The position numbers and the translations under genes are program-made. From Brucella haematophila (GTDB lineage: Bacteria > Pseudomonadota > Alphaproteobacteria > Rhizobiales > Rhizobiaceae), in the NCBI RefSeq assembly GCF_005938105.1, contig NZ_VCPE01000015.1, forward strand, positions 62,001 through 126,000: a DNA stretch of 64,000 nucleotides. The letters are read 5' to 3'. Positions 1 through 64,000 of this stretch are shown here, piece after piece. Under the pieces are notes generated by a model. It was not told the origin of the DNA, made no database searches, and saw only the letters and a program-made list of their open reading frames with translations. Every line of letters starts with the position of its first letter. Positions within the stretch are counted from its first letter, which is position 1.

Positions 1-186
1 TCCGGAAAACTGGGCGCACCTGCTCAGAAATGATGACCACAGTCCAACAAGCTATGAAGCTGGTACCGGCCAACCGGCTTTAAGGCGGCTTTCTATCGTG
101 ACTATTTAGGAACAAGCATTCCCTAGTTATTCAATTTGACACACAATGGAAACGCTCAATCCAAGCCACCTGAAGGCAGACACTGT

Positions 187-377
187 CGAATTCTTGTCGG
201 CCGTCACTCTTTCAACCGACAGGGCCAACGCCGCCAGCAAACGGCATTCACATGCACTATGCGACAACCGGCGAAGGGGTGGTGCTTGAAGGCTGCGGCC
301 ACTATCTGCCGGATGAATGTCATGCGGAATACTCCAAAGCCATTTCCAATTTTTGGCGAGACAACCCTGTTAGGTAG
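187..377 (+). pseudogene. alpha/beta hydrolase C-terminal remnant
   Basis: The frame that stops at 375-377 reads GEGVVLEGCGHYLPDE followed by a short helix ending NFWRDN. This is the usual end of an epoxide-hydrolase-like alpha/beta hydrolase, with the catalytic His in GCGHYLPDE. A segment resembling the preceding strand (ILVGRHSF, about 187-212) lies in another frame, so at least one frameshift separates the two. No nucleophile elbow or start codon is visible and the rest may lie outside the window. An 89-codon open frame at 136-405 overlaps this stretch but is only partly in the homologous frame, so I do not call it a gene. Confidence 0.5.
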
Positions 378-389
378 TTCGAAAGAAAT

Positions 390-419
390 GCCGTCGCGGC
401 AATAAAGCTTAGCGACGGC
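390..419. terminator. hairpin between hydrolase remnant and enoyl-CoA hydratase
   Basis: GCCGTCGC (390-397) pairs perfectly with GCGACGGC (412-419) across a 14-base loop. It lies between the end of a plus-strand remnant and the 3' end of the minus-strand gene at 488. The T tract is short on both strands, so it is only a possible bidirectional terminator. Confidence 0.4.
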
Positions 420-487
420 GTTTCAGCGTCGATGGCCCTTCAATGAAGGCCGTTTTCATGAAGGTGGTCAGCCCTCCCGCAAGGTTG

Positions 488-1330
488 CTATCTTAGCCGG
501 TTGAGATTGGTTGCACGCAGCAATGCTTCGAGGCGCTTTTCACCCTCTCGCGTTTGCGCACCATCGCGCAGACCGCCGCGGATCAACTGTTCCGCCGCGG
601 GACGGATGAACAAATCTGCCCACGCTTGATTTTCGGTTGCCAGACCAGCCAGCAAATCTGCCGGAGGTAGCACTTTCTTCGCGGCTTCGATAACCCCTTC
701 GGGCAAAGCGGCGATATTCTTTGCGAGCGTTTCCACGAATGTGTCGATCTGGTCGGCAGACAGAGCACGGTTGATCCAACCGTAACGTTCGGCTGTTTCA
801 GCATCGAACAGATCCGCCCCCAGAACTGCTTCAAGCGCACGATTGCGGCCTAACCGATGCCCGAGATACTGCGTCGCCGCGCCTCCGGGGATGATGCCCA
901 TCAGCGCCTCGCATTGCGCAAGTCCCGCCCTGCCAATTTCGGCAAAGCACATATCCGCTGCCGCGACAAACTCCGCCCCGCCGCCCCGCGCCAGCCCCTT
1001 GAGCTTGACGATTGTTACTTGCGGCTGGTGGCGCAGCATCTCGGAAAAGGCCTGAAAGACATTCAGGCCCTCCGGCACATCTTTCGCAAGTGCATCGAAG
1101 GCCTTTGGCTCATCAATCAAAGTCATGTCCACATGGACAATGAAAAAATCGGGATTAGCGCTATCAAATACGATGGCCTTGACAGTGTCCTCGACCCGCA
1201 TTGCTGTGAGAAAGCGCCGCAGCTCGGTCATAAGCTGCACATTGAGTACATTGACCGGAGGATTATCGAGCGTCACATGCGCGACGCCATCGGCAACAAC
1301 AATTCGGATCGCAGAAAAATCGCCGTCCAT
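488..1330 (-). CDS. enoyl-CoA hydratase/isomerase family protein
   Basis: A 280-residue crotonase-fold protein. It shows the conserved early strand VTLDNPPVNVLN, the oxyanion-hole strand LKGLARGGGAEF (usually ARGGG or GxAxGGG) and the second oxyanion segment around MGIIPGGAATQYL. The family hydrates or isomerises acyl-CoA thioesters in the cytosol. Canonical glutamates of true enoyl-CoA hydratases are not obvious, so the exact reaction is unknown. I start at 1330 (MDGDFSAI) because AAAGGA lies just upstream of this ATG; the in-frame ATG at 1345 has no ribosome-binding site. The gene is divergent from an HxlR regulator and is probably its target. Confidence 0.85.
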   Translation of the reverse strand: MDGDFSAIRIVVADGVAHVTLDNPPVNVLNVQLMTELRRFLTAMRVEDTVKAIVFDSANPDFFIVHVDMTLIDEPKAFDALAKDVPEGLNVFQAFSEMLRHQPQVTIVKLKGLARGGGAEFVAAADMCFAEIGRAGLAQCEALMGIIPGGAATQYLGHRLGRNRALEAVLGADLFDAETAERYGWINRALSADQIDTFVETLAKNIAALPEGVIEAAKKVLPPADLLAGLATENQAWADLFIRPAAEQLIRGGLRDGAQTREGEKRLEALLRATNLNRLR

Positions 1331-1364
1331 AATGGTTCCTTTCATGGAAATCAGTTGCCGAGAA

Positions 1365-1429
1365 GGTATCTAATGGATATCTAGTGTCAATTACGCACCA
1401 AAAGCATCCCAGATATCCACGAGGATACC
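1365..1429. promoter_or_regulatory. two-arm inverted operator between hydratase and HxlR gene
   Basis: The left arm at 1365-1382 is GGTATC-TAAT-GGATATCT. The right arm at 1411-1429 is, on the opposite strand, GGTATC-CTCGT-GGATATCT. The arms are nearly identical and inverted, 28 bases apart, in a divergent promoter region. The right arm covers the GAGG ribosome-binding site (1421-1424) of the regulator, which fits autorepression by the HxlR protein. Confidence 0.6.
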
Positions 1430-1430
1430 G

Positions 1431-1796
1431 ATGACAAATGAGAGCGACCCGATTTACCGCGCCGACTGTCCGAGCCGGGAAATTCTCGACCAGATTGCCG
1501 ACAAATGGTCGATGCTGGTGTTGCAGGTGCTTAACAACGAACCTCGGCGTTTCAACGCGATCAAGCGACGCCTGGAGGGCATCACTCAGCGGGTCCTGAC
1601 CCAGACTTTGCGCAAGCTTGAACGCAATGGGATGGTCACGCGGCGGATATTACCCGGTCCACCACTGGGTGTTGAATATGCCCTGACCCCTTTGGGGCGC
1701 TCGCTGCAGGCGCCCTTCGCGAGCCTTTATCACTGGACAGTGGAGCACATGGATACAATCCAGCAACGCCAATCCGAGTTCGATAAACGCTCGTGA
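1431..1796 (+). CDS. HxlR-family transcriptional regulator
   Basis: A 121-residue winged-helix regulator. The N-terminal cysteine (DCPSREI), the DKWSMLVLQVL helix, RRFNAIKRRLEGITQRVLTQTL and the wing ending YALTPLGRSL are diagnostic of the HxlR family. Such proteins are dimeric DNA-binding regulators that often respond to aldehydes, quinones or thiol stress, with the conserved Cys as a likely sensor. It starts at the ATG after GAGG at 1421. It is divergent from the enoyl-CoA hydratase, with an inverted repeat between them, so control of that gene and of itself is likely. The effector is unknown. Confidence 0.88.
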   Translation: MTNESDPIYRADCPSREILDQIADKWSMLVLQVLNNEPRRFNAIKRRLEGITQRVLTQTLRKLERNGMVTRRILPGPPLGVEYALTPLGRSLQAPFASLYHWTVEHMDTIQQRQSEFDKRS

Positions 1797-1826
1797 CTTC
1801 CTTCGCGGTAGTTGCAGTGTTTTGCG

Positions 1827-2072
1827 CTAAAAGTGTTGACTGACAAGCGCTGTACCCAATCTCATCAGAAGAACGGCGCTACACGTCTTTGGCACGAGCC
1901 AACTCGATCTATCGCCGCTCAACCGACCAAAAGCGAATGAGGCAATGGCGGCTGGCACGACATCACCTCCTGAGAAAATCAGGTTCACCACAACGCCCAG
2001 AACAAGGAACTGGAGCCGGAGTGGGATTTCGGCTGTGGGTTTTACAAATTGCGACAGAAGGGTCGCAAAAAT
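1827..2072 (-). pseudogene. LysE/RhtB-type exporter, C-terminal remnant
   Basis: Minus-strand codons from about 2072 down to a TAG at 1827-1829 read IFATLLSQFVKP, then LQFLVLGVVVNLIF, then LLMRLGTALVSQ. The first piece matches the FLPQFV-P motif, and the others match the following transmembrane helix and the GLGxRLAL-like end of LysE/RhtB amino-acid exporters. A stop codon sits just upstream (2100-2102) and the first half of the protein is absent. It lies directly downstream of the cyclic-nucleotide-binding gene. An apparent plus-strand frame at 1889-2074 is its shadow. Confidence 0.6.
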
Positions 2073-2106
2073 AGCGCGTCTGGCCGGGCCACGCTGGACT
2101 TATCGT

Positions 2107-2574
2107 TCAATCAGAACGCACATTCTGATTGCGGCTGCGCTCCTGTGTCAGTTCAGCAGTGGTCTGGCCGAGCCGCTTCGCCAATTCCCGCATGATCGTG
2201 ACCGCCATTTCCGGGTAATCGCTGAGGATTTTCGTGAAATGCTCCTTGCTGATGCGCAAGGTTTCCAGCGGTGTCACCGCCCTCACCGTGGCGGTGCGTC
2301 CCATATCGCACAGAATGCCAATCTCACCGACAATGGAATTGGGCCGCGCTTCGGCAACCTTGATCGGCCCGCTGGGTGAATCGACCAGAATATCCGCGCC
2401 GCCCAAAAGGATCACATATGCAGCGTCAGACATGTCGCCCTGATGGAACAGTGTCTCACCGGGCTTGAAGGTCATGCGGTCGGAGGTGAAGGCGAGAAGC
2501 TTCAGCTTCGCTGGCTCTATACCGGCAAAGAACGGCATGCGCCGCAGCATTTCAACCTCATCCTTCAACAGCAT
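2107..2574 (-). CDS. stand-alone cyclic nucleotide-binding domain protein
   Basis: A 155-residue protein made of one CRP-like cNMP-binding domain. Landmarks are FKPGETLFHQGDMSDAAYVIL (beta roll), GEIGILCDMGRTATVRA (phosphate-binding cassette, with Glu and Arg at the positions that hold ribose and phosphate) and a C-terminal helix. There is no helix-turn-helix, so it is not a CRP-type transcription factor; it is more likely a regulatory subunit. It follows the degenerate ABC protein by 22 bases in the same operon. A nucleotidyl cyclase is encoded 5 kb away in the same locus. I infer that it couples a cyclic nucleotide to the ABC-like membrane protein. Confidence 0.85.
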   Translation of the reverse strand: MLLKDEVEMLRRMPFFAGIEPAKLKLLAFTSDRMTFKPGETLFHQGDMSDAAYVILLGGADILVDSPSGPIKVAEARPNSIVGEIGILCDMGRTATVRAVTPLETLRISKEHFTKILSDYPEMAVTIMRELAKRLGQTTAELTQERSRNQNVRSD

Positions 2575-2596
2575 CGATCTTCCCCTTCATCACGCT

Positions 2597-5311
2597 TTAC
2601 GACAGCAATTCCTTGAGCGGTCCATCCTCCTCCATCAGCACCTCATAGGCACCATCCTGAACCACTCGCCCGTGATCAAACACGATAACGCGGTCGAAGT
2701 CTCTGGCGAGAGAAAAATTACTCAATGCCCATATTATCGCGGGTTTATGACCCTCTTTATGCAGTGAGTGCATAATATTTCCCGCGATCTGAATCTGGAT
2801 GCGCTGATCCAGCGACGGCAACGGCCGATTGAACACCACATAATCGGCATGTTTGAGCAAAGCCCGAGCCATATTGATTTTCTGGCGCTGCACACTGGTC
2901 AGTCGCTTGCCACCCGAGCCGACATCAAAATCGAGGCCGATAATCAAGATGGTGCGCTGCTGGCCCAGATCCTCAAATAGATCGATGAGGATCGCCCGGA
3001 TTTTATCCGACGCGTTCATCTGGCCGTAGCTGATCTTGCCGAACAGCAGATTATCGAGAAGCGTGGCATGCTTGATGAAGCGGTCCGGCTCATAGGGCTC
3101 GATCACCGCGCGCAGATCCTTCGGCGTATCTCGCAGGAAGCGGGTCCGCGCGTTGACAATCTTGGCCTTCAAAGTGTCGGTCAAAAGGCCGAAACGATGC
3201 CGCGGCTCTATATAAGCAAAGCTGAGACGCACAATGTTGACGCGATCATCGTCCGATACCGCATCGACGCTGAGGCCCTTCACCCGCTGCAAAAGCGTCT
3301 CGTAATCGGGAATATCTTCCGGCCTCATAAAGGTCAGTTGCTGGAAGAAAGGATGATCCGGCGGCAGATCGCGGAAAAGCTCGATAGCATTCTGCGCGAT
3401 TTCGAGGCTCATAGCGTAAAGATCCGCAAGCAGGTCGTCCTCGCCGATCACCGCGCGGAAAAAGGGGTGTGCCGCCAGTTGCCGGATGGTCATAGAGGAG
3501 CGGTCGAGTACGCCGAACAACAGATTTTCACCCACCGTCGCCTGCGCATTATAGACATCCGGCTCGAAGGGTATGACGAGTTCGGCCATATCGCTGCCGT
3601 CAAGCCGCTGGCGCAGCGCCTGCCTGAGTTCCACGACGCGCTCTATGAATTCAGGATGAGCAACCGTATCGACCTTTGACAGAAGCGCTATATCGAAAAT
3701 GTCATGGGTCACCATCACCGCATCAAGAACAGGGCGCACAATGGCATAAAGCTCGTCGCGCCCCTTAATGCCCATCGCAGCATAATCGACCCAGTCGCTA
3801 TTGAGATCGAAATCGGGGTTTCGTGCACGGCGCGCCTCTGCGATTTGCCAGCGCCGCTTTACAGCGTCATCGCCCTCATAGGCGACCTTGGTCAGCGGGG
3901 CGTGTTTCAGCCCGTAGAGCAGATTGTCGCGTAGGGAACCACTGAAGAAATAACCGTCGCCCGATGCATAGGCGATGCGCCGCCCGGTGACGGATTCAGG
4001 TAATTCGAGAAGATCGTGACCGTCGATTGAGACCCGCCCGGCTGAGGGCCAGACGAGCCGACCGAGCAGTTCGGCAAACACATCGCTGCCACTGCCCGCA
4101 GGCCCGATCAACGCCACGGTTTCGGTCGGTTTCAACTCAATGCTGACATGTTCCAGAAGCGTTGCGCCGCTGTCATCCGGCACCGTGACATTGGTGACGA
4201 CCAGCGGCTGGTCGAGCGGGGAAACTGTATCGTACTGGACGGACTGTACCTTCGGATCGATCAGATTATCGACGCTGAACTGCTCAACGACCTGAGCATA
4301 TTTGACCTGCACATCCTGTCGGTTCTGGTCCCAGTCGATGAGTTCCTTGAGCGGACCAGGCAGGTCCTTGTAGGCGTTGATGACGGCGACGAGCTGGCCA
4401 ATGTCGAGCCGACCCTGAAGCGCCAACAGGCCGCCGATCATGTAGAACAGAAACGGCGTGACCTGCGCCAGGAAATTATTGATGAACTTGACCAGAAATT
4501 TCCACTGGTAGAGATCATAACGGATTGTGAAGATGTGGCCCAGACGGTGGGCAATATCGGCGCGCTCGAAATTCGACGTGTCGTTGCTGTGGATAGCGTT
4601 GATGCCTTCGACGATCTCGCCGACGCGGCCCGAAAGCTCGCGCGCTGACAGCTGGCGCTGGCGCCCCAGTTCCAGCAATCGTTTGCGCATCCGGGGAATG
4701 ATGATGCCCTGCGCGGCAACAATGATCGCGGCGATCATGCCGAGCCAGAAATTCTGCATCAGGATGAAGACCAGCGCCGTTACAGCCTGCCCCCCAAGAA
4801 GGGCCGGTTGTACAAAGGCATCACCGGTAAAGCCTCCGAGCGGCTCCACTTCATCCTTGATCATGGTGGCGATTTCTGCAGAACGCACCCGCTTGAAATG
4901 GAGGGGCGGAAACCGCAGCACCCGGTCCACCAGATCGAAGCGGATGCGGCGCAGCATCCGCTCCCCGAGCCTGCCCTTATAGGTATTGATGTAGAGCTTG
5001 AAGAGCCCGTTGATCACAACCAGCAGCAGGAACACCATGCTGAGGCCGATCAGCATCTGGACACGGGTAAGCTGCAAGCCACCGAAGAAGACCACCTCGC
5101 CCACGATCGGGAAATCATAGGTGATGCGCATGAAAGTCTGCGTAGCGCCCGGCTTCTCGAAACCTATGCCCTGAATGGGGCCATTGATGATCTGCTTGGG
5201 CAGATCGAATGACAGGAAATAGGGGATCATCGAAACGGCGACGACAAAGAGAATCCAGGCTTGCTGGGCGCGCGTCGTGGACCAGATATAGCGGGCTAGG
5301 TTTTTTTCCAT
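2597..5311 (-). CDS. ABC-exporter-like membrane protein with degenerate ATPase domain
   Basis: 904 residues. Residues 1-330 form an exporter-type transmembrane domain with about six helices. The nucleotide-binding domain starts near 370 but its catalytic residues are lost. The Walker A site at 403-410 is GPAGSGSD, with Ser for Lys409 and Asp for Ser/Thr410. The signature is LTSVQ (804-808) instead of LSGGQ. Walker B is YVVFNR with Asn828 and Arg829 for Asp-Glu, and the H-loop reads WALS. About 300 extra residues lie between Walker A and the signature. Within this stretch a Q-loop-like NLLYG/NLLFG segment occurs three times (463, 596, 754). ATP hydrolysis is unlikely. The gene sits between a methyltransferase and a cNMP-binding gene. 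The frame is open and long, so it is a maintained gene rather than debris. Confidence 0.85.
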   Translation of the reverse strand: MEKNLARYIWSTTRAQQAWILFVVAVSMIPYFLSFDLPKQIINGPIQGIGFEKPGATQTFMRITYDFPIVGEVVFFGGLQLTRVQMLIGLSMVFLLLVVINGLFKLYINTYKGRLGERMLRRIRFDLVDRVLRFPPLHFKRVRSAEIATMIKDEVEPLGGFTGDAFVQPALLGGQAVTALVFILMQNFWLGMIAAIIVAAQGIIIPRMRKRLLELGRQRQLSARELSGRVGEIVEGINAIHSNDTSNFERADIAHRLGHIFTIRYDLYQWKFLVKFINNFLAQVTPFLFYMIGGLLALQGRLDIGQLVAVINAYKDLPGPLKELIDWDQNRQDVQVKYAQVVEQFSVDNLIDPKVQSVQYDTVSPLDQPLVVTNVTVPDDSGATLLEHVSIELKPTETVALIGPAGSGSDVFAELLGRLVWPSAGRVSIDGHDLLELPESVTGRRIAYASGDGYFFSGSLRDNLLYGLKHAPLTKVAYEGDDAVKRRWQIAEARRARNPDFDLNSDWVDYAAMGIKGRDELYAIVRPVLDAVMVTHDIFDIALLSKVDTVAHPEFIERVVELRQALRQRLDGSDMAELVIPFEPDVYNAQATVGENLLFGVLDRSSMTIRQLAAHPFFRAVIGEDDLLADLYAMSLEIAQNAIELFRDLPPDHPFFQQLTFMRPEDIPDYETLLQRVKGLSVDAVSDDDRVNIVRLSFAYIEPRHRFGLLTDTLKAKIVNARTRFLRDTPKDLRAVIEPYEPDRFIKHATLLDNLLFGKISYGQMNASDKIRAILIDLFEDLGQQRTILIIGLDFDVGSGGKRLTSVQRQKINMARALLKHADYVVFNRPLPSLDQRIQIQIAGNIMHSLHKEGHKPAIIWALSNFSLARDFDRVIVFDHGRVVQDGAYEVLMEEDGPLKELLS

Positions 5312-5533
5312 GAAGTCCCGTTTTGAAATCGATGGCCCGCCGGGCCGTACTGCTATGGTGCCAACGCCGTCAATCGCTCTATATATACCTATGCATTTTG
5401 CGAAGCCTCCTCCGCTCTTGCCAGTATATTTCTAGTGCGTTTGCAGCAAAATGGAAGTATCTCGCGTCACATAAAGGCGGGATAAAAAGATTTCACGCAG
5501 CTACACGTTGCAGGCTGCCCGACGCCAGTGACC

Positions 5534-6013
5534 TTAACGACGGCGATATAGAAAATAGCGCTTTGCCGGGACGCTGTGCGGCACCGGCATTGGTGCCAAT
5601 TCCGGATGATCAAGCGGCAGCCCGCTGGCCGCAATACCACCTTGTTTCAACAAGTGTACCACGGCATCGGGTAACCATGTCAGCGTCATGGCGTCCAGAT
5701 CCTCATGGCCAGTGCCGATATCGGCATGCACAAGTGCGGCATCGATGCCGAAATAGTCACGAACCGTGTCCTTGATTTCACCCACCACGAGATTGTCGCT
5801 GTCAGGCGTCGAACTTTCGTAGGATTGCATCACGCGATCAAAGGCGATGATGCGGCGATCAAGGAACAACTCCCTGATATGATCATAAGTGCGGCCATTG
5901 CCAAGACCAAGTTCCATGATGTTGCCCGGGATCGCGCGCACATCGTCCGCAATGCTGTTCAGGATATCACGCTGGGCACAAAGACGGCGGATGAAACTGT
6001 CGAGACGACTCAT
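5534..6013 (-). CDS. class I SAM-dependent methyltransferase-like protein
   Basis: A 159-residue protein with the SAM motif IMELGLGNGRTYDHI (motif I), an acidic turn after RIIAFDR, ALVHADIGTG and a C-terminal hairpin ending KRYFLYRRR. The compact length and LGNGRTYDHLRE-type motif match the small S-adenosyl-L-methionine methyltransferase family seen in rhizobia and Brucella. The methyl acceptor is unknown. It is 54 bases downstream of the sugar-nucleotide dehydrogenase and about 220 bases upstream of the ABC-like gene, all on the minus strand, so a role in the same glycan pathway is plausible. Confidence 0.75.
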   Translation of the reverse strand: MSRLDSFIRRLCAQRDILNSIADDVRAIPGNIMELGLGNGRTYDHIRELFLDRRIIAFDRVMQSYESSTPDSDNLVVGEIKDTVRDYFGIDAALVHADIGTGHEDLDAMTLTWLPDAVVHLLKQGGIAASGLPLDHPELAPMPVPHSVPAKRYFLYRRR

Positions 6014-6067
6014 AATTTATTATTCCTGCATGATAACCGCGACCGCATTCCTCAAAAATGCGGCGCG

Positions 6068-7417
6068 CTATGCCTTGACAATATTGTCGCCGCTGATGCC
6101 ACGGCGTCCGAACGCATTTCGGGTGTCGACAATCAAAGGCGCCCAGTTGACCAGCGCCTGATAATCGATCTGATCGTGGTCAGTCGCAATCAGCACAGCG
6201 TCGAACTCTCTGACGGCTTCTTCGGTCAGTTCGACCGAGCTACGGCCACGCAGTTCGATATATTCGCGTGTTGACGGAATCGTCGGGACGAACGGATCGT
6301 GATAGGCCGTCGACCCTCCGCGAGCCTCAATCAGCTCGATAAGTTTCAGCGACGGGCTTTCACGAATGTCAGGCACATTCTTCTTATAGGCAAGTCCGAT
6401 GATCAGGACACGCGAGCGGCTGACAGCCTTGCCGTGTCGGCGGTCGAGCGCCTCGGCCAGCCGGTCGACGACATGGCGCGGCATGGCAGAATTAATCTCT
6501 CCGGCAAGCTCGATAAAGCGCGTCGGCAGTTCGTATTCGCGCGACTTCCAGGTCAGGTAAAACGGATCGATAGGAATGCAGTGGCCGCCAAGTCCCGGCC
6601 CCGGATAGAACGGCATATAGCCGAACGGTTTGGTCTTGGCAGCCTCAATCACTTCCCAAATATCGATGCCCATGGCCTCATAGACGACCTTCAATTCGTT
6701 GACGAGAGCGATATTGACCGCTCTGAAAATGTTTTCCGTCAGCTTGACCGCCTCGGCGGTTGCGTTAGACGAGACTGGGACAACAGTTTTGACCGCTGCG
6801 CCGTAGAAGGCCGTCATGAGCCGGGATGCCTCCGGGCCATCGCCTGCCACAATCTTCGGAATGCTCGAAGTTTCGAAATCGCGGTTGCCGGGGTCTTCGC
6901 GTTCCGGTGAGAAGCCTAGGAAGAAATCCAGGCCCGAACGCAGCCCGGTCTTTTCCAGGATCGGCCGCACCACATCATTCGTGGTGCCGGGATAGGTGGT
7001 GGATTCCAGCACGATCAGCTGACCCGACTTCAACGTCCGGGCAATCGCATCGCAGGTCTTGACGACGAAGGACAGGTCTGGATCCCGCTGTTTGGTCAGC
7101 GGCGTCGGAACACAGATGATGATAATATCGCAATCGCCAAGGCTCGCGAAATCCGTCGTTGCGCGGAAACGGCCCTCGCCGACATGACGCCCTAGCAGCG
7201 CATCGGATACGGATTCTATATAGGATTTGCTATCGTCAATCATGACGATCTTGCCGGGGTCTATATCGAAGCCAATGACACGAAACCCGCTATTGGCAAC
7301 GGTCATCGCCAGAGGCAGGCCAACATAGCCGAGGCCGATGACGCCCACGCGCGCCGAACGGTTAGCGATAGCCGTAAACAGGTTTCCGTGAAGCGGGGCA
7401 GAATCGGTCAAGATCAT
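6068..7417 (-). CDS. UDP-sugar 6-dehydrogenase (UDP-HexNAc type)
   Basis: A 449-residue nucleotide-sugar dehydrogenase that oxidises C6 of a UDP-sugar to a carboxylate using two NAD+. The Rossmann motif is VGVIGLGYVGLPLA near the start. The catalytic Cys lies in GPGLGGHCIPIDPFYLTW, whose IPIDPFYLTW tail resembles the WbpA/TviB (UDP-N-acetylglucosamine or -mannosamine) branch more than UDP-glucose dehydrogenase. The C-terminal domain begins around GLAYKKNVPDIRESP. I start at 7417 (MILTDSAP), preceded by GGAGAG. The longer frame to 7471 reads through a repeat (7436-7535) and is unlikely. It probably supplies a uronic-acid precursor to the glycosyltransferases of this locus. Confidence 0.88.
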   Translation of the reverse strand: MILTDSAPLHGNLFTAIANRSARVGVIGLGYVGLPLAMTVANSGFRVIGFDIDPGKIVMIDDSKSYIESVSDALLGRHVGEGRFRATTDFASLGDCDIIIICVPTPLTKQRDPDLSFVVKTCDAIARTLKSGQLIVLESTTYPGTTNDVVRPILEKTGLRSGLDFFLGFSPEREDPGNRDFETSSIPKIVAGDGPEASRLMTAFYGAAVKTVVPVSSNATAEAVKLTENIFRAVNIALVNELKVVYEAMGIDIWEVIEAAKTKPFGYMPFYPGPGLGGHCIPIDPFYLTWKSREYELPTRFIELAGEINSAMPRHVVDRLAEALDRRHGKAVSRSRVLIIGLAYKKNVPDIRESPSLKLIELIEARGGSTAYHDPFVPTIPSTREYIELRGRSSVELTEEAVREFDAVLIATDHDQIDYQALVNWAPLIVDTRNAFGRRGISGDNIVKA

Positions 7418-7435
7418 GGCTCTCCGGCAATTAAA

Positions 7436-7535
7436 GCGCATCCCGAAAAGTCTGGAACGGTTTTCTGACAAGATGCGCGTTAAAACAAAGCTTTAGAGCG
7501 CCTATCTGATTCAATCAGATCAAAACGCGCTCTAA
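7436..7535. repeat. mosaic palindromic intergenic repeat, copy 1
   Basis: Two adjacent hairpin modules. Module A, 7436-7478, is bounded by GCGCATC and GATGCGC and contains CCCGAAAAGT and GGTTTTCTGACAAG. Module B, 7493-7535, is bounded by TTAGAGCGC and GCGCTCTAA and contains the perfect palindrome ATCTGATTCAATCAGAT (7504-7520). Module A recurs at 19861 and 48951, and module B at 48750. This fits Rhizobiales/Brucella mosaic palindromic elements. It lies in the divergent region before the sugar dehydrogenase and cyclase genes. Confidence 0.8.
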
Positions 7536-7725
7536 TGTTCTTCAGTGGCGGATTTGCAGGCTGCATGTCAAGCGCGCTGCCTGACGGCAACGGCACGTTC
7601 AGCGAAAATCCTTCCTATTTTACTTTGGTGAAACTGGCTTTGCGGCTATTACACGCTATATTAGTCGGCGTGATTTGCTGACGACACGCCATGAAACGGT
7701 TGATGGCTGGAAAGACTAAAAAGCG

Positions 7726-9078
7726 ATGGATGTCCCCCGGGTTACGGTTTCTGAAACATTGCTCAGTCCAGTTTTATACTGGCTACAACAGTCCGCGCTG
7801 AACGGCGCAAGCCTCGAAACTCTGGCCGAAGGATTTTGCGACCAGCTCGCAGCGGCCGGTGTGCCGTTGATGCGCGTTCACTTGAGTTTTTCGATGTTGC
7901 ACCCGCTCTATGACGCGCTCGGCTTCACTTGGGTCCGTGGCAAGGGCATGGAAATCGAAGGTTTTCGCGCTTCGGCCAGCGAGAAGGATACGGAGCGCTT
8001 TCTGAACAGCCCCTATTTCTATCTTCTCAGCAATAACCTCCCGCATCTGCATCGTGAGATCAACCCTTCTATACCATCGGAATTCGCGGTTTTCGATGAA
8101 TTGAAGGAAATCGGTGCCACCGACTATCTCGCCTTTGTACACTCCTTCGGCGAGGGCGACAGTCAGGGTATGGTTGGTTCCTGGACGACAGATGTGCCGG
8201 GCGGCTTCGGTGATGACGTGGTCGAGACACTCCTGAAAATTCAGGACAGCCTTGCTATCGCGGCGAAGATGGCAGTGCTGGGCAAGCTGGCGGACAACGT
8301 GGTCACCACTTATCTCGGCAGCAATGCCGGCAAGCGCGTGTTGTCTGGCCAGATACGGCGAGGAGATGGGGAGACCATTCGCGCGGTACTCGTGATGGGC
8401 GACATGCGTCAATCGACCAATCTCGCCGACCAGGCTGGCAGGCAGGTTTATATCGATACCCTCAACGAGTTTTTCGACGCAATCGCGGCACCGTTCAACA
8501 AGAATGGCGGCGAAATTCTGAGTTTTATCGGAGATGGCTTCCTTGCCGCCTACCCTTGCGGACGTCATCGGGAACCGTCCGAGATTGCAGCCCGCGCGGC
8601 GATGGACGCAGTGCGGAAGGCCGCTGCGGCCATGACAGACATGAACAATGAGCGAAAGAGGAACGGCCTCGACGAAATTCGCTACGGGATGGGGCTGCAT
8701 GTCGGCAACGTCATGTTCGGCAATGTGGGTCTCAAGGACCGGCTGACATTTTCCACCTTTGGCAGCGCGGTCAATGAAGTGGCCCGGCTGCAGGGGCTGA
8801 CCAGGCTTTACCCCGACCATCCAATCATCGCCAGCGAGGCGTTCACCACCTATTCTGGTGGCAACTGGGTGATGCTTGGCGAGAAGAAACTGCGCGGTGT
8901 GCAGGAAAAGGTGACTATACTGGCGCCAGCCGCAGAAGACATGAAGTTGGGTAGCGTGGAGGCAACCGGCAAAAACAAGTCGGATGCAGGTTCGGAGGCC
9001 GAGCAGGTGATGCTGCTTTACCGCAATTCCCGCGAACAGAAAAAGCCCCGGAAACTTGAGGGGAACCTCATGCAATGA
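7726..9078 (+). CDS. class III adenylate/guanylate cyclase
   Basis: 450 residues. An N-terminal sensor-like region (about 1-190, no clear transmembrane segment) is followed by a class III cyclase domain (about 215-400). The two metal-binding aspartates are visible as Asp226 in GDMRQST and Asp270 in FIGDGFL, and transition-state Asn350 and Arg354 in SAVNEVARL. The base-selecting Lys/Asp pair is replaced by Ser266 (SFIGD) and Ser347 (FGSAVN), so ATP or GTP preference cannot be assumed. The domain should make cAMP or cGMP in the cytosol. It overlaps the lyase gene by four bases, so the two are translationally coupled. Together with the cNMP-binding gene at 2107 it suggests local cyclic-nucleotide signalling. 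Confidence 0.9.
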   Translation: MDVPRVTVSETLLSPVLYWLQQSALNGASLETLAEGFCDQLAAAGVPLMRVHLSFSMLHPLYDALGFTWVRGKGMEIEGFRASASEKDTERFLNSPYFYLLSNNLPHLHREINPSIPSEFAVFDELKEIGATDYLAFVHSFGEGDSQGMVGSWTTDVPGGFGDDVVETLLKIQDSLAIAAKMAVLGKLADNVVTTYLGSNAGKRVLSGQIRRGDGETIRAVLVMGDMRQSTNLADQAGRQVYIDTLNEFFDAIAAPFNKNGGEILSFIGDGFLAAYPCGRHREPSEIAARAAMDAVRKAAAAMTDMNNERKRNGLDEIRYGMGLHVGNVMFGNVGLKDRLTFSTFGSAVNEVARLQGLTRLYPDHPIIASEAFTTYSGGNWVMLGEKKLRGVQEKVTILAPAAEDMKLGSVEATGKNKSDAGSEAEQVMLLYRNSREQKKPRKLEGNLMQ

Positions 9079-10040
9079 TGAAGACTTGTGCCTTAGCGTT
9101 CCTTATATTCACTTCCTTTGTCAGAGTTCCAGCGAGTGCCGATCCATTGAGCCAAACCCTTTTCGACACTTTCGACGGTAACGATTTCTCACCCACAGGC
9201 GGCCTTTATTATCGCGACAATCGCGAACAAAAAGCCGGATCAGTCGAGTTCCAGAGCGCGGTCACGCGCACAGGAACCGGCGCGCTGAAACTGAGCGTGC
9301 GGTCCGGTTGCGAAGCGACAACAGAAAATTGCAGCGAACGGGCGGAAATCTGGGAAAAAACCGAGCTCCGTGTCCCCTATGACAAAGCGGTCTGGTACGG
9401 CTTTGCAGTCAAGTTTGCTGACCCCATACCCCAGGATGATCATCGCTACGTCATCGCCCAATGGAAGCGTGAAATTGGCCCTGAAGCGAAAGGCGACTTC
9501 AGCCCGTTTCTGGCGGTTCGGCTCAATAAGGGCAAGCTTTTCATGACGGTGGAAACGAATTATCACGCGCCCGTGTCCGCGGGAACGAAGGGCACAGCCG
9601 CAACATGCGAAAATGGCTCGACACCGGTCTGGTTGCGCCCGGAAACCAACCAGATGCGGGCGCTCGTCGCGACCGATAACAACTGGGTTTCCGAAGACGG
9701 CAACCTCTTCACGGCGTGCACCGACAAAATCACTGTCACACCGCGCGGCAACAGCCTTCCCTCTCCAACTTCCGGATGGATCGACTTTGCGATCATGACG
9801 AAACCCGGACCGGATGGAACCGGCCATATCGAGATTTTCGCCAATGACCTCTGGGTCGCGACAGTCACGGGTTATATCGGCCATAACGACGCTGGACTGG
9901 GCAAGAACCAGTATTTCAAATTCGGGCCATATCGTGCGGCCGGAACCGGCGAATGGTCGCTGTTCTATGATGATTTCCGCAGATCGGCCAACTGCAAGGA
10001 CGTCCTTCGTAACAGCAACGCTTGTAGCCTCGTCAAGTAA
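9075..10040 (+). CDS. secreted polysaccharide lyase (heparin lyase I-like fold)
   Basis: A 321-residue protein with an N-terminal signal peptide cut after about PASA. The body is a jelly-roll of the Polysacc_lyase type: SERAEIWEK, WYGFAVKFADPIPQDD, YVIAQWKRE, a central FLAVRL sheet and a C-terminal KFGPYRAAGTGEWSLFYDDFR. Proteins of this family cleave acidic glycans by beta-elimination in the periplasm or outside the cell. Several conserved Cys could form disulfides. The ATG overlaps the cyclase stop (ATGATGA), and a second ATG at 9078 is equally possible. Next to a UDP-sugar dehydrogenase, glycosyltransferases and an ABC importer, it may trim a self-made uronate-containing polysaccharide. 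Confidence 0.82.
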   Translation: MMKTCALAFLIFTSFVRVPASADPLSQTLFDTFDGNDFSPTGGLYYRDNREQKAGSVEFQSAVTRTGTGALKLSVRSGCEATTENCSERAEIWEKTELRVPYDKAVWYGFAVKFADPIPQDDHRYVIAQWKREIGPEAKGDFSPFLAVRLNKGKLFMTVETNYHAPVSAGTKGTAATCENGSTPVWLRPETNQMRALVATDNNWVSEDGNLFTACTDKITVTPRGNSLPSPTSGWIDFAIMTKPGPDGTGHIEIFANDLWVATVTGYIGHNDAGLGKNQYFKFGPYRAAGTGEWSLFYDDFRRSANCKDVLRNSNACSLVK

Positions 10041-10200
10041 CCCCTTCCCGGCGGGAAGCATTTCCGGCGTTTATCTTTCCAATGTCGCATCGCGACTACT
10101 GGACCAGCGGAATCTAGTCATGGACACATTGGCATTCGTGCGCTAGCGTTCGTGTCGGGGTACCCGCACCGGAAACACGAAAACGTGAAGGCCTGCAAGC

Positions 10201-12093
10201 ATGATCTCTGGTACGGATCTCTTGAGGATTGAAAATCTGAGCATTTCCTTCAGCCTGATGGGTGGGGAAATCATGGCTGTGAAAAAAGCGGATCTCCGTG
10301 TCCTGCCAGGCAAAGTCACGGCCCTGGTCGGTGAATCCGGTTCCGGAAAATCTGTTATAAGCCAGTCGGTTATGGGAATTCTGCCGCGTACCGCGTCTGC
10401 GAGCGGAAAGATACTTTTCCAAGACCCTGCTATGCCCGGCCAGCCGCCGGTCGACATTCTCAGCCTGCCGGTTGATGGTCCAGAAATACGAGCCTTGCGC
10501 GGCAGCCGTATCGGCAAGATTTTCCAGGAGCCGCTGACCTCGCTGTCGCCGCTCCACACGATCGGCAACCAGATTTCCGAAGTGCTGTCGATCCATACGA
10601 AAGATACAAAGGCCGAGCGGCGCGAACAGACTGAGCAAATGCTTGGCCTTGTCGGCTTTCAGAACCCGGCTCGTGCCTATGACAAATATCCGTTTGAGCT
10701 GTCCGGCGGCATGCGGCAGCGTGCCATGATTGCCATGGCGCTCATTTGCAAGCCATCACTGCTGATCGCCGACGAACCGACCACCGCGCTTGATGTCACC
10801 ATTCAGGCACAGATTCTTGAATTGCTGGGCGAGTTACGTGCCAAGCTCAATATGGCAATGTTGCTCATCACCCACGATCTGGGCGTCGTTGCCAATGTCG
10901 CCGACGAGGTCGTCGTGATCTATCACGGTGAGATCATGGAATCCGGGCCCGTCGAAACGATTTTCCGCAAACCAGCCCACCCCTATCTCAAGGGGCTGAT
11001 GGCCGCCGTACCGCATTTCGACATGAAGCCGGGCGAAAGACTGAAATCCCTGCGCGACGTGCCTGTTGATGTCACCAAGTTGATGGGGAAGAGCAAGGTC
11101 GTCAATGAGGACCGCAGCAATGTGCTGCTCTCCGTGCGCGACGTCTCCAAAACCTTCGCCGCTCGCAAAACCCTCTTTTCAAAAGATGACGGGCCGCCGA
11201 CACGCGCGGTCAATGATGTCAGTTTCGATGTCTTGCGCGGCGAATGCTTCGGTCTGGTCGGCGAAAGCGGTTGTGGCAAGACCACGCTGAGCAAGATTCT
11301 GATGCGCGCCATTACACCAGATTCCGGCTCGGTGACATTCAACGGTAACACAGGCCCGATTGATGTCCTTGACGCCAGCGGCAACGAGCTGCAATCGCTG
11401 CGTACCAAGATCCAGATGGTGTTTCAGGATCCGGTATCGTCGCTGTCGCCGCGTATGACGATCCAGAATATTCTCAGCGAACCGCTGGAAATCCACGGAC
11501 GCGGAAACGCCAAATCCCGGATGGACAAGGTATCCGACCTGATGGACGTCGTCGGCCTCAACCGGCGCTATCTTAAACGCTATCCACATGGTCTCTCCGG
11601 CGGCCAACGCCAGCGCGTCGGCATCGCGCGGTCCCTGGCGCTCGGCCCGGAACTCATCCTCTGTGATGAGCCGGTATCGGCGCTTGATGTGTCTGTGCAG
11701 GCGCAGATTCTCAACCTTCTCAAGGATTTGCAGAAGGAACTCGGGCTCACTTACATCTTCATTTCGCACAATCTGGCGGTGGTGGATTATATGGCAGACC
11801 GGATCGCCGTGATGTGTGCCGGGCGGATCGTTGAAATCGCTCCGCGCAGCACTTTGATGCGGTCACCTGTCCATCCCTATACGAAGTCGTTGCTTGCGGC
11901 GGTTCCATTTCCAGATCTCGACCGTCCACTCGATTTCGGCAAGCTGAGGGCCAGCGGCGCGTCCGACAAGCGCAACTGGGGCATCCAGTTCCGCAACGAC
12001 GGACCGGAAGACATGTTGACACCGACCGATCTGGGCAATGGGCACCTTGTGCTCGCGCGCAGGTCAGCAGATGTGCGGGAGTTGAGACCTTGA
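10201..12093 (+). CDS. fused double ATPase of peptide/oligosaccharide ABC importer
   Basis: A 630-residue protein with two complete DppD/DppF-type nucleotide-binding domains in one chain, as in YejF. The N half has Walker A GESGSGKS, signature [15 protein letters not shown] and Walker [13 protein letters not shown]. The C half has [24 protein letters not shown] and [12 protein letters not shown]. Both halves end with the HPYxKxL motif typical of the oligopeptide family. The start ATG follows AAGG at about 10188. It overlaps the binding-protein gene by four bases (TTGA). It energises the permeases at 13994 and 14989. All catalytic motifs are intact, in contrast to the ABC-like protein at 2597. 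Confidence 0.92.
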
Positions 12094-13991
12094 TCAACCG
12101 CCGCACTGCTCTGGGCATGCTTGCATCCTGTGTTCTGCCTGGTGTTTCGCAGGCGAGATCGTTTGACTGGAACTATTCCTTTCCGCAGCCGGGTGCTTTG
12201 GATCGGCTCGACACGGCCGACCGCCTGCCCAAAACGCCAAGGGTCATCAACATGGCAGCCCTTGGCCGAAAGCCCGGCGTCAATGGTGGCGTCATCCGGA
12301 CATTGATCGGCAACCAGAAAGATATCCGGTTGATGACGCTTTACGGTTATTCCCGTCTGGTCGGCTACGATGAAAAGCTCAACATGCATGCGGATATTCT
12401 CGAAAGCTTCGAAGTGATCGAGGACAGGGCCTTCACGTTCAAAATCCGCCCCGGGCATCGCTGGTCGGATGGGTCCTATCTGACATCGGAGGATTTCCGC
12501 TATTGCTGGGAAGACGTGATGCTCAACACGGAGCTGAAGCGCGGCGGCCCGCCGCGGGTCCTGCTTGTGAATGAAAGGCCACCACGTTTCGAAGTCATCG
12601 ACGAATTGACTGTCCGATATAGCTGGGATGCGCCCAATCCGGACTTTCTGCCGCAACTGGCTGCGCCACAGGCGCTGATGATCGTCCTGCCGTCAAAGTA
12701 CATGAAGCAGTTTCACAAGAAGTATCAGGACAATTTTCGACTGTCGGCATTGATGAAGCAATACCGCGTCAAGAAATGGGTTGATCTTCACTTCAATATG
12801 GCGCGCAGCTATCGTCCCGAGAACCCGGAGCTGCCGACGCTTGATCCGTGGCGCAACACGACCGCGTCTCCAGCAGAACAGTTCGTTTTCGAGCGTAATC
12901 CCTATTTCCATCGTGTCGATGAAAACGGCCTGCAATTGCCCTATGTCGATAAAGTGATTCTGAACATCAGTTCTCCGGCGATCATTGCCGCCAAGACAGG
13001 CGCTGGCGAAAGCGACCTGCAGGCGTACGGTCTTGATTTTTCCGACTACGCCTTTTTGAAGGATTCCGAGAAGCGCTTTCCGGTCAAGGTCAATTTATGG
13101 AAGCGTACAGAGGGCTCGCGGGTGAGCCTGCTGCCCAACCTCAACTGCGGTGATGCCACCTGGCGGGCGCTGTTCTGGGATGTTCGAGTGCGCCGCGCGC
13201 TGTCGCTCGCAATCGACCGGACCGAAATCAACAAGGCAGTGTTCTACGGGCTTGCCGTTGACAGCGCAAACGCCATCCTGCCCGAAAGCCCGCTGTTCAA
13301 ACCTGGATACAAGACTGCGTGGAGCGGGCACGACCCGGCCCAAGCGAACGCCCTGCTGGACGCCGCAGGCCTGCAAATGCGTGACGAGAACGGGATACGC
13401 CTGCTGCCCGACGGGCGCCCAGCAAAAATCGTGGTCGAGACTGCTGGCGAAAGCACGCTGGAGACAGATATCCTTGAGCTGATCACAGATCACTGGCTGG
13501 ATGTGGGCATCGCGCTGTTCATCCGGACATCTCAGCGTGACGTGTTCCGCAGCCGGGCGATGGGGGGTGAAATCATGATGGCAATGTGGTCTGGGCTCGA
13601 TAACGGTATCCCGACAGCCGACATGAACCCGGGCGAACTTGCCCCAACCTCGGACGACCAGCTGCAATGGCCGGTCTGGGGCATGTATTACATGTCGAAT
13701 GGGATGAAGGGCCAGCCTCCGGAAATTCCCGAGGTGAAGCAGCTTATCGCGCTTCTTGCCCAATGGCGGGATACCAGTGACATGACAGAACGCACCGGCA
13801 TCTGGACGCAGATGCTGGATATCTATTCACAGCAGGTATTTTCTATCGGCATCGTCAACAGCACGCCACAACCGATCTTGCGCGCAGACAGTCTCCGGAA
13901 TGTGCCTGACGAGGGACTTTACGGCTTCGACCCGACCAGCTTTCTCGGAGTTTTTATGCCGGATGCGTTCTGGTATGGTAAGGATGCCTGA
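12090..13991 (+). CDS. family 5 extracellular solute-binding protein
   Basis: A 633-residue periplasmic binding protein with a TTG start overlapping the previous stop. The N-terminus [10 protein letters not shown] is a twin-arginine-like signal, with cleavage probably after SQA. Family 5 features include the early GVNGGVIRTLIG, the RLVGYDEKLNMHADILESFEV and FKIRPGHRWSDGSYLTSEDFRYCWED segments, and DVRVRRALSLAIDRTEIN. This family binds peptides, but relatives bind oligosaccharides or nickel. The length is larger than DppA or OppA and resembles YejA-type proteins. Given the neighbouring lyase and glycosyltransferases, an oligosaccharide ligand is a fair inference, though not shown by sequence. 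Confidence 0.9.
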   Translation: MINRRTALGMLASCVLPGVSQARSFDWNYSFPQPGALDRLDTADRLPKTPRVINMAALGRKPGVNGGVIRTLIGNQKDIRLMTLYGYSRLVGYDEKLNMHADILESFEVIEDRAFTFKIRPGHRWSDGSYLTSEDFRYCWEDVMLNTELKRGGPPRVLLVNERPPRFEVIDELTVRYSWDAPNPDFLPQLAAPQALMIVLPSKYMKQFHKKYQDNFRLSALMKQYRVKKWVDLHFNMARSYRPENPELPTLDPWRNTTASPAEQFVFERNPYFHRVDENGLQLPYVDKVILNISSPAIIAAKTGAGESDLQAYGLDFSDYAFLKDSEKRFPVKVNLWKRTEGSRVSLLPNLNCGDATWRALFWDVRVRRALSLAIDRTEINKAVFYGLAVDSANAILPESPLFKPGYKTAWSGHDPAQANALLDAAGLQMRDENGIRLLPDGRPAKIVVETAGESTLETDILELITDHWLDVGIALFIRTSQRDVFRSRAMGGEIMMAMWSGLDNGIPTADMNPGELAPTSDDQLQWPVWGMYYMSNGMKGQPPEIPEVKQLIALLAQWRDTSDMTERTGIWTQMLDIYSQQVFSIGIVNSTPQPILRADSLRNVPDEGLYGFDPTSFLGVFMPDAFWYGKDA

Positions 13992-13993
13992 CC

Positions 13994-14992
13994 ATGCTGC
14001 GATACATCCTTTGGCGCATCGCAGCGATGATCCCCACACTAGTGATCATTTCAGCTCTGGTTTTCACCATCATAGAATTGCCGCCCGGCGACTACTTCGA
14101 AAGCTATGTGTCGGAACTTCGCGCCCAGGGTGAAGCCGTCGACATGCAGGAAATCGAGGAACTGCGCGTCCAGTATGGCTTTGATAAGCCGCCCGTGCTG
14201 CGCTATTTCCACTGGGTTGCAGGCATGCTGCAAGGCGATTTTGGCTATTCGTTCGAGTACCAGCTTCCCGTAAGCGAGGTGGTCGGCGACAGGCTGTGGC
14301 TGACGGTGATGGTGTCGTTCTTCACGATCATCTTCACCTGGCTGATCGCTTTCCCCATCGGCATCTATTCGGCGACGCATCAATATAGCTGGGCGGATTA
14401 CGGGCTGACACTCATCGGCCTGCTTGGCATTGCGATTCCTAACTTCATGTTCGCGCTGATCTTGATGTATTTCGCCAATATCTGGTTCGGCACCTCCATT
14501 GGGCATCTCATGGACCAGAAATATCTGGCCGAACCCATGAGTTGGGCCAAGGCATCCTCAATCCTCTCTCATCTGTGGATTCCGGTATTGATCGTCGGCA
14601 CTGCTGGCACCGCAGGCATGATCAGGCGTCTGCGCGCCAATCTTCTTGACGAACTGCAGAAGCAATATGTGGTGACGGCGCGCGCCAAGGGTTTGCACCC
14701 TTTCCGCGCATTGGTGAAATATCCCCTGCGCATGGCGCTCAACTTTTTCATCTCGGATATCGGCTCGATCCTGCCTGCGATCATTTCCGGCGCAGAAATC
14801 ACGGCAATTGTTCTTTCGCTGGAGACGACGGGGCCGATGCTCATCAAGGCCTTGCAAAGTCAGGACATGTATCTTGCGGGTTCTTTCCTGATGTTCCTTG
14901 CGACATTGACGGTGATTGGCGTGCTGATCTCCGATATCGCGCTCGCCTTTCTCGATCCGCGCATCAGGCTGCAAGGCGGAAGCACAAAATGA
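13994..14992 (+). CDS. ABC importer inner-membrane permease (DppB/OppB type)
   Basis: A 332-residue integral membrane protein with about six helices. The N-terminus MLRYILWRIAAMIPTLVIIS is typical of the DppB/OppB family, as are the periplasmic stretch LRVQYGFDKPPVLRYFHWV and the cytoplasmic coupling loop VVTARAKGLHPFRALVKYPLR (EAA-like). It lies two bases after the binding-protein stop and overlaps the second permease by four bases, so the importer is one operon. It forms the channel with the protein at 14989. Confidence 0.92.
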   Translation: MLRYILWRIAAMIPTLVIISALVFTIIELPPGDYFESYVSELRAQGEAVDMQEIEELRVQYGFDKPPVLRYFHWVAGMLQGDFGYSFEYQLPVSEVVGDRLWLTVMVSFFTIIFTWLIAFPIGIYSATHQYSWADYGLTLIGLLGIAIPNFMFALILMYFANIWFGTSIGHLMDQKYLAEPMSWAKASSILSHLWIPVLIVGTAGTAGMIRRLRANLLDELQKQYVVTARAKGLHPFRALVKYPLRMALNFFISDIGSILPAIISGAEITAIVLSLETTGPMLIKALQSQDMYLAGSFLMFLATLTVIGVLISDIALAFLDPRIRLQGGSTK

Positions 14993-16164
14993 CATCACCG
15001 CTTCCAGAACCCGGCGCGCCGCTGCCTCACTTTGTCTCGACAAAGCCTTTTGATCCGCATTCGGTGGATGTCATGACCGAGGAGCAAAACCGGCTCTATC
15101 GGGCATCACAGCTGCAATTGATGTGGTGGAAATTCAAAAAGCACAAACTGGCGCTCGCCTCCGCAATTTTCCTCGGCGCGCTTTATGTGATGATCGCTTT
15201 TGTCGAGTTTCTGGCACCTTATAATCTCCATACACGCAACGTCGACTTCATCTATAGCCCCCCGCAGGCCATTCGCCTTTTTCACAACGGTGATTTCATC
15301 GGACCTTTCGTCTATGGGCGCAAGATGACGCTCGATATGGACACGCTTCGACGCGTCTACGTGGACCAGAAAGACCAGATCGAGCCGCTGCGGTTTTTCT
15401 GCTCGGGTGATCGCTATAAATTCTGGGGCGTGGTCGCAACGGATGTCCACCTTGTCTGCCCCGCGAAAGGTGGGCAGATGTTTCTTCTCGGCACTGACCG
15501 GCTCGGGCGCGACGTGCTGTCGCGCATTCTCTACGGCGCTCGCATTTCGCTTACAATCGGCGTGATCGGCATCGTCATCAGCTTTACGCTGGGAATTGTT
15601 ATCGGCGGCCTTGCCGGTTACCATGGCGGAGTTTTCGACCTCATTGTCCAACGAATCATCGAAGTACTTCAGTCTATTCCCAGCATACCCTTGTGGATGG
15701 CCCTCGCCGCCATCATGCCTATTACATGGAGCCCAATGCTGATTTACCTCGGTATCACTGCCATCCTCGGACTGCTTGACTGGACGGGGTTGGCGCGCGC
15801 CGTGCGTTCCAAACTGCTTTCACTTCGTGAAGAAGATTATGTGCTCGCAGCCCAGTTGATGGGTGCAAATAGTCGCCGCATCATCGGGCGGCATCTCATT
15901 CCCGGCTTCATGTCGCACTTGATTGCGACAGCAACCATGTCTATTCCGGGCATGATCCTCGGTGAAACTGCGCTGAGCTTTCTCGGACTGGGACTGCGGC
16001 CACCTATCACAAGCTGGGGCATCCTTCTGACGGAAGCCCGCAGTGTAAGCGTGATCGTCTTTTACCCCTGGCTGCTGTTTCCGATCATTCCGGTTATTCT
16101 GGTGGTTCTGGCCTTCAATTTTCTGGGTGACGGTCTCCGTGACGTCGCTGATCCGTATAGTTGA
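14989..16164 (+). CDS. ABC importer permease (DppC/OppC type) with long periplasmic insert
   Basis: A 391-residue partner permease. After a cytoplasmic N-terminus (about 45 residues) and the first helix, an insert of about 100 residues (from HTRNVDFIYSPPQAIRLF to LVCPAKGGQMF) precedes the conserved LGTDRLGRDVLSRILYGARISL. The rest has the expected helices and the EAA loop YVLAAQLMGANSRRIIGRH. Typical DppC proteins are about 280-300 residues, so the insert is extra; comparable inserts occur in YejE-like and some sugar-importing members. It overlaps the previous gene (ATGA) and closes the importer operon. Confidence 0.9.
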   Translation: MTSPLPEPGAPLPHFVSTKPFDPHSVDVMTEEQNRLYRASQLQLMWWKFKKHKLALASAIFLGALYVMIAFVEFLAPYNLHTRNVDFIYSPPQAIRLFHNGDFIGPFVYGRKMTLDMDTLRRVYVDQKDQIEPLRFFCSGDRYKFWGVVATDVHLVCPAKGGQMFLLGTDRLGRDVLSRILYGARISLTIGVIGIVISFTLGIVIGGLAGYHGGVFDLIVQRIIEVLQSIPSIPLWMALAAIMPITWSPMLIYLGITAILGLLDWTGLARAVRSKLLSLREEDYVLAAQLMGANSRRIIGRHLIPGFMSHLIATATMSIPGMILGETALSFLGLGLRPPITSWGILLTEARSVSVIVFYPWLLFPIIPVILVVLAFNFLGDGLRDVADPYS

Positions 16165-16236
16165 GATGGATGTTCATATGCTGAAAAATTTCCCATATCA
16201 CGGGTTGGCTCACCTAGTTGCCGCGAGGCTCGCAGC

Positions 16237-17448
16237 ATGACGCGCCGGCTGGAGCATGTCCGCATCCTGATGTATAGCCACGACACGTTTGGGCTCGGCC
16301 ATTTGCGGCGCTGCCGAACGATCGCCCACTCGTTGGTCGAGGACTATCGCGGTCTCAATATCATGATCATATCCGGCGCCACGATCGCCGGTGCGTTTGA
16401 TTATCGCGCGCGTGTCGATTTCGTCAAAATTCCAAGCGTGATCAAGCTGCGCAATGGTGAATACGAGTCAATGGAGCGTCACACCGATCTTCATGACACG
16501 TTGAAGATGCGCCAGTCGATCATCCGCCACACGGCCGAAACGTTCCAGCCCGACATTTTTATCGTCGACAAAGAACCGATGGGCATGAAGGGCGAAGTCG
16601 AGGAAACACTCACCTATCTCAAGACCCGGGGAGCGATGTTAATCCTCGGCCTGCGCGAAGTCATGGACGCGCCGCATCTGCTCGACGCCGAGTGGAAACG
16701 CAAGAATGTGATGGACAAGATCGACAAGCTCTACGACGCAGTATGGGTTTATGGGCCGCCGGATTTCTACGATCCGCTGGTTGGTCTCGACGTTCCCAAG
16801 AGTGTCCGCGATAAAATGAGTTTCGTCGGCTTCCTGCAGCGCAGCGTCTCTGCCCATGAACTCCCGGACCATCGTCCCAAGGGCGACTACATTCTCGTCA
16901 CCACGGGCGGAGGTGGTGACGGCGCCGATCTCGTCAACGATGTCATACGGGCCTACCAGCACGATCACACGCTCCAGCACAAGTCACTCGTCGTGCTCGG
17001 ACCTTACATGCCTGCGAAAAAGCGCCGCAAGATGATAAGCAAGAGCAAGGCGATCCCCCATATTGAGGTCATCGAGTTCGACAACAGGATGGAAGAACTG
17101 GTGGCTGGCGCCAAGGCGGTCGTTGCGATGGGTGGCTACAATACCTATTGCGAGATCCTGTCCTTCGACAAGCCAGCGTTGATTGTTCCACGCGTCCTTC
17201 CGCGTGAAGAACAGTTGATCCGCGCCCGACGCGCCGCAGAGCTTGGACTGGTCGACATGTTGCTTCCGAGCGAATCCGAAGACCCCATTCGCATGGCCAA
17301 TGCGCTCAAAGCCCTGCCCAGCAGACCGGCGCCTTCCAAAAGTGCACTCAAGGGTTTCAGGCTCGAAGGCTTGCCGCATATCTCACAAATTGTCGGGGAC
17401 CTGATGGATCGACGTCAGCCGAACCACCTGTCACTCGTCAAGGGATAA
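16237..17448 (+). CDS. MurG/GT28-like glycosyltransferase
   Basis: A 403-residue protein of the GT-B fold. The N-terminal Rossmann half opens VRILMYSHDTFGLGHLRRC, a glycine-rich loop with HLRR like MurG. The C-terminal half holds ILVTTGGGGDGADLV, VVAMGGYNTYCEIL and PALIVPRVLPREEQLIRA, the donor-binding pattern of GT28-type enzymes that use UDP-sugars. It starts at an ATG preceded by GAGG, 72 bases after the importer operon. It is followed four bases later by a second glycosyltransferase. The acceptor is unknown; a cytosolic role in building the glycan of this locus is inferred. It is paralogous to the gene at 18682. Confidence 0.83.
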   Translation: MTRRLEHVRILMYSHDTFGLGHLRRCRTIAHSLVEDYRGLNIMIISGATIAGAFDYRARVDFVKIPSVIKLRNGEYESMERHTDLHDTLKMRQSIIRHTAETFQPDIFIVDKEPMGMKGEVEETLTYLKTRGAMLILGLREVMDAPHLLDAEWKRKNVMDKIDKLYDAVWVYGPPDFYDPLVGLDVPKSVRDKMSFVGFLQRSVSAHELPDHRPKGDYILVTTGGGGDGADLVNDVIRAYQHDHTLQHKSLVVLGPYMPAKKRRKMISKSKAIPHIEVIEFDNRMEELVAGAKAVVAMGGYNTYCEILSFDKPALIVPRVLPREEQLIRARRAAELGLVDMLLPSESEDPIRMANALKALPSRPAPSKSALKGFRLEGLPHISQIVGDLMDRRQPNHLSLVKG

Positions 17449-17452
17449 TCGC

Positions 17453-18700
17453 GTGTCATATCGCCGAAAAACAGTCGTGGTGTTAAAGGGATATCCGCGC
17501 CTGTCTGAAACATTCATCGCCCAGGAATTGCTTGGGTTGGAACAGTCGGGTTTCGATCTGGTTCTCGTGGCTCTGCGGCGACCAACCGATAAAAAGACCC
17601 ACCCTGTGCATGACGAAATTCGTGCGCCAGTCCATTATCTGCCTGAATATCTACGCGATGAACCCCGCCGTGTTCTGTCGGCACTGATCGCCTGTATGCC
17701 GCGCCCCGGTTTCTGGCGCGGGTTGAAGGCTGTCCTCAAGGATTTTCGGAAGGATCCGACACGCAATCGTATCCGGCGCTTCGGACAAGCCGCCGTTCTT
17801 GCGGCGGAGTGGCCCGAAGGAGCGGAATGGATTCACGCACATTTTATCCATACACCCGCATCCGTTGCCGCCTATGCCAGCCAGATTACCGGCATTGGAT
17901 GGACATGCTCCGCTCATGCCAAGGACATCTGGACTTCGCCGGATTGGGAATTGCAGGGCAAACTTACCAGCACACGCTGGACGGTAACGTGCACGCATTC
18001 TGGCTTCAACCATCTGCGCCAGCTTGGAGGCCCCAAGTCCAATGTGCATCTGAGTTACCATGGCCTCGATCTCGCCCGATTCGGACCGTTCGAGGGAAAC
18101 CGCTCGCTGCGCAACGGCAGTGAAGCGGACGATCCCGTTAGAATCCTGAGCGTCGGTCGCGCCGTCGAGAAAAAGGGCTATGACATTGTGCTGAAAGCAC
18201 TCAGCCTGCTGCCCGATGATCTCCACTGGCGGTTCGAGCACATCGGTGATGGAGACAAGATCTCCAGCTTGAAAGCACTTGCAGGCGAACTGGGGATCGC
18301 TGAAAAAATCCTTTGGAAGGGCGCACTTGACCAGAAGGAAGTCCTTGCTGGCTATCAAGCCGCCGATATCTTCGTACTCGCTTGCCGGGTTACCGCGGAT
18401 GGCGACAGGGATGGCCTGCCGAACGTGCTGGTGGAAGCATCGAGCCAGGGACTGATCTCGGTCTCCACCAACATTTCCGGTGTACCGGAATTACTGATAG
18501 ACGGTGAGAACGGCCTGATCGTTGCGCCTGAAGACCCCGAGGCTTTGGCCAAAGCCATGGAAACTGCGATCCGCGATGCGAGTTTCCGCCATCGTCTGGG
18601 GCGCGCCGCCGAAAAGCGCGTGCGGACGGAATTCAACTTCCACACCAGCATCCATCAACTGAAGGCCTTGTTTGAAACCGAATGGCAGCCAAGCAAATGA
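17453..18700 (+). CDS. GT4-family glycosyltransferase
   Basis: A 415-residue retaining GT-B glycosyltransferase. The N-terminus reads VVVLKGYPRLSETFI, the typical acceptor-domain start of this group. Later come ILSVGRAVEKKGYDIVLKAL and the catalytic E-x7-E region as DGLPNVLVEASSQGLISVSTNISGVPELL. It uses a GTG start at 17453 preceded by AAGGG. It is placed between two MurG-like paralogs and overlaps the third gene by 19 bases. It probably adds a sugar to the same lipid-linked or polymeric acceptor. Confidence 0.88.
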   Translation: MSYRRKTVVVLKGYPRLSETFIAQELLGLEQSGFDLVLVALRRPTDKKTHPVHDEIRAPVHYLPEYLRDEPRRVLSALIACMPRPGFWRGLKAVLKDFRKDPTRNRIRRFGQAAVLAAEWPEGAEWIHAHFIHTPASVAAYASQITGIGWTCSAHAKDIWTSPDWELQGKLTSTRWTVTCTHSGFNHLRQLGGPKSNVHLSYHGLDLARFGPFEGNRSLRNGSEADDPVRILSVGRAVEKKGYDIVLKALSLLPDDLHWRFEHIGDGDKISSLKALAGELGIAEKILWKGALDQKEVLAGYQAADIFVLACRVTADGDRDGLPNVLVEASSQGLISVSTNISGVPELLIDGENGLIVAPEDPEALAKAMETAIRDASFRHRLGRAAEKRVRTEFNFHTSIHQLKALFETEWQPSK

Positions 18701-19848
18701 GGCAATCGACGACAGGACCGCGCGTGTTGTTCTATGTCCAGCATCTGCTCGGCATCGGTCATCTTGCGCGCGCCAGTCGCATTGCCCGCGCACTGACGCA
18801 AGACGGTTTCGACGTCACCATGGTCACCGGCGGCATGCCTGTTCCGGGATTTCCGGGGCCTGAGGTGAACCATGTGGCACTACCGGCTATAGCTTCGGGT
18901 GATGCAGGTTTTTCAGGGCTTGCCGATGCCTTCGGCAATCCGCTGACCGATGAATTCAAGGCTGACCGTCGTGATAAGCTGCTTGCCACATTTCGGGATG
19001 TCCAGCCTGAAATCGTTATCATCGAAGCATTTCCTTTTGGACGCCGACAGGTTCGCTTCGAGCTGATCCCGCTGCTTGATGAAATCAACGCTATGACGCC
19101 GAGGCCATTGGTGCTGACCTCATTGCGCGATATTCTGCAGGAACGGGCCAAGCCCGGTCGCGACGAGGAAAGCGTGGCTCTGGTGCAGCGCTATTTCGAT
19201 CATGTGTTCGTTCACGGTGATCCGCAGTTTGCGCGGCTGGAGGATAGTTTTCCGCTGCACGCAGATATTGCCGACAAGGTTATCTATACCGGCCTTGTCG
19301 CGGCACCACCGCCCTCACCCCCTACGGAGACTTTTGATATCGTCGTTTCGGCTGGTGGTGGTGCTGTCGGTGCCCTACTGATCCGCGCAGCTCTGGAGGC
19401 CGCAAAGCGCCTGTCACCTGACCTTTCCTGGTGCATCGTGACCGGCCCTAATCTGCAGCAATCGGATTTTGACGATATCGCGGCGGAAGCCCCGGACAAT
19501 GTCCGCATCTTCCGCTTCCGGCAAGACTTTCCAAGCCTTCTGCTCAAGGCTCGCCTGTCAGTCTCTCAGGCCGGGTACAATACAGTGTGCGATATCCTCC
19601 GTGCGGGCTGCAGTTCCTTGCTCATCCCGTTCACAGCGGGTGGAGAAACCGAGCAGATGGCACGCGCACGACATTTGGAAAAGCTCGGTCTTGCGTCGGT
19701 TCTCACAGAAGATGAGTTATCAGCGGATAGCATGACCGATGCCATAGACAAGACACTTGCCGCACCTCGTTTGCCAGCTCACAATCTTGATCTCGACGGC
19801 GCGCATCGCACCGCAGAGATCCTGCATGGTCTTCTCGCCAAGCGCTAG
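18682..19848 (+). CDS. second MurG/GT28-like glycosyltransferase
   Basis: A 388-residue GT-B protein, paralog of the one at 16237. It opens RVLFYVQHLLGIGHLARASRI and has DIVVSAGGGAVGALLI, LSVSQAGYNTVCDIL and SLLIPFTAGGETEQMARA in the donor domain. The QAGYNT and GGETEQ elements are the UDP-sugar contacts of GT28-type enzymes. Its start lies inside the previous gene (19-base overlap), indicating translational coupling. It is the last plus-strand gene of the run that begins at 7726. A repeat lies between it and the convergent gene. Confidence 0.82.
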   Translation: MAAKQMRQSTTGPRVLFYVQHLLGIGHLARASRIARALTQDGFDVTMVTGGMPVPGFPGPEVNHVALPAIASGDAGFSGLADAFGNPLTDEFKADRRDKLLATFRDVQPEIVIIEAFPFGRRQVRFELIPLLDEINAMTPRPLVLTSLRDILQERAKPGRDEESVALVQRYFDHVFVHGDPQFARLEDSFPLHADIADKVIYTGLVAAPPPSPPTETFDIVVSAGGGAVGALLIRAALEAAKRLSPDLSWCIVTGPNLQQSDFDDIAAEAPDNVRIFRFRQDFPSLLLKARLSVSQAGYNTVCDILRAGCSSLLIPFTAGGETEQMARARHLEKLGLASVLTEDELSADSMTDAIDKTLAAPRLPAHNLDLDGAHRTAEILHGLLAKR

Positions 19849-19860
19849 TTACTTGTTTGT

Positions 19861-19909
19861 ACGCATATCTTGTCCGAAAACCGTTTCACACTTTTCGGGA
19901 TGTGCGTTA
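19861..19909. repeat. mosaic repeat, copy 2 (module A only)
   Basis: A single copy of module A: ACGCATATCTTGTCCGAAAA ... CACTTTTCGGGATGTGCGT, in the opposite orientation to the copy at 7436. It fills the gap between two convergent genes and its edge supplies the TAA stop of the minus-strand gene. As a hairpin in a convergent gap it may act as a bidirectional terminator. Confidence 0.75.
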
Positions 19910-20581
19910 GACGGTGCCGATCAGCATGAATCTGGTATATTTCTTCATGGGCAGCGCGCCGGCGAACGCGGTCGTTTCCAGTGACGCCTGGGCAATGAAT
20001 TCATCCAGCGACGCGACACAGTTCACATGGGTCGGTTCGCTAAAATAATCGTTCGATTGCAGGAGAACGCGAGTTCCCTTTGGCAGCAGCGACAACCACG
20101 CAGGCAAGTCAGCAATATGTTCGCAACTGGTGTTGATCACCAGATCGGCACCAAGTTCCATATAGGCAAGATCATACATATCGGCGGTCAATGCCCGAAA
20201 CCGATCCGCCCATGCGCTGTTCAAGGTTTCAGCGACAGCGCCAACATGGGGATCGATATCAAAACTGTCGATCGCCCCGATCTCGAAGCGCTGATCTTCT
20301 AGAAACATCGCGGCCAGAACGCCATACCAGCCGCCAAGTATGGCAATGCGACCGAATTTTCCGCCGACGGTTTCAAACAGCGATTGCCGCGCCCAAATCT
20401 TGCAGGCCACTTGCTTATGGTTGAAGGCATTGCCGAGGTCTGCTTCGGGATGGCGGGCAACGACCCGCGACAACCCCTTGATCAGCGGGCTCGACGTATA
20501 CATGGCAGCACCACGCAAAATGTCGAATGCGCTTTCATGCCAATCAATGGTAGTCGCGTTTGGGTCGAATGTGTCCATCAT
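19907..20581 (-). CDS. class I SAM-methyltransferase-like protein
   Basis: About 224 residues. A Rossmann-like segment reads RIAILGGWYGVLAAMFL, followed by an acidic strand IDSFDIDPHVGAVAETLN, ALTADMYDL and ADLVINTSCEHIADLPAWL. This order matches class I methyltransferases, although the GxGxG loop is altered to LGGWYG. The last third ends in KKYTRFMLIGTV. The start is uncertain: ATG-ATG at 20581/20578 has no clear ribosome-binding site, and a TTG at 20617 would give 12 more residues with AGGA placed too close. It lies downstream of the metallophosphoesterase on the same strand. The substrate is unknown. Confidence 0.65.
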   Translation of the reverse strand: MMDTFDPNATTIDWHESAFDILRGAAMYTSSPLIKGLSRVVARHPEADLGNAFNHKQVACKIWARQSLFETVGGKFGRIAILGGWYGVLAAMFLEDQRFEIGAIDSFDIDPHVGAVAETLNSAWADRFRALTADMYDLAYMELGADLVINTSCEHIADLPAWLSLLPKGTRVLLQSNDYFSEPTHVNCVASLDEFIAQASLETTAFAGALPMKKYTRFMLIGTV

Positions 20582-20652
20582 GGGTAACTTGTAGGCCAGA
20601 CATTTATTGCTGGTCAATTCCTATGGCCGATTTGCATACAGAAATGCGCTGG

Positions 20653-22419
20653 TCATCTCGGATGTATCTCGCCGGTGGTCAGATCAATGACAAAGTTTCG
20701 TGATGGCAAACCGGAAATGAAGCGGTCGAACATCTGGAAAAGTCTGCCGAAGGCTTCCTGCATCGACCCGGTTGTCATCGCTTTTATGCGGCAGACATAG
20801 AGGTCCGACACCCATTTGTAGGCTGCAAGATGTGGCTCAGATATGGCTTCAAGCCCCAGATCACTGCCCATCCTGACACGATACCAGTCACCCAGAAACG
20901 TCATTGCGCTTATCCGCGACAGCAAGGCGGGATCAAGTCCGTATTCCACGGCAGAGATAGTTAGCTGGCGCTGGATATCACTATCACCAATTGCCGCTTT
21001 GAGATCGGCGGGCGCGCCGGAACTGAGGGGATGCTCGACGAGCGCCAGAGCGGCCAAATCCAGCAGCCCAAGATTTCTCACTGCTTCAGCAAGTTCTTCC
21101 GGCCACTCCCGGCGCAAAAAACGCCTGCCGACGAGATGCGCAAGGTGGCTCGACAGGAATTCCCCATGATTGGCAGCGTTAAGCAGTTCGCCAGGATTGA
21201 TTTTGTTCCTCTTCGCCTCGGCGGCATATTGAGAGAGGATGTCAGTGTCGAGTGCCATGTCATCAATGCTGATCGTCTCGATATCCAGCGAATTGGGCTG
21301 GATGCGCAAAATCTTGTAAGCGCCGGGAAAAGCGACCAGCGAGGGCACGGACACATTGAACAGAAAGCCATTGGCATTGCGATGGCGAGCCGTATCGTTG
21401 ATATGAAGATGACCACTGAAATGCACGCAAATGCCTGCATCAACCAAGGCATCACCAACATCCGGTTTCGGGATACGTCCCAAGAGGCTCGTTTGCCCAA
21501 GAACGGCAAGTTCGTCATCGCGCGTGCTGTCCAGCGGATCGAGGGCCGGATAATGAGAAAATGCGACGACCGTCTTTCCGAGTTTTCGCGCCCGTTCAGT
21601 GACCGATTTCACCCAATCCAGAATAAAGCGTTTATGGATCAGCATAGCGTTCCAGCCGGCATCGGTGCTGTCGGTGAAAGCCTCCTCCGCATCGCCGGTT
21701 TCTCCCGCCACCGGCACGAACACGTTGGCGTCGATCATCAGCATCCATAGATTTTCGACAGGCTCGACGAGATAGGACGCATCCATGAGTGTGCGAACAG
21801 TCAGACCGTCAGGCGAGCGAATTTCGAACTCCCTCGCTGATGGATGATCCTCAGTGCCAAACGGGGTTTCCCAATGCAGATATTCTGGCTTTCGGAAAAA
21901 GCCGACATCGCCTACGGACTGAAGGCCGAGCGGATAACCTGCGCAATGCAGTTTTTCGCTGATGATCAAGGCATCGTCGTCTGGCGAAGCCTTGCGTGCC
22001 GGATTGCTGGTTATCAGATCGTGGCCACCGCGAGCATTCAGAAAACGTTTCGACCGATGGCGCCCGCCAGGGCCAAAAATATCGTGATTGCCCGGCACCG
22101 CATAGAACTGCATGCCTTGGCGTCTGGCGTAATCGTCCAGAAGGGTCCGCAAACCTGTCATGGTCGCCGTCTGGCCGTCATCCGAGTAGTCACCCAGAAG
22201 GACAATGTGGCGGATTCCCCGCACGGCTGCATCATCCAGCGCGTATCGCAATGCGGCGGCGCTCTCGTTGAACACGCGTGTCGAACGGACGGTGTTGGCA
22301 AATGGACGCAATGCCATGGTCCGCTTGTTCACCGTGACCCCGGCAGTGCCGTAGTCGCCGAGAATATCGTGGTAGTGCGCGTCGGCAATCACGGCAATGG
22401 GCGGGAACTCTGATGTCAT
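20653..22419 (-). CDS. calcineurin-like metallophosphoesterase
   Basis: 588 residues. The N-terminal 330 residues carry the full metallophosphoesterase set: VIADAHYHDI (DxH), VLLGDYSDDG (GD), PGNHDIFG (GNH[DE]), FSHYPALD and HFSGHLHIND (GHxH). These bind two metal ions and hydrolyse phosphoesters. The C-terminal 250 residues are mostly helical and have no recognisable domain. No clear signal peptide or membrane segment is seen. It is divergent from the MBL-fold hydrolase at 22656. Removal of phosphate from a glycan precursor or a cyclic nucleotide are both possible; the substrate is not deducible. Confidence 0.85.
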   Translation of the reverse strand: MTSEFPPIAVIADAHYHDILGDYGTAGVTVNKRTMALRPFANTVRSTRVFNESAAALRYALDDAAVRGIRHIVLLGDYSDDGQTATMTGLRTLLDDYARRQGMQFYAVPGNHDIFGPGGRHRSKRFLNARGGHDLITSNPARKASPDDDALIISEKLHCAGYPLGLQSVGDVGFFRKPEYLHWETPFGTEDHPSAREFEIRSPDGLTVRTLMDASYLVEPVENLWMLMIDANVFVPVAGETGDAEEAFTDSTDAGWNAMLIHKRFILDWVKSVTERARKLGKTVVAFSHYPALDPLDSTRDDELAVLGQTSLLGRIPKPDVGDALVDAGICVHFSGHLHINDTARHRNANGFLFNVSVPSLVAFPGAYKILRIQPNSLDIETISIDDMALDTDILSQYAAEAKRNKINPGELLNAANHGEFLSSHLAHLVGRRFLRREWPEELAEAVRNLGLLDLAALALVEHPLSSGAPADLKAAIGDSDIQRQLTISAVEYGLDPALLSRISAMTFLGDWYRVRMGSDLGLEAISEPHLAAYKWVSDLYVCRIKAMTTGSMQEAFGRLFQMFDRFISGLPSRNFVIDLTTGEIHPR

Positions 22420-22655
22420 CCCTTAGAGATTTCCTTTACAACTTCTCACGCTTCATACCACCGACAAGAATGCTACATATTTAGTAGCAAGCTAGATTCG
22501 GCGCTCGCATAAGCTTCGCCGTCTGGCTAACATGCCATGATTGCGACAAAACCGGAAACGGTCGGACAAACGTTGATTTTCTTGCCGAAGAGCCAGAACT
22601 CCTGGGGAGTAGCAGCCTTCGAAATTGCGCGACGGCAGAAAGAGAGAGCGACACA

Positions 22656-23474
22656 GTGTTTCGGGTGCGTTTTTGGGGAGTGCGGGGCAGTCTGCCGGTC
22701 TCAGGACCGGATTTCAGGCAGTATGGCGGCAATACTGTCTGCATCGAGATGCAATGCGGTGAACACAGATTGCTGTTCGATGCCGGATCTGGCCTGCTGC
22801 CTGCCGGAAAATCGTTGCTTGCCGAAGGCATTTCCAACTTCAAGCTGTTCTTTTCACACTGTCATTATGATCACATTATCGGCCTGCCTTATTTCGCGCC
22901 ACTCTTTGATGCCCGTTCGGCGGTGGAACTCTGGTCCGGGCATATGTACGGGAAGATGAGCACGAGCGAGATTGTTGCGGAATTTATACGCCCCCCGTGG
23001 TTTCCAATCGAAATAGACGTCTGCCCCGCAAAAATGATTTGTAAGGATTTTAAATCCGGCGACATTCTGAAACCCCATCCCGGTGTTGAGATCAGAACCG
23101 GAAGCCTCAATCATCCCGGCGGTGCAATCGGCTATCGCGTGCAATGGGGTGGACGTTCGGTAGCGCTTATCACCGATACCGAGCATGAACCGGGTATCCT
23201 CGATCCTGCCGTGTTGAGTCTGATCGAAGGCGTAGACCTTTTCCTCTACGACACCACCTATACCGATGAGGAAATGCCAAAGCATATCGGTTACGGACAT
23301 TCTTCATGGCAGCACGCTATCCGGCTCGCCAAGGCAGCAGGTGCGAAGAATGTGGCTTTCATCCACCATTCGCCGTTGCGCACAGACGCCGAGATCGAAC
23401 TGATCGACCGGCAAGCCGCTAGTCAGTTTGCAGGCGCCTTCTCAGCGCGGGAAGGTCAGACCTTCGACGTCTAA
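22656..23474 (+). CDS. MBL-fold metallo-hydrolase
   Basis: 272 residues. It opens VRFWGVRGSLPVSGPDFRQY and has the zinc motif SHCHYDHIIG (HxHxDH), a further His in SLNHPGGAIGYRV, Asp in ALITDTEHE and His in HHSPLRTD. This sub-family is found near PhnP/RNase Z-like and cyclic-nucleotide phosphodiesterase-like proteins. The start is a GTG at 22656 with AGAGAG upstream. It is divergent from the metallophosphoesterase and overlaps the convergent deacetylase by four bases. A role in degrading the locus's cyclic nucleotide is possible but unproven. Confidence 0.85.
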   Translation: MFRVRFWGVRGSLPVSGPDFRQYGGNTVCIEMQCGEHRLLFDAGSGLLPAGKSLLAEGISNFKLFFSHCHYDHIIGLPYFAPLFDARSAVELWSGHMYGKMSTSEIVAEFIRPPWFPIEIDVCPAKMICKDFKSGDILKPHPGVEIRTGSLNHPGGAIGYRVQWGGRSVALITDTEHEPGILDPAVLSLIEGVDLFLYDTTYTDEEMPKHIGYGHSSWQHAIRLAKAAGAKNVAFIHHSPLRTDAEIELIDRQAASQFAGAFSAREGQTFDV

Positions 23475-24217
23475 GTCTGAGCAAGCATATCCGGCAGCGC
23501 TACCCATCGGTTGCCAGGATGAGATGCTGTCTGTTCAAAGAACACGTCGAGAAACTGCCACGCAGACTCGTCGTGTACCAGATGATGAGTCAGAAAGCCC
23601 ATGCTGCCGCCGCCATCGAACATCACCCGCAATCGACGGACGATGTCATCGATCAAAGCAACGTGGTCACGGGCGCCCCGCGTTCCATGCCAGTCCATCA
23701 GATCGACATGAGTGTTGATCATCGGCAATGGACCGAGCTTCTCCGGTCCGAAAACCGACAGAGCACCGAACCCAAGGCCAGCAAGCACACCCACTAACGA
23801 CGGCGCAATGCGATTCCATGGCGGCACCAGAACGGGTGCAAAACGGCCAGCATGGAGCACCTCAAGACGGTTTAAGCCAGATTTCAGCTCCGCTGCGACA
23901 ACATCAATCGGCCTGTGCTCGCCAAGCTCCTGCTTCTTCTCGTGCTCACCGGCAAAATTGGTGTGCGACCAGCCGTGGACGACAACCGTAGCCAGCGGCC
24001 AATCTGCGAGGTAGTCAGCAAGCAACTCTCCCGTATGCTCGGGGATCACAGCCAGCGCCACAGGAACAGAATGACATGCGCTCAGATCAAGCAGTTGTGT
24101 CAGCGCCGGTGTTGGGAAAACGGCATCGTCATCACGTAGCCAGAGGTCCGCAACTTTGCCAGCCTTATGCCATCGATCCAGTTCGCGGTTTAGCGGTTCC
24201 CAGATGTCAGTTCCCAT
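23471..24217 (-). CDS. polysaccharide deacetylase-like protein
   Basis: 248 residues. The family elements are DLWLRDDDAVFPTPAL (catalytic and metal Asp), VALAVIPEHTGELL, VVHGWSHTNF (metal-binding HxxxH-type motif), PVLVPPWNRI and GFLTHHLVHDE. NodB-type deacetylases remove N- or O-acetyl groups from glycans. There is no signal peptide, so a cytosolic precursor is the likelier substrate. Its ATG overlaps the stop of the glycosyltransferase at 24217 (TAATG), so the pair is translationally coupled. Confidence 0.8.
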   Translation of the reverse strand: MGTDIWEPLNRELDRWHKAGKVADLWLRDDDAVFPTPALTQLLDLSACHSVPVALAVIPEHTGELLADYLADWPLATVVVHGWSHTNFAGEHEKKQELGEHRPIDVVAAELKSGLNRLEVLHAGRFAPVLVPPWNRIAPSLVGVLAGLGFGALSVFGPEKLGPLPMINTHVDLMDWHGTRGARDHVALIDDIVRRLRVMFDGGGSMGFLTHHLVHDESAWQFLDVFFEQTASHPGNRWVALPDMLAQT

Positions 24218-25308
24218 TACTTGCTGCCCACATGATATTTGAGAATTTCATCAAGACGTTCAGACGCCACTTCCAATGACCGCTCGTCTCGCACGAACTG
24301 TCGAGCCGCAAAGGCCATGTCGTTGCGGGTTTGGCCATTCGCCAGCGCCAAGCGTATCGCTTGAGCATATGCCACAACATCGCCCGGCGGCGTGAGAATA
24401 CCGGTACGCCCGTTGACCACGACTTCTGGCACACCAGCAATCGCCTGAGCCACAACTGGCAGACCGGCCGCCTGTGCTTCCAGATAAGCCAGCCCGTAAG
24501 CCTCGCCGCATCCAGGCCACACATAAAGAGTACTTTGCGCGAATAACCCCGCGATTTCCGATGGTTCCAATTCCCCGTGCCACTGGATTCGTTCCGGCGA
24601 AAAACCGGCAAACAATGCTTCCACCTCTGTGCGACAGGCACCATCACCCACGATGGAAAGTGTCCATGGGATATCATTGAGCAGCGCCAGTGATCCCGCC
24701 AGCATTCGATAACTGTCCATTTTGTCACCGCTGCGCATCATTGCCACCGCTATCAAGCGATCATGCTGTGGATGGGGCATCACCTCGGCAAACCCGGCAC
24801 AATCGATGAAAGGCGCCAACATCGCGACCCGAGCTTCGGGCACCACCTCTTCCAATCCCCTCCGGTCACGCTCGGTCAGGCAGATGTTGACGGTGGCCTC
24901 TTCCACAGTTTTCAGCAAGCTTTGCTGTATCTCTGTCCAGATGCCCGTGTTGCGTCTCGCGGAATACGATGCTTCGACTGTCACGTAAGGTATGCTGAAT
25001 GAGGTTGAAAGTACCGGCCCAAGCAAATCGGGAGCCTTGTAATAGGGATGATATGTCAACCACAAATCCGGGACGGTTTTACCCCGCCAAAGCGTCGAAA
25101 TCTGCGTGACCTCCCGCTCTGCTTGCATCTCCAACGCGGCAAAGGCTTCGACTGATGGCACCTTCAGGAAGCTACGAAATTCCGATACGACTTCCACCGC
25201 ATGACCCGCACGCCGCAGTGCTGCATTCAACAGCCTCGCCATCAACCGATCTCCAGAAGGAACCGGATGGTGCGGTGATTTCAACGGGGAATAAAAAGCG
25301 ATCTTCAT
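24217..25308 (-). CDS. GT4-family glycosyltransferase
   Basis: A 363-residue GT-B enzyme. The N-terminus is MKIAFYSPLKSPHHPVPSGD, with the glycine loop of family 4. The C-terminal domain has LIAVAMMRSGDKMDSYRMLA, LSIVGDGACRTEVEAL and the donor site STLYVWPGCGEAYGLAYLEAQAAGLPVVA (the E-x7-E pair in GEAYGLAYLE). It precedes and is coupled to the deacetylase, a common pairing in heteropolysaccharide synthesis where one enzyme adds an N-acetylated sugar and the other deacetylates it. That link is inferred from context. Confidence 0.85.
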   Translation of the reverse strand: MKIAFYSPLKSPHHPVPSGDRLMARLLNAALRRAGHAVEVVSEFRSFLKVPSVEAFAALEMQAEREVTQISTLWRGKTVPDLWLTYHPYYKAPDLLGPVLSTSFSIPYVTVEASYSARRNTGIWTEIQQSLLKTVEEATVNICLTERDRRGLEEVVPEARVAMLAPFIDCAGFAEVMPHPQHDRLIAVAMMRSGDKMDSYRMLAGSLALLNDIPWTLSIVGDGACRTEVEALFAGFSPERIQWHGELEPSEIAGLFAQSTLYVWPGCGEAYGLAYLEAQAAGLPVVAQAIAGVPEVVVNGRTGILTPPGDVVAYAQAIRLALANGQTRNDMAFAARQFVRDERSLEVASERLDEILKYHVGSK

Positions 25309-25571
25309 GGCGTCATCAATTTGGTCGTGGCTGCCATGTCAATCAATGCCCTACATGCTGAAATCGCTTGAAATTGAAGCGCTTTTTCATTTTGCACCGA
25401 CCAAAGCCGCAAGACAAGCTTTTTACTTGTCATTTGCAATCATTCTCGCTTGAGATTTGATCCCCAATCAATAATAGGGCCTGATCATCCAACGCCGGAG
25501 CTAGTCAAGAACTGATGCAAGGCTGCGACAGCTTCGCTCTGTCGGATCTGCGTTCGTGCCACCTCAGACAA

Positions 25572-27680
25572 TCATGCTTTTGCCTCGGTTGCCGCGGCTT
25601 CCGCCTGCATCTTGCGCACAATTTCATGGCTGGCAGCAGCCGTCTCGCTGCCGCCTTCGACATGAACTGTGGGATAAGCGATCTTGATACCATTTTCCTC
25701 GAAAGCCTTCTTGATCATCATGAAGGCTCGCCGCTTTATGCCGAACTGTGTGCCAGGCTTGGTCATCAGCTTCATCCGCAGCACGATCGAATACTCACCG
25801 AAACTATCGATACCCTGCATCTTCAAAGGCTCGATCGTGTCTGCCGCGAATTCCGGATCTACCGCCAGTTCCTGACCGATCTTCTTGACAAGCTTGCGGG
25901 CCAGTTCCACGTCCGATTCATGGGTAACCCCGATCGTCATCTTCTCAATCACCCAATCGCGGCTCATGTTCTGGATAGCGCCCAGCTGACCGAACGGGAC
26001 TGTAAAGACAGGCCCCCGATGGTGCCGCAGTCTTATCGAACGCAGACTGAAGGATTCCACCGTTCCTTTGTATGAACCGCTTTGGATATACTCTCCGACG
26101 CGAAACGCATCGTCGAGCATATAGAAAACCCCGCTCAGAATATCTTTGACCAGCGTTTGTGCGCCAAAACCAACGGCAACGCCGAAGATCCCGGCACCCG
26201 CGATCAGCGGCAGGATTTGTACGCCCATGCCCGATAGAATTGTCAGCACGGCCACAACGGCAATGAACGCGGCAAGCGCGTTGCGGAATATCGGCAACAG
26301 GGTACGCAGCCGACCCGAACGCGCCATCGCCGCGCCGCTGTTATCAGCTGGATCGATAGGCCTCAACTGATAGTCAATCAATGCCTTCGACAACTGCCAG
26401 AGCAGATCCGCAACTACAAGAATAATGATGGCGTTGAACGCGCCGTTGACCAGACGCTCGCCGAGCCCATTTCCCGAGAGTGCCGCGGCGCTGAATTTCC
26501 AAAGATAGGCCAGCCAGACGACCGCTGCCGCGATGACCAGCGCCCTCGCTCCTCGGGCGACAATGACATCGAATATTACGCCGATAGCGCCAGCCGGTTT
26601 GTCATTACCGGCAAGTGCCTGCGCAATCCGACCGGTACCACGCAGGACAGGCGGTAATGCAAGCGCATAGATACCAATCCATAACAGCCCGAGCATTCCG
26701 CCAACCCAGACCAGCCAAAGAGCAATCAGGAAGAGGGTCAGCAACATTCCTTTCAAAGCCGATGCGCGGTGATCAGGATGCCGCCAAGCCACCTCAATCG
26801 CTGCCGCTAACAGCCCAAGCCCCAACAGATATGATGCTATTTGTGCAACTTCCGGCGAAATGCCAACAGCGCGCATGATGCTGACCATTGCCCAGCCAAA
26901 CAGGAAAATACCGACCATAACGGTGATACGCTGACGCCAAAAATTTGCCGTTGCGACATTTGCTACGTCCACTTTTGGTCCAAGACCTATCTCGTTCATC
27001 GCGTCGTCGGACGGCTGATCTGGCGACGCCGAAAGCGGGATGGTCAACAGGATGGTGGCGGGAGTGCAGATGGCCCGCACCACGCGAAACGCGATAATAG
27101 CTATCAGGAGGGTCAATACGATCCTCCGCAACAATGGCGGCCATTCCAACGCAAGAAACGACCCGATACTGGCCAATGCGAAAGTTAGCAAAGCCGCCAG
27201 ATTGGTCAGGATTGCCTGCGGAACCAAATTTCGCCCACCGGATGGCGCTTCCTTCGGCAGAAACTGCCGAACCAGCCATTCAGCACCGAAACCCACCGCC
27301 ACCAACACGGCCACAATGAAGATCACAAGCCCCGGCCTGCCATCATTGACGTCGCGGGCGATTACATCGGCGCCATTCGCCAACTCTTGAGAAATGCGCG
27401 GCACGGCATCGGCAAGCCCTGCGATACGGTTGCGAACTGCACTTTCCCAACTCGCAAACATGTCGGAAAATGTCGGTGCAGCTGCGGGCGGCGGCGCGGC
27501 TTTACTTTCCAGCCAAGCCTTGACGTCCGGCTCATTGAGCACTTCAAGAAGCTGCCTCACTTTCTCAGGCGGCACCTCGGTGGGAGCCTTCTGCGCCCAC
27601 CCAGTGCTCTGCAGAATGGACAATGCGATCAATGTGATCAACGCCATCGTGCAAGTTCGCAGCGCCACCACAGTGCCCAT
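25572..27680 (-). CDS. large MscS-family mechanosensitive channel
   Basis: A 702-residue membrane protein. It has a signal peptide (LITLIALSILQSTGWA), a periplasmic helix-rich region, and about ten transmembrane helices. The MscS core follows: a pore helix around IAGAGIFGVAVGFGAQTLVK, the beta domain DDAFRVGEYIQSGSYKGTVE and FTVPFGQLG, and a mixed C-terminal domain. MscS channels open under membrane tension and release osmolytes. It stands alone, with about 260 bases to the upstream locus and a 670-base gap on the other side. There is no sign of disruption. Confidence 0.92.
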   Translation of the reverse strand: MGTVVALRTCTMALITLIALSILQSTGWAQKAPTEVPPEKVRQLLEVLNEPDVKAWLESKAAPPPAAAPTFSDMFASWESAVRNRIAGLADAVPRISQELANGADVIARDVNDGRPGLVIFIVAVLVAVGFGAEWLVRQFLPKEAPSGGRNLVPQAILTNLAALLTFALASIGSFLALEWPPLLRRIVLTLLIAIIAFRVVRAICTPATILLTIPLSASPDQPSDDAMNEIGLGPKVDVANVATANFWRQRITVMVGIFLFGWAMVSIMRAVGISPEVAQIASYLLGLGLLAAAIEVAWRHPDHRASALKGMLLTLFLIALWLVWVGGMLGLLWIGIYALALPPVLRGTGRIAQALAGNDKPAGAIGVIFDVIVARGARALVIAAAVVWLAYLWKFSAAALSGNGLGERLVNGAFNAIIILVVADLLWQLSKALIDYQLRPIDPADNSGAAMARSGRLRTLLPIFRNALAAFIAVVAVLTILSGMGVQILPLIAGAGIFGVAVGFGAQTLVKDILSGVFYMLDDAFRVGEYIQSGSYKGTVESFSLRSIRLRHHRGPVFTVPFGQLGAIQNMSRDWVIEKMTIGVTHESDVELARKLVKKIGQELAVDPEFAADTIEPLKMQGIDSFGEYSIVLRMKLMTKPGTQFGIKRRAFMMIKKAFEENGIKIAYPTVHVEGGSETAAASHEIVRKMQAEAAATEAKA

Positions 27681-28355
27681 CGCTAGCGCTCCTGGATCGC
27701 AGCATTAACCTCCAGCCGTATGGGCGCTTCATAAACCCTGACGACTGAACAGCGCGAGAAACCACGGTGCCTCAAACCCATCTTCCCCTCCTTGTGTGTT
27801 CAAAACCATCCAAAGGTGGGCTTGAACCGTTCATAAGGCGACACTTATGCAAGATTGAAGTAACGGCAAAGAAAGTGCAATAGGGATTTATTCTTGAGGA
27901 ATGCATCAGCCCGCATTTTTATCATATAGTATTGTATTCTGGAGTTTTTAATAGCTATTATTTTGGATAAACGGCAGTGCTGAATACACTTTCCGTCCCT
28001 CTGTTCCGGCTCTCATGCGAGCATCTCTTTCTGACCAACAGCTACTTTTTGGGTAATCGAACTGCGGTCAGCGATAATGGTTATCGCAGAAGCCAGTGTT
28101 ACTACCACGTCACGTTTGCGCGCGCAGATAACGCGTAAGAATTCTCCATTCTTCACTACGTTCAGCAGGCGCGCAACGCCTCAACAAACTCCCGCTATAC
28201 GGACCCATAATTTTAGACTATAGTAGTATAACTACTTAATAACCTGGTTACGTTGGCGTTCTCGAGCAGAAGAGTTGGCGGATCACAGCGCTCCTTATTG
28301 TCATCATCTTTGATGAAGCGCTTGGCATGTGCCGACAATGGGGAGCTGGATCAGC
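27681..28355. other. intergenic region with a Fur-like palindrome
   Basis: 675 bases between divergent genes without a supportable coding frame. The base composition is clearly more AT-rich from about 27,880 to 28,240 than in the flanking genes. A perfect 7-3-7 palindrome GCGATAATGGTTATCGC lies at 28072-28088; its core GATAATGGTTATC resembles a Fur-type half-site pair. No RNA gene was recognised. Confidence 0.45.
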
Positions 28356-28826
28356 ATGGATCAAGTAGCGGATACCGTGCACAAAGCGGCGGTTGGGCAT
28401 CTACCTTCTTTTATCACTCCACCCGGACAGAGCGATGTGCTTCTGAACATCGTGATCGTCTTTCTTATTTGTGTCGTGTTCTTGACTGGCGTCCTCTACT
28501 TGAGGCTCCACGCGCTGCCGGAACAAATCGCACACAGGACGCATAAAGTTCAAATTCAATTGGTCGCAGTTCTGGGGCTAATCTCACTCTTCACCCATAA
28601 CCAGCTCTTCTGGATCGCAGCATTATTGATTGCGATGGCAGAGTTGCCGGATTTCCTTTCGCCAATAACATCCATGGCCAGATCTCTGCGGATTATCGTC
28701 CGGCATGGGTTTCCCCTTCCGCCAACACCAGTAACTCCGACAGGTACACCCCCCTCGCAGGAGACGGCGCAGGTGATCCCCGCTGCACCTGACGGAACCA
28801 ATGAGAAAAAGCAGGAGCAAGAATAA
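28356..28826 (+). CDS. small inner-membrane protein paired with HlyD adaptor
   Basis: About 156 residues. There are two to three hydrophobic segments (LLNIVIVFLICVVFLTGVLY, then LVAVLGLISLF and LFWIAALLIAMAEL) and a Pro/Thr/Gln/Lys-rich cytosolic tail. I prefer the ATG at 28356, ten bases after GGGGAG, over the in-frame ATG at 28329. The stop overlaps the HlyD gene start (TAATG), so the two are coupled. No domain is recognised. Such small partners often accompany adaptor proteins of the EmrA/YibH kind. Confidence 0.7.
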   Translation: MDQVADTVHKAAVGHLPSFITPPGQSDVLLNIVIVFLICVVFLTGVLYLRLHALPEQIAHRTHKVQIQLVAVLGLISLFTHNQLFWIAALLIAMAELPDFLSPITSMARSLRIIVRHGFPLPPTPVTPTGTPPSQETAQVIPAAPDGTNEKKQEQE

Positions 28827-30052
28827 TGTTGGAATTCTTGCTTTGCTCTCTGGTTACAATATTCCCGGACTATTTGTTCCGCCGATATCGTCAAGGAAAA
28901 CGGATAGGGAGAGAGATTACAATCTACTCCGTCTGGTTTGAACTCAGATGGGGGATTACTGCCTGCATCATCCTGACTGTCTCTCTGATCACCATGATCT
29001 TCTACTTTCACCCATCTACATCCAATGCCACTGCGGCATTTCGGACGGTGACAATCCTCCCCGAAATAAGTGGACGCGTAGATCAGGTTTACGTGACCCG
29101 TAATCAAAAGGTGAAAGCTGGAGAGCCATTATTCAAACTGGATAGCAGTCAGCAGAAGGCAGCGCTTGAAACAGCGCAAAAGCGCATTGCCGAAATAGAT
29201 GCGGAGATGCTCGTTGCCAAAAGCGATCTCGTTGCAGCAGATGCGCGTATCAAGCAGGCCGAGGCCGCCTTCCTGCAAGCGAAGAACGACGTAAACACCC
29301 AAGCCGAACTGCAACGTCGCAATGTGGCCGCCCGCAACGAGGTTGAAAGGCTCCAGTCTATTGCTGATGGAAAAGCCAGTGAGCTTGCAGCAGCGGCGGC
29401 CACCAAACAAACGCTCGAAACCAAGCTTGCCACATTGCTTCCTGCCCAAAAGGCGAGCGCCGAAGCCTCCGCCGATCAAGCTAAAGTGGAACTCAATAAA
29501 ACCATCGTCAAAGTAGGTGTTACAGGCACCGTTCAACAGTTTACACTCAGGGTCGGTGAAGTCGTCAACCCGCTACTTCGACCTGCCGGAGTGCTGGTTC
29601 CTGAAACGGCGGGCAGGCTCGGACTTGTCGCTGGTTTCGGTCAAATCGAAGCCCAAGTCATGAAGCCCGGTATGATTGCGGAAGCGACGTGCATAGGCAA
29701 ACCATTCACAATCATTCCGATGGTTGTGACGGAAGTGCAGGATGTGATTGCAGGCGGACAAGTCCGGGCAAGCGACCAGCTTGTTGATGTAAAGCAGCTC
29801 TCAACGCCCGGGACAATCACGGTCACACTCGAACCACTTTACGAAGGCCAGCTCGCTGATATTCCACCTGGTAGTAGCTGTATTGCCAATGCTTACACCA
29901 GCAATCACGAAGAGCTTCAATCGGGCAAGGCCGGGACGATGAGATCGATCTTCCTACATGCCGTCGACGCGACCGCACTGGTTCATGCCATGATCTTGCG
30001 AATTCAAGCGGTCATGTTGCCGGTACGCACACTTGTACTCTCCGGCCATTGA
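28826..30052 (+). CDS. HlyD-family membrane fusion protein
   Basis: 408 residues. It has two N-terminal hydrophobic segments, one at the extreme N-terminus and one around ITACIILTVSLITMIFYF. A lipoyl/barrel-sandwich half follows (TVTILPEISGRVDQVYVTRNQKVKAGEPLFKLD), then a long alpha-helical hairpin rich in Ala, Lys and Glu (about 110-220), the second lipoyl half (IVKVGVTGTVQQFTLRVGEVV) and a beta barrel. Adaptors of this type bridge an inner-membrane exporter to an outer-membrane channel. No exporter or TolC-like gene is adjacent; only the small membrane protein precedes it. Confidence 0.88.
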   Translation: MLEFLLCSLVTIFPDYLFRRYRQGKRIGREITIYSVWFELRWGITACIILTVSLITMIFYFHPSTSNATAAFRTVTILPEISGRVDQVYVTRNQKVKAGEPLFKLDSSQQKAALETAQKRIAEIDAEMLVAKSDLVAADARIKQAEAAFLQAKNDVNTQAELQRRNVAARNEVERLQSIADGKASELAAAAATKQTLETKLATLLPAQKASAEASADQAKVELNKTIVKVGVTGTVQQFTLRVGEVVNPLLRPAGVLVPETAGRLGLVAGFGQIEAQVMKPGMIAEATCIGKPFTIIPMVVTEVQDVIAGGQVRASDQLVDVKQLSTPGTITVTLEPLYEGQLADIPPGSSCIANAYTSNHEELQSGKAGTMRSIFLHAVDATALVHAMILRIQAVMLPVRTLVLSGH

Positions 30053-30121
30053 CACGGGCTGGTTACGCACAAGACAGCGGGGTACCACTGCAAAAGAGTT
30101 GCCCACAATGGTGTTGCCTTA

Positions 30122-30865
30122 CTATGCCGCGGAGTTGATTTGTGAACGAAGGAAATTGCGCGTTTCAAGTTCGCGTGGATTGTCGAATATTTGATCGGGC
30201 GCTCCTTGTTCAACCAGCACACCTTTTGAAAGAAAGCAGATACGGGTCGAAACCTCTCGTGCAAATGCCATCTCATGCGTGGCCATCAGAATAGTCATTC
30301 CATTCCGGGCCAGTTCACGCACCAAATCCAGGACTTCCCGCACAAGAGCCGGGTCAAGCGCTGATGTAATCTCGTCCATCAGCAATACGGACGGCCGCAT
30401 AATCATCGCCCTGACAATCGCCACACGTTGTTGTTGCCCACCTGACAACTGGTCAGGACGCGACTTGGCCTTATGATCGAGGCCAACACGTTTCAGCATA
30501 GCCATTGCTTCGACAGTCGCTTCGTCACGCGATAGAAACCGCGTCCGAACCGGTGAAAGAATAATGTTCTCAAGTACGGTCAGATGAGGGAAAAGGTTGA
30601 AACTCTGAAAGATCATACCGACGCGCCGTCGCAGACGCACAAGATCTACGCCGAGCCCAGTGACAACATCGCCTTGTAGTGCGATTTGCCCAGAGTCAAT
30701 CGCCTCCAAACCGTTTATGCAACGCAGCAAAGTCGATTTTCCGGAACCAGACGCACCAATCAGACAGACAACCTCATGGGCATTGATGGAGAGATTGATG
30801 CCCTTGAGCACCGAAAATGTTCCATAAGATTTCTCGACGTTTGATATCTCGATGAACGCACTCAT
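30122..30865 (-). CDS. amino-acid ABC transporter ATPase (GlnQ/HisP type)
   Basis: A 247-residue ATPase with Walker A GASGSGKSTLL, signature LSGGQQQRVAIVRA, Walker B VLLMDEITSALD and the H-loop MATHEMAFA. The conserved RRRVGMIFQSFNLFPHLTVLEN Q-loop is typical of the polar amino-acid family. The start is MSAFIEI at 30865, overlapping the permease stop; a longer frame to 30958 would run through the permease gene. It is the last gene of an operon whose binding-protein gene is broken by the IS at 32652. Confidence 0.9.
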   Translation of the reverse strand: MSAFIEISNVEKSYGTFSVLKGINLSINAHEVVCLIGASGSGKSTLLRCINGLEAIDSGQIALQGDVVTGLGVDLVRLRRRVGMIFQSFNLFPHLTVLENIILSPVRTRFLSRDEATVEAMAMLKRVGLDHKAKSRPDQLSGGQQQRVAIVRAMIMRPSVLLMDEITSALDPALVREVLDLVRELARNGMTILMATHEMAFAREVSTRICFLSKGVLVEQGAPDQIFDNPRELETRNFLRSQINSAA

Positions 30866-31974
30866 GAAGAGCCAACCTTTGCGCTCCTGGCGCGTCGTGC
30901 GAGAAGGTAATCGACGAAACGCGTCTGCGGAATTGTGATGAGGATAAAGAAGATACAAACCGTCGTGACAGCGGACAGATTGTAGTGGTTGGCTGAATAG
31001 ATTTTGGCCTGCGCGAACGCATCGATGATCCCAACGATGTTAACCAGCGCCGTGTCCTTTTGTAGCGCTACAAAGCCGCCAAGCAAAGGTGGGACAACCC
31101 GCCCGATACCCTGAGGAAGGATCACGTGTAACAACGCGTGCCGCGGCGTCAGCCCCAATGAAAGGGCGGTCGAGTACTGGCTGGGATGAACCGATTCAAT
31201 ACCGGCGCGAAATATTTCGGCGTTGTAGGCCGCATGGGTCATAGCCAGTGCAATGACGGCATAGACAACGGGATTTGCCTCACTGATGACTGGTATTTCC
31301 GCGAGCGGCAGGCCAAAGCAAATCAGATAAATGACGACCACCGCAGGAAGTCCGCGAAACAGGTCGATGTAGCCAATGGCCAGCAGTCGAACTGGAGCCA
31401 TGCCTCTCCCCGGCAATAGTCGGCCGAGGGCAAACAACAGCCCAAAGATCAGCGCCAGAATTTCCGCACCAATTGCCAGCGAAATATTGATCGTAAATGC
31501 TTTCGCAGTTTCGACCGTGCTGGTTTTGATGAGTTCACCGCGCAGAAACGTATCGCGAATTGCACCATCGCTGACCGTCAGGAAAAAGCCTGTTGCGACA
31601 AGCACGGCCATGAATATGGAAAGGCCAATTGCGATTGAAGCATAATCGCGAGACTTTTGTGCAAGTGCGCGCGCTTCAACCACATTACCTTGCCGCCAGC
31701 ACTCCGCTGCCCTGCTCGCTTTCATAAAACTGGAAGCCAGAGAAGGAAAGAGGATCAACGCAATGACTGCCGCCACGGCAAGGCCGGATAGCGAGGGCGC
31801 GGCACTGCCAAACTGCGGCGCAGCATTCGAAGCAACCAGAGCAGCACTGGCAACAACCACCAGGACCATGCTCAATGCGACGATCTTTATCTGTATCGTC
31901 GGTGGTGGCGGCGCCATGTCGCCTTGTTTCAACAGGGTATTTGAAAACGACATTTCTGTCTCAAGCGCAGCCAT
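30862..31974 (-). CDS. amino-acid ABC transporter permease, N-terminally extended
   Basis: 370 residues. The HisM-type permease core occupies about 150-355: TAKAFTINISLAIGAEILAL, the EAA loop YSTALSLGLTPRHALLHVILPQGIGRV and the last helix. The first 150 residues add three to four hydrophobic segments and a charged loop, more than the usual family size of 220-250. An early ALVASNAAPQF region lies between helices. It is four bases downstream of the truncated binding-protein gene and overlaps the ATPase gene. It probably has no functional partner binding protein here. Confidence 0.88.
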   Translation of the reverse strand: MAALETEMSFSNTLLKQGDMAPPPPTIQIKIVALSMVLVVVASAALVASNAAPQFGSAAPSLSGLAVAAVIALILFPSLASSFMKASRAAECWRQGNVVEARALAQKSRDYASIAIGLSIFMAVLVATGFFLTVSDGAIRDTFLRGELIKTSTVETAKAFTINISLAIGAEILALIFGLLFALGRLLPGRGMAPVRLLAIGYIDLFRGLPAVVVIYLICFGLPLAEIPVISEANPVVYAVIALAMTHAAYNAEIFRAGIESVHPSQYSTALSLGLTPRHALLHVILPQGIGRVVPPLLGGFVALQKDTALVNIVGIIDAFAQAKIYSANHYNLSAVTTVCIFFILITIPQTRFVDYLLARRARSAKVGSS

Positions 31975-31977
31975 GGA

Positions 31978-32651
31978 TTACTGCGCTTTCCAAAGCGGCA
32001 GGTCATTGGGGTTCCCGCCCATGAATGGCGAGAATTGCTCCTCAACCAAGCTGTCGAGGCGACCTTCAGCACGCAAATCCGCAATAATCGTGTTGACGAT
32101 TGCCGTATTCGACGACCCCTTCGGGAGGAGTATCGAAGCGTCCCCACCCACCTCATACTGGCCGATGACCTTCAACTTGTTGTTCGTTTGCTTCGCCGCG
32201 ATCATTGACAGCGTTGTGTCCAGAAGGACCGCATCGATTTGGCGCGCCCTTAAAGCGGTCACCATGTCATTGATGCTTTGGAACTGCGCTACAGTTTCTT
32301 TGGGTTTCAGCACGTCCGAAACGAATTTCTCCTGAATCGAACCGATCAGGATACCAATCTTTGCATCCTTGATCGTTTCAGGAGTGATATCGTTCTTCGC
32401 GCGCACAAGAACACCTGTATTGACGCGAAGATAAGGGTCGCTGAAATCAGCGACAGCCTCGCGAGCCGGCGTTTTGAAAAGCTGCATGATTGCGACATCG
32501 TAATTCTTGGTCCGTCCCGTAATCAAAGCATCAAAGGAGACATTTTTTACGCTGACGCTTGGCAGGCCTCCACGATGGGCAATCTCGGCAGCAAGACAGT
32601 AGGAGTAGCCACTTTTGATATCCTGAGCGGTATGTCCGTCGTCGAATGATT
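31978..32651 (-). pseudogene. amino-acid ABC binding protein, N-terminus removed by IS
   Basis: The minus-strand frame is open from the IS edge and reads SFDDGHTAQDIKSGYSYCLA, then VSFDALITGR, YDVAIMQLF, VADFSDPYLRVNTGVLVRA, and the C-terminal lobe to GGNPNDLPLWKAQ. These are the ligand-binding segments of a family 3 polar amino-acid binding protein (about 224 codons remain of the usual 270-290). The signal peptide and first strand are missing, and the sequence changes abruptly into the IS end at 32652. An internal TTG at 32526 gives a 182-residue frame, but that product could not be exported. Confidence 0.85.
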
Positions 32652-32706
32652 TGAGACTATTTGTGTTTTTGAAGATTGGAGTTTCCGGCTCGGTTTGGGG
32701 TTTGAT

Positions 32707-33687
32707 TTAAGCGGCTTTGGCCTGGTGGTTCAAGCGGCGTTTTCTGATGGTGTCTCGTTTGATCCTTTCGCGTTCGAGCAGGATGGTCTGTGCGCGTCCG
32801 AAGTAGACGTCGGCGGGAGTGAGATTGTCGAGGCTCTCATGGTAACGGCGATGATTGTAATGCTCGACGAAGGCTGCAATCTGGGCTTCGAGGTCCTCCT
32901 TGAAGAAGTAGTTTTCAAGCAGGATGCGGTTCTTCAGCGTCTGGTGCCAGCGTTCGATTTTCCCTTGCGTCTGCGGGTGGCCGGGAGCGCCGTGAACCTG
33001 GTCGATCTTGTATTTCTCCAGCCATTCGCCGAGATCGGAGGCGACGTAACACGAACCGTTGTCCGACAGCAGACGCGGCCGGTGCTCAACCTTGACCTTG
33101 TCACAGCCTGAGGCGGCCAATGCAAGATCGAGTGTATCGGTGACGTCATCCACCTTCATGCTGGTGCACAGCTTCCAGGCGATGATGTAACGGGAATAAT
33201 CGTCGAGGATGGTCGATAGGTAAAACCATCCCCAGCCGATGACCTTCAGGTAGGTGAAGTCGGTTTGCCACATCTCGTTCGGCCTCGTGGTCTTGTCCTT
33301 GAACTCGTCATTGGCCTTGATGACAATATAGGCTGGCGACGTGATCAGGTCGTGAGCCTTGAGTAAGCGATAGACCGAAGCCTCTGATACAAAATAACTT
33401 TCCGTATCAGTGAACTTCACCGCCAGTTCACGCGGTGACAGGTCGGCATGATCGAGCGCCAGTGCGATGATGCGATCCCGGATATCGTCAGGGATACGAT
33501 TCCACACCCGCGAAGCTGCGGACGTCCGCTCTTCCAGTCCTTCGACACCGTGGGCAAGGAACCGACTATACCATCGATAGAAGGTCGGCCTTGGAATGCC
33601 CAGCTTGTCGAGAGTTTGCCTGGCTGACAAATGCGACTGCTCCACAAGCCGGATGATCTCAAGCTTTTCGGTGGCGGGATATCTCAT
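32707..33687 (-). CDS. IS3-family transposase OrfB (DDE integrase)
   Basis: 326 residues. There is a helix-turn-helix/HTH_21-like N-terminal part (ARQTLDKLGIPRPTFYRWY), then an rve integrase core. The DDE residues are Asp in MWQTDFTYLKV, Asp in RLLSDNGSCY and Glu in GKIERWHQTLK. The C-terminal basic tail has the YNHRRYHESL motif typical of IS3 group transposases. The frame appears intact. Its ATG overlaps the orfA stop by four bases, and the frame stays open upstream to the slippery site, so an OrfAB fusion by -1 frameshift is possible. Confidence 0.92.
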   Translation of the reverse strand: MRYPATEKLEIIRLVEQSHLSARQTLDKLGIPRPTFYRWYSRFLAHGVEGLEERTSAASRVWNRIPDDIRDRIIALALDHADLSPRELAVKFTDTESYFVSEASVYRLLKAHDLITSPAYIVIKANDEFKDKTTRPNEMWQTDFTYLKVIGWGWFYLSTILDDYSRYIIAWKLCTSMKVDDVTDTLDLALAASGCDKVKVEHRPRLLSDNGSCYVASDLGEWLEKYKIDQVHGAPGHPQTQGKIERWHQTLKNRILLENYFFKEDLEAQIAAFVEHYNHRRYHESLDNLTPADVYFGRAQTILLERERIKRDTIRKRRLNHQAKAA

Positions 33688-34058
33688 TCGTCGTCGCCCC
33701 CATCCCCGATCATGCTTTTTTTGAGCAGGCGGTTTTCCAGGGTGACGTCGGCTAATGCCTCCTTCAGGTCACGGCTTTCACGACGCAGCGCTTTTACTTC
33801 GTCGCTGGTGGCAGAACGGGCGGTGTCGCCTGCAAGGCGCTTCTTGCCAGCTTCAAGGAATTCCTTCGACCAGCTATAATACAGGCTCTCTGCAATCCCT
33901 TCGCGGCGGCAGATCGCAGCAATGCTGTCTTCCCCGCGCAGACCTTCCAGAACAATACGGATTTTATCCTCGGCCGAATAATGTTTACGCGTGGCACGAC
34001 GGATATCTTTGATCGTCTTCTCCGCAGAAGACGTTTGGGGAACGGGTTTCTGTCTCAT
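33684..34058 (-). CDS. IS3-family transposase OrfA (HTH protein)
   Basis: 124 residues with the transposase_8-type helix-turn-helix (KHYSAEDKIRIVLEGLRGEDSIAAICRREGIAESLYYSW) and a C-terminal leucine-zipper-like helix (LRRESRDLKEALADVTLENRLLKK). It binds the element ends and controls transposition. I start at 34058 (MRQKPVP), preceded by AAAGGA; the longer frame to 34109 begins at the inverted repeat. The stop TGA overlaps the OrfB start codon. Confidence 0.9.
   Translation of the reverse strand: MRQKPVPQTSSAEKTIKDIRRATRKHYSAEDKIRIVLEGLRGEDSIAAICRREGIAESLYYSWSKEFLEAGKKRLAGDTARSATSDEVKALRRESRDLKEALADVTLENRLLKKSMIGDGGDDE
33716..33722 (-). promoter_or_regulatory. programmed -1 frameshift slippery run
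   Basis: Seven consecutive A on the minus strand followed by G (A7G), about 30 bases before the orfA stop. Shifting back one base here enters the OrfB frame, which has no stop between this point and the OrfB ATG. This is the usual arrangement that produces the active OrfAB transposase in IS3 elements. Confidence 0.7.
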
Positions 34059-34105
34059 CTTTGCGTCCTTTGATAAAGCTATGATGAGCCGAAAACCCTC
34101 TCTTC

Positions 34106-34579
34106 TCAATTAATACAATTTGGTCTCATGGGCGTTGATGTCGGACACGCAAAGGGCGAAAAACTCCGCCGCGCACCGATGAGAAAAACGATAGCTGCGG
34201 CAAGAGCGCTACCGATCAGCGCAACGGTGTCGCGGCTAAAACCTGCAAGCGTTGGAAATGCAAGCATGGTGACGACCAGTGCCAGATTGGCCCCCGCCGA
34301 AATGCCCAGCGTCGTTGGCGAAGCCAGAGGGTTACGCAGCACCTGCTGCAACAAAGTACCTGCCAGTGCCAGTGCGGCACCACCTGTCAACGCCGTCACC
34401 AGACGCGGTAATGTCGAATAGGCAAGCATGATAAATCGCGGATCGTAGTCTGTGCTAGGCACGAACAATCTGTCTATGTCCGGGGCGATGCCATGCCAAG
34501 CCAATAATCCGCCCGAAAGCAGAAGGGCAGCAGCAATCAGCGGCGCCAAACCGTTTGATGATGAAGCAAGACGGATCAT
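34106..34579 (-). pseudogene. FecCD-type siderophore permease, truncated by IS
   Basis: Reading from MIRLASSSNG at 34579 (its start overlaps the binding-protein stop), the frame encodes the first 150 residues of an iron-siderophore permease: a first helix, YSTLPRLVTALTGGAALALAGTLLQQ, RNPLASPTTLGISAGANLAL and two more helices. The reading then enters the IS end at 34128 and stops within seven codons (34106-34108). A complete FecCD protein needs about 330 residues (650-700 for a double FhuB-type one), so at least half is missing. The N-terminal extension to 34705 in the raw frame lies inside the upstream gene. Confidence 0.88.
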
Positions 34580-35487
34580 GCCGTGCGCTCCAGTGCATTG
34601 ACCAGAAGGTCTGTAAACCGCAACGCCTCCACCACCATGCCGAACATCAGAACCCCGGGCAACACTGTGTAACGGCCAGCTTTCACAAAGGGGAGTGAAC
34701 TCCACAAGGGGCTTTCTTGCAGCCTTTCCATTATATCTGGAGGGACCAGCGGCTCGAAAGCCACCAGCCGCAAATTCTGGTCCATCAAAGCCAGTTGTTC
34801 GAGACCGATCGTTTCAAAACCCCAATAATTTGCGGCACCTGTCCACGCATTCTTAAGACCAATCCGGCTCAAAACGCTTTGATAAAGCCCGCCCCCGCCA
34901 TAAATACGCGCGTGACGCAAATCCGCGAAATTGACCAGCGCCAGCGGCGGGGCGTTCATTTTGGCAATCCGTGCGGCATAATCATCAAATTGTCGGTCGG
35001 CTCGTTCCAGAAAATCGCGAGCCTGTACTTCGCGTCCGAGCGCCACCCCCAGCGCCTCTGTCGCCGCGATGGAACGGGATAAGGCGTCGCCACCCTCAGC
35101 ATAAATCGTGAGTTCAAGCACAGGCCCGATAGCTTCCAGCTTCGGCTTCAGTGGGGCGAGAAACGGCGTGGTCAGAATGAGTGTCGGTTTGATGCTCGCC
35201 AAAACTTCAAAATTGATCGCACTGGTAGCCCCCAGATCAGCGACGCCCGATGGCAGCTCCGGCTCAACCACCCACTTGCTCCAGTCGGCGCGCCCGGCTA
35301 TCGCAACCGGTGCAACTCCTAATGCCAGTATGGTGGATACCAGCCCATAATCCAGAGATACCACACGCTGCGTCACCGGCTCGACATCCGCCCGGGCAGA
35401 TGAGCCTTTCGCCAGACACAGACCTGCCGTAGCCTGAAGAAGACTACGGCGCGTCAGGAGGGAAAATGAAGCAAATTCAGACGTCAT
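34576..35487 (-). CDS. iron-siderophore periplasmic binding protein (FhuD/FecB type)
   Basis: 303 residues. The N-terminus MTSEFASFSLLTRRSLLQAT is a twin-arginine signal, followed by a type III binding-protein body: RVVSLDYGLVSTILALGVAP, VADLGATSAINFEVLASIKPTLIL and ANYWGFETIGLEQLALMDQNL. Such proteins carry ferric hydroxamates to a FecCD/FhuB permease. The start is 35487, seven codons inside the longest frame. Its downstream partner permease is broken by the IS, so uptake through this operon cannot work unless another permease serves it. Confidence 0.85.
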   Translation of the reverse strand: MTSEFASFSLLTRRSLLQATAGLCLAKGSSARADVEPVTQRVVSLDYGLVSTILALGVAPVAIAGRADWSKWVVEPELPSGVADLGATSAINFEVLASIKPTLILTTPFLAPLKPKLEAIGPVLELTIYAEGGDALSRSIAATEALGVALGREVQARDFLERADRQFDDYAARIAKMNAPPLALVNFADLRHARIYGGGGLYQSVLSRIGLKNAWTGAANYWGFETIGLEQLALMDQNLRLVAFEPLVPPDIMERLQESPLWSSLPFVKAGRYTVLPGVLMFGMVVEALRFTDLLVNALERTA

Positions 35488-35529
35488 AGACAACAGTTCT
35501 TGGAACAATGGTTTGGTGATACGCGAGGA

Positions 35530-36003
35530 TCAATGCGATGCGTTCAGCGGCTTGACAAAGAAGAGGCATGGATGATCCTCATGCCAAAGAGTGGGAAACG
35601 TCTCGGCCCGAATAAATCCGCTTCTGTCATAGAAAGCACGTGTCGCATCATACTGCGGCTCATCCTTGCCACGGGGTGCAAGCGTCTTCACGGTCAGGAG
35701 TTGGCAATTGGCTTCTCTCGCCACATGTTCGGCTGCCGCGAGCAACCGTTTTCCTATTCCGGCCCGGTGGTGCGACCGGCGCGAGGCAATGACCAGTATT
35801 TCCATCGCAGATGGCGGATGTTGCTTCAGCGCGACAAAGCCCACGATATCATCGCCGTCCTTGCAGCCGAACATCGGCAGTTCTTCCACCGCCTCGGCAC
35901 ATGCTTCGATCACCGCCGGTTCGTTGAACCAATCGGAGAGTTCCGACATGATATCCCGGCAAATCTGGCCCTTGTTTTCGACAATCTCTATTGCATCATG
36001 CAT
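35530..36003 (-). CDS. GNAT-family N-acetyltransferase
   Basis: 157 residues. The GNAT core is visible: IVGFVALKQHPPSAMEILVIAS (beta4), HHRAGIGKRLLAAAEHVA (the acetyl-CoA pyrophosphate loop RxxGIG) and RAFYDRSGFIRAE (beta5/alpha4). The start at 36003 follows GGGAG. It lies between the ECF sigma factor and the siderophore-binding protein. An analogy to the small acetylase of vicibactin synthesis is possible, but a general or antibiotic-type acetyltransferase cannot be excluded. Confidence 0.78.
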   Translation of the reverse strand: MHDAIEIVENKGQICRDIMSELSDWFNEPAVIEACAEAVEELPMFGCKDGDDIVGFVALKQHPPSAMEILVIASRRSHHRAGIGKRLLAAAEHVAREANCQLLTVKTLAPRGKDEPQYDATRAFYDRSGFIRAETFPTLWHEDHPCLFFVKPLNASH

Positions 36004-36032
36004 GGATAGCTCCCGCCTTTCGCGCATCGTTC

Positions 36033-36590
36033 TCAGGCATTCGTTCTGCGCCTGACAGGCATCTTCCGCTCGTCATTCGACCCAATAGCAGCCACACAGA
36101 GCCGATGTGCGTCCTTCAAAAGTCCGCAGACCAGTGCACAAGAAACTCCAGCCCGCTGGGCGATAACCTTTTGTGGAACTCCATCAAAATAATATTGCTC
36201 GTAAAACGCACGCGTGCGCGCCGGCATGATTTCCATGGCATGTCGAAAAGCCTGATATGCCTGACATTCGCGCACGTGCTCCTCCGGACTGCCATATTGC
36301 GCCATACAGCCGCTGGTTGGCTCTTCGACGAAGAGAGCTCTTTCGAATTCGCGGCGTCGAACATAATCTGTAGCGAGATTCCTCACCATCCGCGTCACGT
36401 AGGAAGCTGGGCGCTCCACCTCTGCCCCCAAAGGCGCGGAGATAAGCTGCAACATTACTTCCTGAACAATATCCTCCGCTACCGTTGCACTGCCTGTGAT
36501 GCGACGGGCAACTGCCAAAAGCTTTCTACGGATCAGAAGCGCTTCATGAACCTGACCATCCAATGTTGACTGTGAAAGATTGAGTGTCAT
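36033..36590 (-). CDS. ECF sigma factor (FecI/RpoI-like)
   Basis: About 185 residues. Region 2 reads RRKLLAVARRITGSATVAEDIVQEVMLQL with VERPASYVTRMVRNLATDYVRRREFER. Region 4 has AYQAFRHAMEIMPARTRAFYEQYYFDGVPQKVIAQRAGVSCALVCGLLKDA. This matches FecI-type ECF sigmas that drive siderophore genes, including RpoI of rhizobia. There is no FecR-type anti-sigma gene next to it, so control is probably at its own transcription (iron). Start candidates are MTLNLSQ at 36590 (AAGG upstream) and MQTWIS at 36620 (GGGG upstream). Confidence 0.85.
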   Translation of the reverse strand: MTLNLSQSTLDGQVHEALLIRRKLLAVARRITGSATVAEDIVQEVMLQLISAPLGAEVERPASYVTRMVRNLATDYVRRREFERALFVEEPTSGCMAQYGSPEEHVRECQAYQAFRHAMEIMPARTRAFYEQYYFDGVPQKVIAQRAGVSCALVCGLLKDAHRLCVAAIGSNDERKMPVRRRTNA

Positions 36591-36719
36591 TTCCGGGCCC
36601 TTCGAAATCCAAGTTTGCATTTCCCCGCCGAGTGACCACAGCAGCCTATAAAAGTGGATTGAAATAATCAAGATATATTTGGTTTCTTTTATCTGTTTGT
36701 TTTCGCAATATTTATCCGG

Positions 36720-37421
36720 TTAAGGTGGTAAGTGGCTCAGGTTCCAACGCAATCTGCTTCCATCGATCCCGTTCCTGCAAGCCTGGGCCAACGCCCAAAA
36801 ATATCGATTGCCATAGACATCAGAAAATTGTCCTCCCTGGATCGTCGTTCGCGCCGCTCCAGTCTGTTTTGTCATATGGCTTTCACACTCATTCAACGGG
36901 ATGCGCACTTTTGTGGGGTTGACCAGAAACCCTTGCCCCCAACATTTCAGAGCAGCCTCTTTTTGCACCCATGCCCACAGAAGCGCATCGTGCCGCTCCG
37001 TCCCATCAAGCTGCGCAATCGCTCTCAGCTCGACATCGGACAGCACCAGCGAAGCTACCGACTCAAGATCGTCTCGACGATCATTTTGAACAGCTTCCAG
37101 ATCAATACCAATGTCCGCATGTCGGCTCGTTGCAAGCAATAGGCAATTGGCATTGTGAGACAGGCTGAAGCGTATGTCATAGTCGGGCAGATAGGGCTTT
37201 CCGGCGGGATTGATCGCAATGTGAATTGACGATGCCGTTTGCCCGGTCATACGTGCAATGACCGAGCGGCAAAGTTGCCGCCCGGCAATAAACAGCTTGC
37301 GGCTCTGAGCAGAACGAAAGGCAGCTGCCCGGTCCCTTTCATCCATACTCAAGACATCTGTATTGCAGACAGTGTCATGCCTTAAGTGCAAGCAATGAAT
37401 AGCGACCTCGCCCGCGCTCAT
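36720..37421 (-). CDS. 4'-phosphopantetheinyl transferase (Sfp/EntD type)
   Basis: 233 residues with RQLCRSVIARM, NPAGKPYLPDYDIRFSLSHN, DIGIDLEAVQ (Mg-binding GIDxE) and WAWVQKEAALKCWGQG (the WxxKEA motif). It transfers phosphopantetheine from CoA onto the carrier-protein serine of the NRPS encoded upstream. The gene follows the monooxygenase by eight bases, so NRPS, monooxygenase and transferase form one minus-strand operon. The frame is complete. Confidence 0.93.
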   Translation of the reverse strand: MSAGEVAIHCLHLRHDTVCNTDVLSMDERDRAAAFRSAQSRKLFIAGRQLCRSVIARMTGQTASSIHIAINPAGKPYLPDYDIRFSLSHNANCLLLATSRHADIGIDLEAVQNDRRDDLESVASLVLSDVELRAIAQLDGTERHDALLWAWVQKEAALKCWGQGFLVNPTKVRIPLNECESHMTKQTGAARTTIQGGQFSDVYGNRYFWALAQACRNGIDGSRLRWNLSHLPP

Positions 37422-37429
37422 CGGATCGC

Positions 37430-38755
37430 TTATTCTGCGGCCTGAACAACATCAACATCATGCGATGGAACTTCGTCACCCGTTTCGGCTTGCCATCGCA
37501 CAATCGCGTCCGGCGGTGTAAGATCGAAATGCGGTCTTCCCAGAATTGAATTGGCGATGACCGCACTGCGCCAGGCCGCGAGGCTAAGTTGCGGCTCTGC
37601 AATTCCATGACTATGACGCCCGGCATTCATGACATAAATCCGATTGTCGCTTGGCCCGTCCCAGACAAGGGAGAAATCGCGTTCCAACACTGGATCGCCC
37701 AGCGAGTTCATAGCGAGCGGCGCATGCAGAGAATTCAGAAATTCCGGTAGAACAAAGCGATAGCCCGTTGCCAGAACGAGAGCGTCAACGGTCACCCTCT
37801 CTGTCGTCTGATCGAAACCGTTGTTCATGGTCAGGTGAATTTCGCTATCTGCATAGTCGGCGGCAACCACATCACGGTGCGGACAAAGCGAGATATCGCC
37901 CTCACCGCCAGCCGAATGGTCCAGCTTCCGTTCATAAAGGCGCCGATAGAGCTTTTTGAGCGTCGAAGCCGATATGCCGTCGCTGGCCAACATCTGGCGA
38001 TGGGTATGTGACAAGCGCAGGGGTTCCGGCAATCCATGGAAGCAATCCATATAGCCCGGTGTGAACAGTTCATTTGTGAACGGTGTGGCATCCAGCGGCT
38101 CGAAATTCGGCCTGCGGCTGATCCAATAGATGGAGGCATCTGGATTGGTGTCGAGAAGTGCATCGATAATCTCTGCGCCGCTTTGCCCGCCGCCAATAAC
38201 GGCTATGCGCTGCGCTTTCACCGAGCCGAGTTTGTCGGCTGCGACGCTGTTATGAAAGAACACGTTCTGGGGAAGGTTCACCACCCAATCGGGCATCGAA
38301 GGCTGTTTGCCAACAGCCACAGACAGATTGCGCGTCTTCACCTCTTCACCATTGATCCGGACACGGAAGTGATGATCGTCAAAGCGCACATCCTCGACAC
38401 GGGTATCGAAACGCAATGACTTCAACCCTGTTGCCACCCATTCAAGATAATTGGCAAATTCCCTGCGGGGTACGGCTTCATATTCAGCATTCAGGAATTG
38501 ATAGAAGCGCTTGTGCTTGACCAGATAGGAAAGGAAACTCCACGGGCTCGTGGGGTTCGTTCCGGTGACGAGGTCTTTCAAGAACGACGTCTGCATTTCC
38601 GCGCCCGGCAACAACATCCCGGGATGCCACGCGAAGGCTGGTCGCTTGTCGAAAAAACGCGCCTTGATGTCGGGTATGGAGTCCAACTGGGCAGCCAGAC
38701 TGAGATTGAAAGGGCCAATTCCGGCGCCCACAAGATCGAGCACTTCAGAGGACAT
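37430..38755 (-). CDS. L-lysine/L-ornithine N-hydroxylase (IucD/PvdA/VbsO family)
   Basis: A 441-residue FAD- and NADPH-dependent monooxygenase. The FAD site VGAGIGPFNLSLA is near the N-terminus. Then come WHPGMLLPGAEMQTSFLKDL (substrate region), IAVIGGGQSGAEI (NADPH site) and LVLATGYRF (ATGY motif). It hydroxylates the side-chain amine of lysine or ornithine, the first step to a hydroxamate. Lysine versus ornithine cannot be decided from these motifs. I start at 38755 (MSSEVLDL) because AGGAG lies upstream; the longer frame starts 22 codons earlier without one. Confidence 0.9.
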   Translation of the reverse strand: MSSEVLDLVGAGIGPFNLSLAAQLDSIPDIKARFFDKRPAFAWHPGMLLPGAEMQTSFLKDLVTGTNPTSPWSFLSYLVKHKRFYQFLNAEYEAVPRREFANYLEWVATGLKSLRFDTRVEDVRFDDHHFRVRINGEEVKTRNLSVAVGKQPSMPDWVVNLPQNVFFHNSVAADKLGSVKAQRIAVIGGGQSGAEIIDALLDTNPDASIYWISRRPNFEPLDATPFTNELFTPGYMDCFHGLPEPLRLSHTHRQMLASDGISASTLKKLYRRLYERKLDHSAGGEGDISLCPHRDVVAADYADSEIHLTMNNGFDQTTERVTVDALVLATGYRFVLPEFLNSLHAPLAMNSLGDPVLERDFSLVWDGPSDNRIYVMNAGRHSHGIAEPQLSLAAWRSAVIANSILGRPHFDLTPPDAIVRWQAETGDEVPSHDVDVVQAAE

Positions 38756-38864
38756 GATGTATCTCCTGTTAGGCAGTCGAAAGAAACTGGGAGGACAGTT
38801 TTCTTCACGGAACTGCAGCACGACAAACGCGCAAGGTTTGACTAAGGCCGGGTGACAAAGCCAC

Positions 38865-41800
38865 TCAGGTTAATTCGCTAGTCCTATGCAATTCTGTTAC
38901 CAGCGCCTCATCGAGCCTGCGCGCAAAACGCTGGTGGAAAGGCGATTTGCCGATAATCGTCAGATGGTTGGTGCCATTGACGATCTCGGGCGCCGTCGCC
39001 TTGGACGAGTATCGGCGCCAATCGATGACGTTGAGAGAGCGGGTCAGAGAATCCTCTGCCGCAAAGGCATGAATGCGAAAATCACTTTGCGAGAGCTTGT
39101 AGTTGCGGAATATCATCGCATTGTCGAGGAGCACCCAGAATGTATGTTCTTCAGAACCAATATCTGGCCCGTCTACCGGCAGGACAACATCGTGTTTCAC
39201 GACATGGCTGAGAAACTGTTCATAGATTTCGCTGTCCATAGCCGCAAACAGTCTCTGCCAATCATCGCGCATCGGTGCCACAGTCAGCCATTCCTGGACA
39301 CGCCGGTGGGTCTGGTCACGGATACCCTCCTCAAAACGCGGTAAAATTCCAACTGTAAACTCTTCGTCCATATCGCAGACATCAACCATACCGATCATGC
39401 GCAGATCGATATCGTTTCCAAGCTGATGCGCTGCCTCATAAGCGAGCAGCCCACCCCACGACCAGCCAAGAAAAGCGCAAGGCCGCCCCTTGGCCAAACG
39501 CCGCACTTCCTCGGCATAACGCGCGGTGATATCCTCAACCCGTGTGCTTAGCGTCTTGGTTTCGCTGAGCGAATAACAGATAAACCCTGTCGCTGGCTGA
39601 TCTGGACCCAGATAATCGACAAGCCGCATATATTCACGCGTACTGACAAGCAGCCCCGGGAAGCAATAGAGCACCGGGCGGTCGCCACTACGGCGCAAAT
39701 AGATCACGTTGACGCCGGTATCCTCACGCGATCCATCGAGTGCCGCAGCAAGATCGCGCACCGTCGGATGATTGAACATATCCGCAATTGTCAGTGGCCA
39801 GTCCGGATGGTGGGTCTTGAGACGAGACACGATACGGACTGCCGCAAGGGATTGCCCCCCGATATCGAAGAAATTCTCGGTAACGCCGATATCCGGAATG
39901 TCGAGCACATCGCGCCAGACCGCTAGGATAACCCTCTCTCGATCATTTTCTGGCGCAATGGCCTCGCGTTCCAAAAGCGGCGACGGAAGAGCAGCACGGT
40001 CCAACTTGCTGTTGGGGCCCATTGGCAGCTTATCGATCAGCATGATCGTCTGCGGCACCATATAATCCGGTAGTGCAACCATGGCGGCGCGGCGCAGTTC
40101 CGTCACAGTGACGGTTTCGCCCTCCCGCGGGACGACATAAGCAACCAGCGACGAACGGGCACCATCGCGGTGCAGCAGAACGACCGTCTCGGCAACGCGT
40201 GGATCGGCACTCAACACGGCTTCAATCTCACCTGGCTCAATGCGGTAACCGCGCAGCTTGATTTGATGATCGACCCGACCGGCAAATTCAACAATGCCGT
40301 CTTCACGCCATCGTCCGAGATCGCCGGATTTATACATTCGACCAGCGCCTGACGAGAAAGGATCGGGAATGAACCGCTCTTCCGTCAAATCCGGGCGTCC
40401 TTGATAACCACGAGCGAGACCACTACCGCCGATGTAAATCTCGCCGACAACGCCAACCGGCACAGGAACCATATCCTCATCGAGAATATAGATTCTCCGA
40501 TCGCCAACGCCTCTTCCGATAGGCGCCACTGTGCCTTCGAAGCGCGTTCCCAACGGAATTTTCCAGATCATCGGCGTCATGATGGTTTCGGTCGGACCAT
40601 AACCATTGATGAGGAGTGGGGCCTGAAGATTATCGTTGATCATGTCGAAAACGGCATGCGGCAAAGCCTCGCCGCCAAATGAATACAGCCGCAAAGCCGG
40701 AATATCTGGATTCTCGCGGGCATATTCGGCCAGCCCGCGCACATAGCTTGTCGGAAGGCTGGCATTGTTGACCCCGTGCTTGCGCATCAGCGCGAAAGCC
40801 TCATCAGGAGTTGCAAGCTTGTCCGATGTCAGAACCACGCTGCCGCCAGCCATCAGCGGCACCATCCAGCGTTCATGCCCACCATCGGACGTGAACGGCA
40901 GGACCGGATATTCACACGATACCTCGCTCATTTCATAAATGCGCAAGGTCGCCTTGCAGTGATGCGCCAACGGACCATGCTCAACCGCCACGCCCTTCGG
41001 AACACCCGTGGAACCGGATGTATAAATGACATAGGCAAGCTGACCCGGCGCAATGACAGTCACCGGAGGCTCAGCGCTTTCCTGTGACAGATCCAGCCGA
41101 TCTATATCTAGCCTCGGTGTGACGACATCCTGCGGAAGACTTTCGAGAAAACGTTTACGGGTGATGATCAGTGAAAGGCCTGGCGCAGAAAGAATATGCC
41201 GATTGCGGGCTTCGGGGTGATCCGGTTCAACCGGTGTGAAGGCGCCCCCGGCCTTCATGATAGCCAGAATGGCAATTATCGCTTCGATGGATTTATCGAG
41301 CGCCACTGCGACGCGTTTTTCGGGCCCGATACCCAGGGCAATCAGGTGATGCGCGAGACGATTGGCCGAGGCTTCCAACTCGCCGTGGGTGATGGAGCGG
41401 TCACCTTGTGCAACGGCAAACGCACCGGGACGGCGCAACGCCTGCGCCGCGATCACTTCATGCACTGGCACACCATCATCCGGCTGCGGCTGATCTGGAT
41501 AAGGCGCAGACAGTTGTTCCAGTTCCGTGCTCGAAACAAACGGAATTTCGCGGATAAGCGCTGTCGGATCATCGTTCAGGCACGAGAACGCAATCTTGAA
41601 AGCACGGGCGAAACGGACAACATGCCGACGATCCTGCTTTTGTGGATCGAAACCGAACACAACTTTGAAACCGCCTTTGCTGGCCGGGCGAACAGTGACG
41701 ACCAGTTCGGCATCCCGGCGCGCTGGTGGCTCTATGATGACGCGTATGGAAGAATCGTCAGGAGCAAATGCCGGCCTCAGGTCAAGAATAGTTCTGGCAA

Positions 41801-42821
41801 GCGCCGTGGTTTCGAAACTCTCATCCCGACGCAGAAGGCTATCGGCCAATGTCTCGAATGGTATGAAGTGTTGCCTGGAGACGGCAATCTCCCGTTCGAG
41901 ATGCTGTCTGGTCTCTTCCAGTGTCATGCCGCCATTGACTTCAGCGGAGAGAACCAGAGTGTCTTCTGTTCGTGTCGTGAAATCGGCAGCTCCGTCTCTG
42001 GTAGTTAGGCCGATCCGTTGTGTTCCATAGCCCGAGTAACGCCGTAACGCCACGGCGAGGCCCGTCAGAAGATCAAGTTCGAGTTGTTTCGCTGAGGTGG
42101 AACAACCGCTTTCAACGTGTATCTCTGTTTCCGTCCAATTTTCCGGCTCCGGCCCGAGGGGCAATACCGGAGTGAGGACTGCGATATTTTCCTGCCTTCC
42201 AAGTCGGTCGAGCCAGAAGCCTACCTTGTCCGCAGACGGTGTGATTGTTGCAGCTTTTTCGAGTGACCATGTGGTCGGCGAAGCTTCTGCGGCTTCATCG
42301 GCGCTGCTACGCAAGCAAGCTACGAAGTCGTCAGCAAGTCGTCCCAGCGCCACGCTGTCGGCAACAATTGCATGCAGGGAGAACAGGACCCCGACGGCCT
42401 TATCTTCACGTTTGAATAGAATGAAACGCGCGGGATTTTCCTGCTCAAGATCAATCTGCCGGTCGCGTTCCGAACGCGCCACAGCCAGCATGACTTCATC
42501 AATTTCTACACCCGCCGTCACTTGTTGTTCAACAATATCGACCCGACCAGCGTGTGGTATATGCTGATAAACAACACCACCCGGTTTGAGTTCAAATCGA
42601 CGCGTGATGAGTGGGTGTCTTGCGGACAGCTGCGCCAATCGTTCCGCAGCAAAATTCGCATCGATATCGCCCAGCGCTAGCCCCAGCATCTGGCGACCAT
42701 AGATGCTTTCATTTCCGATAGCCGACAGTATCCAGATGCGTGATTGTGTCGACGACAGCGGCCATGCAGCTGGCTTCCGTTGATCGCCACTCACTCCCAA
42801 TATCTTACCGTCGATATTCAT
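38865..42821 (-). CDS. one-module NRPS (C-A-T-TE) of a hydroxamate siderophore
   Basis: 1318 residues. The condensation domain (about 20-430) has its active-site motif altered to LHAIVADS (149-156), keeping His150 and Asp155. The adenylation domain (about 450-950) has YTSGSTGVPKG (600-610), GYGPTE (740-745) and the catalytic Lys in PNSKLDRA (K939). The carrier domain has FFDIGGQSLAAV with phosphopantetheine Ser991. The thioesterase has GWSWGG with nucleophile Ser1121. One module ending in a thioesterase resembles EntF and VbsS, which act several times and release a cyclic or trimeric product. Combined with the hydroxylase and acyltransferase, a hydroxamate oligomer is predicted. Its exact structure is unknown. 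Confidence 0.9.
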   Translation of the reverse strand: MNIDGKILGVSGDQRKPAAWPLSSTQSRIWILSAIGNESIYGRQMLGLALGDIDANFAAERLAQLSARHPLITRRFELKPGGVVYQHIPHAGRVDIVEQQVTAGVEIDEVMLAVARSERDRQIDLEQENPARFILFKREDKAVGVLFSLHAIVADSVALGRLADDFVACLRSSADEAAEASPTTWSLEKAATITPSADKVGFWLDRLGRQENIAVLTPVLPLGPEPENWTETEIHVESGCSTSAKQLELDLLTGLAVALRRYSGYGTQRIGLTTRDGAADFTTRTEDTLVLSAEVNGGMTLEETRQHLEREIAVSRQHFIPFETLADSLLRRDESFETTALARTILDLRPAFAPDDSSIRVIIEPPARRDAELVVTVRPASKGGFKVVFGFDPQKQDRRHVVRFARAFKIAFSCLNDDPTALIREIPFVSSTELEQLSAPYPDQPQPDDGVPVHEVIAAQALRRPGAFAVAQGDRSITHGELEASANRLAHHLIALGIGPEKRVAVALDKSIEAIIAILAIMKAGGAFTPVEPDHPEARNRHILSAPGLSLIITRKRFLESLPQDVVTPRLDIDRLDLSQESAEPPVTVIAPGQLAYVIYTSGSTGVPKGVAVEHGPLAHHCKATLRIYEMSEVSCEYPVLPFTSDGGHERWMVPLMAGGSVVLTSDKLATPDEAFALMRKHGVNNASLPTSYVRGLAEYARENPDIPALRLYSFGGEALPHAVFDMINDNLQAPLLINGYGPTETIMTPMIWKIPLGTRFEGTVAPIGRGVGDRRIYILDEDMVPVPVGVVGEIYIGGSGLARGYQGRPDLTEERFIPDPFSSGAGRMYKSGDLGRWREDGIVEFAGRVDHQIKLRGYRIEPGEIEAVLSADPRVAETVVLLHRDGARSSLVAYVVPREGETVTVTELRRAAMVALPDYMVPQTIMLIDKLPMGPNSKLDRAALPSPLLEREAIAPENDRERVILAVWRDVLDIPDIGVTENFFDIGGQSLAAVRIVSRLKTHHPDWPLTIADMFNHPTVRDLAAALDGSREDTGVNVIYLRRSGDRPVLYCFPGLLVSTREYMRLVDYLGPDQPATGFICYSLSETKTLSTRVEDITARYAEEVRRLAKGRPCAFLGWSWGGLLAYEAAHQLGNDIDLRMIGMVDVCDMDEEFTVGILPRFEEGIRDQTHRRVQEWLTVAPMRDDWQRLFAAMDSEIYEQFLSHVVKHDVVLPVDGPDIGSEEHTFWVLLDNAMIFRNYKLSQSDFRIHAFAAEDSLTRSLNVIDWRRYSSKATAPEIVNGTNHLTIIGKSPFHQRFARRLDEALVTELHRTSELT

Positions 42822-43122
42822 ATTGTTTTCATCCTAAGATAAAATCAAAAATATTCTCATCAGAACGAGAATCTGAAGAAAAAGTATTATACTTCTCATT
42901 ATTTCTTCGAGAATAAGCGCCGAATATCACATATTTTATTCTCCATCATTTTTCTGATGCTTGATAGACGAATGAGGTCGATAAAAATTCAGAAATTTTA
43001 TCCGCGCAGGTTTCAATTTTTCTCTGAATTTTTCGCTAGTCCAATCGTCATTCCAAAGACAACATACGCGCCATCACAGGCACAGCAGCCAATTGGAATT
43101 TCCAGAAATTGGAGAACTGACG
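42822..43122. promoter_or_regulatory. AT-rich divergent promoter region of siderophore genes
   Basis: 301 bases between the NRPS and acyltransferase starts, far more AT-rich than the genes. ATTCTC (42854-42859) and GAGAAT (42868-42873) form an inverted repeat with an 8-base spacer. A second pair TTCTC...GAGAA spans 42894-42913. The same GAGAATA element is a perfect 14-base palindrome at 45657-45670 upstream of the porins. This is a candidate binding site for an iron-responsive regulator, but it matches no consensus I can name with certainty. Confidence 0.45.
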
Positions 43123-44289
43123 ATGGATACATCGCCAATGAGAGAACGTTCCTTCGAGGTTGGAGGCACTGCAACCAGCGTAAATCTGCGCCTGCCCGAC
43201 AAGGGCTTTGCAAGTCATGCAAACGCTATAGGAAACGTATTGCCAATGCTGTTCGGCCACGTTGTTGCCGGTGCGAATGGCTTTAGCGTCAAGCGTAACG
43301 GCAGGGATATTGCGGCTGGCACATTTTCAAGTGCAAGCGACCCTAGCCTGGATTTCGAAACACTGCCTCCTGCGACCACGGAGGCTGAGAGCGCAATACT
43401 TGCCGTACTGGAAGCGCTTTTCACATGCCACCCGGATCTGCCCTCTGTAAAGGTGACGCTACCACCCTATTGTGACCCCACAGACCTTCTGGCAAGTGGC
43501 GCAATGGAGCGGATGGAGGATGGATTCATTTCCCGTCCCGAATTCCTATTCCAGCTGGCGCAACTTTGGATTGGAAGTGCTGCCCATGGATATCCCGCTG
43601 TATCGACCGAGACCAACGGGATCCACCATCCAATGCGCCCGCCGAAGCCACGCGGCATCGTCTATCAACGGTACATCCCCTGGATCGACAAGGTTTTGGC
43701 CTTCCATGTTGCAGATTTAGAAGGCGATCTGGAGCATTTTCACCGCTGGATGAATGATCCTCGTGTTTCAGCAATTTGGGAAGACCATGGCAGCCTCGAT
43801 TATCACCGCGATTTCCTCAATGGACGGCTGGCTGATCCACGCACATTGCCACTGATAGGGACGTTCGATGGTGTCCCCTTCGGATACTTCGAACTCTATT
43901 GGGCAAAGGAAGACCGGCTCGGCCCATATTATGATGCAGCCCCATATGATCGCGGCTGGCATGTCGCGATTGGCGAGGATGCATTCAGGGGCAAGGCTTT
44001 CGTCAGCGCCTGGCTGCCTTCTTTAATGCATTACATGTTTCTTGCGGACTCCCGAACAACCCGGATCGTTGGAGAACCCGTTCACCACCATCAGCAGCAG
44101 ATACGCAACCTCGACCGGTCAGGCTTTGCCAAGATCAAGCACGTCCAGTTTCCCCATAAGAAGGCGCTGCTGGTCATGTTGTTGCGCGAACGTTTTTTTG
44201 CAGACCGGCTGCTTTCTCCCGATCTCGGCAGCCTAACCGATGAACAGGGGCGCCCGGTCATTGGCTCCTTGTCCCGCGATACAGGTTGA
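43123..44289 (+). CDS. IucB/VbsA-type hydroxylamine acyltransferase
   Basis: 388 residues. The C-terminal half is a GNAT-fold AlcB/IucB domain: FHRWMNDPRVSAIWEDHGS, GVPFGYFELYWAKEDRLGPYY, RGWHVAIGEDAFRGKAFVSAW and the active-site stretch GEPVHHHQQQIRNLDRSGF. It transfers an acyl group from acyl-CoA to the N-hydroxylated amine, giving the hydroxamate. The start is 43123 (MDTSPMRE), nine bases after GGAG; a longer frame from 43093 lacks a site. It is divergent from the NRPS and followed by the PLP-enzyme gene 50 bases later. Confidence 0.88.
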   Translation: MDTSPMRERSFEVGGTATSVNLRLPDKGFASHANAIGNVLPMLFGHVVAGANGFSVKRNGRDIAAGTFSSASDPSLDFETLPPATTEAESAILAVLEALFTCHPDLPSVKVTLPPYCDPTDLLASGAMERMEDGFISRPEFLFQLAQLWIGSAAHGYPAVSTETNGIHHPMRPPKPRGIVYQRYIPWIDKVLAFHVADLEGDLEHFHRWMNDPRVSAIWEDHGSLDYHRDFLNGRLADPRTLPLIGTFDGVPFGYFELYWAKEDRLGPYYDAAPYDRGWHVAIGEDAFRGKAFVSAWLPSLMHYMFLADSRTTRIVGEPVHHHQQQIRNLDRSGFAKIKHVQFPHKKALLVMLLRERFFADRLLSPDLGSLTDEQGRPVIGSLSRDTG

Positions 44290-44339
44290 GCGCCGGAAAC
44301 GAACATCCGCTAACCAGTTTCTGTCTTGCGAGGATAATC

Positions 44340-45521
44340 ATGAACGAAACGCCCAAGTTCGACGCTCAACATACAATCATTCCGAACAGCTTCACCTCGA
44401 TACGCGATGACCCGTTCGACGCTGCCGTGCCGCCTATTTACCAGACGTCGCTGTTTCTGTTCGACAACTATGCGGAGCTGGAAGCGGTCTTTGCGGGACA
44501 ATCGCCAAGACCCATTTATTCACGCGGCGACAATCCCACCGTTCGCCTGCTCGAGCAACGGATTGCTGAAATGGAAGGTGCCGAAGATGCACGCGCCTTT
44601 TCCAGCGGCATGGGCGCTATTGCGGCGACCATTCTCGCCTTCATCAATCCCGGTGATCGTATTGTGACCGTCCGCCACGTCTATAGCGATGCGTTCCGCT
44701 TTTTTGAAAAGGTGCTGAAACGTTTCGGCGTTATTGTCGACTACATCGACGGCAGAGATACAGAGCGCATGGTCGAAGCGCTGCCTGGGGCGCGTCTGGC
44801 CTATCTCGAAAGCCCAACATCGATGGTCTTTGAACTGCAGGACCTGCAAGCCATCGCTGAGGCCGCACGCAAACACGGCGTGCTGACAATTGTCGATAAT
44901 TCCTGGGCGACACCCGTCTTCCAAAATCCGCTGGCAATCGGCATCGATCTTGTCATTCACGCCGCTTCCAAATATCTGGGCGGACAGAGTGACACGGTTG
45001 CGGGTCTGGTCGCCGGGTCGAAAGCGCTTATCGACCGCGTCAATGCGGAAATCTTCCCCTATACCGGGGCAAAACTGGCCCCCTTCGAAGCCTGGCTGGT
45101 GCTGCGCAATCTCGAAACGCTTCCTCTGCGGATGCGCCATCATAATGAGGCGGGATTGGAAGTCGCTCAATGGCTGCAATCCTCGCGTATGGTAGCCAAT
45201 GTCATGCATCCGGCTTTCACGGATCATCCGGGCAAGAACAGCTTTTCTGGCTTCGGAGGTCTGTTTTCCTTTGAGGTAACAGACGCCGTAGACATTCCAA
45301 CTTTCGTCGATGCGCTGAAACTCATCCGCATCGGGGTAAGCTGGGGTGGGCCTGAAAGCCTTGTTGTGCCAGCCAAGGCTGCACTCAGCATTTCGCCGGA
45401 GACCAATGTTTTCGCGCGCTTTGGCGTCAGCGAACGCATAATCCGATTGAACATTGGTCTTCATAAGGCAAGAGACCTTATCGAAGATCTTGATCAGGCT
45501 CTTAGAGCCGCCACTCGCTGA
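44340..45521 (+). CDS. PLP-dependent cystathionine lyase/synthase family enzyme
   Basis: A 393-residue fold-type I PLP enzyme of the Cys/Met metabolism group. Visible are PPIYQTSLFLFDNY, YSRGDNPTVRLLEQRIAEMEGAEDARAFSSGMGAIAA (the PLP phosphate loop SGMGA), LTIVDNSWATPVFQNPLAIG and the Schiff-base Lys in AASKYLGGQSD. The family includes cystathionine beta- and gamma-lyases, MetZ and related enzymes. The start at 44340 follows GAGG. Such an enzyme is not part of the known vicibactin or aerobactin pathway, so its placement beside a siderophore acyltransferase is unusual. It may make a building block or simply be a neighbour. Confidence 0.85.
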   Translation: MNETPKFDAQHTIIPNSFTSIRDDPFDAAVPPIYQTSLFLFDNYAELEAVFAGQSPRPIYSRGDNPTVRLLEQRIAEMEGAEDARAFSSGMGAIAATILAFINPGDRIVTVRHVYSDAFRFFEKVLKRFGVIVDYIDGRDTERMVEALPGARLAYLESPTSMVFELQDLQAIAEAARKHGVLTIVDNSWATPVFQNPLAIGIDLVIHAASKYLGGQSDTVAGLVAGSKALIDRVNAEIFPYTGAKLAPFEAWLVLRNLETLPLRMRHHNEAGLEVAQWLQSSRMVANVMHPAFTDHPGKNSFSGFGGLFSFEVTDAVDIPTFVDALKLIRIGVSWGGPESLVVPAKAALSISPETNVFARFGVSERIIRLNIGLHKARDLIEDLDQALRAATR

Positions 45522-45901
45522 ACGAACAGCGATTCGCAGTCATTCGCCGGGACAAACTGCGCTGCAATCAGTATTATACAGCCCGGCATTCAAACAGATG
45601 CGATATTTCTCGATTCTTGGATGGCAATATTATTGCCATCCATTGATGGATATTAATATTCTCGAGAATACTTCTTCACGATTCCAATCGCGATAGACAT
45701 AACTCATCTGAAAAAATTGAAAATTTTGCGCCAGACGTTTTCGTTCTGGTGTTTATCGATCATATTCTTAGCAGACATAATATTGGTGATGTTATTGCAA
45801 CACAATAATTGAAAGTGTTATTGTCATAAAACTGATAATTGAAAGTACATGTTTTTGATGTTTTTTTCGCATCGCAAATACATCACTACATGGGTGACAA
45901 G
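45522..45901. promoter_or_regulatory. AT-rich leader region of porin 1 with palindromes
   Basis: 380 bases without a gene. It contains ATGGCAAT-ATT-ATTGCCAT (45621-45639), ATCCAT-TG-ATGGAT just after it, and the perfect palindrome TATTCTCGAGAATA (45657-45670). The first hairpin may end the upstream transcript. The stretch AATACTTCTTCACGATT right after the palindrome resembles AATACTTCACGATT at about 47292 upstream of porin 2, suggesting a shared regulatory segment. No ribosome-binding site stronger than GGGTGA is seen before 45902. Confidence 0.45.
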
Positions 45902-46966
45902 ATGAAACTCACTGCACTTCTCATTACTTCTTCTGCGGCAATGATTTCTTCTACGGCTTTTGCTGCGGATGCAATCGTTGCTCCAGAGCCAGAAGCCGTT
46001 GAATATGTTCGCGTTTGCGATGCTTACGGCGCGGGCTATTTCTACATTCCGGGCACCGAAACCTGCCTGCGTATCAGCGGCTATGTCCGTTATGATGTGA
46101 AGGGTGGCGACGACGCCTATACCGGCTTTGATCGTAAGGGCTGGGACAAGGGCGCTCGCTTCACGCTGCGCACGTCGACCGCAACTGAAACCGAACTCGG
46201 CACGCTCAAGTCTTATACCGAAACCCGCTTTAACTACACCGCGGAAAATTCGGGATGGGATGGCGAATATGGTTCTGCATCAAGCGGCGTCGACAATCGT
46301 CGTGCTTACATCGAACTCGGCGGCTTCCGCGTCGGTATCGATGAATCGGCCTTCCATACCTTTACCGGTTATCTCGGCGACGTCATCAACGATGACGTGA
46401 TCGCAGCCGGCAGCTACACGACAGGTCAGGTTTCTTACACCTTCACTGGCGGCAATGGCTTCTCGGCCATCATAGCGGCTGAACAGGGTGGCAGCAGCTA
46501 TACGATTGATGGTTACACACCACATCTTCTCGGCGGCCTGAAGTTCAAGGGCGGCTGGGGCTCGATCGCAGGTGTAGTGGCTTACGACCCGGTCATTGAA
46601 GACTGGAACGGCAAGCTGCGCGGCGACATCAACATCACAGAAAAATTCTCGGTCTGGGTACAGGGTGGCTATTCGTCAGAAGAAACCCCTTACCAGAACT
46701 ACGGCCAGTGGGGCGGTGAATGGGCTGTCTGGGGCGGTGCAAAGTTCAAGGCGACCGACAAGGCAACCTTCAACATTCAGGGCGCTTACGAAGATTGGGG
46801 CAAGACCGCAATCACCGCAAACGTCGCTTACCAGCTGGTCCCTGGCTTCACCATCACCCCGGAAGTTTCCTATACCAAGTGGGATAGCGATCATCCGCTG
46901 CGTGAAGCTGGTCTCGTCGGTTCCGACGGTATTCAGGGCACGGTTCGCTTCCAGCGTTCGTTCTAG
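45902..46966 (+). CDS. Omp2-type outer-membrane porin 1
   Basis: A 354-residue 16-strand porin with a signal peptide ([11 protein letters not shown]...TAFA). The mature start [20 protein letters not shown] and the block [15 protein letters not shown], including two Cys, are nearly identical to Brucella Omp2a/Omp2b. Further landmarks are [42 protein letters not shown] and the C-terminal VRFQRSF assembly signal. It forms a trimeric diffusion channel. I start at 45902; the frame from 45839 puts 21 residues before the signal peptide. The loop regions differ from porin 2, and the central [13 protein letters not shown]-type insert of porin 2 is shorter here. Confidence 0.92.
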
Positions 46967-47380
46967 AGCACATTCGAAGACTCGAAGCCGTTTTGTATAA
47001 GACGTGCGTAAAAGACAAAAAGTAAGAGCGACTGAGAAAGTTTTTTGCAATCGCTCTCACTGACAAACACGTGAACGATTATCGATCAGTAAAAGCAAGT
47101 ATTGATTGACATCGAAGAATTTAGACAGAATATTGATATTGTGATTATCTGATCTCCAGTCAGCAAGTGGTCACAACAATTACAGCGGCAGATTTCTTCT
47201 GTCGCTGTTTTTTTGTGCATATATAAAATTAGTTCAAGCACAATTAGTCATACAATAATTGGTGTCATCGTCGCAACACGCATATCCAGAAATACTTCAC
47301 GATTGATATCAGCAATTGTTCTCCATCAATATTAGTGTTCAATAAGATGCATTGTTTGAAAACGAAACAAGGCGAATAAT
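46967..47380. promoter_or_regulatory. inter-porin region with hairpins
   Basis: 414 bases between the two porin genes. AGAGCGA (47025-47031) pairs with TCGCTCT (47051-47057), and a terminator follows at 47182. The rest is AT-rich and carries the AATACTTCACGATT block about 90 bases before porin 2. No open reading frame is convincing. The porin 2 ribosome-binding site is AAGGCG before 47381. Confidence 0.5.
47182..47214 (+). terminator. rho-independent terminator of porin 1
   Basis: ACAGCGGCAGA pairs with TCTGTCGCTGT (one G-T pair) and is followed by seven T. This is a strong plus-strand intrinsic terminator about 215 bases after the porin 1 stop. Confidence 0.82.
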
Positions 47381-48487
47381 ATGAACATGAAGTCTCTCCT
47401 CCTTGCCTCATCGGCAGCAGTAATGTCGTTCCCGGCATTTGCAGCGGATGCAATTGTTGCTCCAGAACCAGAAGCCGTTGAATATGTTCGCGTTTGCGAT
47501 GCTTACGGCGCTGGCTATTTCTACATCCCGGGCACCGAAACCTGCCTGCGCATCAGCGGCTATGTCCGCTACGAAGTTAAGGGCGGCGACAATCCCTATT
47601 CTGGCGTAGACCGTGACGGCTGGGACAAGAGCCTTCGCTTTACGCTGCGCACATCGACGGCTTCGGAAACCGAACTCGGTACGCTGAAGACCTTTACCGA
47701 AACCCGCTTCAATTACTCCGCCAATAATTCCGGGATTGATGGCGTTTACGGCGATGCCAGCGACGATGTTGAACTTCGCATGGCCTATATCGAACTTGGT
47801 GGCCTCAAGGTCGGTATCGACGAATCGGAATTCCAGACCTTCACCGGCTATCTCGGCGACATCATCAACGATGATGTGGTCTCGGCAGGTGCTTACCGTA
47901 CCGGCAAAATTGCCTATACGTTCGCAGCCGGTAACGGTTTCTCGGCTGTAATCGCCCTCGAGCAGGGCGGCGACAACGATGGCGGCTACGAAAACCCGTT
48001 TGGTCATGACTACGCCATTGACGGATACATGCCACACGTTGTTGGTGGTCTGAAATATGCTGGCGGTTGGGGTTCGATCGCTGGCGTCGTAGCATACGAC
48101 TCGGTCATTGAAGAATGGTCTACCAAAGTTCGCGGCGACGTTAACATCACCGACCGCTTCGCACTCTGGCTCCAGGGCGCTTATTCTTCGGAATCCAATC
48201 CAGACCAGATGTACGGCCAGTGGGGCGGCGATTGGGCTGTCTGGGGCGGCTTGAAATATGCGTTGACGCCGAAGGCAACCTTCAACCTTCAGGGCGCACA
48301 TGACGATTGGGGCAAAACCGCTGTTGCCGCCAACGTTGCCTATGAACTGGTTCCGGGCTTCACGATCACGCCTGAAGTCACCTACACCAAGTTTGGTGGC
48401 GACTGGAAGCGTTACGAAGCTGCATACAACGGCAACAACGTCAATGATGCCTGGGGCGGCACCATTCGCTTCCAGCGTTCGTTCTAA
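47381..48487 (+). CDS. Omp2-type outer-membrane porin 2
   Basis: 368 residues with signal peptide [21 protein letters not shown]. The mature protein begins [20 protein letters not shown] and keeps [15 protein letters not shown]. The segments [32 protein letters not shown] and [23 protein letters not shown] resemble Brucella Omp2b more closely than porin 1 does. It ends IRFQRSF. An alternative ATG two codons later (47387) is possible. The two porins are in tandem, whereas in Brucella omp2a and omp2b lie in opposite orientation; recombination between the copies is therefore plausible. Confidence 0.93.
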
Positions 48488-48585
48488 GCTCGATATAGCA
48501 TTCATTTGCTATAGGCATCAGCAACTGGCGAACGACGCTTGATAACCGAGCTTCATTATCGTCACGTTGTGTTGTGAAGAATGAT

Positions 48586-48622
48586 AAAGGCGGCGAAAGA
48601 TGCTTTCGTCGCCTTTGTTTTT
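48586..48622 (+). terminator. rho-independent terminator of porin 2
   Basis: AAAGGCGGCGAAAG pairs with CTTTCGTCGCCTTT, followed by GTTTTT, about 100 bases after the stop of porin 2. The stem is long and the T tract clear. Confidence 0.85.
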
Positions 48623-48749
48623 GCCATCCTTGCATTCAATGAAGAAACAGACCACCGATTGGCGGAGACGCCCCAATTGCAGCGCAGTGCTTTGCGTCCC
48701 ATTCGACCAATATCCGAATATGGTCCGCGCGTTGTAAAATTGGCCTCGT

Positions 48750-48998
48750 TTAGAGCGCGTTTCGATCTGATTGGATCAGATCTGCGCTCTAAGAGCCTGA
48801 ATCAAAAAGCCGCATGTGTGTGCGAAAATGGTGATTTTCGAGTACCGGAGCGGAGCGTACTCAAGGTACGTGAGCACCGGAATGGAGAAAATCGCCATTT
48901 GCAGCCACACAGGGCGACTTTTGGAACAGGCTCTAAGGCTTCATTTTAACACGCATCTTGTCCGAAAACTGTTTCACACTTTTCGGGATGCGCTCTAG
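48750..48998. repeat. mosaic palindromic repeat, copy 3 (three modules)
   Basis: Module B (48750-48792) has GATCTGATTGGATCAGATC inside TTAGAGCGC-type ends. A third, longer module (48792-48934) is an imperfect hairpin bounded by AGAGCCTG and CAGGCTCT, with facing GAAAATGGTGATTTTCGAG and GGAGAAAATCGCCATTTG arms. Module A (48951-48993) follows, with GTCCGAAAAC and CACTTTTCGGGATGCGC. The modules occur in a different order than at 7436. It lies in an 810-base gap; the stretch 49080-49200 is very AT-rich and holds no gene I can support. Confidence 0.8.
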
Positions 48999-49300
48999 CG
49001 TCGCCCGTTCACCCACTTAAGCCCATACCGAACGGATTATCGGCAGTAAACGCCCCGAATATTTGCTTAGAATTACCCCGTACCTATCTCGAACGTGATT
49101 CATTATTATTACAATCAATTCTACAAATTCGTCTATTTAACTATATTATGCGATATTACTTATACTATATTATGTGATGATTTATTGTATAATCCACTCC
49201 TATTTTATTGGTATCTGTACTTGTCATGACCAGTTCGAGCACTATCTGGAATACGGATTCGCCTCCCCGGATCATTCGTACTCGCAAAGGAGAAACCGCG

Positions 49301-50137
49301 ATGGCATTTGTTCAGACAAAGGATGGAACTGAGATCTATTACAAGGACTGGGGTCCGAAGGACGCACAGCCGATCCATTTCCATCACGGTTGGCCGCTCA
49401 GTGCGGATGATTGGGACAACCAGATGCTGTTCTTCCTCAAGGAAGGCTTTCGTGTCGTCGCGCACGACCGCCGAGGCCACGGCCGTTCGAGCCAGGTCAG
49501 CGAGGGGCATGACATGGATCATTATGCTGCCGATGCCTCGGCAGTTGTCGAACATCTCGATCTTCGCAACGCCATTCATATTGGCCATTCAACAGGCGGC
49601 GGGCAGGTTGCACGTTATGTGGCGAAGTTTGGCCAGCCGCAGGGTCGGGTCGCCAAAGCGGTTCTGGTCAGCTCTGTTCCACCCCTGATGGTCAAAACAG
49701 CCAACAATCCCGATGGAACCCCCATCGAAGTATTCGATGGCTTTCGTTCGGCACTTGCTGCCAATCGCGCGCAATTTTTCATTGATGTACCCTCCGGTCC
49801 TTTCTACGGATTTAATCGGCCGGGAGCGAAGCCATCGCAGGGCGTTATCGATAACTGGTGGCGGCAAGGCATGATGGGAAGCGCCAAGGCACATTATGAG
49901 GGGATCAAAGCGTTTTCAGAAACAGATCAAACAGAAGATCTGAAAGCGATAACGGTTCCAACGCTCGTGTTGCAAGGCGACGATGACCAGGTCGTTCCCT
50001 ATAAATGCGCTTCGATCTTGCAGGATAAATTGCTGCAGAACAGCAAACTGATCATCTATCCGGGCTTTTCGCACGGGATGCTCACGGTCAATGCAGACGT
50101 AATCAACGCTGATCTGCTTGCTTTCATACGTGGATGA
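49301..50137 (+). CDS. alpha/beta hydrolase (non-heme chloroperoxidase/arylesterase type)
   Basis: 278 residues. It opens with TKDGTEIYYKDWGPKDAQPI, then FHHGWPLSADDWDNQM, the nucleophile elbow GHSTGGGQVARYV (Ser), DDDQVVPY (acid) and the final His in YPGFSHGML. This is the esterase/perhydrolase group annotated as non-heme chloroperoxidase; it hydrolyses esters in the cytosol. It starts at 49301, after AAAGGAG; the longer frame begins 31 codons upstream. It stands alone on the plus strand before a convergent hydrolase. Confidence 0.9.
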   Translation: MAFVQTKDGTEIYYKDWGPKDAQPIHFHHGWPLSADDWDNQMLFFLKEGFRVVAHDRRGHGRSSQVSEGHDMDHYAADASAVVEHLDLRNAIHIGHSTGGGQVARYVAKFGQPQGRVAKAVLVSSVPPLMVKTANNPDGTPIEVFDGFRSALAANRAQFFIDVPSGPFYGFNRPGAKPSQGVIDNWWRQGMMGSAKAHYEGIKAFSETDQTEDLKAITVPTLVLQGDDDQVVPYKCASILQDKLLQNSKLIIYPGFSHGMLTVNADVINADLLAFIRG

Positions 50138-50142
50138 AAACA

Positions 50143-50171
50143 GTGCGCGCCGGATATCGTCCGGCGCGCAC
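50143..50171. terminator. bidirectional hairpin terminator
   Basis: A perfect 12-base stem (GTGCGCGCCGGA / TCCGGCGCGCAC) with a 5-base loop lies between two convergent genes. On the minus strand it is followed by TGTTTTC, suiting termination of the gene at 50207; no T-run follows on the plus strand. Confidence 0.7.
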
Positions 50172-50206
50172 CGCTTATAGATTTTCGAGCAAAGTTCATC
50201 GCGTTT

Positions 50207-51202
50207 CTAAGGAACGACTGCAATTGCCTTCAGAAGATCAGCATTGAAGCGTTCTGGATCCTGCATCTGCGGGCTATGCCCATAGTCAGGATAGGTGATC
50301 AGTTGCGAATTGGGAATGCGCGCCTGAGCTTCCTTCGCCAGTACCGGATAATTACCAAGTGTTGCCGCAAGTTCGGCATTCGCGCGGTTCTTGCCCATGG
50401 CCGTATTGTCTTTCAGGCCAATCATCAGCACTGTCGGCACACGCAGCTTGTCAAACTCATGGACAACAGGCTGGTTAAACACCATGTCGGCGGTCAAAGC
50501 CTGATGCCAGGCAACAATATTTCCGCCCGGGCCTTCATACATGGATGCCAGCATATCGACGGGGCGGTCGAATTCCGGTTTCCACGTACCGGCATAGTAT
50601 GTCGATTGCTGATAGGCCTTGATGCTTGCACGCGTCACCTTCAGTTCAGTGGCGTATAGCTGATTGATGGTCGCATTGGGCACGCCCTTGGCACGCCAGT
50701 CTTCCATTCCCAACGGATTGACCACCACCAGCTTCTGGAGTTCATCCGGATATTGCAGCGCATAGCGTATGGCCAGCATCCCGCCCATCGAATGACCGAC
50801 CAGAACCGGCTTTTCAATATTGAGCGCAGTCAGAAGCTGATGCGTGTTATCCGCAAGCGCGTGCAAGCCATATTGATAGCGCGCTGGTTTCGTTGATTTG
50901 CAGAACCCGATCTGATCGGGAGCAATCACTCTATACCCTGCCCCGGTAAGCGCCTTGATGGTGGTTTCCCATGTCCCGCCGCAGAAATTCTTGCCATGCA
51001 GAAGCACGGCTGTCTGGCCGTTGGCGTTTTCCGGACGGGCATCGATATAGGCCATCGTCATGGCCTCGTTCTGGCTGACTATGGTTTGACGCTGGACAGG
51101 CCAACCATAATCGAAATCACCAAGCAAAGGGTCAGCCATGGCAGGCGTTGCAACTCCCAACGCGATTGCCATCATCATCGGGATCATGGGTGATACAGTC
51201 AT
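50207..51202 (-). CDS. exported alpha/beta hydrolase
   Basis: 331 residues with a signal peptide (MTVSPMIPMMMAIALGVATPAMA). The alpha/beta-hydrolase fold follows: TAVLLHGKNFCGGTWE (oxyanion HG), VIAPDQIGFCKSTKP, nucleophile GHSMGGMLAIRYAL, a late acid near LMIGLKDNTAMG and His in YPDYGHSPQMQDPERF. The start at 51202 follows GGAGG; the longer frame to 51298 lacks a site. It is exported to the periplasm and probably acts on small esters. It is followed by the hydrolase gene at 51427 and may share control with the reductase at 52658. Confidence 0.88.
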   Translation of the reverse strand: MTVSPMIPMMMAIALGVATPAMADPLLGDFDYGWPVQRQTIVSQNEAMTMAYIDARPENANGQTAVLLHGKNFCGGTWETTIKALTGAGYRVIAPDQIGFCKSTKPARYQYGLHALADNTHQLLTALNIEKPVLVGHSMGGMLAIRYALQYPDELQKLVVVNPLGMEDWRAKGVPNATINQLYATELKVTRASIKAYQQSTYYAGTWKPEFDRPVDMLASMYEGPGGNIVAWHQALTADMVFNQPVVHEFDKLRVPTVLMIGLKDNTAMGKNRANAELAATLGNYPVLAKEAQARIPNSQLITYPDYGHSPQMQDPERFNADLLKAIAVVP

Positions 51203-51306
51203 CTGGGCCTCCAATTGTCTGCTCGAACTGCAACGATATCGATAGAGACTGGAGCGTTCCGAGCAAAAGTGTGAAACGGCTTTCGTACAGGAATGCATGA
51301 TGGAAA

Positions 51307-51352
51307 GAGATCGAGCGGCTCTGGTTCAAACGGACAGCAACCGCTCGATCTC
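51307..51352. terminator. long-stem hairpin after the second exported hydrolase
   Basis: GAGATCGAGCGG (51307-51318) pairs perfectly with CCGCTCGATCTC (51341-51352) across a 22-base loop. It is the 3' side of the minus-strand gene ending at 51427. The T tract is weak, so it is a likely but not certain terminator. Confidence 0.55.
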
Positions 51353-51426
51353 TATCATCATCATGGCTTCATGACCGTTGCGTGGCTTGCCGCGATCACG
51401 AAACCGTTGGTGAGAAGCAACGCGTC

Positions 51427-52473
51427 TTACTTGTCGATGAAATCGGCAAGCAGCGCGTTAACTTCAGGGGCCGATTCTTCAAGCAGCCAATGGCCGGTAT
51501 CCGGAAGAATGGTCGAGCCAAGCTTGCTCGGGTCCTTCACAAAGCGGGCTGCGAGCTGCTTCGGAAGAACATCATTCACACCCTTGGCCCCACTGATCGA
51601 ATAGACCGGGATGGTCAACTGCTTGCCAGCGGCGAGCAGAGCTTCATTCTGACGAATGCTATCGGAATGCGACTGATAATAACCGAAAGCCGCATGCAGG
51701 TTGGCGCGGGTCGAATAAGGTTCGATCAGCTCATCCAGCAGAGCCGGGGTGAAGGTATCCTTCTTGCCGGCATATTCCTTGATGAAGTAGCTCATAAACA
51801 GAACCGGATCGGTAGAGACCATCTTTTCAGCGATATCGCCGAAAGAGAAATAGCCAAAGTGCCAGCCAAGGCCCGGACCACGCGGCGTTAGACCCGGATA
51901 GGTCCACATTGCCTTGTCAGGGATCGGCGAATCCATGAACACCACCTTCTTGATGATATCCTGGTTGTTCGCGACCATGGGGTAGGAAGCCGAATTGCAA
52001 AGATCGTGGCAGACATAGGTGAAAGGCTGATTGTTGGTCAGGCTCTTGATGGCGCCCAGAAGATAGGTGCTCATCTTTTCTGCATCATATCCTGCAGCAG
52101 AGGGTTCCGACTGGCCGAGGCCCGGCAGATCGATCGCGATGACCTGATGGTTCGCGGAGAATTTTTCCAGAGCCGGTTGCCACATCTTCCAAGTGGAGCC
52201 GAAGCCGTGCACGAAAATGATCGGATCGCCCTTGCCTTCGCCCCCACTCACATAGTGCAGGCGAATGCCGTTGGTTTCTACCATGCCGCTCTTAAAGCCT
52301 TCTGGAACAGCATATTGTCCGCGTTGCTCCTCCTTCACCTTGGCCAGAGCCGCTTTAGAAACCTCGGGCGGCGTGTTAATGGAAGGCAGCATATTTTCCT
52401 GTGCCAGAACGGGCGATGAAAACAGCATTGTGGCGCTGAGCAATGCACCGGCAGATAGGATTTTAGAAAACAC
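51427..52473 (-). CDS. exported alpha/beta hydrolase with Asp nucleophile (epoxide-hydrolase-like)
   Basis: 348 residues from a GTG start at 52473, placed seven bases after AAAGGA. Signal peptide: VFSKILSAGALLSATMLFSSPVLA. The core has HGFGSTWKMWQP, VIAIDLPGLGQS and the nucleophile elbow YVCHDLCNSASYPM. Asp in HDLCN takes the place of Ser, as in epoxide hydrolases and haloalkane dehalogenases, but the usual WGG after it is CNS. The last His is in LPDTGHWLLEESAPEVN. The longer frame to 52701 starts inside the next gene. Substrate unknown; export and the altered elbow set it apart from its neighbours. Confidence 0.87.
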   Translation of the reverse strand: MFSKILSAGALLSATMLFSSPVLAQENMLPSINTPPEVSKAALAKVKEEQRGQYAVPEGFKSGMVETNGIRLHYVSGGEGKGDPIIFVHGFGSTWKMWQPALEKFSANHQVIAIDLPGLGQSEPSAAGYDAEKMSTYLLGAIKSLTNNQPFTYVCHDLCNSASYPMVANNQDIIKKVVFMDSPIPDKAMWTYPGLTPRGPGLGWHFGYFSFGDIAEKMVSTDPVLFMSYFIKEYAGKKDTFTPALLDELIEPYSTRANLHAAFGYYQSHSDSIRQNEALLAAGKQLTIPVYSISGAKGVNDVLPKQLAARFVKDPSKLGSTILPDTGHWLLEESAPEVNALLADFIDK

Positions 52474-52657
52474 GGTTTCGTCCTTTCTTGAGAAAGCCCG
52501 ATTACGAATGATCTCGGGCGGAATGACCCGGCGTCCCTGAAGTTGCCGTATAAGCGGGACACCGATGCCAAAAAGGTTGGAAGGCGGCGGGGTCAGGCCG
52601 CAAAAATTCATCGGCCCGGTTGAGAGGCCCGCGAATTCTTCCCGAAAGAGGGTGTGA

Positions 52658-53797
52658 TCAGGCGACGAGCGAGCGCCCGCTATAGGGCGGATAGTCGACA
52701 TAGCCTGCGCGTCCGCCGCCGTAGTAAGTCGCGCGATCCGGCTCGGTCAGGGGCCAGTTGTTGCGCAAACGCTCAACAAGGTCGGGATTGGCGATGAAGG
52801 GCTGCCCGAAGGCCGCAAGATCGATCAATCCGGCATCGATCAGACGCTGCGCACGCGCCTGATCCAGACCGCCAGCCAGTATGAGCGCCGTATCCGGCAG
52901 CAATGGGCGCCATTGTTCCATCAAGCCATGGATCGCATCACTGACAGGGCGTTCGCCATAAGGCAGCTTAACCTGTCCAGATTGATCCATGACGTGAACA
53001 TAGGCTATGCCGCGCTTGCCGAGTTCCGCAGCCAGAGCCACATAGGTCTCTTCAAGGTCGGGGAAAAGCGGGTTGTCGTGAATGGTCCCGTAAGGCGACA
53101 GACGAATGGCAACGCGGCTGGAGCCAATGGCGTCCGATACTGCATCGACGGTTTCAAGCACAAAACGCAGTCGATTTTCGATGGTGGTTGCCGAATAGAT
53201 ATCATCGCGGTCATTGACCAGCGGATTGATAAACTGTTCAAACAGATAGCCGTTTGCGCCATGAAGCTCCACGCCATCGAAACCGGCTTCCACCGCGTTG
53301 CGCGCGGCCTGCACGAAATCACCGGTCACCCGCTTCACTTCTTCAGTGGTGAGGGCACGGGGTTCCGAGACTGGCATGAAATCCGGCTCGCCATTTGTAT
53401 TGCGAACGAAGGACATTGCGCCCGTAGCAACCCGTCCCGTCGAGCTTACCGGTGCTATACCGTCTTCCTGGATCGAGCGATTGGAAATACGACCGACATG
53501 CCAGAGCTGCGTGAAGATGCGACCGCCTGCGCTGTGGACAGACTGCGTCACCAGACGCCAGCCGCGGATCTGCTCTTCGGTGAAAATTCCGGGATTAAAA
53601 AGATAGCCCTGTCCCTCGCGGGAAATCGGGGTGCCTTCTGTAATGATCAGTCCCGCTGTCGCGCGTTGGCTGTAATAGAGTGCGACCAGCTCGTCGGCTG
53701 CGCCACTGAAACTCCGCGAGCGGGTCATCGGCGCCATGACAATGCGATTGGGCAGTGCCAGACCCGAAAGGTTAAATGGCTTGAAAAGGCTGCTCAT
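52658..53797 (-). CDS. Old Yellow Enzyme-type alkene reductase (NemA-like)
   Basis: A 379-residue FMN-binding TIM barrel. Characteristic are FNLSGLALPNRIVMAPMTRSR, TQLWHVGRIS, FDGVELHGANGYLFEQFINP (active-site HxAN-type), RFVLETVDAV and PLTEPDRATYYGGGRAGYVDYP. It reduces activated C=C bonds or nitro groups with NADPH. The start at 53797 follows AGGAG. It is divergent from a LysR regulator with only 113 bases between starts, so that regulator is the probable controller. The hydrolases at 51427 and 50207 lie downstream on the same strand. Confidence 0.92.
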   Translation of the reverse strand: MSSLFKPFNLSGLALPNRIVMAPMTRSRSFSGAADELVALYYSQRATAGLIITEGTPISREGQGYLFNPGIFTEEQIRGWRLVTQSVHSAGGRIFTQLWHVGRISNRSIQEDGIAPVSSTGRVATGAMSFVRNTNGEPDFMPVSEPRALTTEEVKRVTGDFVQAARNAVEAGFDGVELHGANGYLFEQFINPLVNDRDDIYSATTIENRLRFVLETVDAVSDAIGSSRVAIRLSPYGTIHDNPLFPDLEETYVALAAELGKRGIAYVHVMDQSGQVKLPYGERPVSDAIHGLMEQWRPLLPDTALILAGGLDQARAQRLIDAGLIDLAAFGQPFIANPDLVERLRNNWPLTEPDRATYYGGGRAGYVDYPPYSGRSLVA

Positions 53798-53910
53798 GTT
53801 CTGGTTCTCCTGAACGGCGTCCATCAATTTTTCTCGAGAGATTTATATGGCCGTTGACGCAGCAGCAGAATGCGGCTTGAATTCGGAACATTACGGAAGG
53901 ATTTTCCGGC

Positions 53911-54813
53911 ATGAAACTGAAACTGGATCATTTCGGCGCGCTACAAACTTTCGTTCACGCTGCCGAGAAAAGAAGCTTTCGTGAAGCGGGCCAAATTGTT
54001 GGCCTTTCGGCATCTGCTGTCGGCAAGTCGGTGCAGAAGCTTGAAGAGCAACTGGACGTGCGCCTGTTTCATCGCTCAACGCGCTCGATCACGCTGACGA
54101 CCGAGGGAAAGCTGTTTCTCGAACGATGCCGTCGTATTCTGGGCGAACTGGAAGTGGCGCAGGCAGAGTTGTCGCAATCCTCCCAAGGCACCCATGGGCG
54201 CCTGAAGGTTGGTTTGCCCATTTCATCCACGCTTCTGGTGGCAGCCGTCAGCGCGTTTATGAAGGCTTATCCCGAGGTCGATATCGAGTTGGATATCAGC
54301 GACCGCTTCGCCGATGTCATCGACGAAGGTTTCGACGTGGTAATCCGCACGGGGAAGCCGAAGGACAGCCGCCTGCTTTATAAGAAAGTGGGAGAATTCT
54401 CCTGGTACCTCGTCGCATCACCGGACTATATCGCACGATGCGGCGCGCCCCAGTCCGTCGCCGATCTCCAGAACCATCGCTGTCTCAGGCACCGTTATTC
54501 AGAAACCGGCAAGATTGCCCCATGGGAACTGGCCGGTCAGGAGGACGACAACTCCAGAGCGCCAGAAACATTCACCGTAACGACGGTCGATTCGATTATA
54601 CAATTGGCCCTGGACGGCAATGGAATTGCATTGTTGCCGAGCTTTGCTGTTAAAGGAAAAATACTGGACGGTACATTGATTGATGTCCTTCCGGGTGCGG
54701 CCAACAATACGGGGATATTTTATCTTCTTTGGCCCGCAAGTCGCTATCCGCTGTCGCGAGTACGTGCTTTTGTCGATTTCGTTTCAAAATTTCTTACAGA
54801 TGAACTCGCTTAG
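53911..54813 (+). CDS. LysR-family transcriptional regulator
   Basis: 300 residues. The winged helix at 5-65 reads FGALQTFVHAAEKRSFREAGQIVGLSASAVGKSVQKLEEQLDVRLFHRSTRSI. A substrate-binding domain follows: LKVGLPISSTLLVAAVSAFMKAYPEVDIELDISD and VDSIIQLALDGNGIALLP. It acts as a tetrameric activator/repressor of the divergent reductase gene. It starts at an ATG with GGAAGGA upstream. The effector is unknown. Confidence 0.92.
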   Translation: MKLKLDHFGALQTFVHAAEKRSFREAGQIVGLSASAVGKSVQKLEEQLDVRLFHRSTRSITLTTEGKLFLERCRRILGELEVAQAELSQSSQGTHGRLKVGLPISSTLLVAAVSAFMKAYPEVDIELDISDRFADVIDEGFDVVIRTGKPKDSRLLYKKVGEFSWYLVASPDYIARCGAPQSVADLQNHRCLRHRYSETGKIAPWELAGQEDDNSRAPETFTVTTVDSIIQLALDGNGIALLPSFAVKGKILDGTLIDVLPGAANNTGIFYLLWPASRYPLSRVRAFVDFVSKFLTDELA

Positions 54814-54953
54814 ATAATGGAGTTTCCCAAGGCCTTAAAACAACGGCTGATACACAGGTCGTTATTCCGAAGAATGAGGGCCGTGTTCAGCATGCCTCCA
54901 ATATCTCGGAAACTCCTATCTGGAATGCGGCAAGCGCCGCAACGTGCGTATAG

Positions 54954-55139
54954 TCAACCAGAATATGTGTCCAAAGCGCCGTGCGCTGCAAAGAATGGCT
55001 GCGTTCGCCCAAGAGGTTCGTCATCATAGGCGTGATCCTCGCCAGCCTTGTCGTTTTTGAGTAGCCAATCAATGGCTCCATTTTCGCGGGCAATAAAGCC
55101 ATCAAGGATTACAGCGATGATTACGTGTCCGGTGACCAT
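54954..55139 (-). pseudogene. dihydrofolate reductase-family (RibD_C) remnant
   Basis: From the ATG at 55139, which has a strong GGAG site seven bases upstream, the frame reads VTGHVIIAVILDGFIARENGAIDWL and then LKNDKAGEDHAYDD. This is the N-terminal strand, loop and helix of a RibD_C/dihydrofolate-reductase-like protein. The similarity then decays and the frame stops after 61 codons (full proteins are about 180). The rest of the fold is missing, so this is a 3'-deleted or frameshifted relic. Confidence 0.65.
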
Positions 55140-55148
55140 CTTCAACTC

Positions 55149-55173
55149 CTTGATTATACGATGTATAATCAAG
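55149..55173. promoter_or_regulatory. perfect 11-3-11 palindrome (regulator operator)
   Basis: CTTGATTATAC-GAT-GTATAATCAAG is a perfect 25-base palindrome. On the minus strand it ends in the AAGGAG ribosome-binding site of the broken dihydrofolate-reductase-like gene (start 55139), so it would control translation or transcription initiation there. The TTATAC/GTATAA core is typical of GntR- or TetR-type operators. No gene for a matching regulator is adjacent. Confidence 0.65.
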
Positions 55174-55296
55174 CGGTATCTGGCCTATAGCAAAATCGCT
55201 CCATGTCGCTTGTGTGGATCGTTGCGAAAACTGACGATCCGCGCGTTCCAGCTAACGCTCACAGCATTGTTGGCGAAGGTTTCGTCGGGAAATTGC

Positions 55297-56109
55297 TTAG
55301 TCAAGAATCCGAGTTCTAAAATCCTCGTTCCACGGTTCGCGAACTGAGATAGAGCCAGCAACGTTTGAAACCGTCTTGGCGAGAGCTTCTTGTTCGTCAG
55401 CACTGAGCGTCCCGCCGGGCCGAACAAGGTTGATGTTGACCGCTGCTACGACCCGCATGGAGGCGTCAAATATAGGCGCCGCAACGGAAATATCCCCTTC
55501 AAAAATTTCGTGATACGTCGTTGCGATACGCGCGCTACGAACCTTGTGCAGCCGGGAAACGATATCTTCTCTGGTTAAAAGAGACCCGCTCGCATAGGGA
55601 ACAAATCTCACTTCATCGATGAGCTTCTCAGCTTCATTCTCAGGCAGAAACGCAACAATTGCTTGACCGATAGCAGAAATATGCCACGGAAAACTGGAGC
55701 CTAACGCGACATTCGGCGAAACCACTTCGTGGCCCGACGCACGTATCACGACAGTAATCTGACCTCGATCCAAAACGCCCATATTCACCGTTTTGCCCAA
55801 GCGATGATTGCAGGCCAGAATATGTGGCGTGGCTCGTTCAATGAACTGATTTCCCCGAAGGTAGATAGATCCCATCCTCACAAGGCCTGGCCCCGGAGAA
55901 TAGCGCCGCGTCGACGGGTCCTTGATCAGCAAACCCGAAGCTACAAGGGTTCTTGTGAACCTCTGAACAGCGGTCTTCTCTATGCCGGTCATGGATACCA
56001 GTTCAGTCAAACCCAACGTTTGATGGCCATATTCAAAAGCCTCCAGAATTTTCAGTCCCCGCTGCAGCGAGGTACTTTGCAGACGCGAGTTCTCTTCTGG
56101 TTCACTCAT
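55297..56109 (-). CDS. IclR-family transcriptional regulator
   Basis: 270 residues. The N-terminal winged helix reads LQRGLKILEAFEYGHQTLGLTELVSMTGIEKTAVQRFTRTLVASGLL. The effector domain has TVNMGVLDRGQITVVIRASG, HISAIGQAIVAFLPENEAEKLI and DISVAAPIFDASMRVVAAVNI. IclR proteins sense small organic acids. It is divergent from the operon starting at 56330, with a palindrome in the gap, and most likely regulates it. Confidence 0.92.
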   Translation of the reverse strand: MSEPEENSRLQSTSLQRGLKILEAFEYGHQTLGLTELVSMTGIEKTAVQRFTRTLVASGLLIKDPSTRRYSPGPGLVRMGSIYLRGNQFIERATPHILACNHRLGKTVNMGVLDRGQITVVIRASGHEVVSPNVALGSSFPWHISAIGQAIVAFLPENEAEKLIDEVRFVPYASGSLLTREDIVSRLHKVRSARIATTYHEIFEGDISVAAPIFDASMRVVAAVNINLVRPGGTLSADEQEALAKTVSNVAGSISVREPWNEDFRTRILD

Positions 56110-56295
56110 GGACTTCTTACTTTCGTGAAGGCGTGCCGTCTCGTTTTCAAGCTCAATTGGAGGCGGCTCAACACCAAATTCCTTCGTAATCTATTCTCCC
56201 TCTATCTCATTGCGCAGACGCCGCTGTCAAATCGATATTAAATAGATTGACTCCAATGGTGATAAATGCACTAGTAAGGCATATAACGCACTTAT

Positions 56296-56312
56296 GTAGC
56301 GATTATCGCTAC
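56296..56312. promoter_or_regulatory. palindromic operator before the hydroxyacid operon
   Basis: GTAGCGATTATCGCTAC is a perfect 8-1-8 palindrome, 17 bases before the first gene of the operon and 186 bases before the IclR start. The position fits a binding site for the IclR protein. The gap upstream (56110-56295) is AT-rich with no gene. Confidence 0.6.
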
Positions 56313-56329
56313 TTTGGGATTGGACAGCG

Positions 56330-57760
56330 ATGGACGCCTCTGCTGAAAATATGTTTCTTTCCAAGCTTCGAGAGATCGTTGGTATCAACAATGTCCTGAC
56401 GGAAAAGAGTGATCTGTCCGGATATGTAATCGATGCGCGACGGCGTTACGAAGGCAACACGATGGCCGTTGTCCGTCCCGCTACGACGCAGGAAGTTTCG
56501 GAAATAGTTGCACTTTGCAGCCAGGAAAAAGTGGCTGTCATACCGCAAGGCGGCAACACCGGAATGTGCGGCGGTGCAACCCCGCTGCTCAAAGATAGAG
56601 CGTCCATTATCGTTGCGCTTGGTCGCATGAACCAGGTGCGTCACTTAGATCCGGCAAATAACACCATAGCCGTTGATGCCGGCTGTACGCTCTCTAGCAT
56701 TCAAGCTGGCGCAACAGCAGTGGAACGGCTTTTTCCCATGTCGCTGGGTAGCGAAGGCACGTGCCAGATTGGGGGCAATATTGCCACCAATGCCGGCGGC
56801 ACCTCTGTACTGCGGTATGGCCCGATGCGCGACCTGGTTCTTGGTATCGAGGCAGTACTCCCAGACGGCCGCATCGTTGATGCGATGAAAGGGCTTCGAA
56901 AAGATAATACCGGCTTCGCGCTCAAACATCTCTTCATCGGGTCTGAAGGAACGATCGGGATTATAACGGGCGCCGTACTCAAACTGGTAGCCAAGCCTGC
57001 CAAAAGCTCTGTCGCGATGGTCGGCCTTGCCGATATTGATAAGGTTCTGGACCTTCTTCACAAGGTACAGATGGCGGTGGGCGACAGGCTGACCAATTTC
57101 GAAGTTCTCTCATCCGGCCAATACGAACTCGTGATGAACCTCCCGAAGGGGCTGCAAAATCCCCTCGCCGACCAACATGCATGGATAACCGTTATTGAGC
57201 TTACCGATCCAGATTCCCAGGCAGACCTTGATGAGCTGATGGCTTCCATACTTTACGAAGCGATGGAGGCCAAGATCGTTGACGAAGCAATTCTGGCCAA
57301 TAGCGATGCCAAAGCAGAGTTGATTTGGGAAATCAGACATTCTGTGACCGAAGCAAATGTAAATGCTGGCCTTACTTTCTCGCATGACACATCTGTCCCC
57401 GTCTCCCGCGTACCTCATTTTGTAAATGATGTTCAAAAACTCATAGGCGAACGGTTTCCGGAAGCGAAGGTGGTATTTGTGGGGCACGTCGGGGATGGAA
57501 ACATCCATGCCGTCGTCATCTTGCCGCGTGAGCTAAAGACAGACAAAGCCGTCGTTGATGCGCTGGCAGCTGCCGTCAATGCAACAATTGACGAGGTGGC
57601 GATTGCTCTCGCAGGTTCGATAAGCGCTGAACATGGGATAGGCCGTTCCAACCGCGCGCGTCTCCACTCATATCTCGATGAAACCCAGCTCACGCTGATG
57701 CGAGGCATCAAATCCGTATTTGATCCCGAAGGCATCATGAACCCAAACGTTCTCTTCTAA
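56330..57760 (+). CDS. FAD-linked 2-hydroxyacid dehydrogenase (GlcD/D2HGDH type)
   Basis: A 476-residue VAO-family flavoprotein. The FAD-binding part has VIPQGGNTGMCGGATPL, LGSEGTCQIGGNIATNAGGTSVLRYG and GSEGTIGIITGAVLKL. The C-terminal cap ends with VGHVGDGNIHAVVILP and the metal-binding AEHGIGRSNR. Enzymes of this group oxidise D-lactate, glycolate or D-2-hydroxyglutarate and pass electrons to quinone or a flavoprotein. It is the first gene of a plus-strand operon controlled by IclR. The start is the ATG at 56330 with a weak GGACAG upstream. It shares the operon with another 2-hydroxyacid oxidoreductase. Confidence 0.9.
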   Translation: MDASAENMFLSKLREIVGINNVLTEKSDLSGYVIDARRRYEGNTMAVVRPATTQEVSEIVALCSQEKVAVIPQGGNTGMCGGATPLLKDRASIIVALGRMNQVRHLDPANNTIAVDAGCTLSSIQAGATAVERLFPMSLGSEGTCQIGGNIATNAGGTSVLRYGPMRDLVLGIEAVLPDGRIVDAMKGLRKDNTGFALKHLFIGSEGTIGIITGAVLKLVAKPAKSSVAMVGLADIDKVLDLLHKVQMAVGDRLTNFEVLSSGQYELVMNLPKGLQNPLADQHAWITVIELTDPDSQADLDELMASILYEAMEAKIVDEAILANSDAKAELIWEIRHSVTEANVNAGLTFSHDTSVPVSRVPHFVNDVQKLIGERFPEAKVVFVGHVGDGNIHAVVILPRELKTDKAVVDALAAAVNATIDEVAIALAGSISAEHGIGRSNRARLHSYLDETQLTLMRGIKSVFDPEGIMNPNVLF

Positions 57761-57779
57761 CATATCGAGGATCAAGAAA

Positions 57780-58787
57780 ATGACCAAGTGTGTGGCACTC
57801 ATCGATCCCACCATTTTGCCGGTAGGTGTTGATTATCTCAAAAGCCGGGCCAGCGTGACGCTTGCTCCGGACGGCAATGAGAAGACTTTGATCCAGACTA
57901 TCCAAGACGCACAAGCGCAGGCGTTGATCGTGCGCGTCGAGGACGCGACCCGTACGATTTTCGAACAATGCTCAAGCCTTTGCGTTGTCGGCATGCATGG
58001 TGTTGGTACAGATACAATCGATATCGAAGCCGCGACCGACCATGGCATTCTGGTTTTGCACACACCTTGGGTCAACTACAAGTCCACATCCGAACATGCA
58101 TTGGCTCTTCTCATGTCCGTGGCAAAAAAAATCATGCCGGGCCACCAAGCCGTGAAGGACGGTAAATTCGTTTACTACCGTAATAACCATCTGCCAATGG
58201 AACTGGAAGGAAAGACGGTTTTCATCATCGGTGTCGGGCGTATCGGTGGTGAAATGGCTCGTAAATGCAAAGCCGCGTTCAATATGCGGGTGCTTGGTCA
58301 TGATCCTGCATATACTTCCGACGAACTGGCCCAAAAAGGCGTGGAGAAAGTGAGCCTGGAGGACGGGCTGAGGCAGGCAGATTTCGTCTCTATTCATACG
58401 CCGCTCAATCCCACAACGCGCCTCATCATGAATGAACACACATTCTCTCTCATGAAAAAAGGTGCTAGCTTTATCAATGCTTCGCGTGGTGGAACGATGG
58501 ACCAATCGGCACTGCTTGCTGCACTTGATTCAGGCCATCTGTTTGGTGCAGGTCTTGATGTCTTCAATCCGGAACCCGTTCCTTTGAACGATCCCGTCAC
58601 CGTGCACGAAAAAGTCGTTTTGAGCCCCCACTTCGCTGGAGACACCAACGAGGCGCGTAGCCGTTGTTCGGAGACCATCGCCAAGGCGATCATTGACGTG
58701 CTTGATGGATTGCCGGTCGAAGGCATCGTTAATCCCGACGTTCTGACACGGGCCAACTATCGCCTGGGACGTTTGCTTGCAGCCTGA
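57780..58787 (+). CDS. D-isomer 2-hydroxyacid dehydrogenase (NAD)
   Basis: 335 residues of the phosphoglycerate-dehydrogenase-like family. Catalytic and cofactor features are VVGMHGVGTDTIDIEAA, the Rossmann site FIIGVGRIGGEMARKC, NASRGGTMDQSALLAAL (Arg), FGAGLDVFNPEP (Glu/Asp) and VVLSPHFAGDTNEA (His). It reduces a 2-ketoacid, or oxidises a D-2-hydroxyacid, with NAD(H) in the cytosol. It starts 19 bases after the flavoprotein gene. Whether it works with or opposite to the flavoprotein is unknown. Confidence 0.92.
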   Translation: MTKCVALIDPTILPVGVDYLKSRASVTLAPDGNEKTLIQTIQDAQAQALIVRVEDATRTIFEQCSSLCVVGMHGVGTDTIDIEAATDHGILVLHTPWVNYKSTSEHALALLMSVAKKIMPGHQAVKDGKFVYYRNNHLPMELEGKTVFIIGVGRIGGEMARKCKAAFNMRVLGHDPAYTSDELAQKGVEKVSLEDGLRQADFVSIHTPLNPTTRLIMNEHTFSLMKKGASFINASRGGTMDQSALLAALDSGHLFGAGLDVFNPEPVPLNDPVTVHEKVVLSPHFAGDTNEARSRCSETIAKAIIDVLDGLPVEGIVNPDVLTRANYRLGRLLAA

Positions 58788-58814
58788 GAAAAACACCTAA
58801 AAATAGGGGAACAG

Positions 58815-59654
58815 ATGTCAAAGCCATTCGAAAGCAATTCGCTAGCGAAACACAGCGCCAAAACGAATTACCGAAATCCACTCCGTGAGAAGCTCCAACG
58901 TGGTGAATTCACGCAAGGTCTCTGGATCACTTTGTCGAATCCGGCCGTCACGGAATTTGCTGCGGAGCTTGGTCTCGATTGGGTCTGCGTGGATATGGAG
59001 CATGGCGCGACCTCATATGCTGATGTTGCAAACCATGTTCGTGCGGCCAAGGGAACAGGAGTTGCTGTTTTCGTCCGCGTTCCAACCATATCGGTGGATG
59101 CAATTGCTCGTTGCCTCGATCTGGGTGTCGACGGGATCGTCCTGCCGCTTGTCCGCTCTTCGGACGACATCCTTCGGGCCATGGATTACATGCTTTATCC
59201 ACCCAGAGGAAGCCGCGGCCTTGGAGGAGAAAGGGCCCAGAAATGGGGGCTGGGCGTGGAGGAATATATCGCCTCAGCCAATGACGAGCTTATCCTTATG
59301 CCCATGATTGAACACAAGGATGCAGTTTCTGCAATCGACGACATCCTGAGCATACCGGGCCTCGATCATTTCTTTATCGGCCCCGGCGACCTGTCGTCCA
59401 GTCTTGGACATATTGGACAGTGGGATACAGCTGAAACCGCAGCAGCCATCGCGCATGTGTTATCCAGAGCCAAAGTACACGGGGTAACCGCCGGTATATA
59501 TGCCATTGGTCCCGATGACACCAGAAAACGGGTGGAACAGGGCTTCAGGATCATCGCTATCGGCTCCGATCTTGCTCTTATGGGCAAGCAAATCCGAAGT
59601 GATCAGGAAGTCCTCGGCACGAAGCTTGCGAATGCCACGAATTCGGGGAGGTGA
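58815..59654 (+). CDS. HpcH/HpaI-type class II aldolase
   Basis: 279 residues with the family core TQGLWITLSNPAVTEFAAELGLDWVCVDMEHG (metal-binding Glu), FVRVPTISVDAIARCLDLGVDGIVLPLV and DHFFIGPGDLSSSLGHIGQWD (metal Asp and pyruvate region). These pyruvate aldolases cleave 4-hydroxy-2-oxoacids to pyruvate plus an aldehyde. The gene follows the dehydrogenase by 27 bases, with GGGG upstream. The context suggests that the aldehyde or hydroxyacid made upstream is processed by the dehydrogenases. Confidence 0.9.
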   Translation: MSKPFESNSLAKHSAKTNYRNPLREKLQRGEFTQGLWITLSNPAVTEFAAELGLDWVCVDMEHGATSYADVANHVRAAKGTGVAVFVRVPTISVDAIARCLDLGVDGIVLPLVRSSDDILRAMDYMLYPPRGSRGLGGERAQKWGLGVEEYIASANDELILMPMIEHKDAVSAIDDILSIPGLDHFFIGPGDLSSSLGHIGQWDTAETAAAIAHVLSRAKVHGVTAGIYAIGPDDTRKRVEQGFRIIAIGSDLALMGKQIRSDQEVLGTKLANATNSGR

Positions 59655-59664
59655 GATCGCAGCC

Positions 59665-60798
59665 ATGTTGAAGAAGTTAAACCTGAACGCGACAAAAGAC
59701 GGCACCGATATCAAACTGGCGGTGAAAGACCTCAGCAAGACATATGGTTCATTCACGGCTCTCCATCCCACTGATCTTGAATTGAAGGCCGGAGAGTTCA
59801 TGACTCTCCTCGGCCCTTCGGGATCAGGGAAAACGACACTTTTGATGATGGTGGCCGGTTTGCTGAGTTCCGACTCCGGCGACCTCTGGATCGACGGTCG
59901 TCGCACCACGAATGCTCCCCCGTGGGAGCGGGGCATCGGAATGGTGTTCCAGAACTATGCCCTTTTCCCCCATATGAGCGTCTTCGAGAATGTTGCCTTT
60001 CCTTTGCGGATGAGAAACGCACCACCCGAAGTCATCAAACGCGAAGTCACGAACGTCTTGCAGATGGTACAGTTGGAACACACTGCCAATAGGCGTCCGC
60101 GCGATCTTTCCGGCGGTCAACAACAACGCATCGCGCTGGCTCGCGCGTTCGTATTCAAACCTCATATTATTCTGATGGACGAACCGTTGGGGGCGCTCGA
60201 CAAAAATCTGCGCGATCAGCTGCAGCTCGAAATCAAGAATATCCATAAAACCCACAAAACAACGATCCTTTACGTTACACACGACCAGGGCGAAGCTCTA
60301 ACCATGTCTGACCGGATCTGCCTGATGAACCACGGCAGGATCGAACAGCTGGATACCCCATCTGAACTGTATTTCAGGCCAAAAACGGTTTTTGCTGCGG
60401 ACTTTCTGGGCGATTCAAACTTTATCGACGGCGAAGTCGTAAATCGCAATGGCGACTACGTGTATCTCGCGGCTAGTTTTGATAGCCAAACGATATTGCG
60501 AGGATATGGCCCAACTTTAAGCATTGGCGATAAAGCCCGAATGATGGTTCGACCGGAACGCCTCAAACTTTCCGCAGACTTGCCACAAGATTGGAATGCT
60601 ATCCCCGTCACGGTCAAGCAATCCATCTTTGTGGGCAGCTTTACCCGGCATTATGTCTCTGATCCCACGGGCGCTGAAATGGCCACGTTGGAGCTTACCT
60701 CGGGACCAAATGGTCAACCCATGGCAGGGCAAAGAATGATGGCGGTATGGTCACCTGACAGCGCAGTGGTTCTGCCGAACACGTCGGGGAAATCGTGA
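59665..60798 (+). CDS. ABC importer ATPase (PotA/FbpC type)
   Basis: A 377-residue ATPase. Walker A GPSGSGKTTLL, signature LSGGQQQRIALARAF, Walker B IILMDEPLGALD and the H-loop TILYVTHDQGEAL are intact. A C-terminal TOBE-like regulatory domain follows (about 280-370). This CUT1/PotA group pairs with binding proteins for polyamines, iron or small acids. The longer frame from 59500 runs inside the aldolase gene; the ATG at 59665 has GGAGG upstream, slightly far. It overlaps the permease gene by four bases. Confidence 0.9.
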   Translation: MLKKLNLNATKDGTDIKLAVKDLSKTYGSFTALHPTDLELKAGEFMTLLGPSGSGKTTLLMMVAGLLSSDSGDLWIDGRRTTNAPPWERGIGMVFQNYALFPHMSVFENVAFPLRMRNAPPEVIKREVTNVLQMVQLEHTANRRPRDLSGGQQQRIALARAFVFKPHIILMDEPLGALDKNLRDQLQLEIKNIHKTHKTTILYVTHDQGEALTMSDRICLMNHGRIEQLDTPSELYFRPKTVFAADFLGDSNFIDGEVVNRNGDYVYLAASFDSQTILRGYGPTLSIGDKARMMVRPERLKLSADLPQDWNAIPVTVKQSIFVGSFTRHYVSDPTGAEMATLELTSGPNGQPMAGQRMMAVWSPDSAVVLPNTSGKS

Positions 60799-62561
60799 TG
60801 AACGTCAAAGCCATTAAAGGCAACCCCCAACCGTTCAATCTCTCTTTGCTTGTCGCGAAATGGGGTAAGATTGCGCCGGCGCTTGTTATTCTTATTCTCA
60901 TCGCCATCTTGCCAGTGGCCAGGCTCCTTGAGTTGAGCTTCCTGGACGGCGGCAAATGGAGCCTTGATCACTATGGCCGTCTGTTGTCCTCGCCTGTCTA
61001 TCTGCGCGTCCTTGGCACGACGTTCCAGATAGCTGCACTGACAACAATTTTTACCCTGATCCTCAGCTATCCGATCACTTACTTTGCAGCCAAGCTGCCT
61101 CGACGTCAGAAGAACATGGTTCTTTTCGTCATCATGCTTTCATTCTGGTCAAGCTTTCTCATCAAGACCTTTGGCTGGATGGTGATTTTGAGCAAGAATG
61201 GGCTGCTTAGCCAATTGCTCGAACTGCTCGGCTTTGTGAGCGAACCCGTCGGTTTTCTCTACACACCAACTGCCGTCGTGATCGGCATGACACATGCCAT
61301 GGTGCCGCTCTGCATATTGACCATGTTGCCGGTGTTCCAGTCCATTGATCACAATCTCTCAAAAGCGGCAATGGTATTGGGCGGCAAGCCGGGCAGCGTT
61401 TTCTGGCAAATTTATTTCCCACTGTCCTTCCCCGGCGTTACCGCCGCCGCTCTGCTCGTATTCATCACATCTCTTGGGTTCTTCATCGTACCGGCATTTC
61501 TGGGCGGCAGACTTCAGACGATGCTGACCCAGCTCATCATTGAGCAGATTCAGGAATATCTGAACTGGTCTTTTGCCGGAGCATTATCGCTCTTGCTGCT
61601 TCTGTCGGCTTTGCTGGTCTTCTGGATATATGATCACCTGATCGGCCTATCCGCCCTCGCTGGCACGTCTGATCAGGACAAGTCCGGTCGGTCCATGGGT
61701 TCGATCAGTCGGCGACTGATGAAAATCGCCTCACTCGTCTCGGATGGTCTTTATAATTGTGTGAACCGGCTGGTTGGTTCCCAGATGCAGAATGTCGGAA
61801 ACCTCACGCGCCATCTCGTCATCGGGTCGACGCTTTTGTTCCTGATTTTTCCGGTTCTCGTCATGGTGCCGGTTTCCTTCACCGAGGGCAGTCGCATGAC
61901 CTGGCCACCGGAAGGTTTCAGTCTCCGTTGGTACGAAGCCATTCTCACCTCTCAAATCTGGACGCAAGCCGCTATAAGATCATTGATCGTTGCCTTGGCC
62001 TCGGCAACCTTGGCTGTCATCATCGGAACGCCCGCAGCTTTTGCGATTGCCCGCCAGAAACTGCCTGCCAAGACCTTGATCCTGGCGATCATTCTCTCGC
62101 CTTTGATCATGCCTCGAATGGTCTTGGCCGTCGCACTGTTCTATCTTTATGCGCAGATCGGTCTCGTAGGCACTTATGTCGGGCTAATTATTGGCCACGC
62201 AATTCTGGCGATACCTTATGTCGTCATAACAATCATCGCCGTGCAAAAGCAGTTCGACCCGCGCTATGAACAGGCGGCGTGGAGCCTCGGCGCGCGCAAG
62301 ACACAAACGTTACGACGCATTACCCTGCCTCTTCTCAGCGGCGGCCTATTCTCGGCGTTCATCTTTGCAATGATCACATCATTTGATGAACTCACGATAG
62401 CCCTGTTCGTCACTGGTGGCTTAACCACGACACTTCCAAAGCAGATGTGGGACGACGCAATGAATATTGCCACGCCAACGCTTGCAGCACTTTCGACATT
62501 GATGCTGCTGTTTGTGGCCGGATTGACGCTGATAGGTCTCAGACTGCAATCCCGTAACTGA
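60795..62561 (+). CDS. fused double permease of the ABC importer
   Basis: 588 residues holding two PotB/PotC-like permease halves in one chain. Each half has about six helices and its own EAA loop: SKAAMVLGGKPGSVFWQIYFPLSFPGV in the first and QAAWSLGARKTQTLRRITLPLLSGG in the second. The linker around 290-340 is charged and Ser/Arg-rich. Fused permeases are known in this family, especially in iron and phosphonate-type importers. It overlaps the ATPase gene and precedes the binding protein by 37 bases. Confidence 0.92.
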   Translation: MMNVKAIKGNPQPFNLSLLVAKWGKIAPALVILILIAILPVARLLELSFLDGGKWSLDHYGRLLSSPVYLRVLGTTFQIAALTTIFTLILSYPITYFAAKLPRRQKNMVLFVIMLSFWSSFLIKTFGWMVILSKNGLLSQLLELLGFVSEPVGFLYTPTAVVIGMTHAMVPLCILTMLPVFQSIDHNLSKAAMVLGGKPGSVFWQIYFPLSFPGVTAAALLVFITSLGFFIVPAFLGGRLQTMLTQLIIEQIQEYLNWSFAGALSLLLLLSALLVFWIYDHLIGLSALAGTSDQDKSGRSMGSISRRLMKIASLVSDGLYNCVNRLVGSQMQNVGNLTRHLVIGSTLLFLIFPVLVMVPVSFTEGSRMTWPPEGFSLRWYEAILTSQIWTQAAIRSLIVALASATLAVIIGTPAAFAIARQKLPAKTLILAIILSPLIMPRMVLAVALFYLYAQIGLVGTYVGLIIGHAILAIPYVVITIIAVQKQFDPRYEQAAWSLGARKTQTLRRITLPLLSGGLFSAFIFAMITSFDELTIALFVTGGLTTTLPKQMWDDAMNIATPTLAALSTLMLLFVAGLTLIGLRLQSRN

Positions 62562-62598
62562 CCACTCTAATCACGCATAGAAAAACAAGGAGGGAACT

Positions 62599-63672
62599 AT
62601 GGACAAAATGATGATCTCAAGGCGCAGCCTTTTGAAGGCTACTGCGACAGGTGCAGGGATCGCGCTCGCAGCGCCGATGATCGCCCGCTCGGCCTTTGCA
62701 CAAACCAAGCAGATAGTCATACGGACGCCGGGTGGTCCAACCGCCATAGCCATGCAGAAATCCTATTACGATCCTTTCGAGGCGGCCACAGGCATCAAGG
62801 TGGTACCAGCCACCTCAACGAACGAGCCGGTCAGTCAGGTCAAGGCCATCGTCGAATCTGGCGCCAGAACATGGGATATGGCGGCATCGTTTTCGCGTTC
62901 AACCATAAGTCAGCTGATCAAGGATGGTGATTATCTTGAGCCACACGGCCTGAGCGACGATCCAGCCATAGCTATAATACCCAAGGCCTATCGCAATGAT
63001 TTTGCAGTGGGGCACGGTATTTATGCGACACCGATCACCTATCGAACGGATAAATATCAGACCGCTCCTAAAAACTGGGCTGACTTTTTCAATGTCGAAC
63101 AGTTTCCCGGACCTCGCGCCATGCGCAAAAACCCCGTGGAAACACTCGAGATTGCACTGATGGCCGATGGTGTTCCCAGAGAGCAGCTATATCCTCTCGA
63201 TATCGACCGCGCCTTTAAGTCACTAAGCCGTATTAAGCCACATATTTCAAACTGGTGGACAACTCCGGTGCAAGCGACGGAACTGATCGTCAACGGCGAC
63301 GTGTATATGGTTCCCGTGTGGGTAAACTTCCCCGTCGCGGCTATCGGCGATGGTGCTCCGCTCGGATTAAGTTGGCAGAACAACATCTTCGGTGTCGACA
63401 TGTTTACGATACTCAAAGGATCGCCAAATGTGGATGCTTGCCGGGAGTTCATAAAATTCAGTCTTCAGGCAAAACAGCAGGCAGGCGTTGCAAGCCAGGT
63501 CGCCATCGCACCTACCAATCCCGACGCGTTCGCCTTGATACCACCTGAAAGGGCAAAGCTTCTCGCCAGCAGCCCCGAAAACTCAAAGGATGCCGTGGAG
63601 ATCAATAGCGATTTCTGGTCCGCCAACCGAGACGCGATTTCGGATCGCTTCAATGAATGGCTACTCGAATAG
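62599..63672 (+). CDS. PotD/Fbp-like periplasmic binding protein
   Basis: 357 residues with a twin-arginine signal (ISRRSLLKATATGAGIALAA...SAFA). The type II binding-protein body begins KQIVIRTPGGPTAIAMQ and has FEAATGIKVVPA, WDMAASFSRST, FPGPRAMRKNPVETLEIALM and SLQAKQQAGVASQVAIAPTNPDA. The start follows GGAGG at about 62589. It should deliver the ligand to the fused permease. Neighbouring enzymes suggest a hydroxy- or keto-acid ligand rather than a polyamine, but this is inference. Confidence 0.9.
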   Translation: MDKMMISRRSLLKATATGAGIALAAPMIARSAFAQTKQIVIRTPGGPTAIAMQKSYYDPFEAATGIKVVPATSTNEPVSQVKAIVESGARTWDMAASFSRSTISQLIKDGDYLEPHGLSDDPAIAIIPKAYRNDFAVGHGIYATPITYRTDKYQTAPKNWADFFNVEQFPGPRAMRKNPVETLEIALMADGVPREQLYPLDIDRAFKSLSRIKPHISNWWTTPVQATELIVNGDVYMVPVWVNFPVAAIGDGAPLGLSWQNNIFGVDMFTILKGSPNVDACREFIKFSLQAKQQAGVASQVAIAPTNPDAFALIPPERAKLLASSPENSKDAVEINSDFWSANRDAISDRFNEWLLE

Positions 63673-63715
63673 TCAGGCAAGTATGGACAATCATTTCGAG
63701 TGGACAGGAGAGATC

Positions 63716-64000
63716 ATGGAAAAAGCGAGCTATCAATTCTCCACGCCTGTGCTTGCCAACGCATCCGAGCGGGTACTGGGCCCGTGGACGCCAAGGCAGA
63801 TGATCCTTGACGGCCTCGTTTCATTACGCAAGGACGACAAGGCAACAGGAAGAGCCTATACAATAAGGCTTCGACGTTCATCAAAGCCATCAAGAGCAAA
63901 TGCCGCCCGGACATTGGCGGCTTACGACGCCGCGCCCGCCGACAGCATTGTGTTCATTCAGCTCGTGGATGATCTCGGCGGCGCCGTAGTCGGTGATATT
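63716..64000 (+). CDS. RraA-like protein, partial (runs off the window)
   Basis: The first 95 codons are present: the start MEKASYQFSTPVLANASERV and the stretch TLAAYDAAPADSIVFIQLVDDLGGAVVGDI match the opening of RraA-like/4-hydroxy-4-methyl-2-oxoglutarate aldolase proteins, which also bind divalent metals and act on oxo-acids. The ATG at 63716 has AGGAGAG upstream. The gene continues past base 64000. An aldolase of this group would fit an operon that already holds an HpcH/HpaI enzyme. Confidence 0.7.
   Translation, partial: MEKASYQFSTPVLANASERVLGPWTPRQMILDGLVSLRKDDKATGRAYTIRLRRSSKPSRANAARTLAAYDAAPADSIVFIQLVDDLGGAVVGDI

What the first reader, a model, noticed from the sequence alone, without database searches (positions are those of the whole stretch)
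2107..9078. Pseudo-ATPase ABC membrane protein next to a cNMP-binding protein and a class III cyclase
Seen: the 904-residue ABC-exporter-like protein has lost the Walker A Lys, the LSGGQ signature, the Walker B Asp-Glu and the H-loop His, yet is intact. A stand-alone cyclic-nucleotide-binding protein follows it in the same operon, and a cyclase gene lies 5 kb away, separated by a UDP-sugar dehydrogenase and a methyltransferase. Inference: this could be a membrane machine gated by a cyclic nucleotide instead of ATP hydrolysis, acting on a glycan. I know of no described system of this composition.
Basis: partly seen in the sequence, partly recalled or inferred. Interest (0 to 1): 0.75.

Follow-up and report, generated by a model that had tools for sequence, protein, structure and literature searches.

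The report
ATPase-dead ABC protein in glycan locus
A membrane protein shaped like an ATP-driven exporter has lost its ATP machinery, is nearly always paired with a cyclic-nucleotide-sensing protein, and travels with a set of sugar-polymer genes, so bacteria may use it to control a surface sugar coat without burning ATP there.

Summary
The 904-aa protein (2597-5311 -) joins an exporter-type membrane domain to a pseudo-NBD without Walker A Lys, LSGGQ, Walker B Asp-Glu or H-loop His. None of 160 aligned relatives has all eight catalytic residues tested; 97 have none. Conservation is inverted: membrane domain 71%, NBD 50% identity, against 58% and 71% for canonical NdvA in the same 15 genomes. The pseudo-NBD holds three copies of the Q-loop/helical segment. 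A cNMP-binding protein is adjacent (58) or fused (8) in 66 of 66 full-length loci; a class III cyclase is near in 37 of 72 stretches but only 14 of 80 named contigs.

The locus is a glycan island, counterpart of the Sinorhizobium PPP (phazolicin-protecting polysaccharide) cluster. ABCx and an island glycosyltransferase share genomes: 69 both, 1 ABCx only, 81 neither of 151, often at distant loci.

Most likely: membrane subunit of a surface-glycan system, not powered by its own ATP hydrolysis, switched by a cyclic nucleotide through CNB. Association is shown; binding, gating and transport are inferred.

The parts
2107..2574 (-). CNB: stand-alone cyclic-nucleotide-binding protein (155 aa, no DNA-binding domain found)
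   Evidence: PF00027 2.3e-18; phosphate-binding cassette Glu and Arg kept
2597..5311 (-). ABCx: ABC-exporter-like membrane protein without catalytic residues (904 aa)
   Evidence: PF00664 8.9e-17, PF00005 2.9e-9; motif tables
4277..5311 (-). ABCx membrane domain, residues 1-345; carries 56 of the 68 columns conserved at 95% or more
4082..4105 (-). degenerate Walker A (GPAGSGSD, residues 403-410)
3911..3943 (-). Q-loop/helical segment copy 1 (SGSLRDNLLYG, residues 457-467)
3512..3544 (-). Q-loop/helical segment copy 2 (QATVGENLLFG, residues 590-600)
3038..3070 (-). Q-loop/helical segment copy 3 (HATLLDNLLFG, residues 748-758)
2858..2905 (-). degenerate signature (RLTSVQRQKINMARAL, residues 803-818)
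2807..2845 (-). degenerate Walker B (DYVVFNRPLPSLD, residues 823-835)
2708..2734 (-). degenerate H-loop (IWALSNFSL, residues 860-868)
5534..6013 (-). SAM methyltransferase (PF12692), optional neighbour
6068..7471 (-). nucleotide-sugar dehydrogenase, optional near neighbour
7726..9078 (+). CYC: class III nucleotidyl cyclase
   Evidence: PF00211 2e-7; catalytic residues
9075..10040 (+). polysaccharide lyase (PF14099)
10201..12093 (+). fused double ATPase of an Opp/Dpp-type importer (two ABC_tran stretches, oligo_HPY)
12090..13991 (+). solute-binding protein of the importer (PF00496); co-occurs with ABCx
13994..14992 (+). importer permease 1 (PF00528)
14989..16164 (+). importer permease 2 (PF00528, OppC_N)
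16237..17448 (+). GTa: GT28-type glycosyltransferase; co-occurs with ABCx
17453..18700 (+). GTb: group 1/GT4-type glycosyltransferase
18682..19848 (+). GTc: GT28-type glycosyltransferase
20653..22419 (-). metallophosphoesterase of the island
22656..23474 (+). MBL-fold hydrolase, downstream of CNB in several relatives
23471..24217 (-). probable polysaccharide deacetylase (no Pfam match here; the relative in L186 is annotated so)
24217..25308 (-). GTd: group 1/GT4-type glycosyltransferase

Best explanation
ABCx is a membrane subunit, apparently indispensable, of a conserved alphaproteobacterial surface-glycan system (the PPP system of S. meliloti). It descends from a type IV ABC exporter, but its nucleotide-binding domain has become a non-hydrolysing pseudo-domain with two extra Q-loop/helical segments that serves as a docking or regulatory platform. 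The CNB protein (a separate subunit, or the C-terminal domain of the same chain) binds a cyclic mononucleotide, made in part of the family by a cyclase encoded nearby, and this switches the membrane domain between states that permit or block passage or assembly of the glycan made by the GT28/GT4 enzymes. Shown: loss of catalytic residues, inverted conservation, CNB linkage and fusion, cyclase enrichment in part of the loci, genome-wide co-occurrence with glycosyltransferase and importer genes. Inferred: absence of ATP hydrolysis, cNMP binding, physical CNB-ABCx contact, gating, and what is moved.
For: 0 of 160 aligned proteins keep all eight catalytic residues tested and 97 keep none; replacement residues are themselves conserved (Walker B D to N in 144 of 156, E to R in 126, Walker A T to E in 111). 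Membrane domain more conserved than either NBD half in 15 of 15 genomes, canonical NdvA (identified) the reverse in 15 of 15; 56 of 68 columns at >=95% lie in residues 1-345 (list). NBD-less relatives, closer to this family (43-49% identity) than to canonical exporters (19-22%), have no ABC_tran match. CNB adjacent in 58 and fused in 8 of 66 full-length loci, and found in 79 of 80 named contig loci. Phosphate-binding-cassette Arg in 149 of 150, Glu/Asp in 149 of 150. Cyclase in 30 of 56 selected stretches (about 8 kb each side) with 1.9 expected at background density, 5.5 at three times that; 37 of all 72. Co-occurrence with GTa: 69 both, 1 ABCx only, 0 GTa only, 81 neither; with the SBP: 68 both, 2 ABCx only, 0 SBP only; 27 genomes shared in the phylum sample. 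In 7 of 11 genomes with GTa far away or on another contig, a cyclase is still beside ABCx-CNB. PPP cluster mutants are phazolicin-sensitive (PMC10128002).
Against: No structure could be predicted, so CNB-ABCx contact is untested. Which nine of the PPP-region genes are needed is not in the text I could read, so a phenotype for the ABCx gene itself is not known to me. The cyclase is not within reach in 26 of 56 selected stretches, 35 of all 72, and 66 of 80 named contigs (mostly Rhizobium); in the one R. leguminosarum record seen it lies 10 kb off. The cyclase lacks the canonical base-selecting Lys and Asp (both Ser here), so its product and even its activity are open. The cyaA gene that the PPP paper links to phazolicin is another, chromosomal cyclase (smc00339) and its mutant changed the MIC only twofold. 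Six relatives keep the Walker A Lys; two (L162, L163) keep Walker A Lys-Ser and Walker B Asp-Glu, and L154 keeps Walker B Asp-Glu, so ATP binding in some members is possible. In 23 of 61 stretches no homologue of the window's GTs or deacetylase is present. Divergent and NBD-less relatives (5 of 6 examined) have no CNB beside them.
Confidence: 0.57

Rival explanations
1. Scaffold, not a gate: the dead exporter is a membrane platform that holds the cytosolic glycosyltransferases at the inner membrane; the CNB senses cNMP to assemble or release them; the glycan leaves by another exporter.
For: No other recognised glycan exporter or polymerase was found among the 19 island-region proteins scanned; the large variable insert and triplicated segment would suit protein docking.
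Against: The most constrained part is the membrane domain, not the cytosolic part; NBD-less relatives keep the membrane domain alone.
Confidence: 0.25
2. ATP binding without hydrolysis, or with a partner, still drives it: the pseudo-NBDs bind ATP through remaining contacts, or ABCx pairs with a canonical half-transporter encoded elsewhere.
For: L162 and L163 keep Walker A and B; six relatives keep the Walker A Lys; the signature helix Gln is kept in 144 of 156.
Against: 97 of 160 keep none of eight residues; no second exporter-type gene with intact motifs among the island proteins scanned, and the co-occurring importer has BPD_transp_1-type permeases.
Confidence: 0.13
3. A Pycsar-like anti-phage pair: the cyclase makes a cyclic pyrimidine and the CNB-ABCx membrane pair is the effector.
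For: PADLOC PycC models hit the cyclase (4.1e-16) and Pycsar effector models hit the CNB (1.2e-17); base-selecting residues are non-canonical.
Against: Those hits fall on the shared cyclase and CNB folds; ABCx has no PADLOC match; co-occurrence is with glycan and importer genes.
Confidence: 0.03

Closest known systems
PPP (phazolicin-protecting polysaccharide) cluster of Sinorhizobium meliloti pSymB, smb21252-smb21271 (PMC10128002; abstract, passages and part 1 of section 12 read)
   Same: Same island: dehydrogenase, cyclase, importer, GTs, ABCx, CNB in one stretch of NC_003078 and L187. Anchor: SMb21257 is printed as a truncated adenylate cyclase (PMC12542648, one passage), matching the short cyclase frame found there.
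   Different: The paper treats the locus as polysaccharide genes; the passages read do not mention a dead ABC exporter or its CNB partner. Gene numbers for ABCx and CNB are not known to me; their place inside the numbered range is inferred from gene order.
Canonical type IV ABC exporters (NdvA/ChvA, MsbA)
   Same: Membrane domain (PF00664; MsbA and ChvA profiles match below cut-off)
   Different: No catalytic motifs, triplicated Q-loop segment, inverted conservation, CNB partner
NBD-less membrane domains in copper-resistance loci of Phaeobacter, Sulfitobacter and Thalassospira plasmids
   Same: Same membrane-domain clade (support 0.993 against canonical exporters)
   Different: No ABC_tran match; copper genes as neighbours; no CNB within L164, L166
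TIGR03896 cNMP-binding protein associated with bacteriocin-type transport
   Same: A CNB protein tied by its name to transport; weak match to CNB here
   Different: 41.5 bits against a cut-off of 161; its partners being peptide exporters is recalled, not tested
Second-messenger control of polysaccharide export (Bcs, Alg, Pel; recalled)
   Same: Would share the principle: a nucleotide messenger switches a membrane glycan machine
   Different: Those use c-di-GMP, PilZ or GGDEF receptors and synthases (recalled); none of these domains was found in the 19 island-region proteins scanned

Membership tests
Type IV ABC exporter | ABC_membrane domain | tested here: met
   PF00664 8.9e-17
Type IV ABC exporter | Walker A Lys, LSGGQ, Walker B Asp-Glu, H-loop His | tested here: not met
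   all absent in the window protein; 0 of 160 aligned proteins complete
Type IV ABC exporter | NBD more conserved than the membrane domain, as in the control | tested here: not met
   71 (membrane) vs 50% (NBD halves); NdvA control 58 vs 71%
Type IV ABC exporter | ATP-driven transport | not testable with these tools
   needs biochemistry
Cyclic-nucleotide-binding domain | PF00027 fold and phosphate-binding-cassette Glu and Arg | tested here: met
   PDB relatives by sequence include 5d1i and PKA regulatory subunits
Class III cyclase | two metal Asp, transition-state Asn and Arg (positions recalled) | tested here: met
   alignment, window protein
Class III cyclase | canonical base-selecting Lys and Asp (recalled) | tested here: not met
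   Ser and Ser here; other residues in the relatives aligned
S. meliloti PPP system | same gene set in one island | tested here: met
S. meliloti PPP system | makes a surface polysaccharide that shields from phazolicin | not testable with these tools
   proposed for S. meliloti from Tn-seq and two GT mutants; untested in this organism
Pycsar | PycC cyclase plus CNB-TM or CNB-TIR effector | tested here: inconclusive
   cyclase and CNB hit Pycsar models through shared folds, ABCx does not
ABC-dependent capsule export (KpsMT/Wzm-Wzt) | separate exporter permease plus intact ATPase for the glycan | tested here: not met
   the only intact ATPase/permease set among the 19 island-region proteins scanned is Opp/Dpp-importer-like

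The most novel reading that the evidence does not exclude
A cyclic-nucleotide-gated, ATP-hydrolysis-free glycan translocator: an ABC exporter that replaced its ATPase engine with a cNMP sensor, so that passage of a surface glycan is opened by a cyclase instead of by ATP. NBD-less relatives in copper loci would be the same membrane domain working with no nucleotide domain at all.
Probability: 0.28. Interest if true: 0.92.

Novelty: new variant of a known kind. Interest (0 to 1): 0.74.

Why it matters
ABC exporters are the textbook ATP-driven pumps. A large family that lost the engine, kept its membrane domain under the strongest constraint and gained a cNMP sensor would be a bacterial parallel to CFTR or SUR, where an ABC protein became a channel or a regulator (recalled). 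It would also show post-translational control of a surface glycan by a cyclic mononucleotide rather than c-di-GMP. The PPP coat is proposed to shield S. meliloti from a peptide antibiotic and its genes rise under predation (PMC10128002 and PMC10315480, passages), so the hypothesis is testable at once in a laboratory strain.

Tried and rejected
Degeneracy as a local pseudogene: rejected, frames without internal stops in the rows listed down to 29% identity and conserved replacement residues. CNB as a DNA-binding CRP: no second domain found in 155 aa. Pycsar: see rivals. Neighbourhood as coincidence: rejected by co-occurrence at unlinked loci. A PDB relative for the insert (residues 475-735): nothing credible.

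Counting choices. My longest-first gene calling undercounts genes in GC-rich loci, as shadow ORFs win; I used tblastn and ORF-level HMM counts instead. One search printed 54 adjacent, 8 fused, 10 none of 72. Five of the ten (L111, L113, L114, L148, L179) have the CNB domain just behind ABCx in an ORF whose called start overlaps it, and I count them as adjacent; one printed as adjacent (L167, divergent) has only a CNB-bearing frame 1.0 kb away, and I do not count it. L164-L169 are NBD-less or divergent, which leaves 66 full-length loci, 58 adjacent and 8 fused (the 8 fusions come from 6 genomes). The 56 stretches leave out short stretches, second loci of a genome, most same-genus repeats, divergent loci, and L117 without good reason; the full set of 72 gives 37. 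The two sets of 72 are not the same loci. Four genomes in the phylum sample (G178, G289, G297, G416) match only the NBD half and lack GTa; four others (G154, G249, G392, G476) have only weak GTa relatives (31-35% identity); both groups stay in the counts as discordant. Thresholds for co-occurrence were E 1e-60 and 1e-40 (ABCx), 1e-40 and 1e-30 (GTa), 1e-100 (SBP). Relatedness of genomes is not corrected for in the Fisher and binomial figures; within genera g1, g73, g111 and g112 both states occur and full-length ABCx and GTa change together.

Papers: Perry and Newman 2019 not held; Zou 2017 (PMC5498481, passages) concerns a neighbouring cluster, nodP2-smb21248, and its main text holds none of the tag prefixes smb2125, smb2126, smb2127, so its cAMP link does not reach this locus; PMC6858071 (one passage) is a different CNB/ABC pair. 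Searches for print on this system; none of the listings names the ABCx-CNB pair.
Full report
WHAT IS THERE. The window lies in a 5.5 Mb alphaproteobacterial draft genome whose nearest named relatives at this protein are an unnamed Rhizobiales isolate (98%) and Ochrobactrum/Brucella species. The stated genes are present at the stated places. The 904-aa protein, ABCx, has a type IV exporter membrane domain and an NBD split by about 300 extra residues. Two canonical exporters of the same genome keep 8 of 8 tested catalytic residues; ABCx keeps none.

FAMILY. ABCx was found in 70 of 151 genomes of its family and 31 of 398 of its phylum, all 31 within its class; four of these match only the NBD half. 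Of 160 aligned proteins (155 family rows and 5 set apart as divergent or fused; identical sequences removed), none has all eight residues, 97 have none, the highest score is five. The substitutions are consistent rather than random: of 156 rows, Walker B Asp is Asn in 144, Walker B Glu is Arg in 126, the Walker A Thr is Glu in 111. So this looks like a pseudo-NBD kept for another purpose.

INTERNAL TRIPLICATION. Profile-profile alignment of three segments of the pseudo-NBD shows three copies of the Q-loop/helical stretch (motif xATxxENLLFG): copies 2 and 3 match at 1.6e-14, 1 and 3 at 5.7e-8, 1 and 2 at 3.6e-6; they can be seen, weaker in the most distant members, in the rows printed, which are part of the alignment. 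The insert finds nothing credible in the PDB by sequence.

WHERE SELECTION ACTS. Over 15 genomes the membrane domain (residues 61-345) averages 71% identity to the window protein and the two NBD halves 50% each; NdvA, the glucan exporter (NF010178 above cut-off), in the same genomes gives 58% and 71%. NdvA passed my threshold in 15 of the 25 genomes searched, so the comparison is limited to those. In a non-redundant set of 70 proteins, 68 columns are conserved at 95% or more and 56 of them lie in residues 1-345. A side branch has no NBD: 393-489 aa membrane domains in copper-resistance loci, 43-49% identical to a member of this family and 19-22% to canonical exporters, inside the family clade (support 0.993), with no ABC_tran match in the five tested (L164, L166, L210, L211, L212). 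Two of the plasmid records nevertheless call the gene an ATP-binding protein, and the plasmid gene tables are incomplete, so a partner ATPase elsewhere is not excluded. The membrane domain is therefore the part under most constraint, and it can persist without its own ATPase domain.

THE CNB PARTNER. Among 66 full-length loci, CNB is just downstream in 58 and fused to the C-terminus in 8, from six genomes. Of six NBD-less or divergent loci, five show none and one has a CNB-bearing frame 1 kb away. Among the 80 named contig loci CNB is found in 79 (L060 is the exception). The cassette Arg is kept in 149 of 150 and Glu (134) or Asp (15) in 149 of 150 (the set is the best CNB hit of each locus and holds some fused sequences twice). 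Fusion makes physical partnership likely; it is not proof.

THE CYCLASE. A class III catalytic domain lies in 30 of 56 selected stretches, about 8 kb each side, and in 37 of all 72. Genome-wide density in 25 relatives is 2.2 per Mb (282 PF00211 matches in about 128.8 Mb), which predicts 1.9 of 56; at three times that density 5.5. My locus search used a profile built from these cyclases, so the two counts are not strictly alike, and related genomes are not independent. Among the 80 named contigs (9 kb each side) only 14 have one, all in Ochrobactrum/Brucella, Phyllobacterium or Rhizobiales isolates (with the names); in the one R. leguminosarum record seen, the cyclase is 10 kb upstream. Arrangements differ (upstream or downstream, either strand, 11 bp to 6 kb), which suggests repeated linkage. 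In this window's genome it is the only PF00211 match at E <= 1e-4. The metal Asp pair and transition-state Asn/Arg are present, but the base-selecting Lys and Asp are both Ser, so cAMP, cGMP or another product cannot be told.

THE ISLAND IS A GLYCAN LOCUS. Downstream in the window lie a polysaccharide lyase, an Opp/Dpp-type importer with fused ATPases, three glycosyltransferases, a metallophosphoesterase, an MBL-fold hydrolase, a probable polysaccharide deacetylase and a further glycosyltransferase. Phyllobacterium carries nearly the same set in one run with ABCx-CNB behind the glycosyltransferases; S. meliloti has dehydrogenase, cyclase, importer, glycosyltransferases, ABCx and CNB in one run, and so has R. 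leguminosarum; Azospirillum and Sulfitobacter have ABCx beside importer and GT genes.

CO-OCCURRENCE. In the same 151 genomes GTa is present in 69 and the SBP in 68; every genome with either has ABCx. G053 (88% complete) has ABCx without GTa or SBP, and G089 (about 770 contigs) has ABCx and GTa without the SBP; 81 have none of the three at these thresholds. In the phylum sample of 398, 27 genomes have both ABCx and GTa; the 4 ABCx-only are the NBD-half matches and the 4 GTa-only are weak matches. I picked fourteen genomes in which the two lie on different contigs (9; these are drafts) or 0.7-5.1 Mb apart on one contig (5), so linkage alone does not explain it. In 7 of the 11 of these that one search covers, a cyclase is still beside ABCx-CNB, so there the cyclase tracks the CNB module rather than the sugar genes.

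WHAT IS IN PRINT. Travin et al. 2023 (PMC10128002; abstract, passages and part 1 of section 12 read) report that nine genes between smb21252 and smb21271 are needed for an uncharacterised surface polysaccharide that protects S. meliloti from phazolicin, with two GT mutants tested; they suggest that cAMP may regulate it, and a chromosomal cyclase gene, cyaA (smc00339), is depleted in their screen, with a small MIC change in the mutant. PMC10315480 (one passage) reports seven of the nine up-regulated under Myxococcus attack. The region of pSymB with ABCx and CNB holds the same genes, and SMb21257, printed as a truncated adenylate cyclase (PMC12542648, one passage), matches the shortened cyclase frame found there. 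I found no paper describing the dead exporter or its CNB partner (searches listed under Tried and rejected).

HOW IT MOST LIKELY WORKS. Cytosolic GT28/GT4 enzymes build a glycan (inferred from families). No other glycan exporter was recognised among the 19 island-region proteins scanned. The membrane protein that co-occurs and whose membrane domain is most constrained is ABCx, whose engine appears dead. A cNMP binds CNB and sets the state of ABCx, opening or closing passage or assembly of the glycan. The linkage steps are shown; the binding, contact and gating steps are inference. A scaffold role is the main rival.

LIMITS. No structure model. Counts across related genomes are not independent. 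Whether the ABCx gene itself is among the nine PPP genes is not known to me.

Noticed in passing
L164, L166, L170, L210, L211, L212: NBD-less membrane domains of this family sit in copper-resistance loci (multicopper oxidase and CopB or other copper proteins beside most of them); no ABC_tran match in the five scanned.
   Followed up: partly
window 10201-16164: The Opp/Dpp-type importer's SBP co-occurs with the glycosyltransferase and ABCx in 68 of 70 genomes; an importer tied to glycan synthesis is itself unexplained.
   Followed up: partly
L193 (NC_003078 815000-852000): In the S. meliloti 1021 reference both the cyclase and the ABCx gene differ by one base in length from strain RCAM1750 and read as shortened frames; strain 2011 has the full ABCx length. 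Sequencing error or real is open.
   Followed up: partly
window 25572-27680; L190 2065-4440: A mechanosensitive-channel protein lies beside the island here and among the island genes in Sulfitobacter.
   Followed up: no
L220 2229-2690 (own genome, C12): A second stand-alone CNB protein, resembling PDB 5d1i by eye, lies beside a response-regulator-like frame; apparently unrelated to the island.
   Followed up: partly
window 34576-42821: Substrate-binding protein, sigma-factor-like, phosphopantetheinyl-transferase-like, monooxygenase-like and NRPS-like reading frames in a row look like a siderophore cluster (by eye).
   Followed up: no
genomes G009, G094, G113: ABCx membrane domain 72-74% but pseudo-NBD part 51% identical, reported as two separate matches in one frame.
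   Followed up: no
L060: A short contig (7.2 kb) of Rhizobium sp. BK376 carries a second ABCx copy without a CNB gene behind it, while L030 of the same strain has the usual pair.
   Followed up: no
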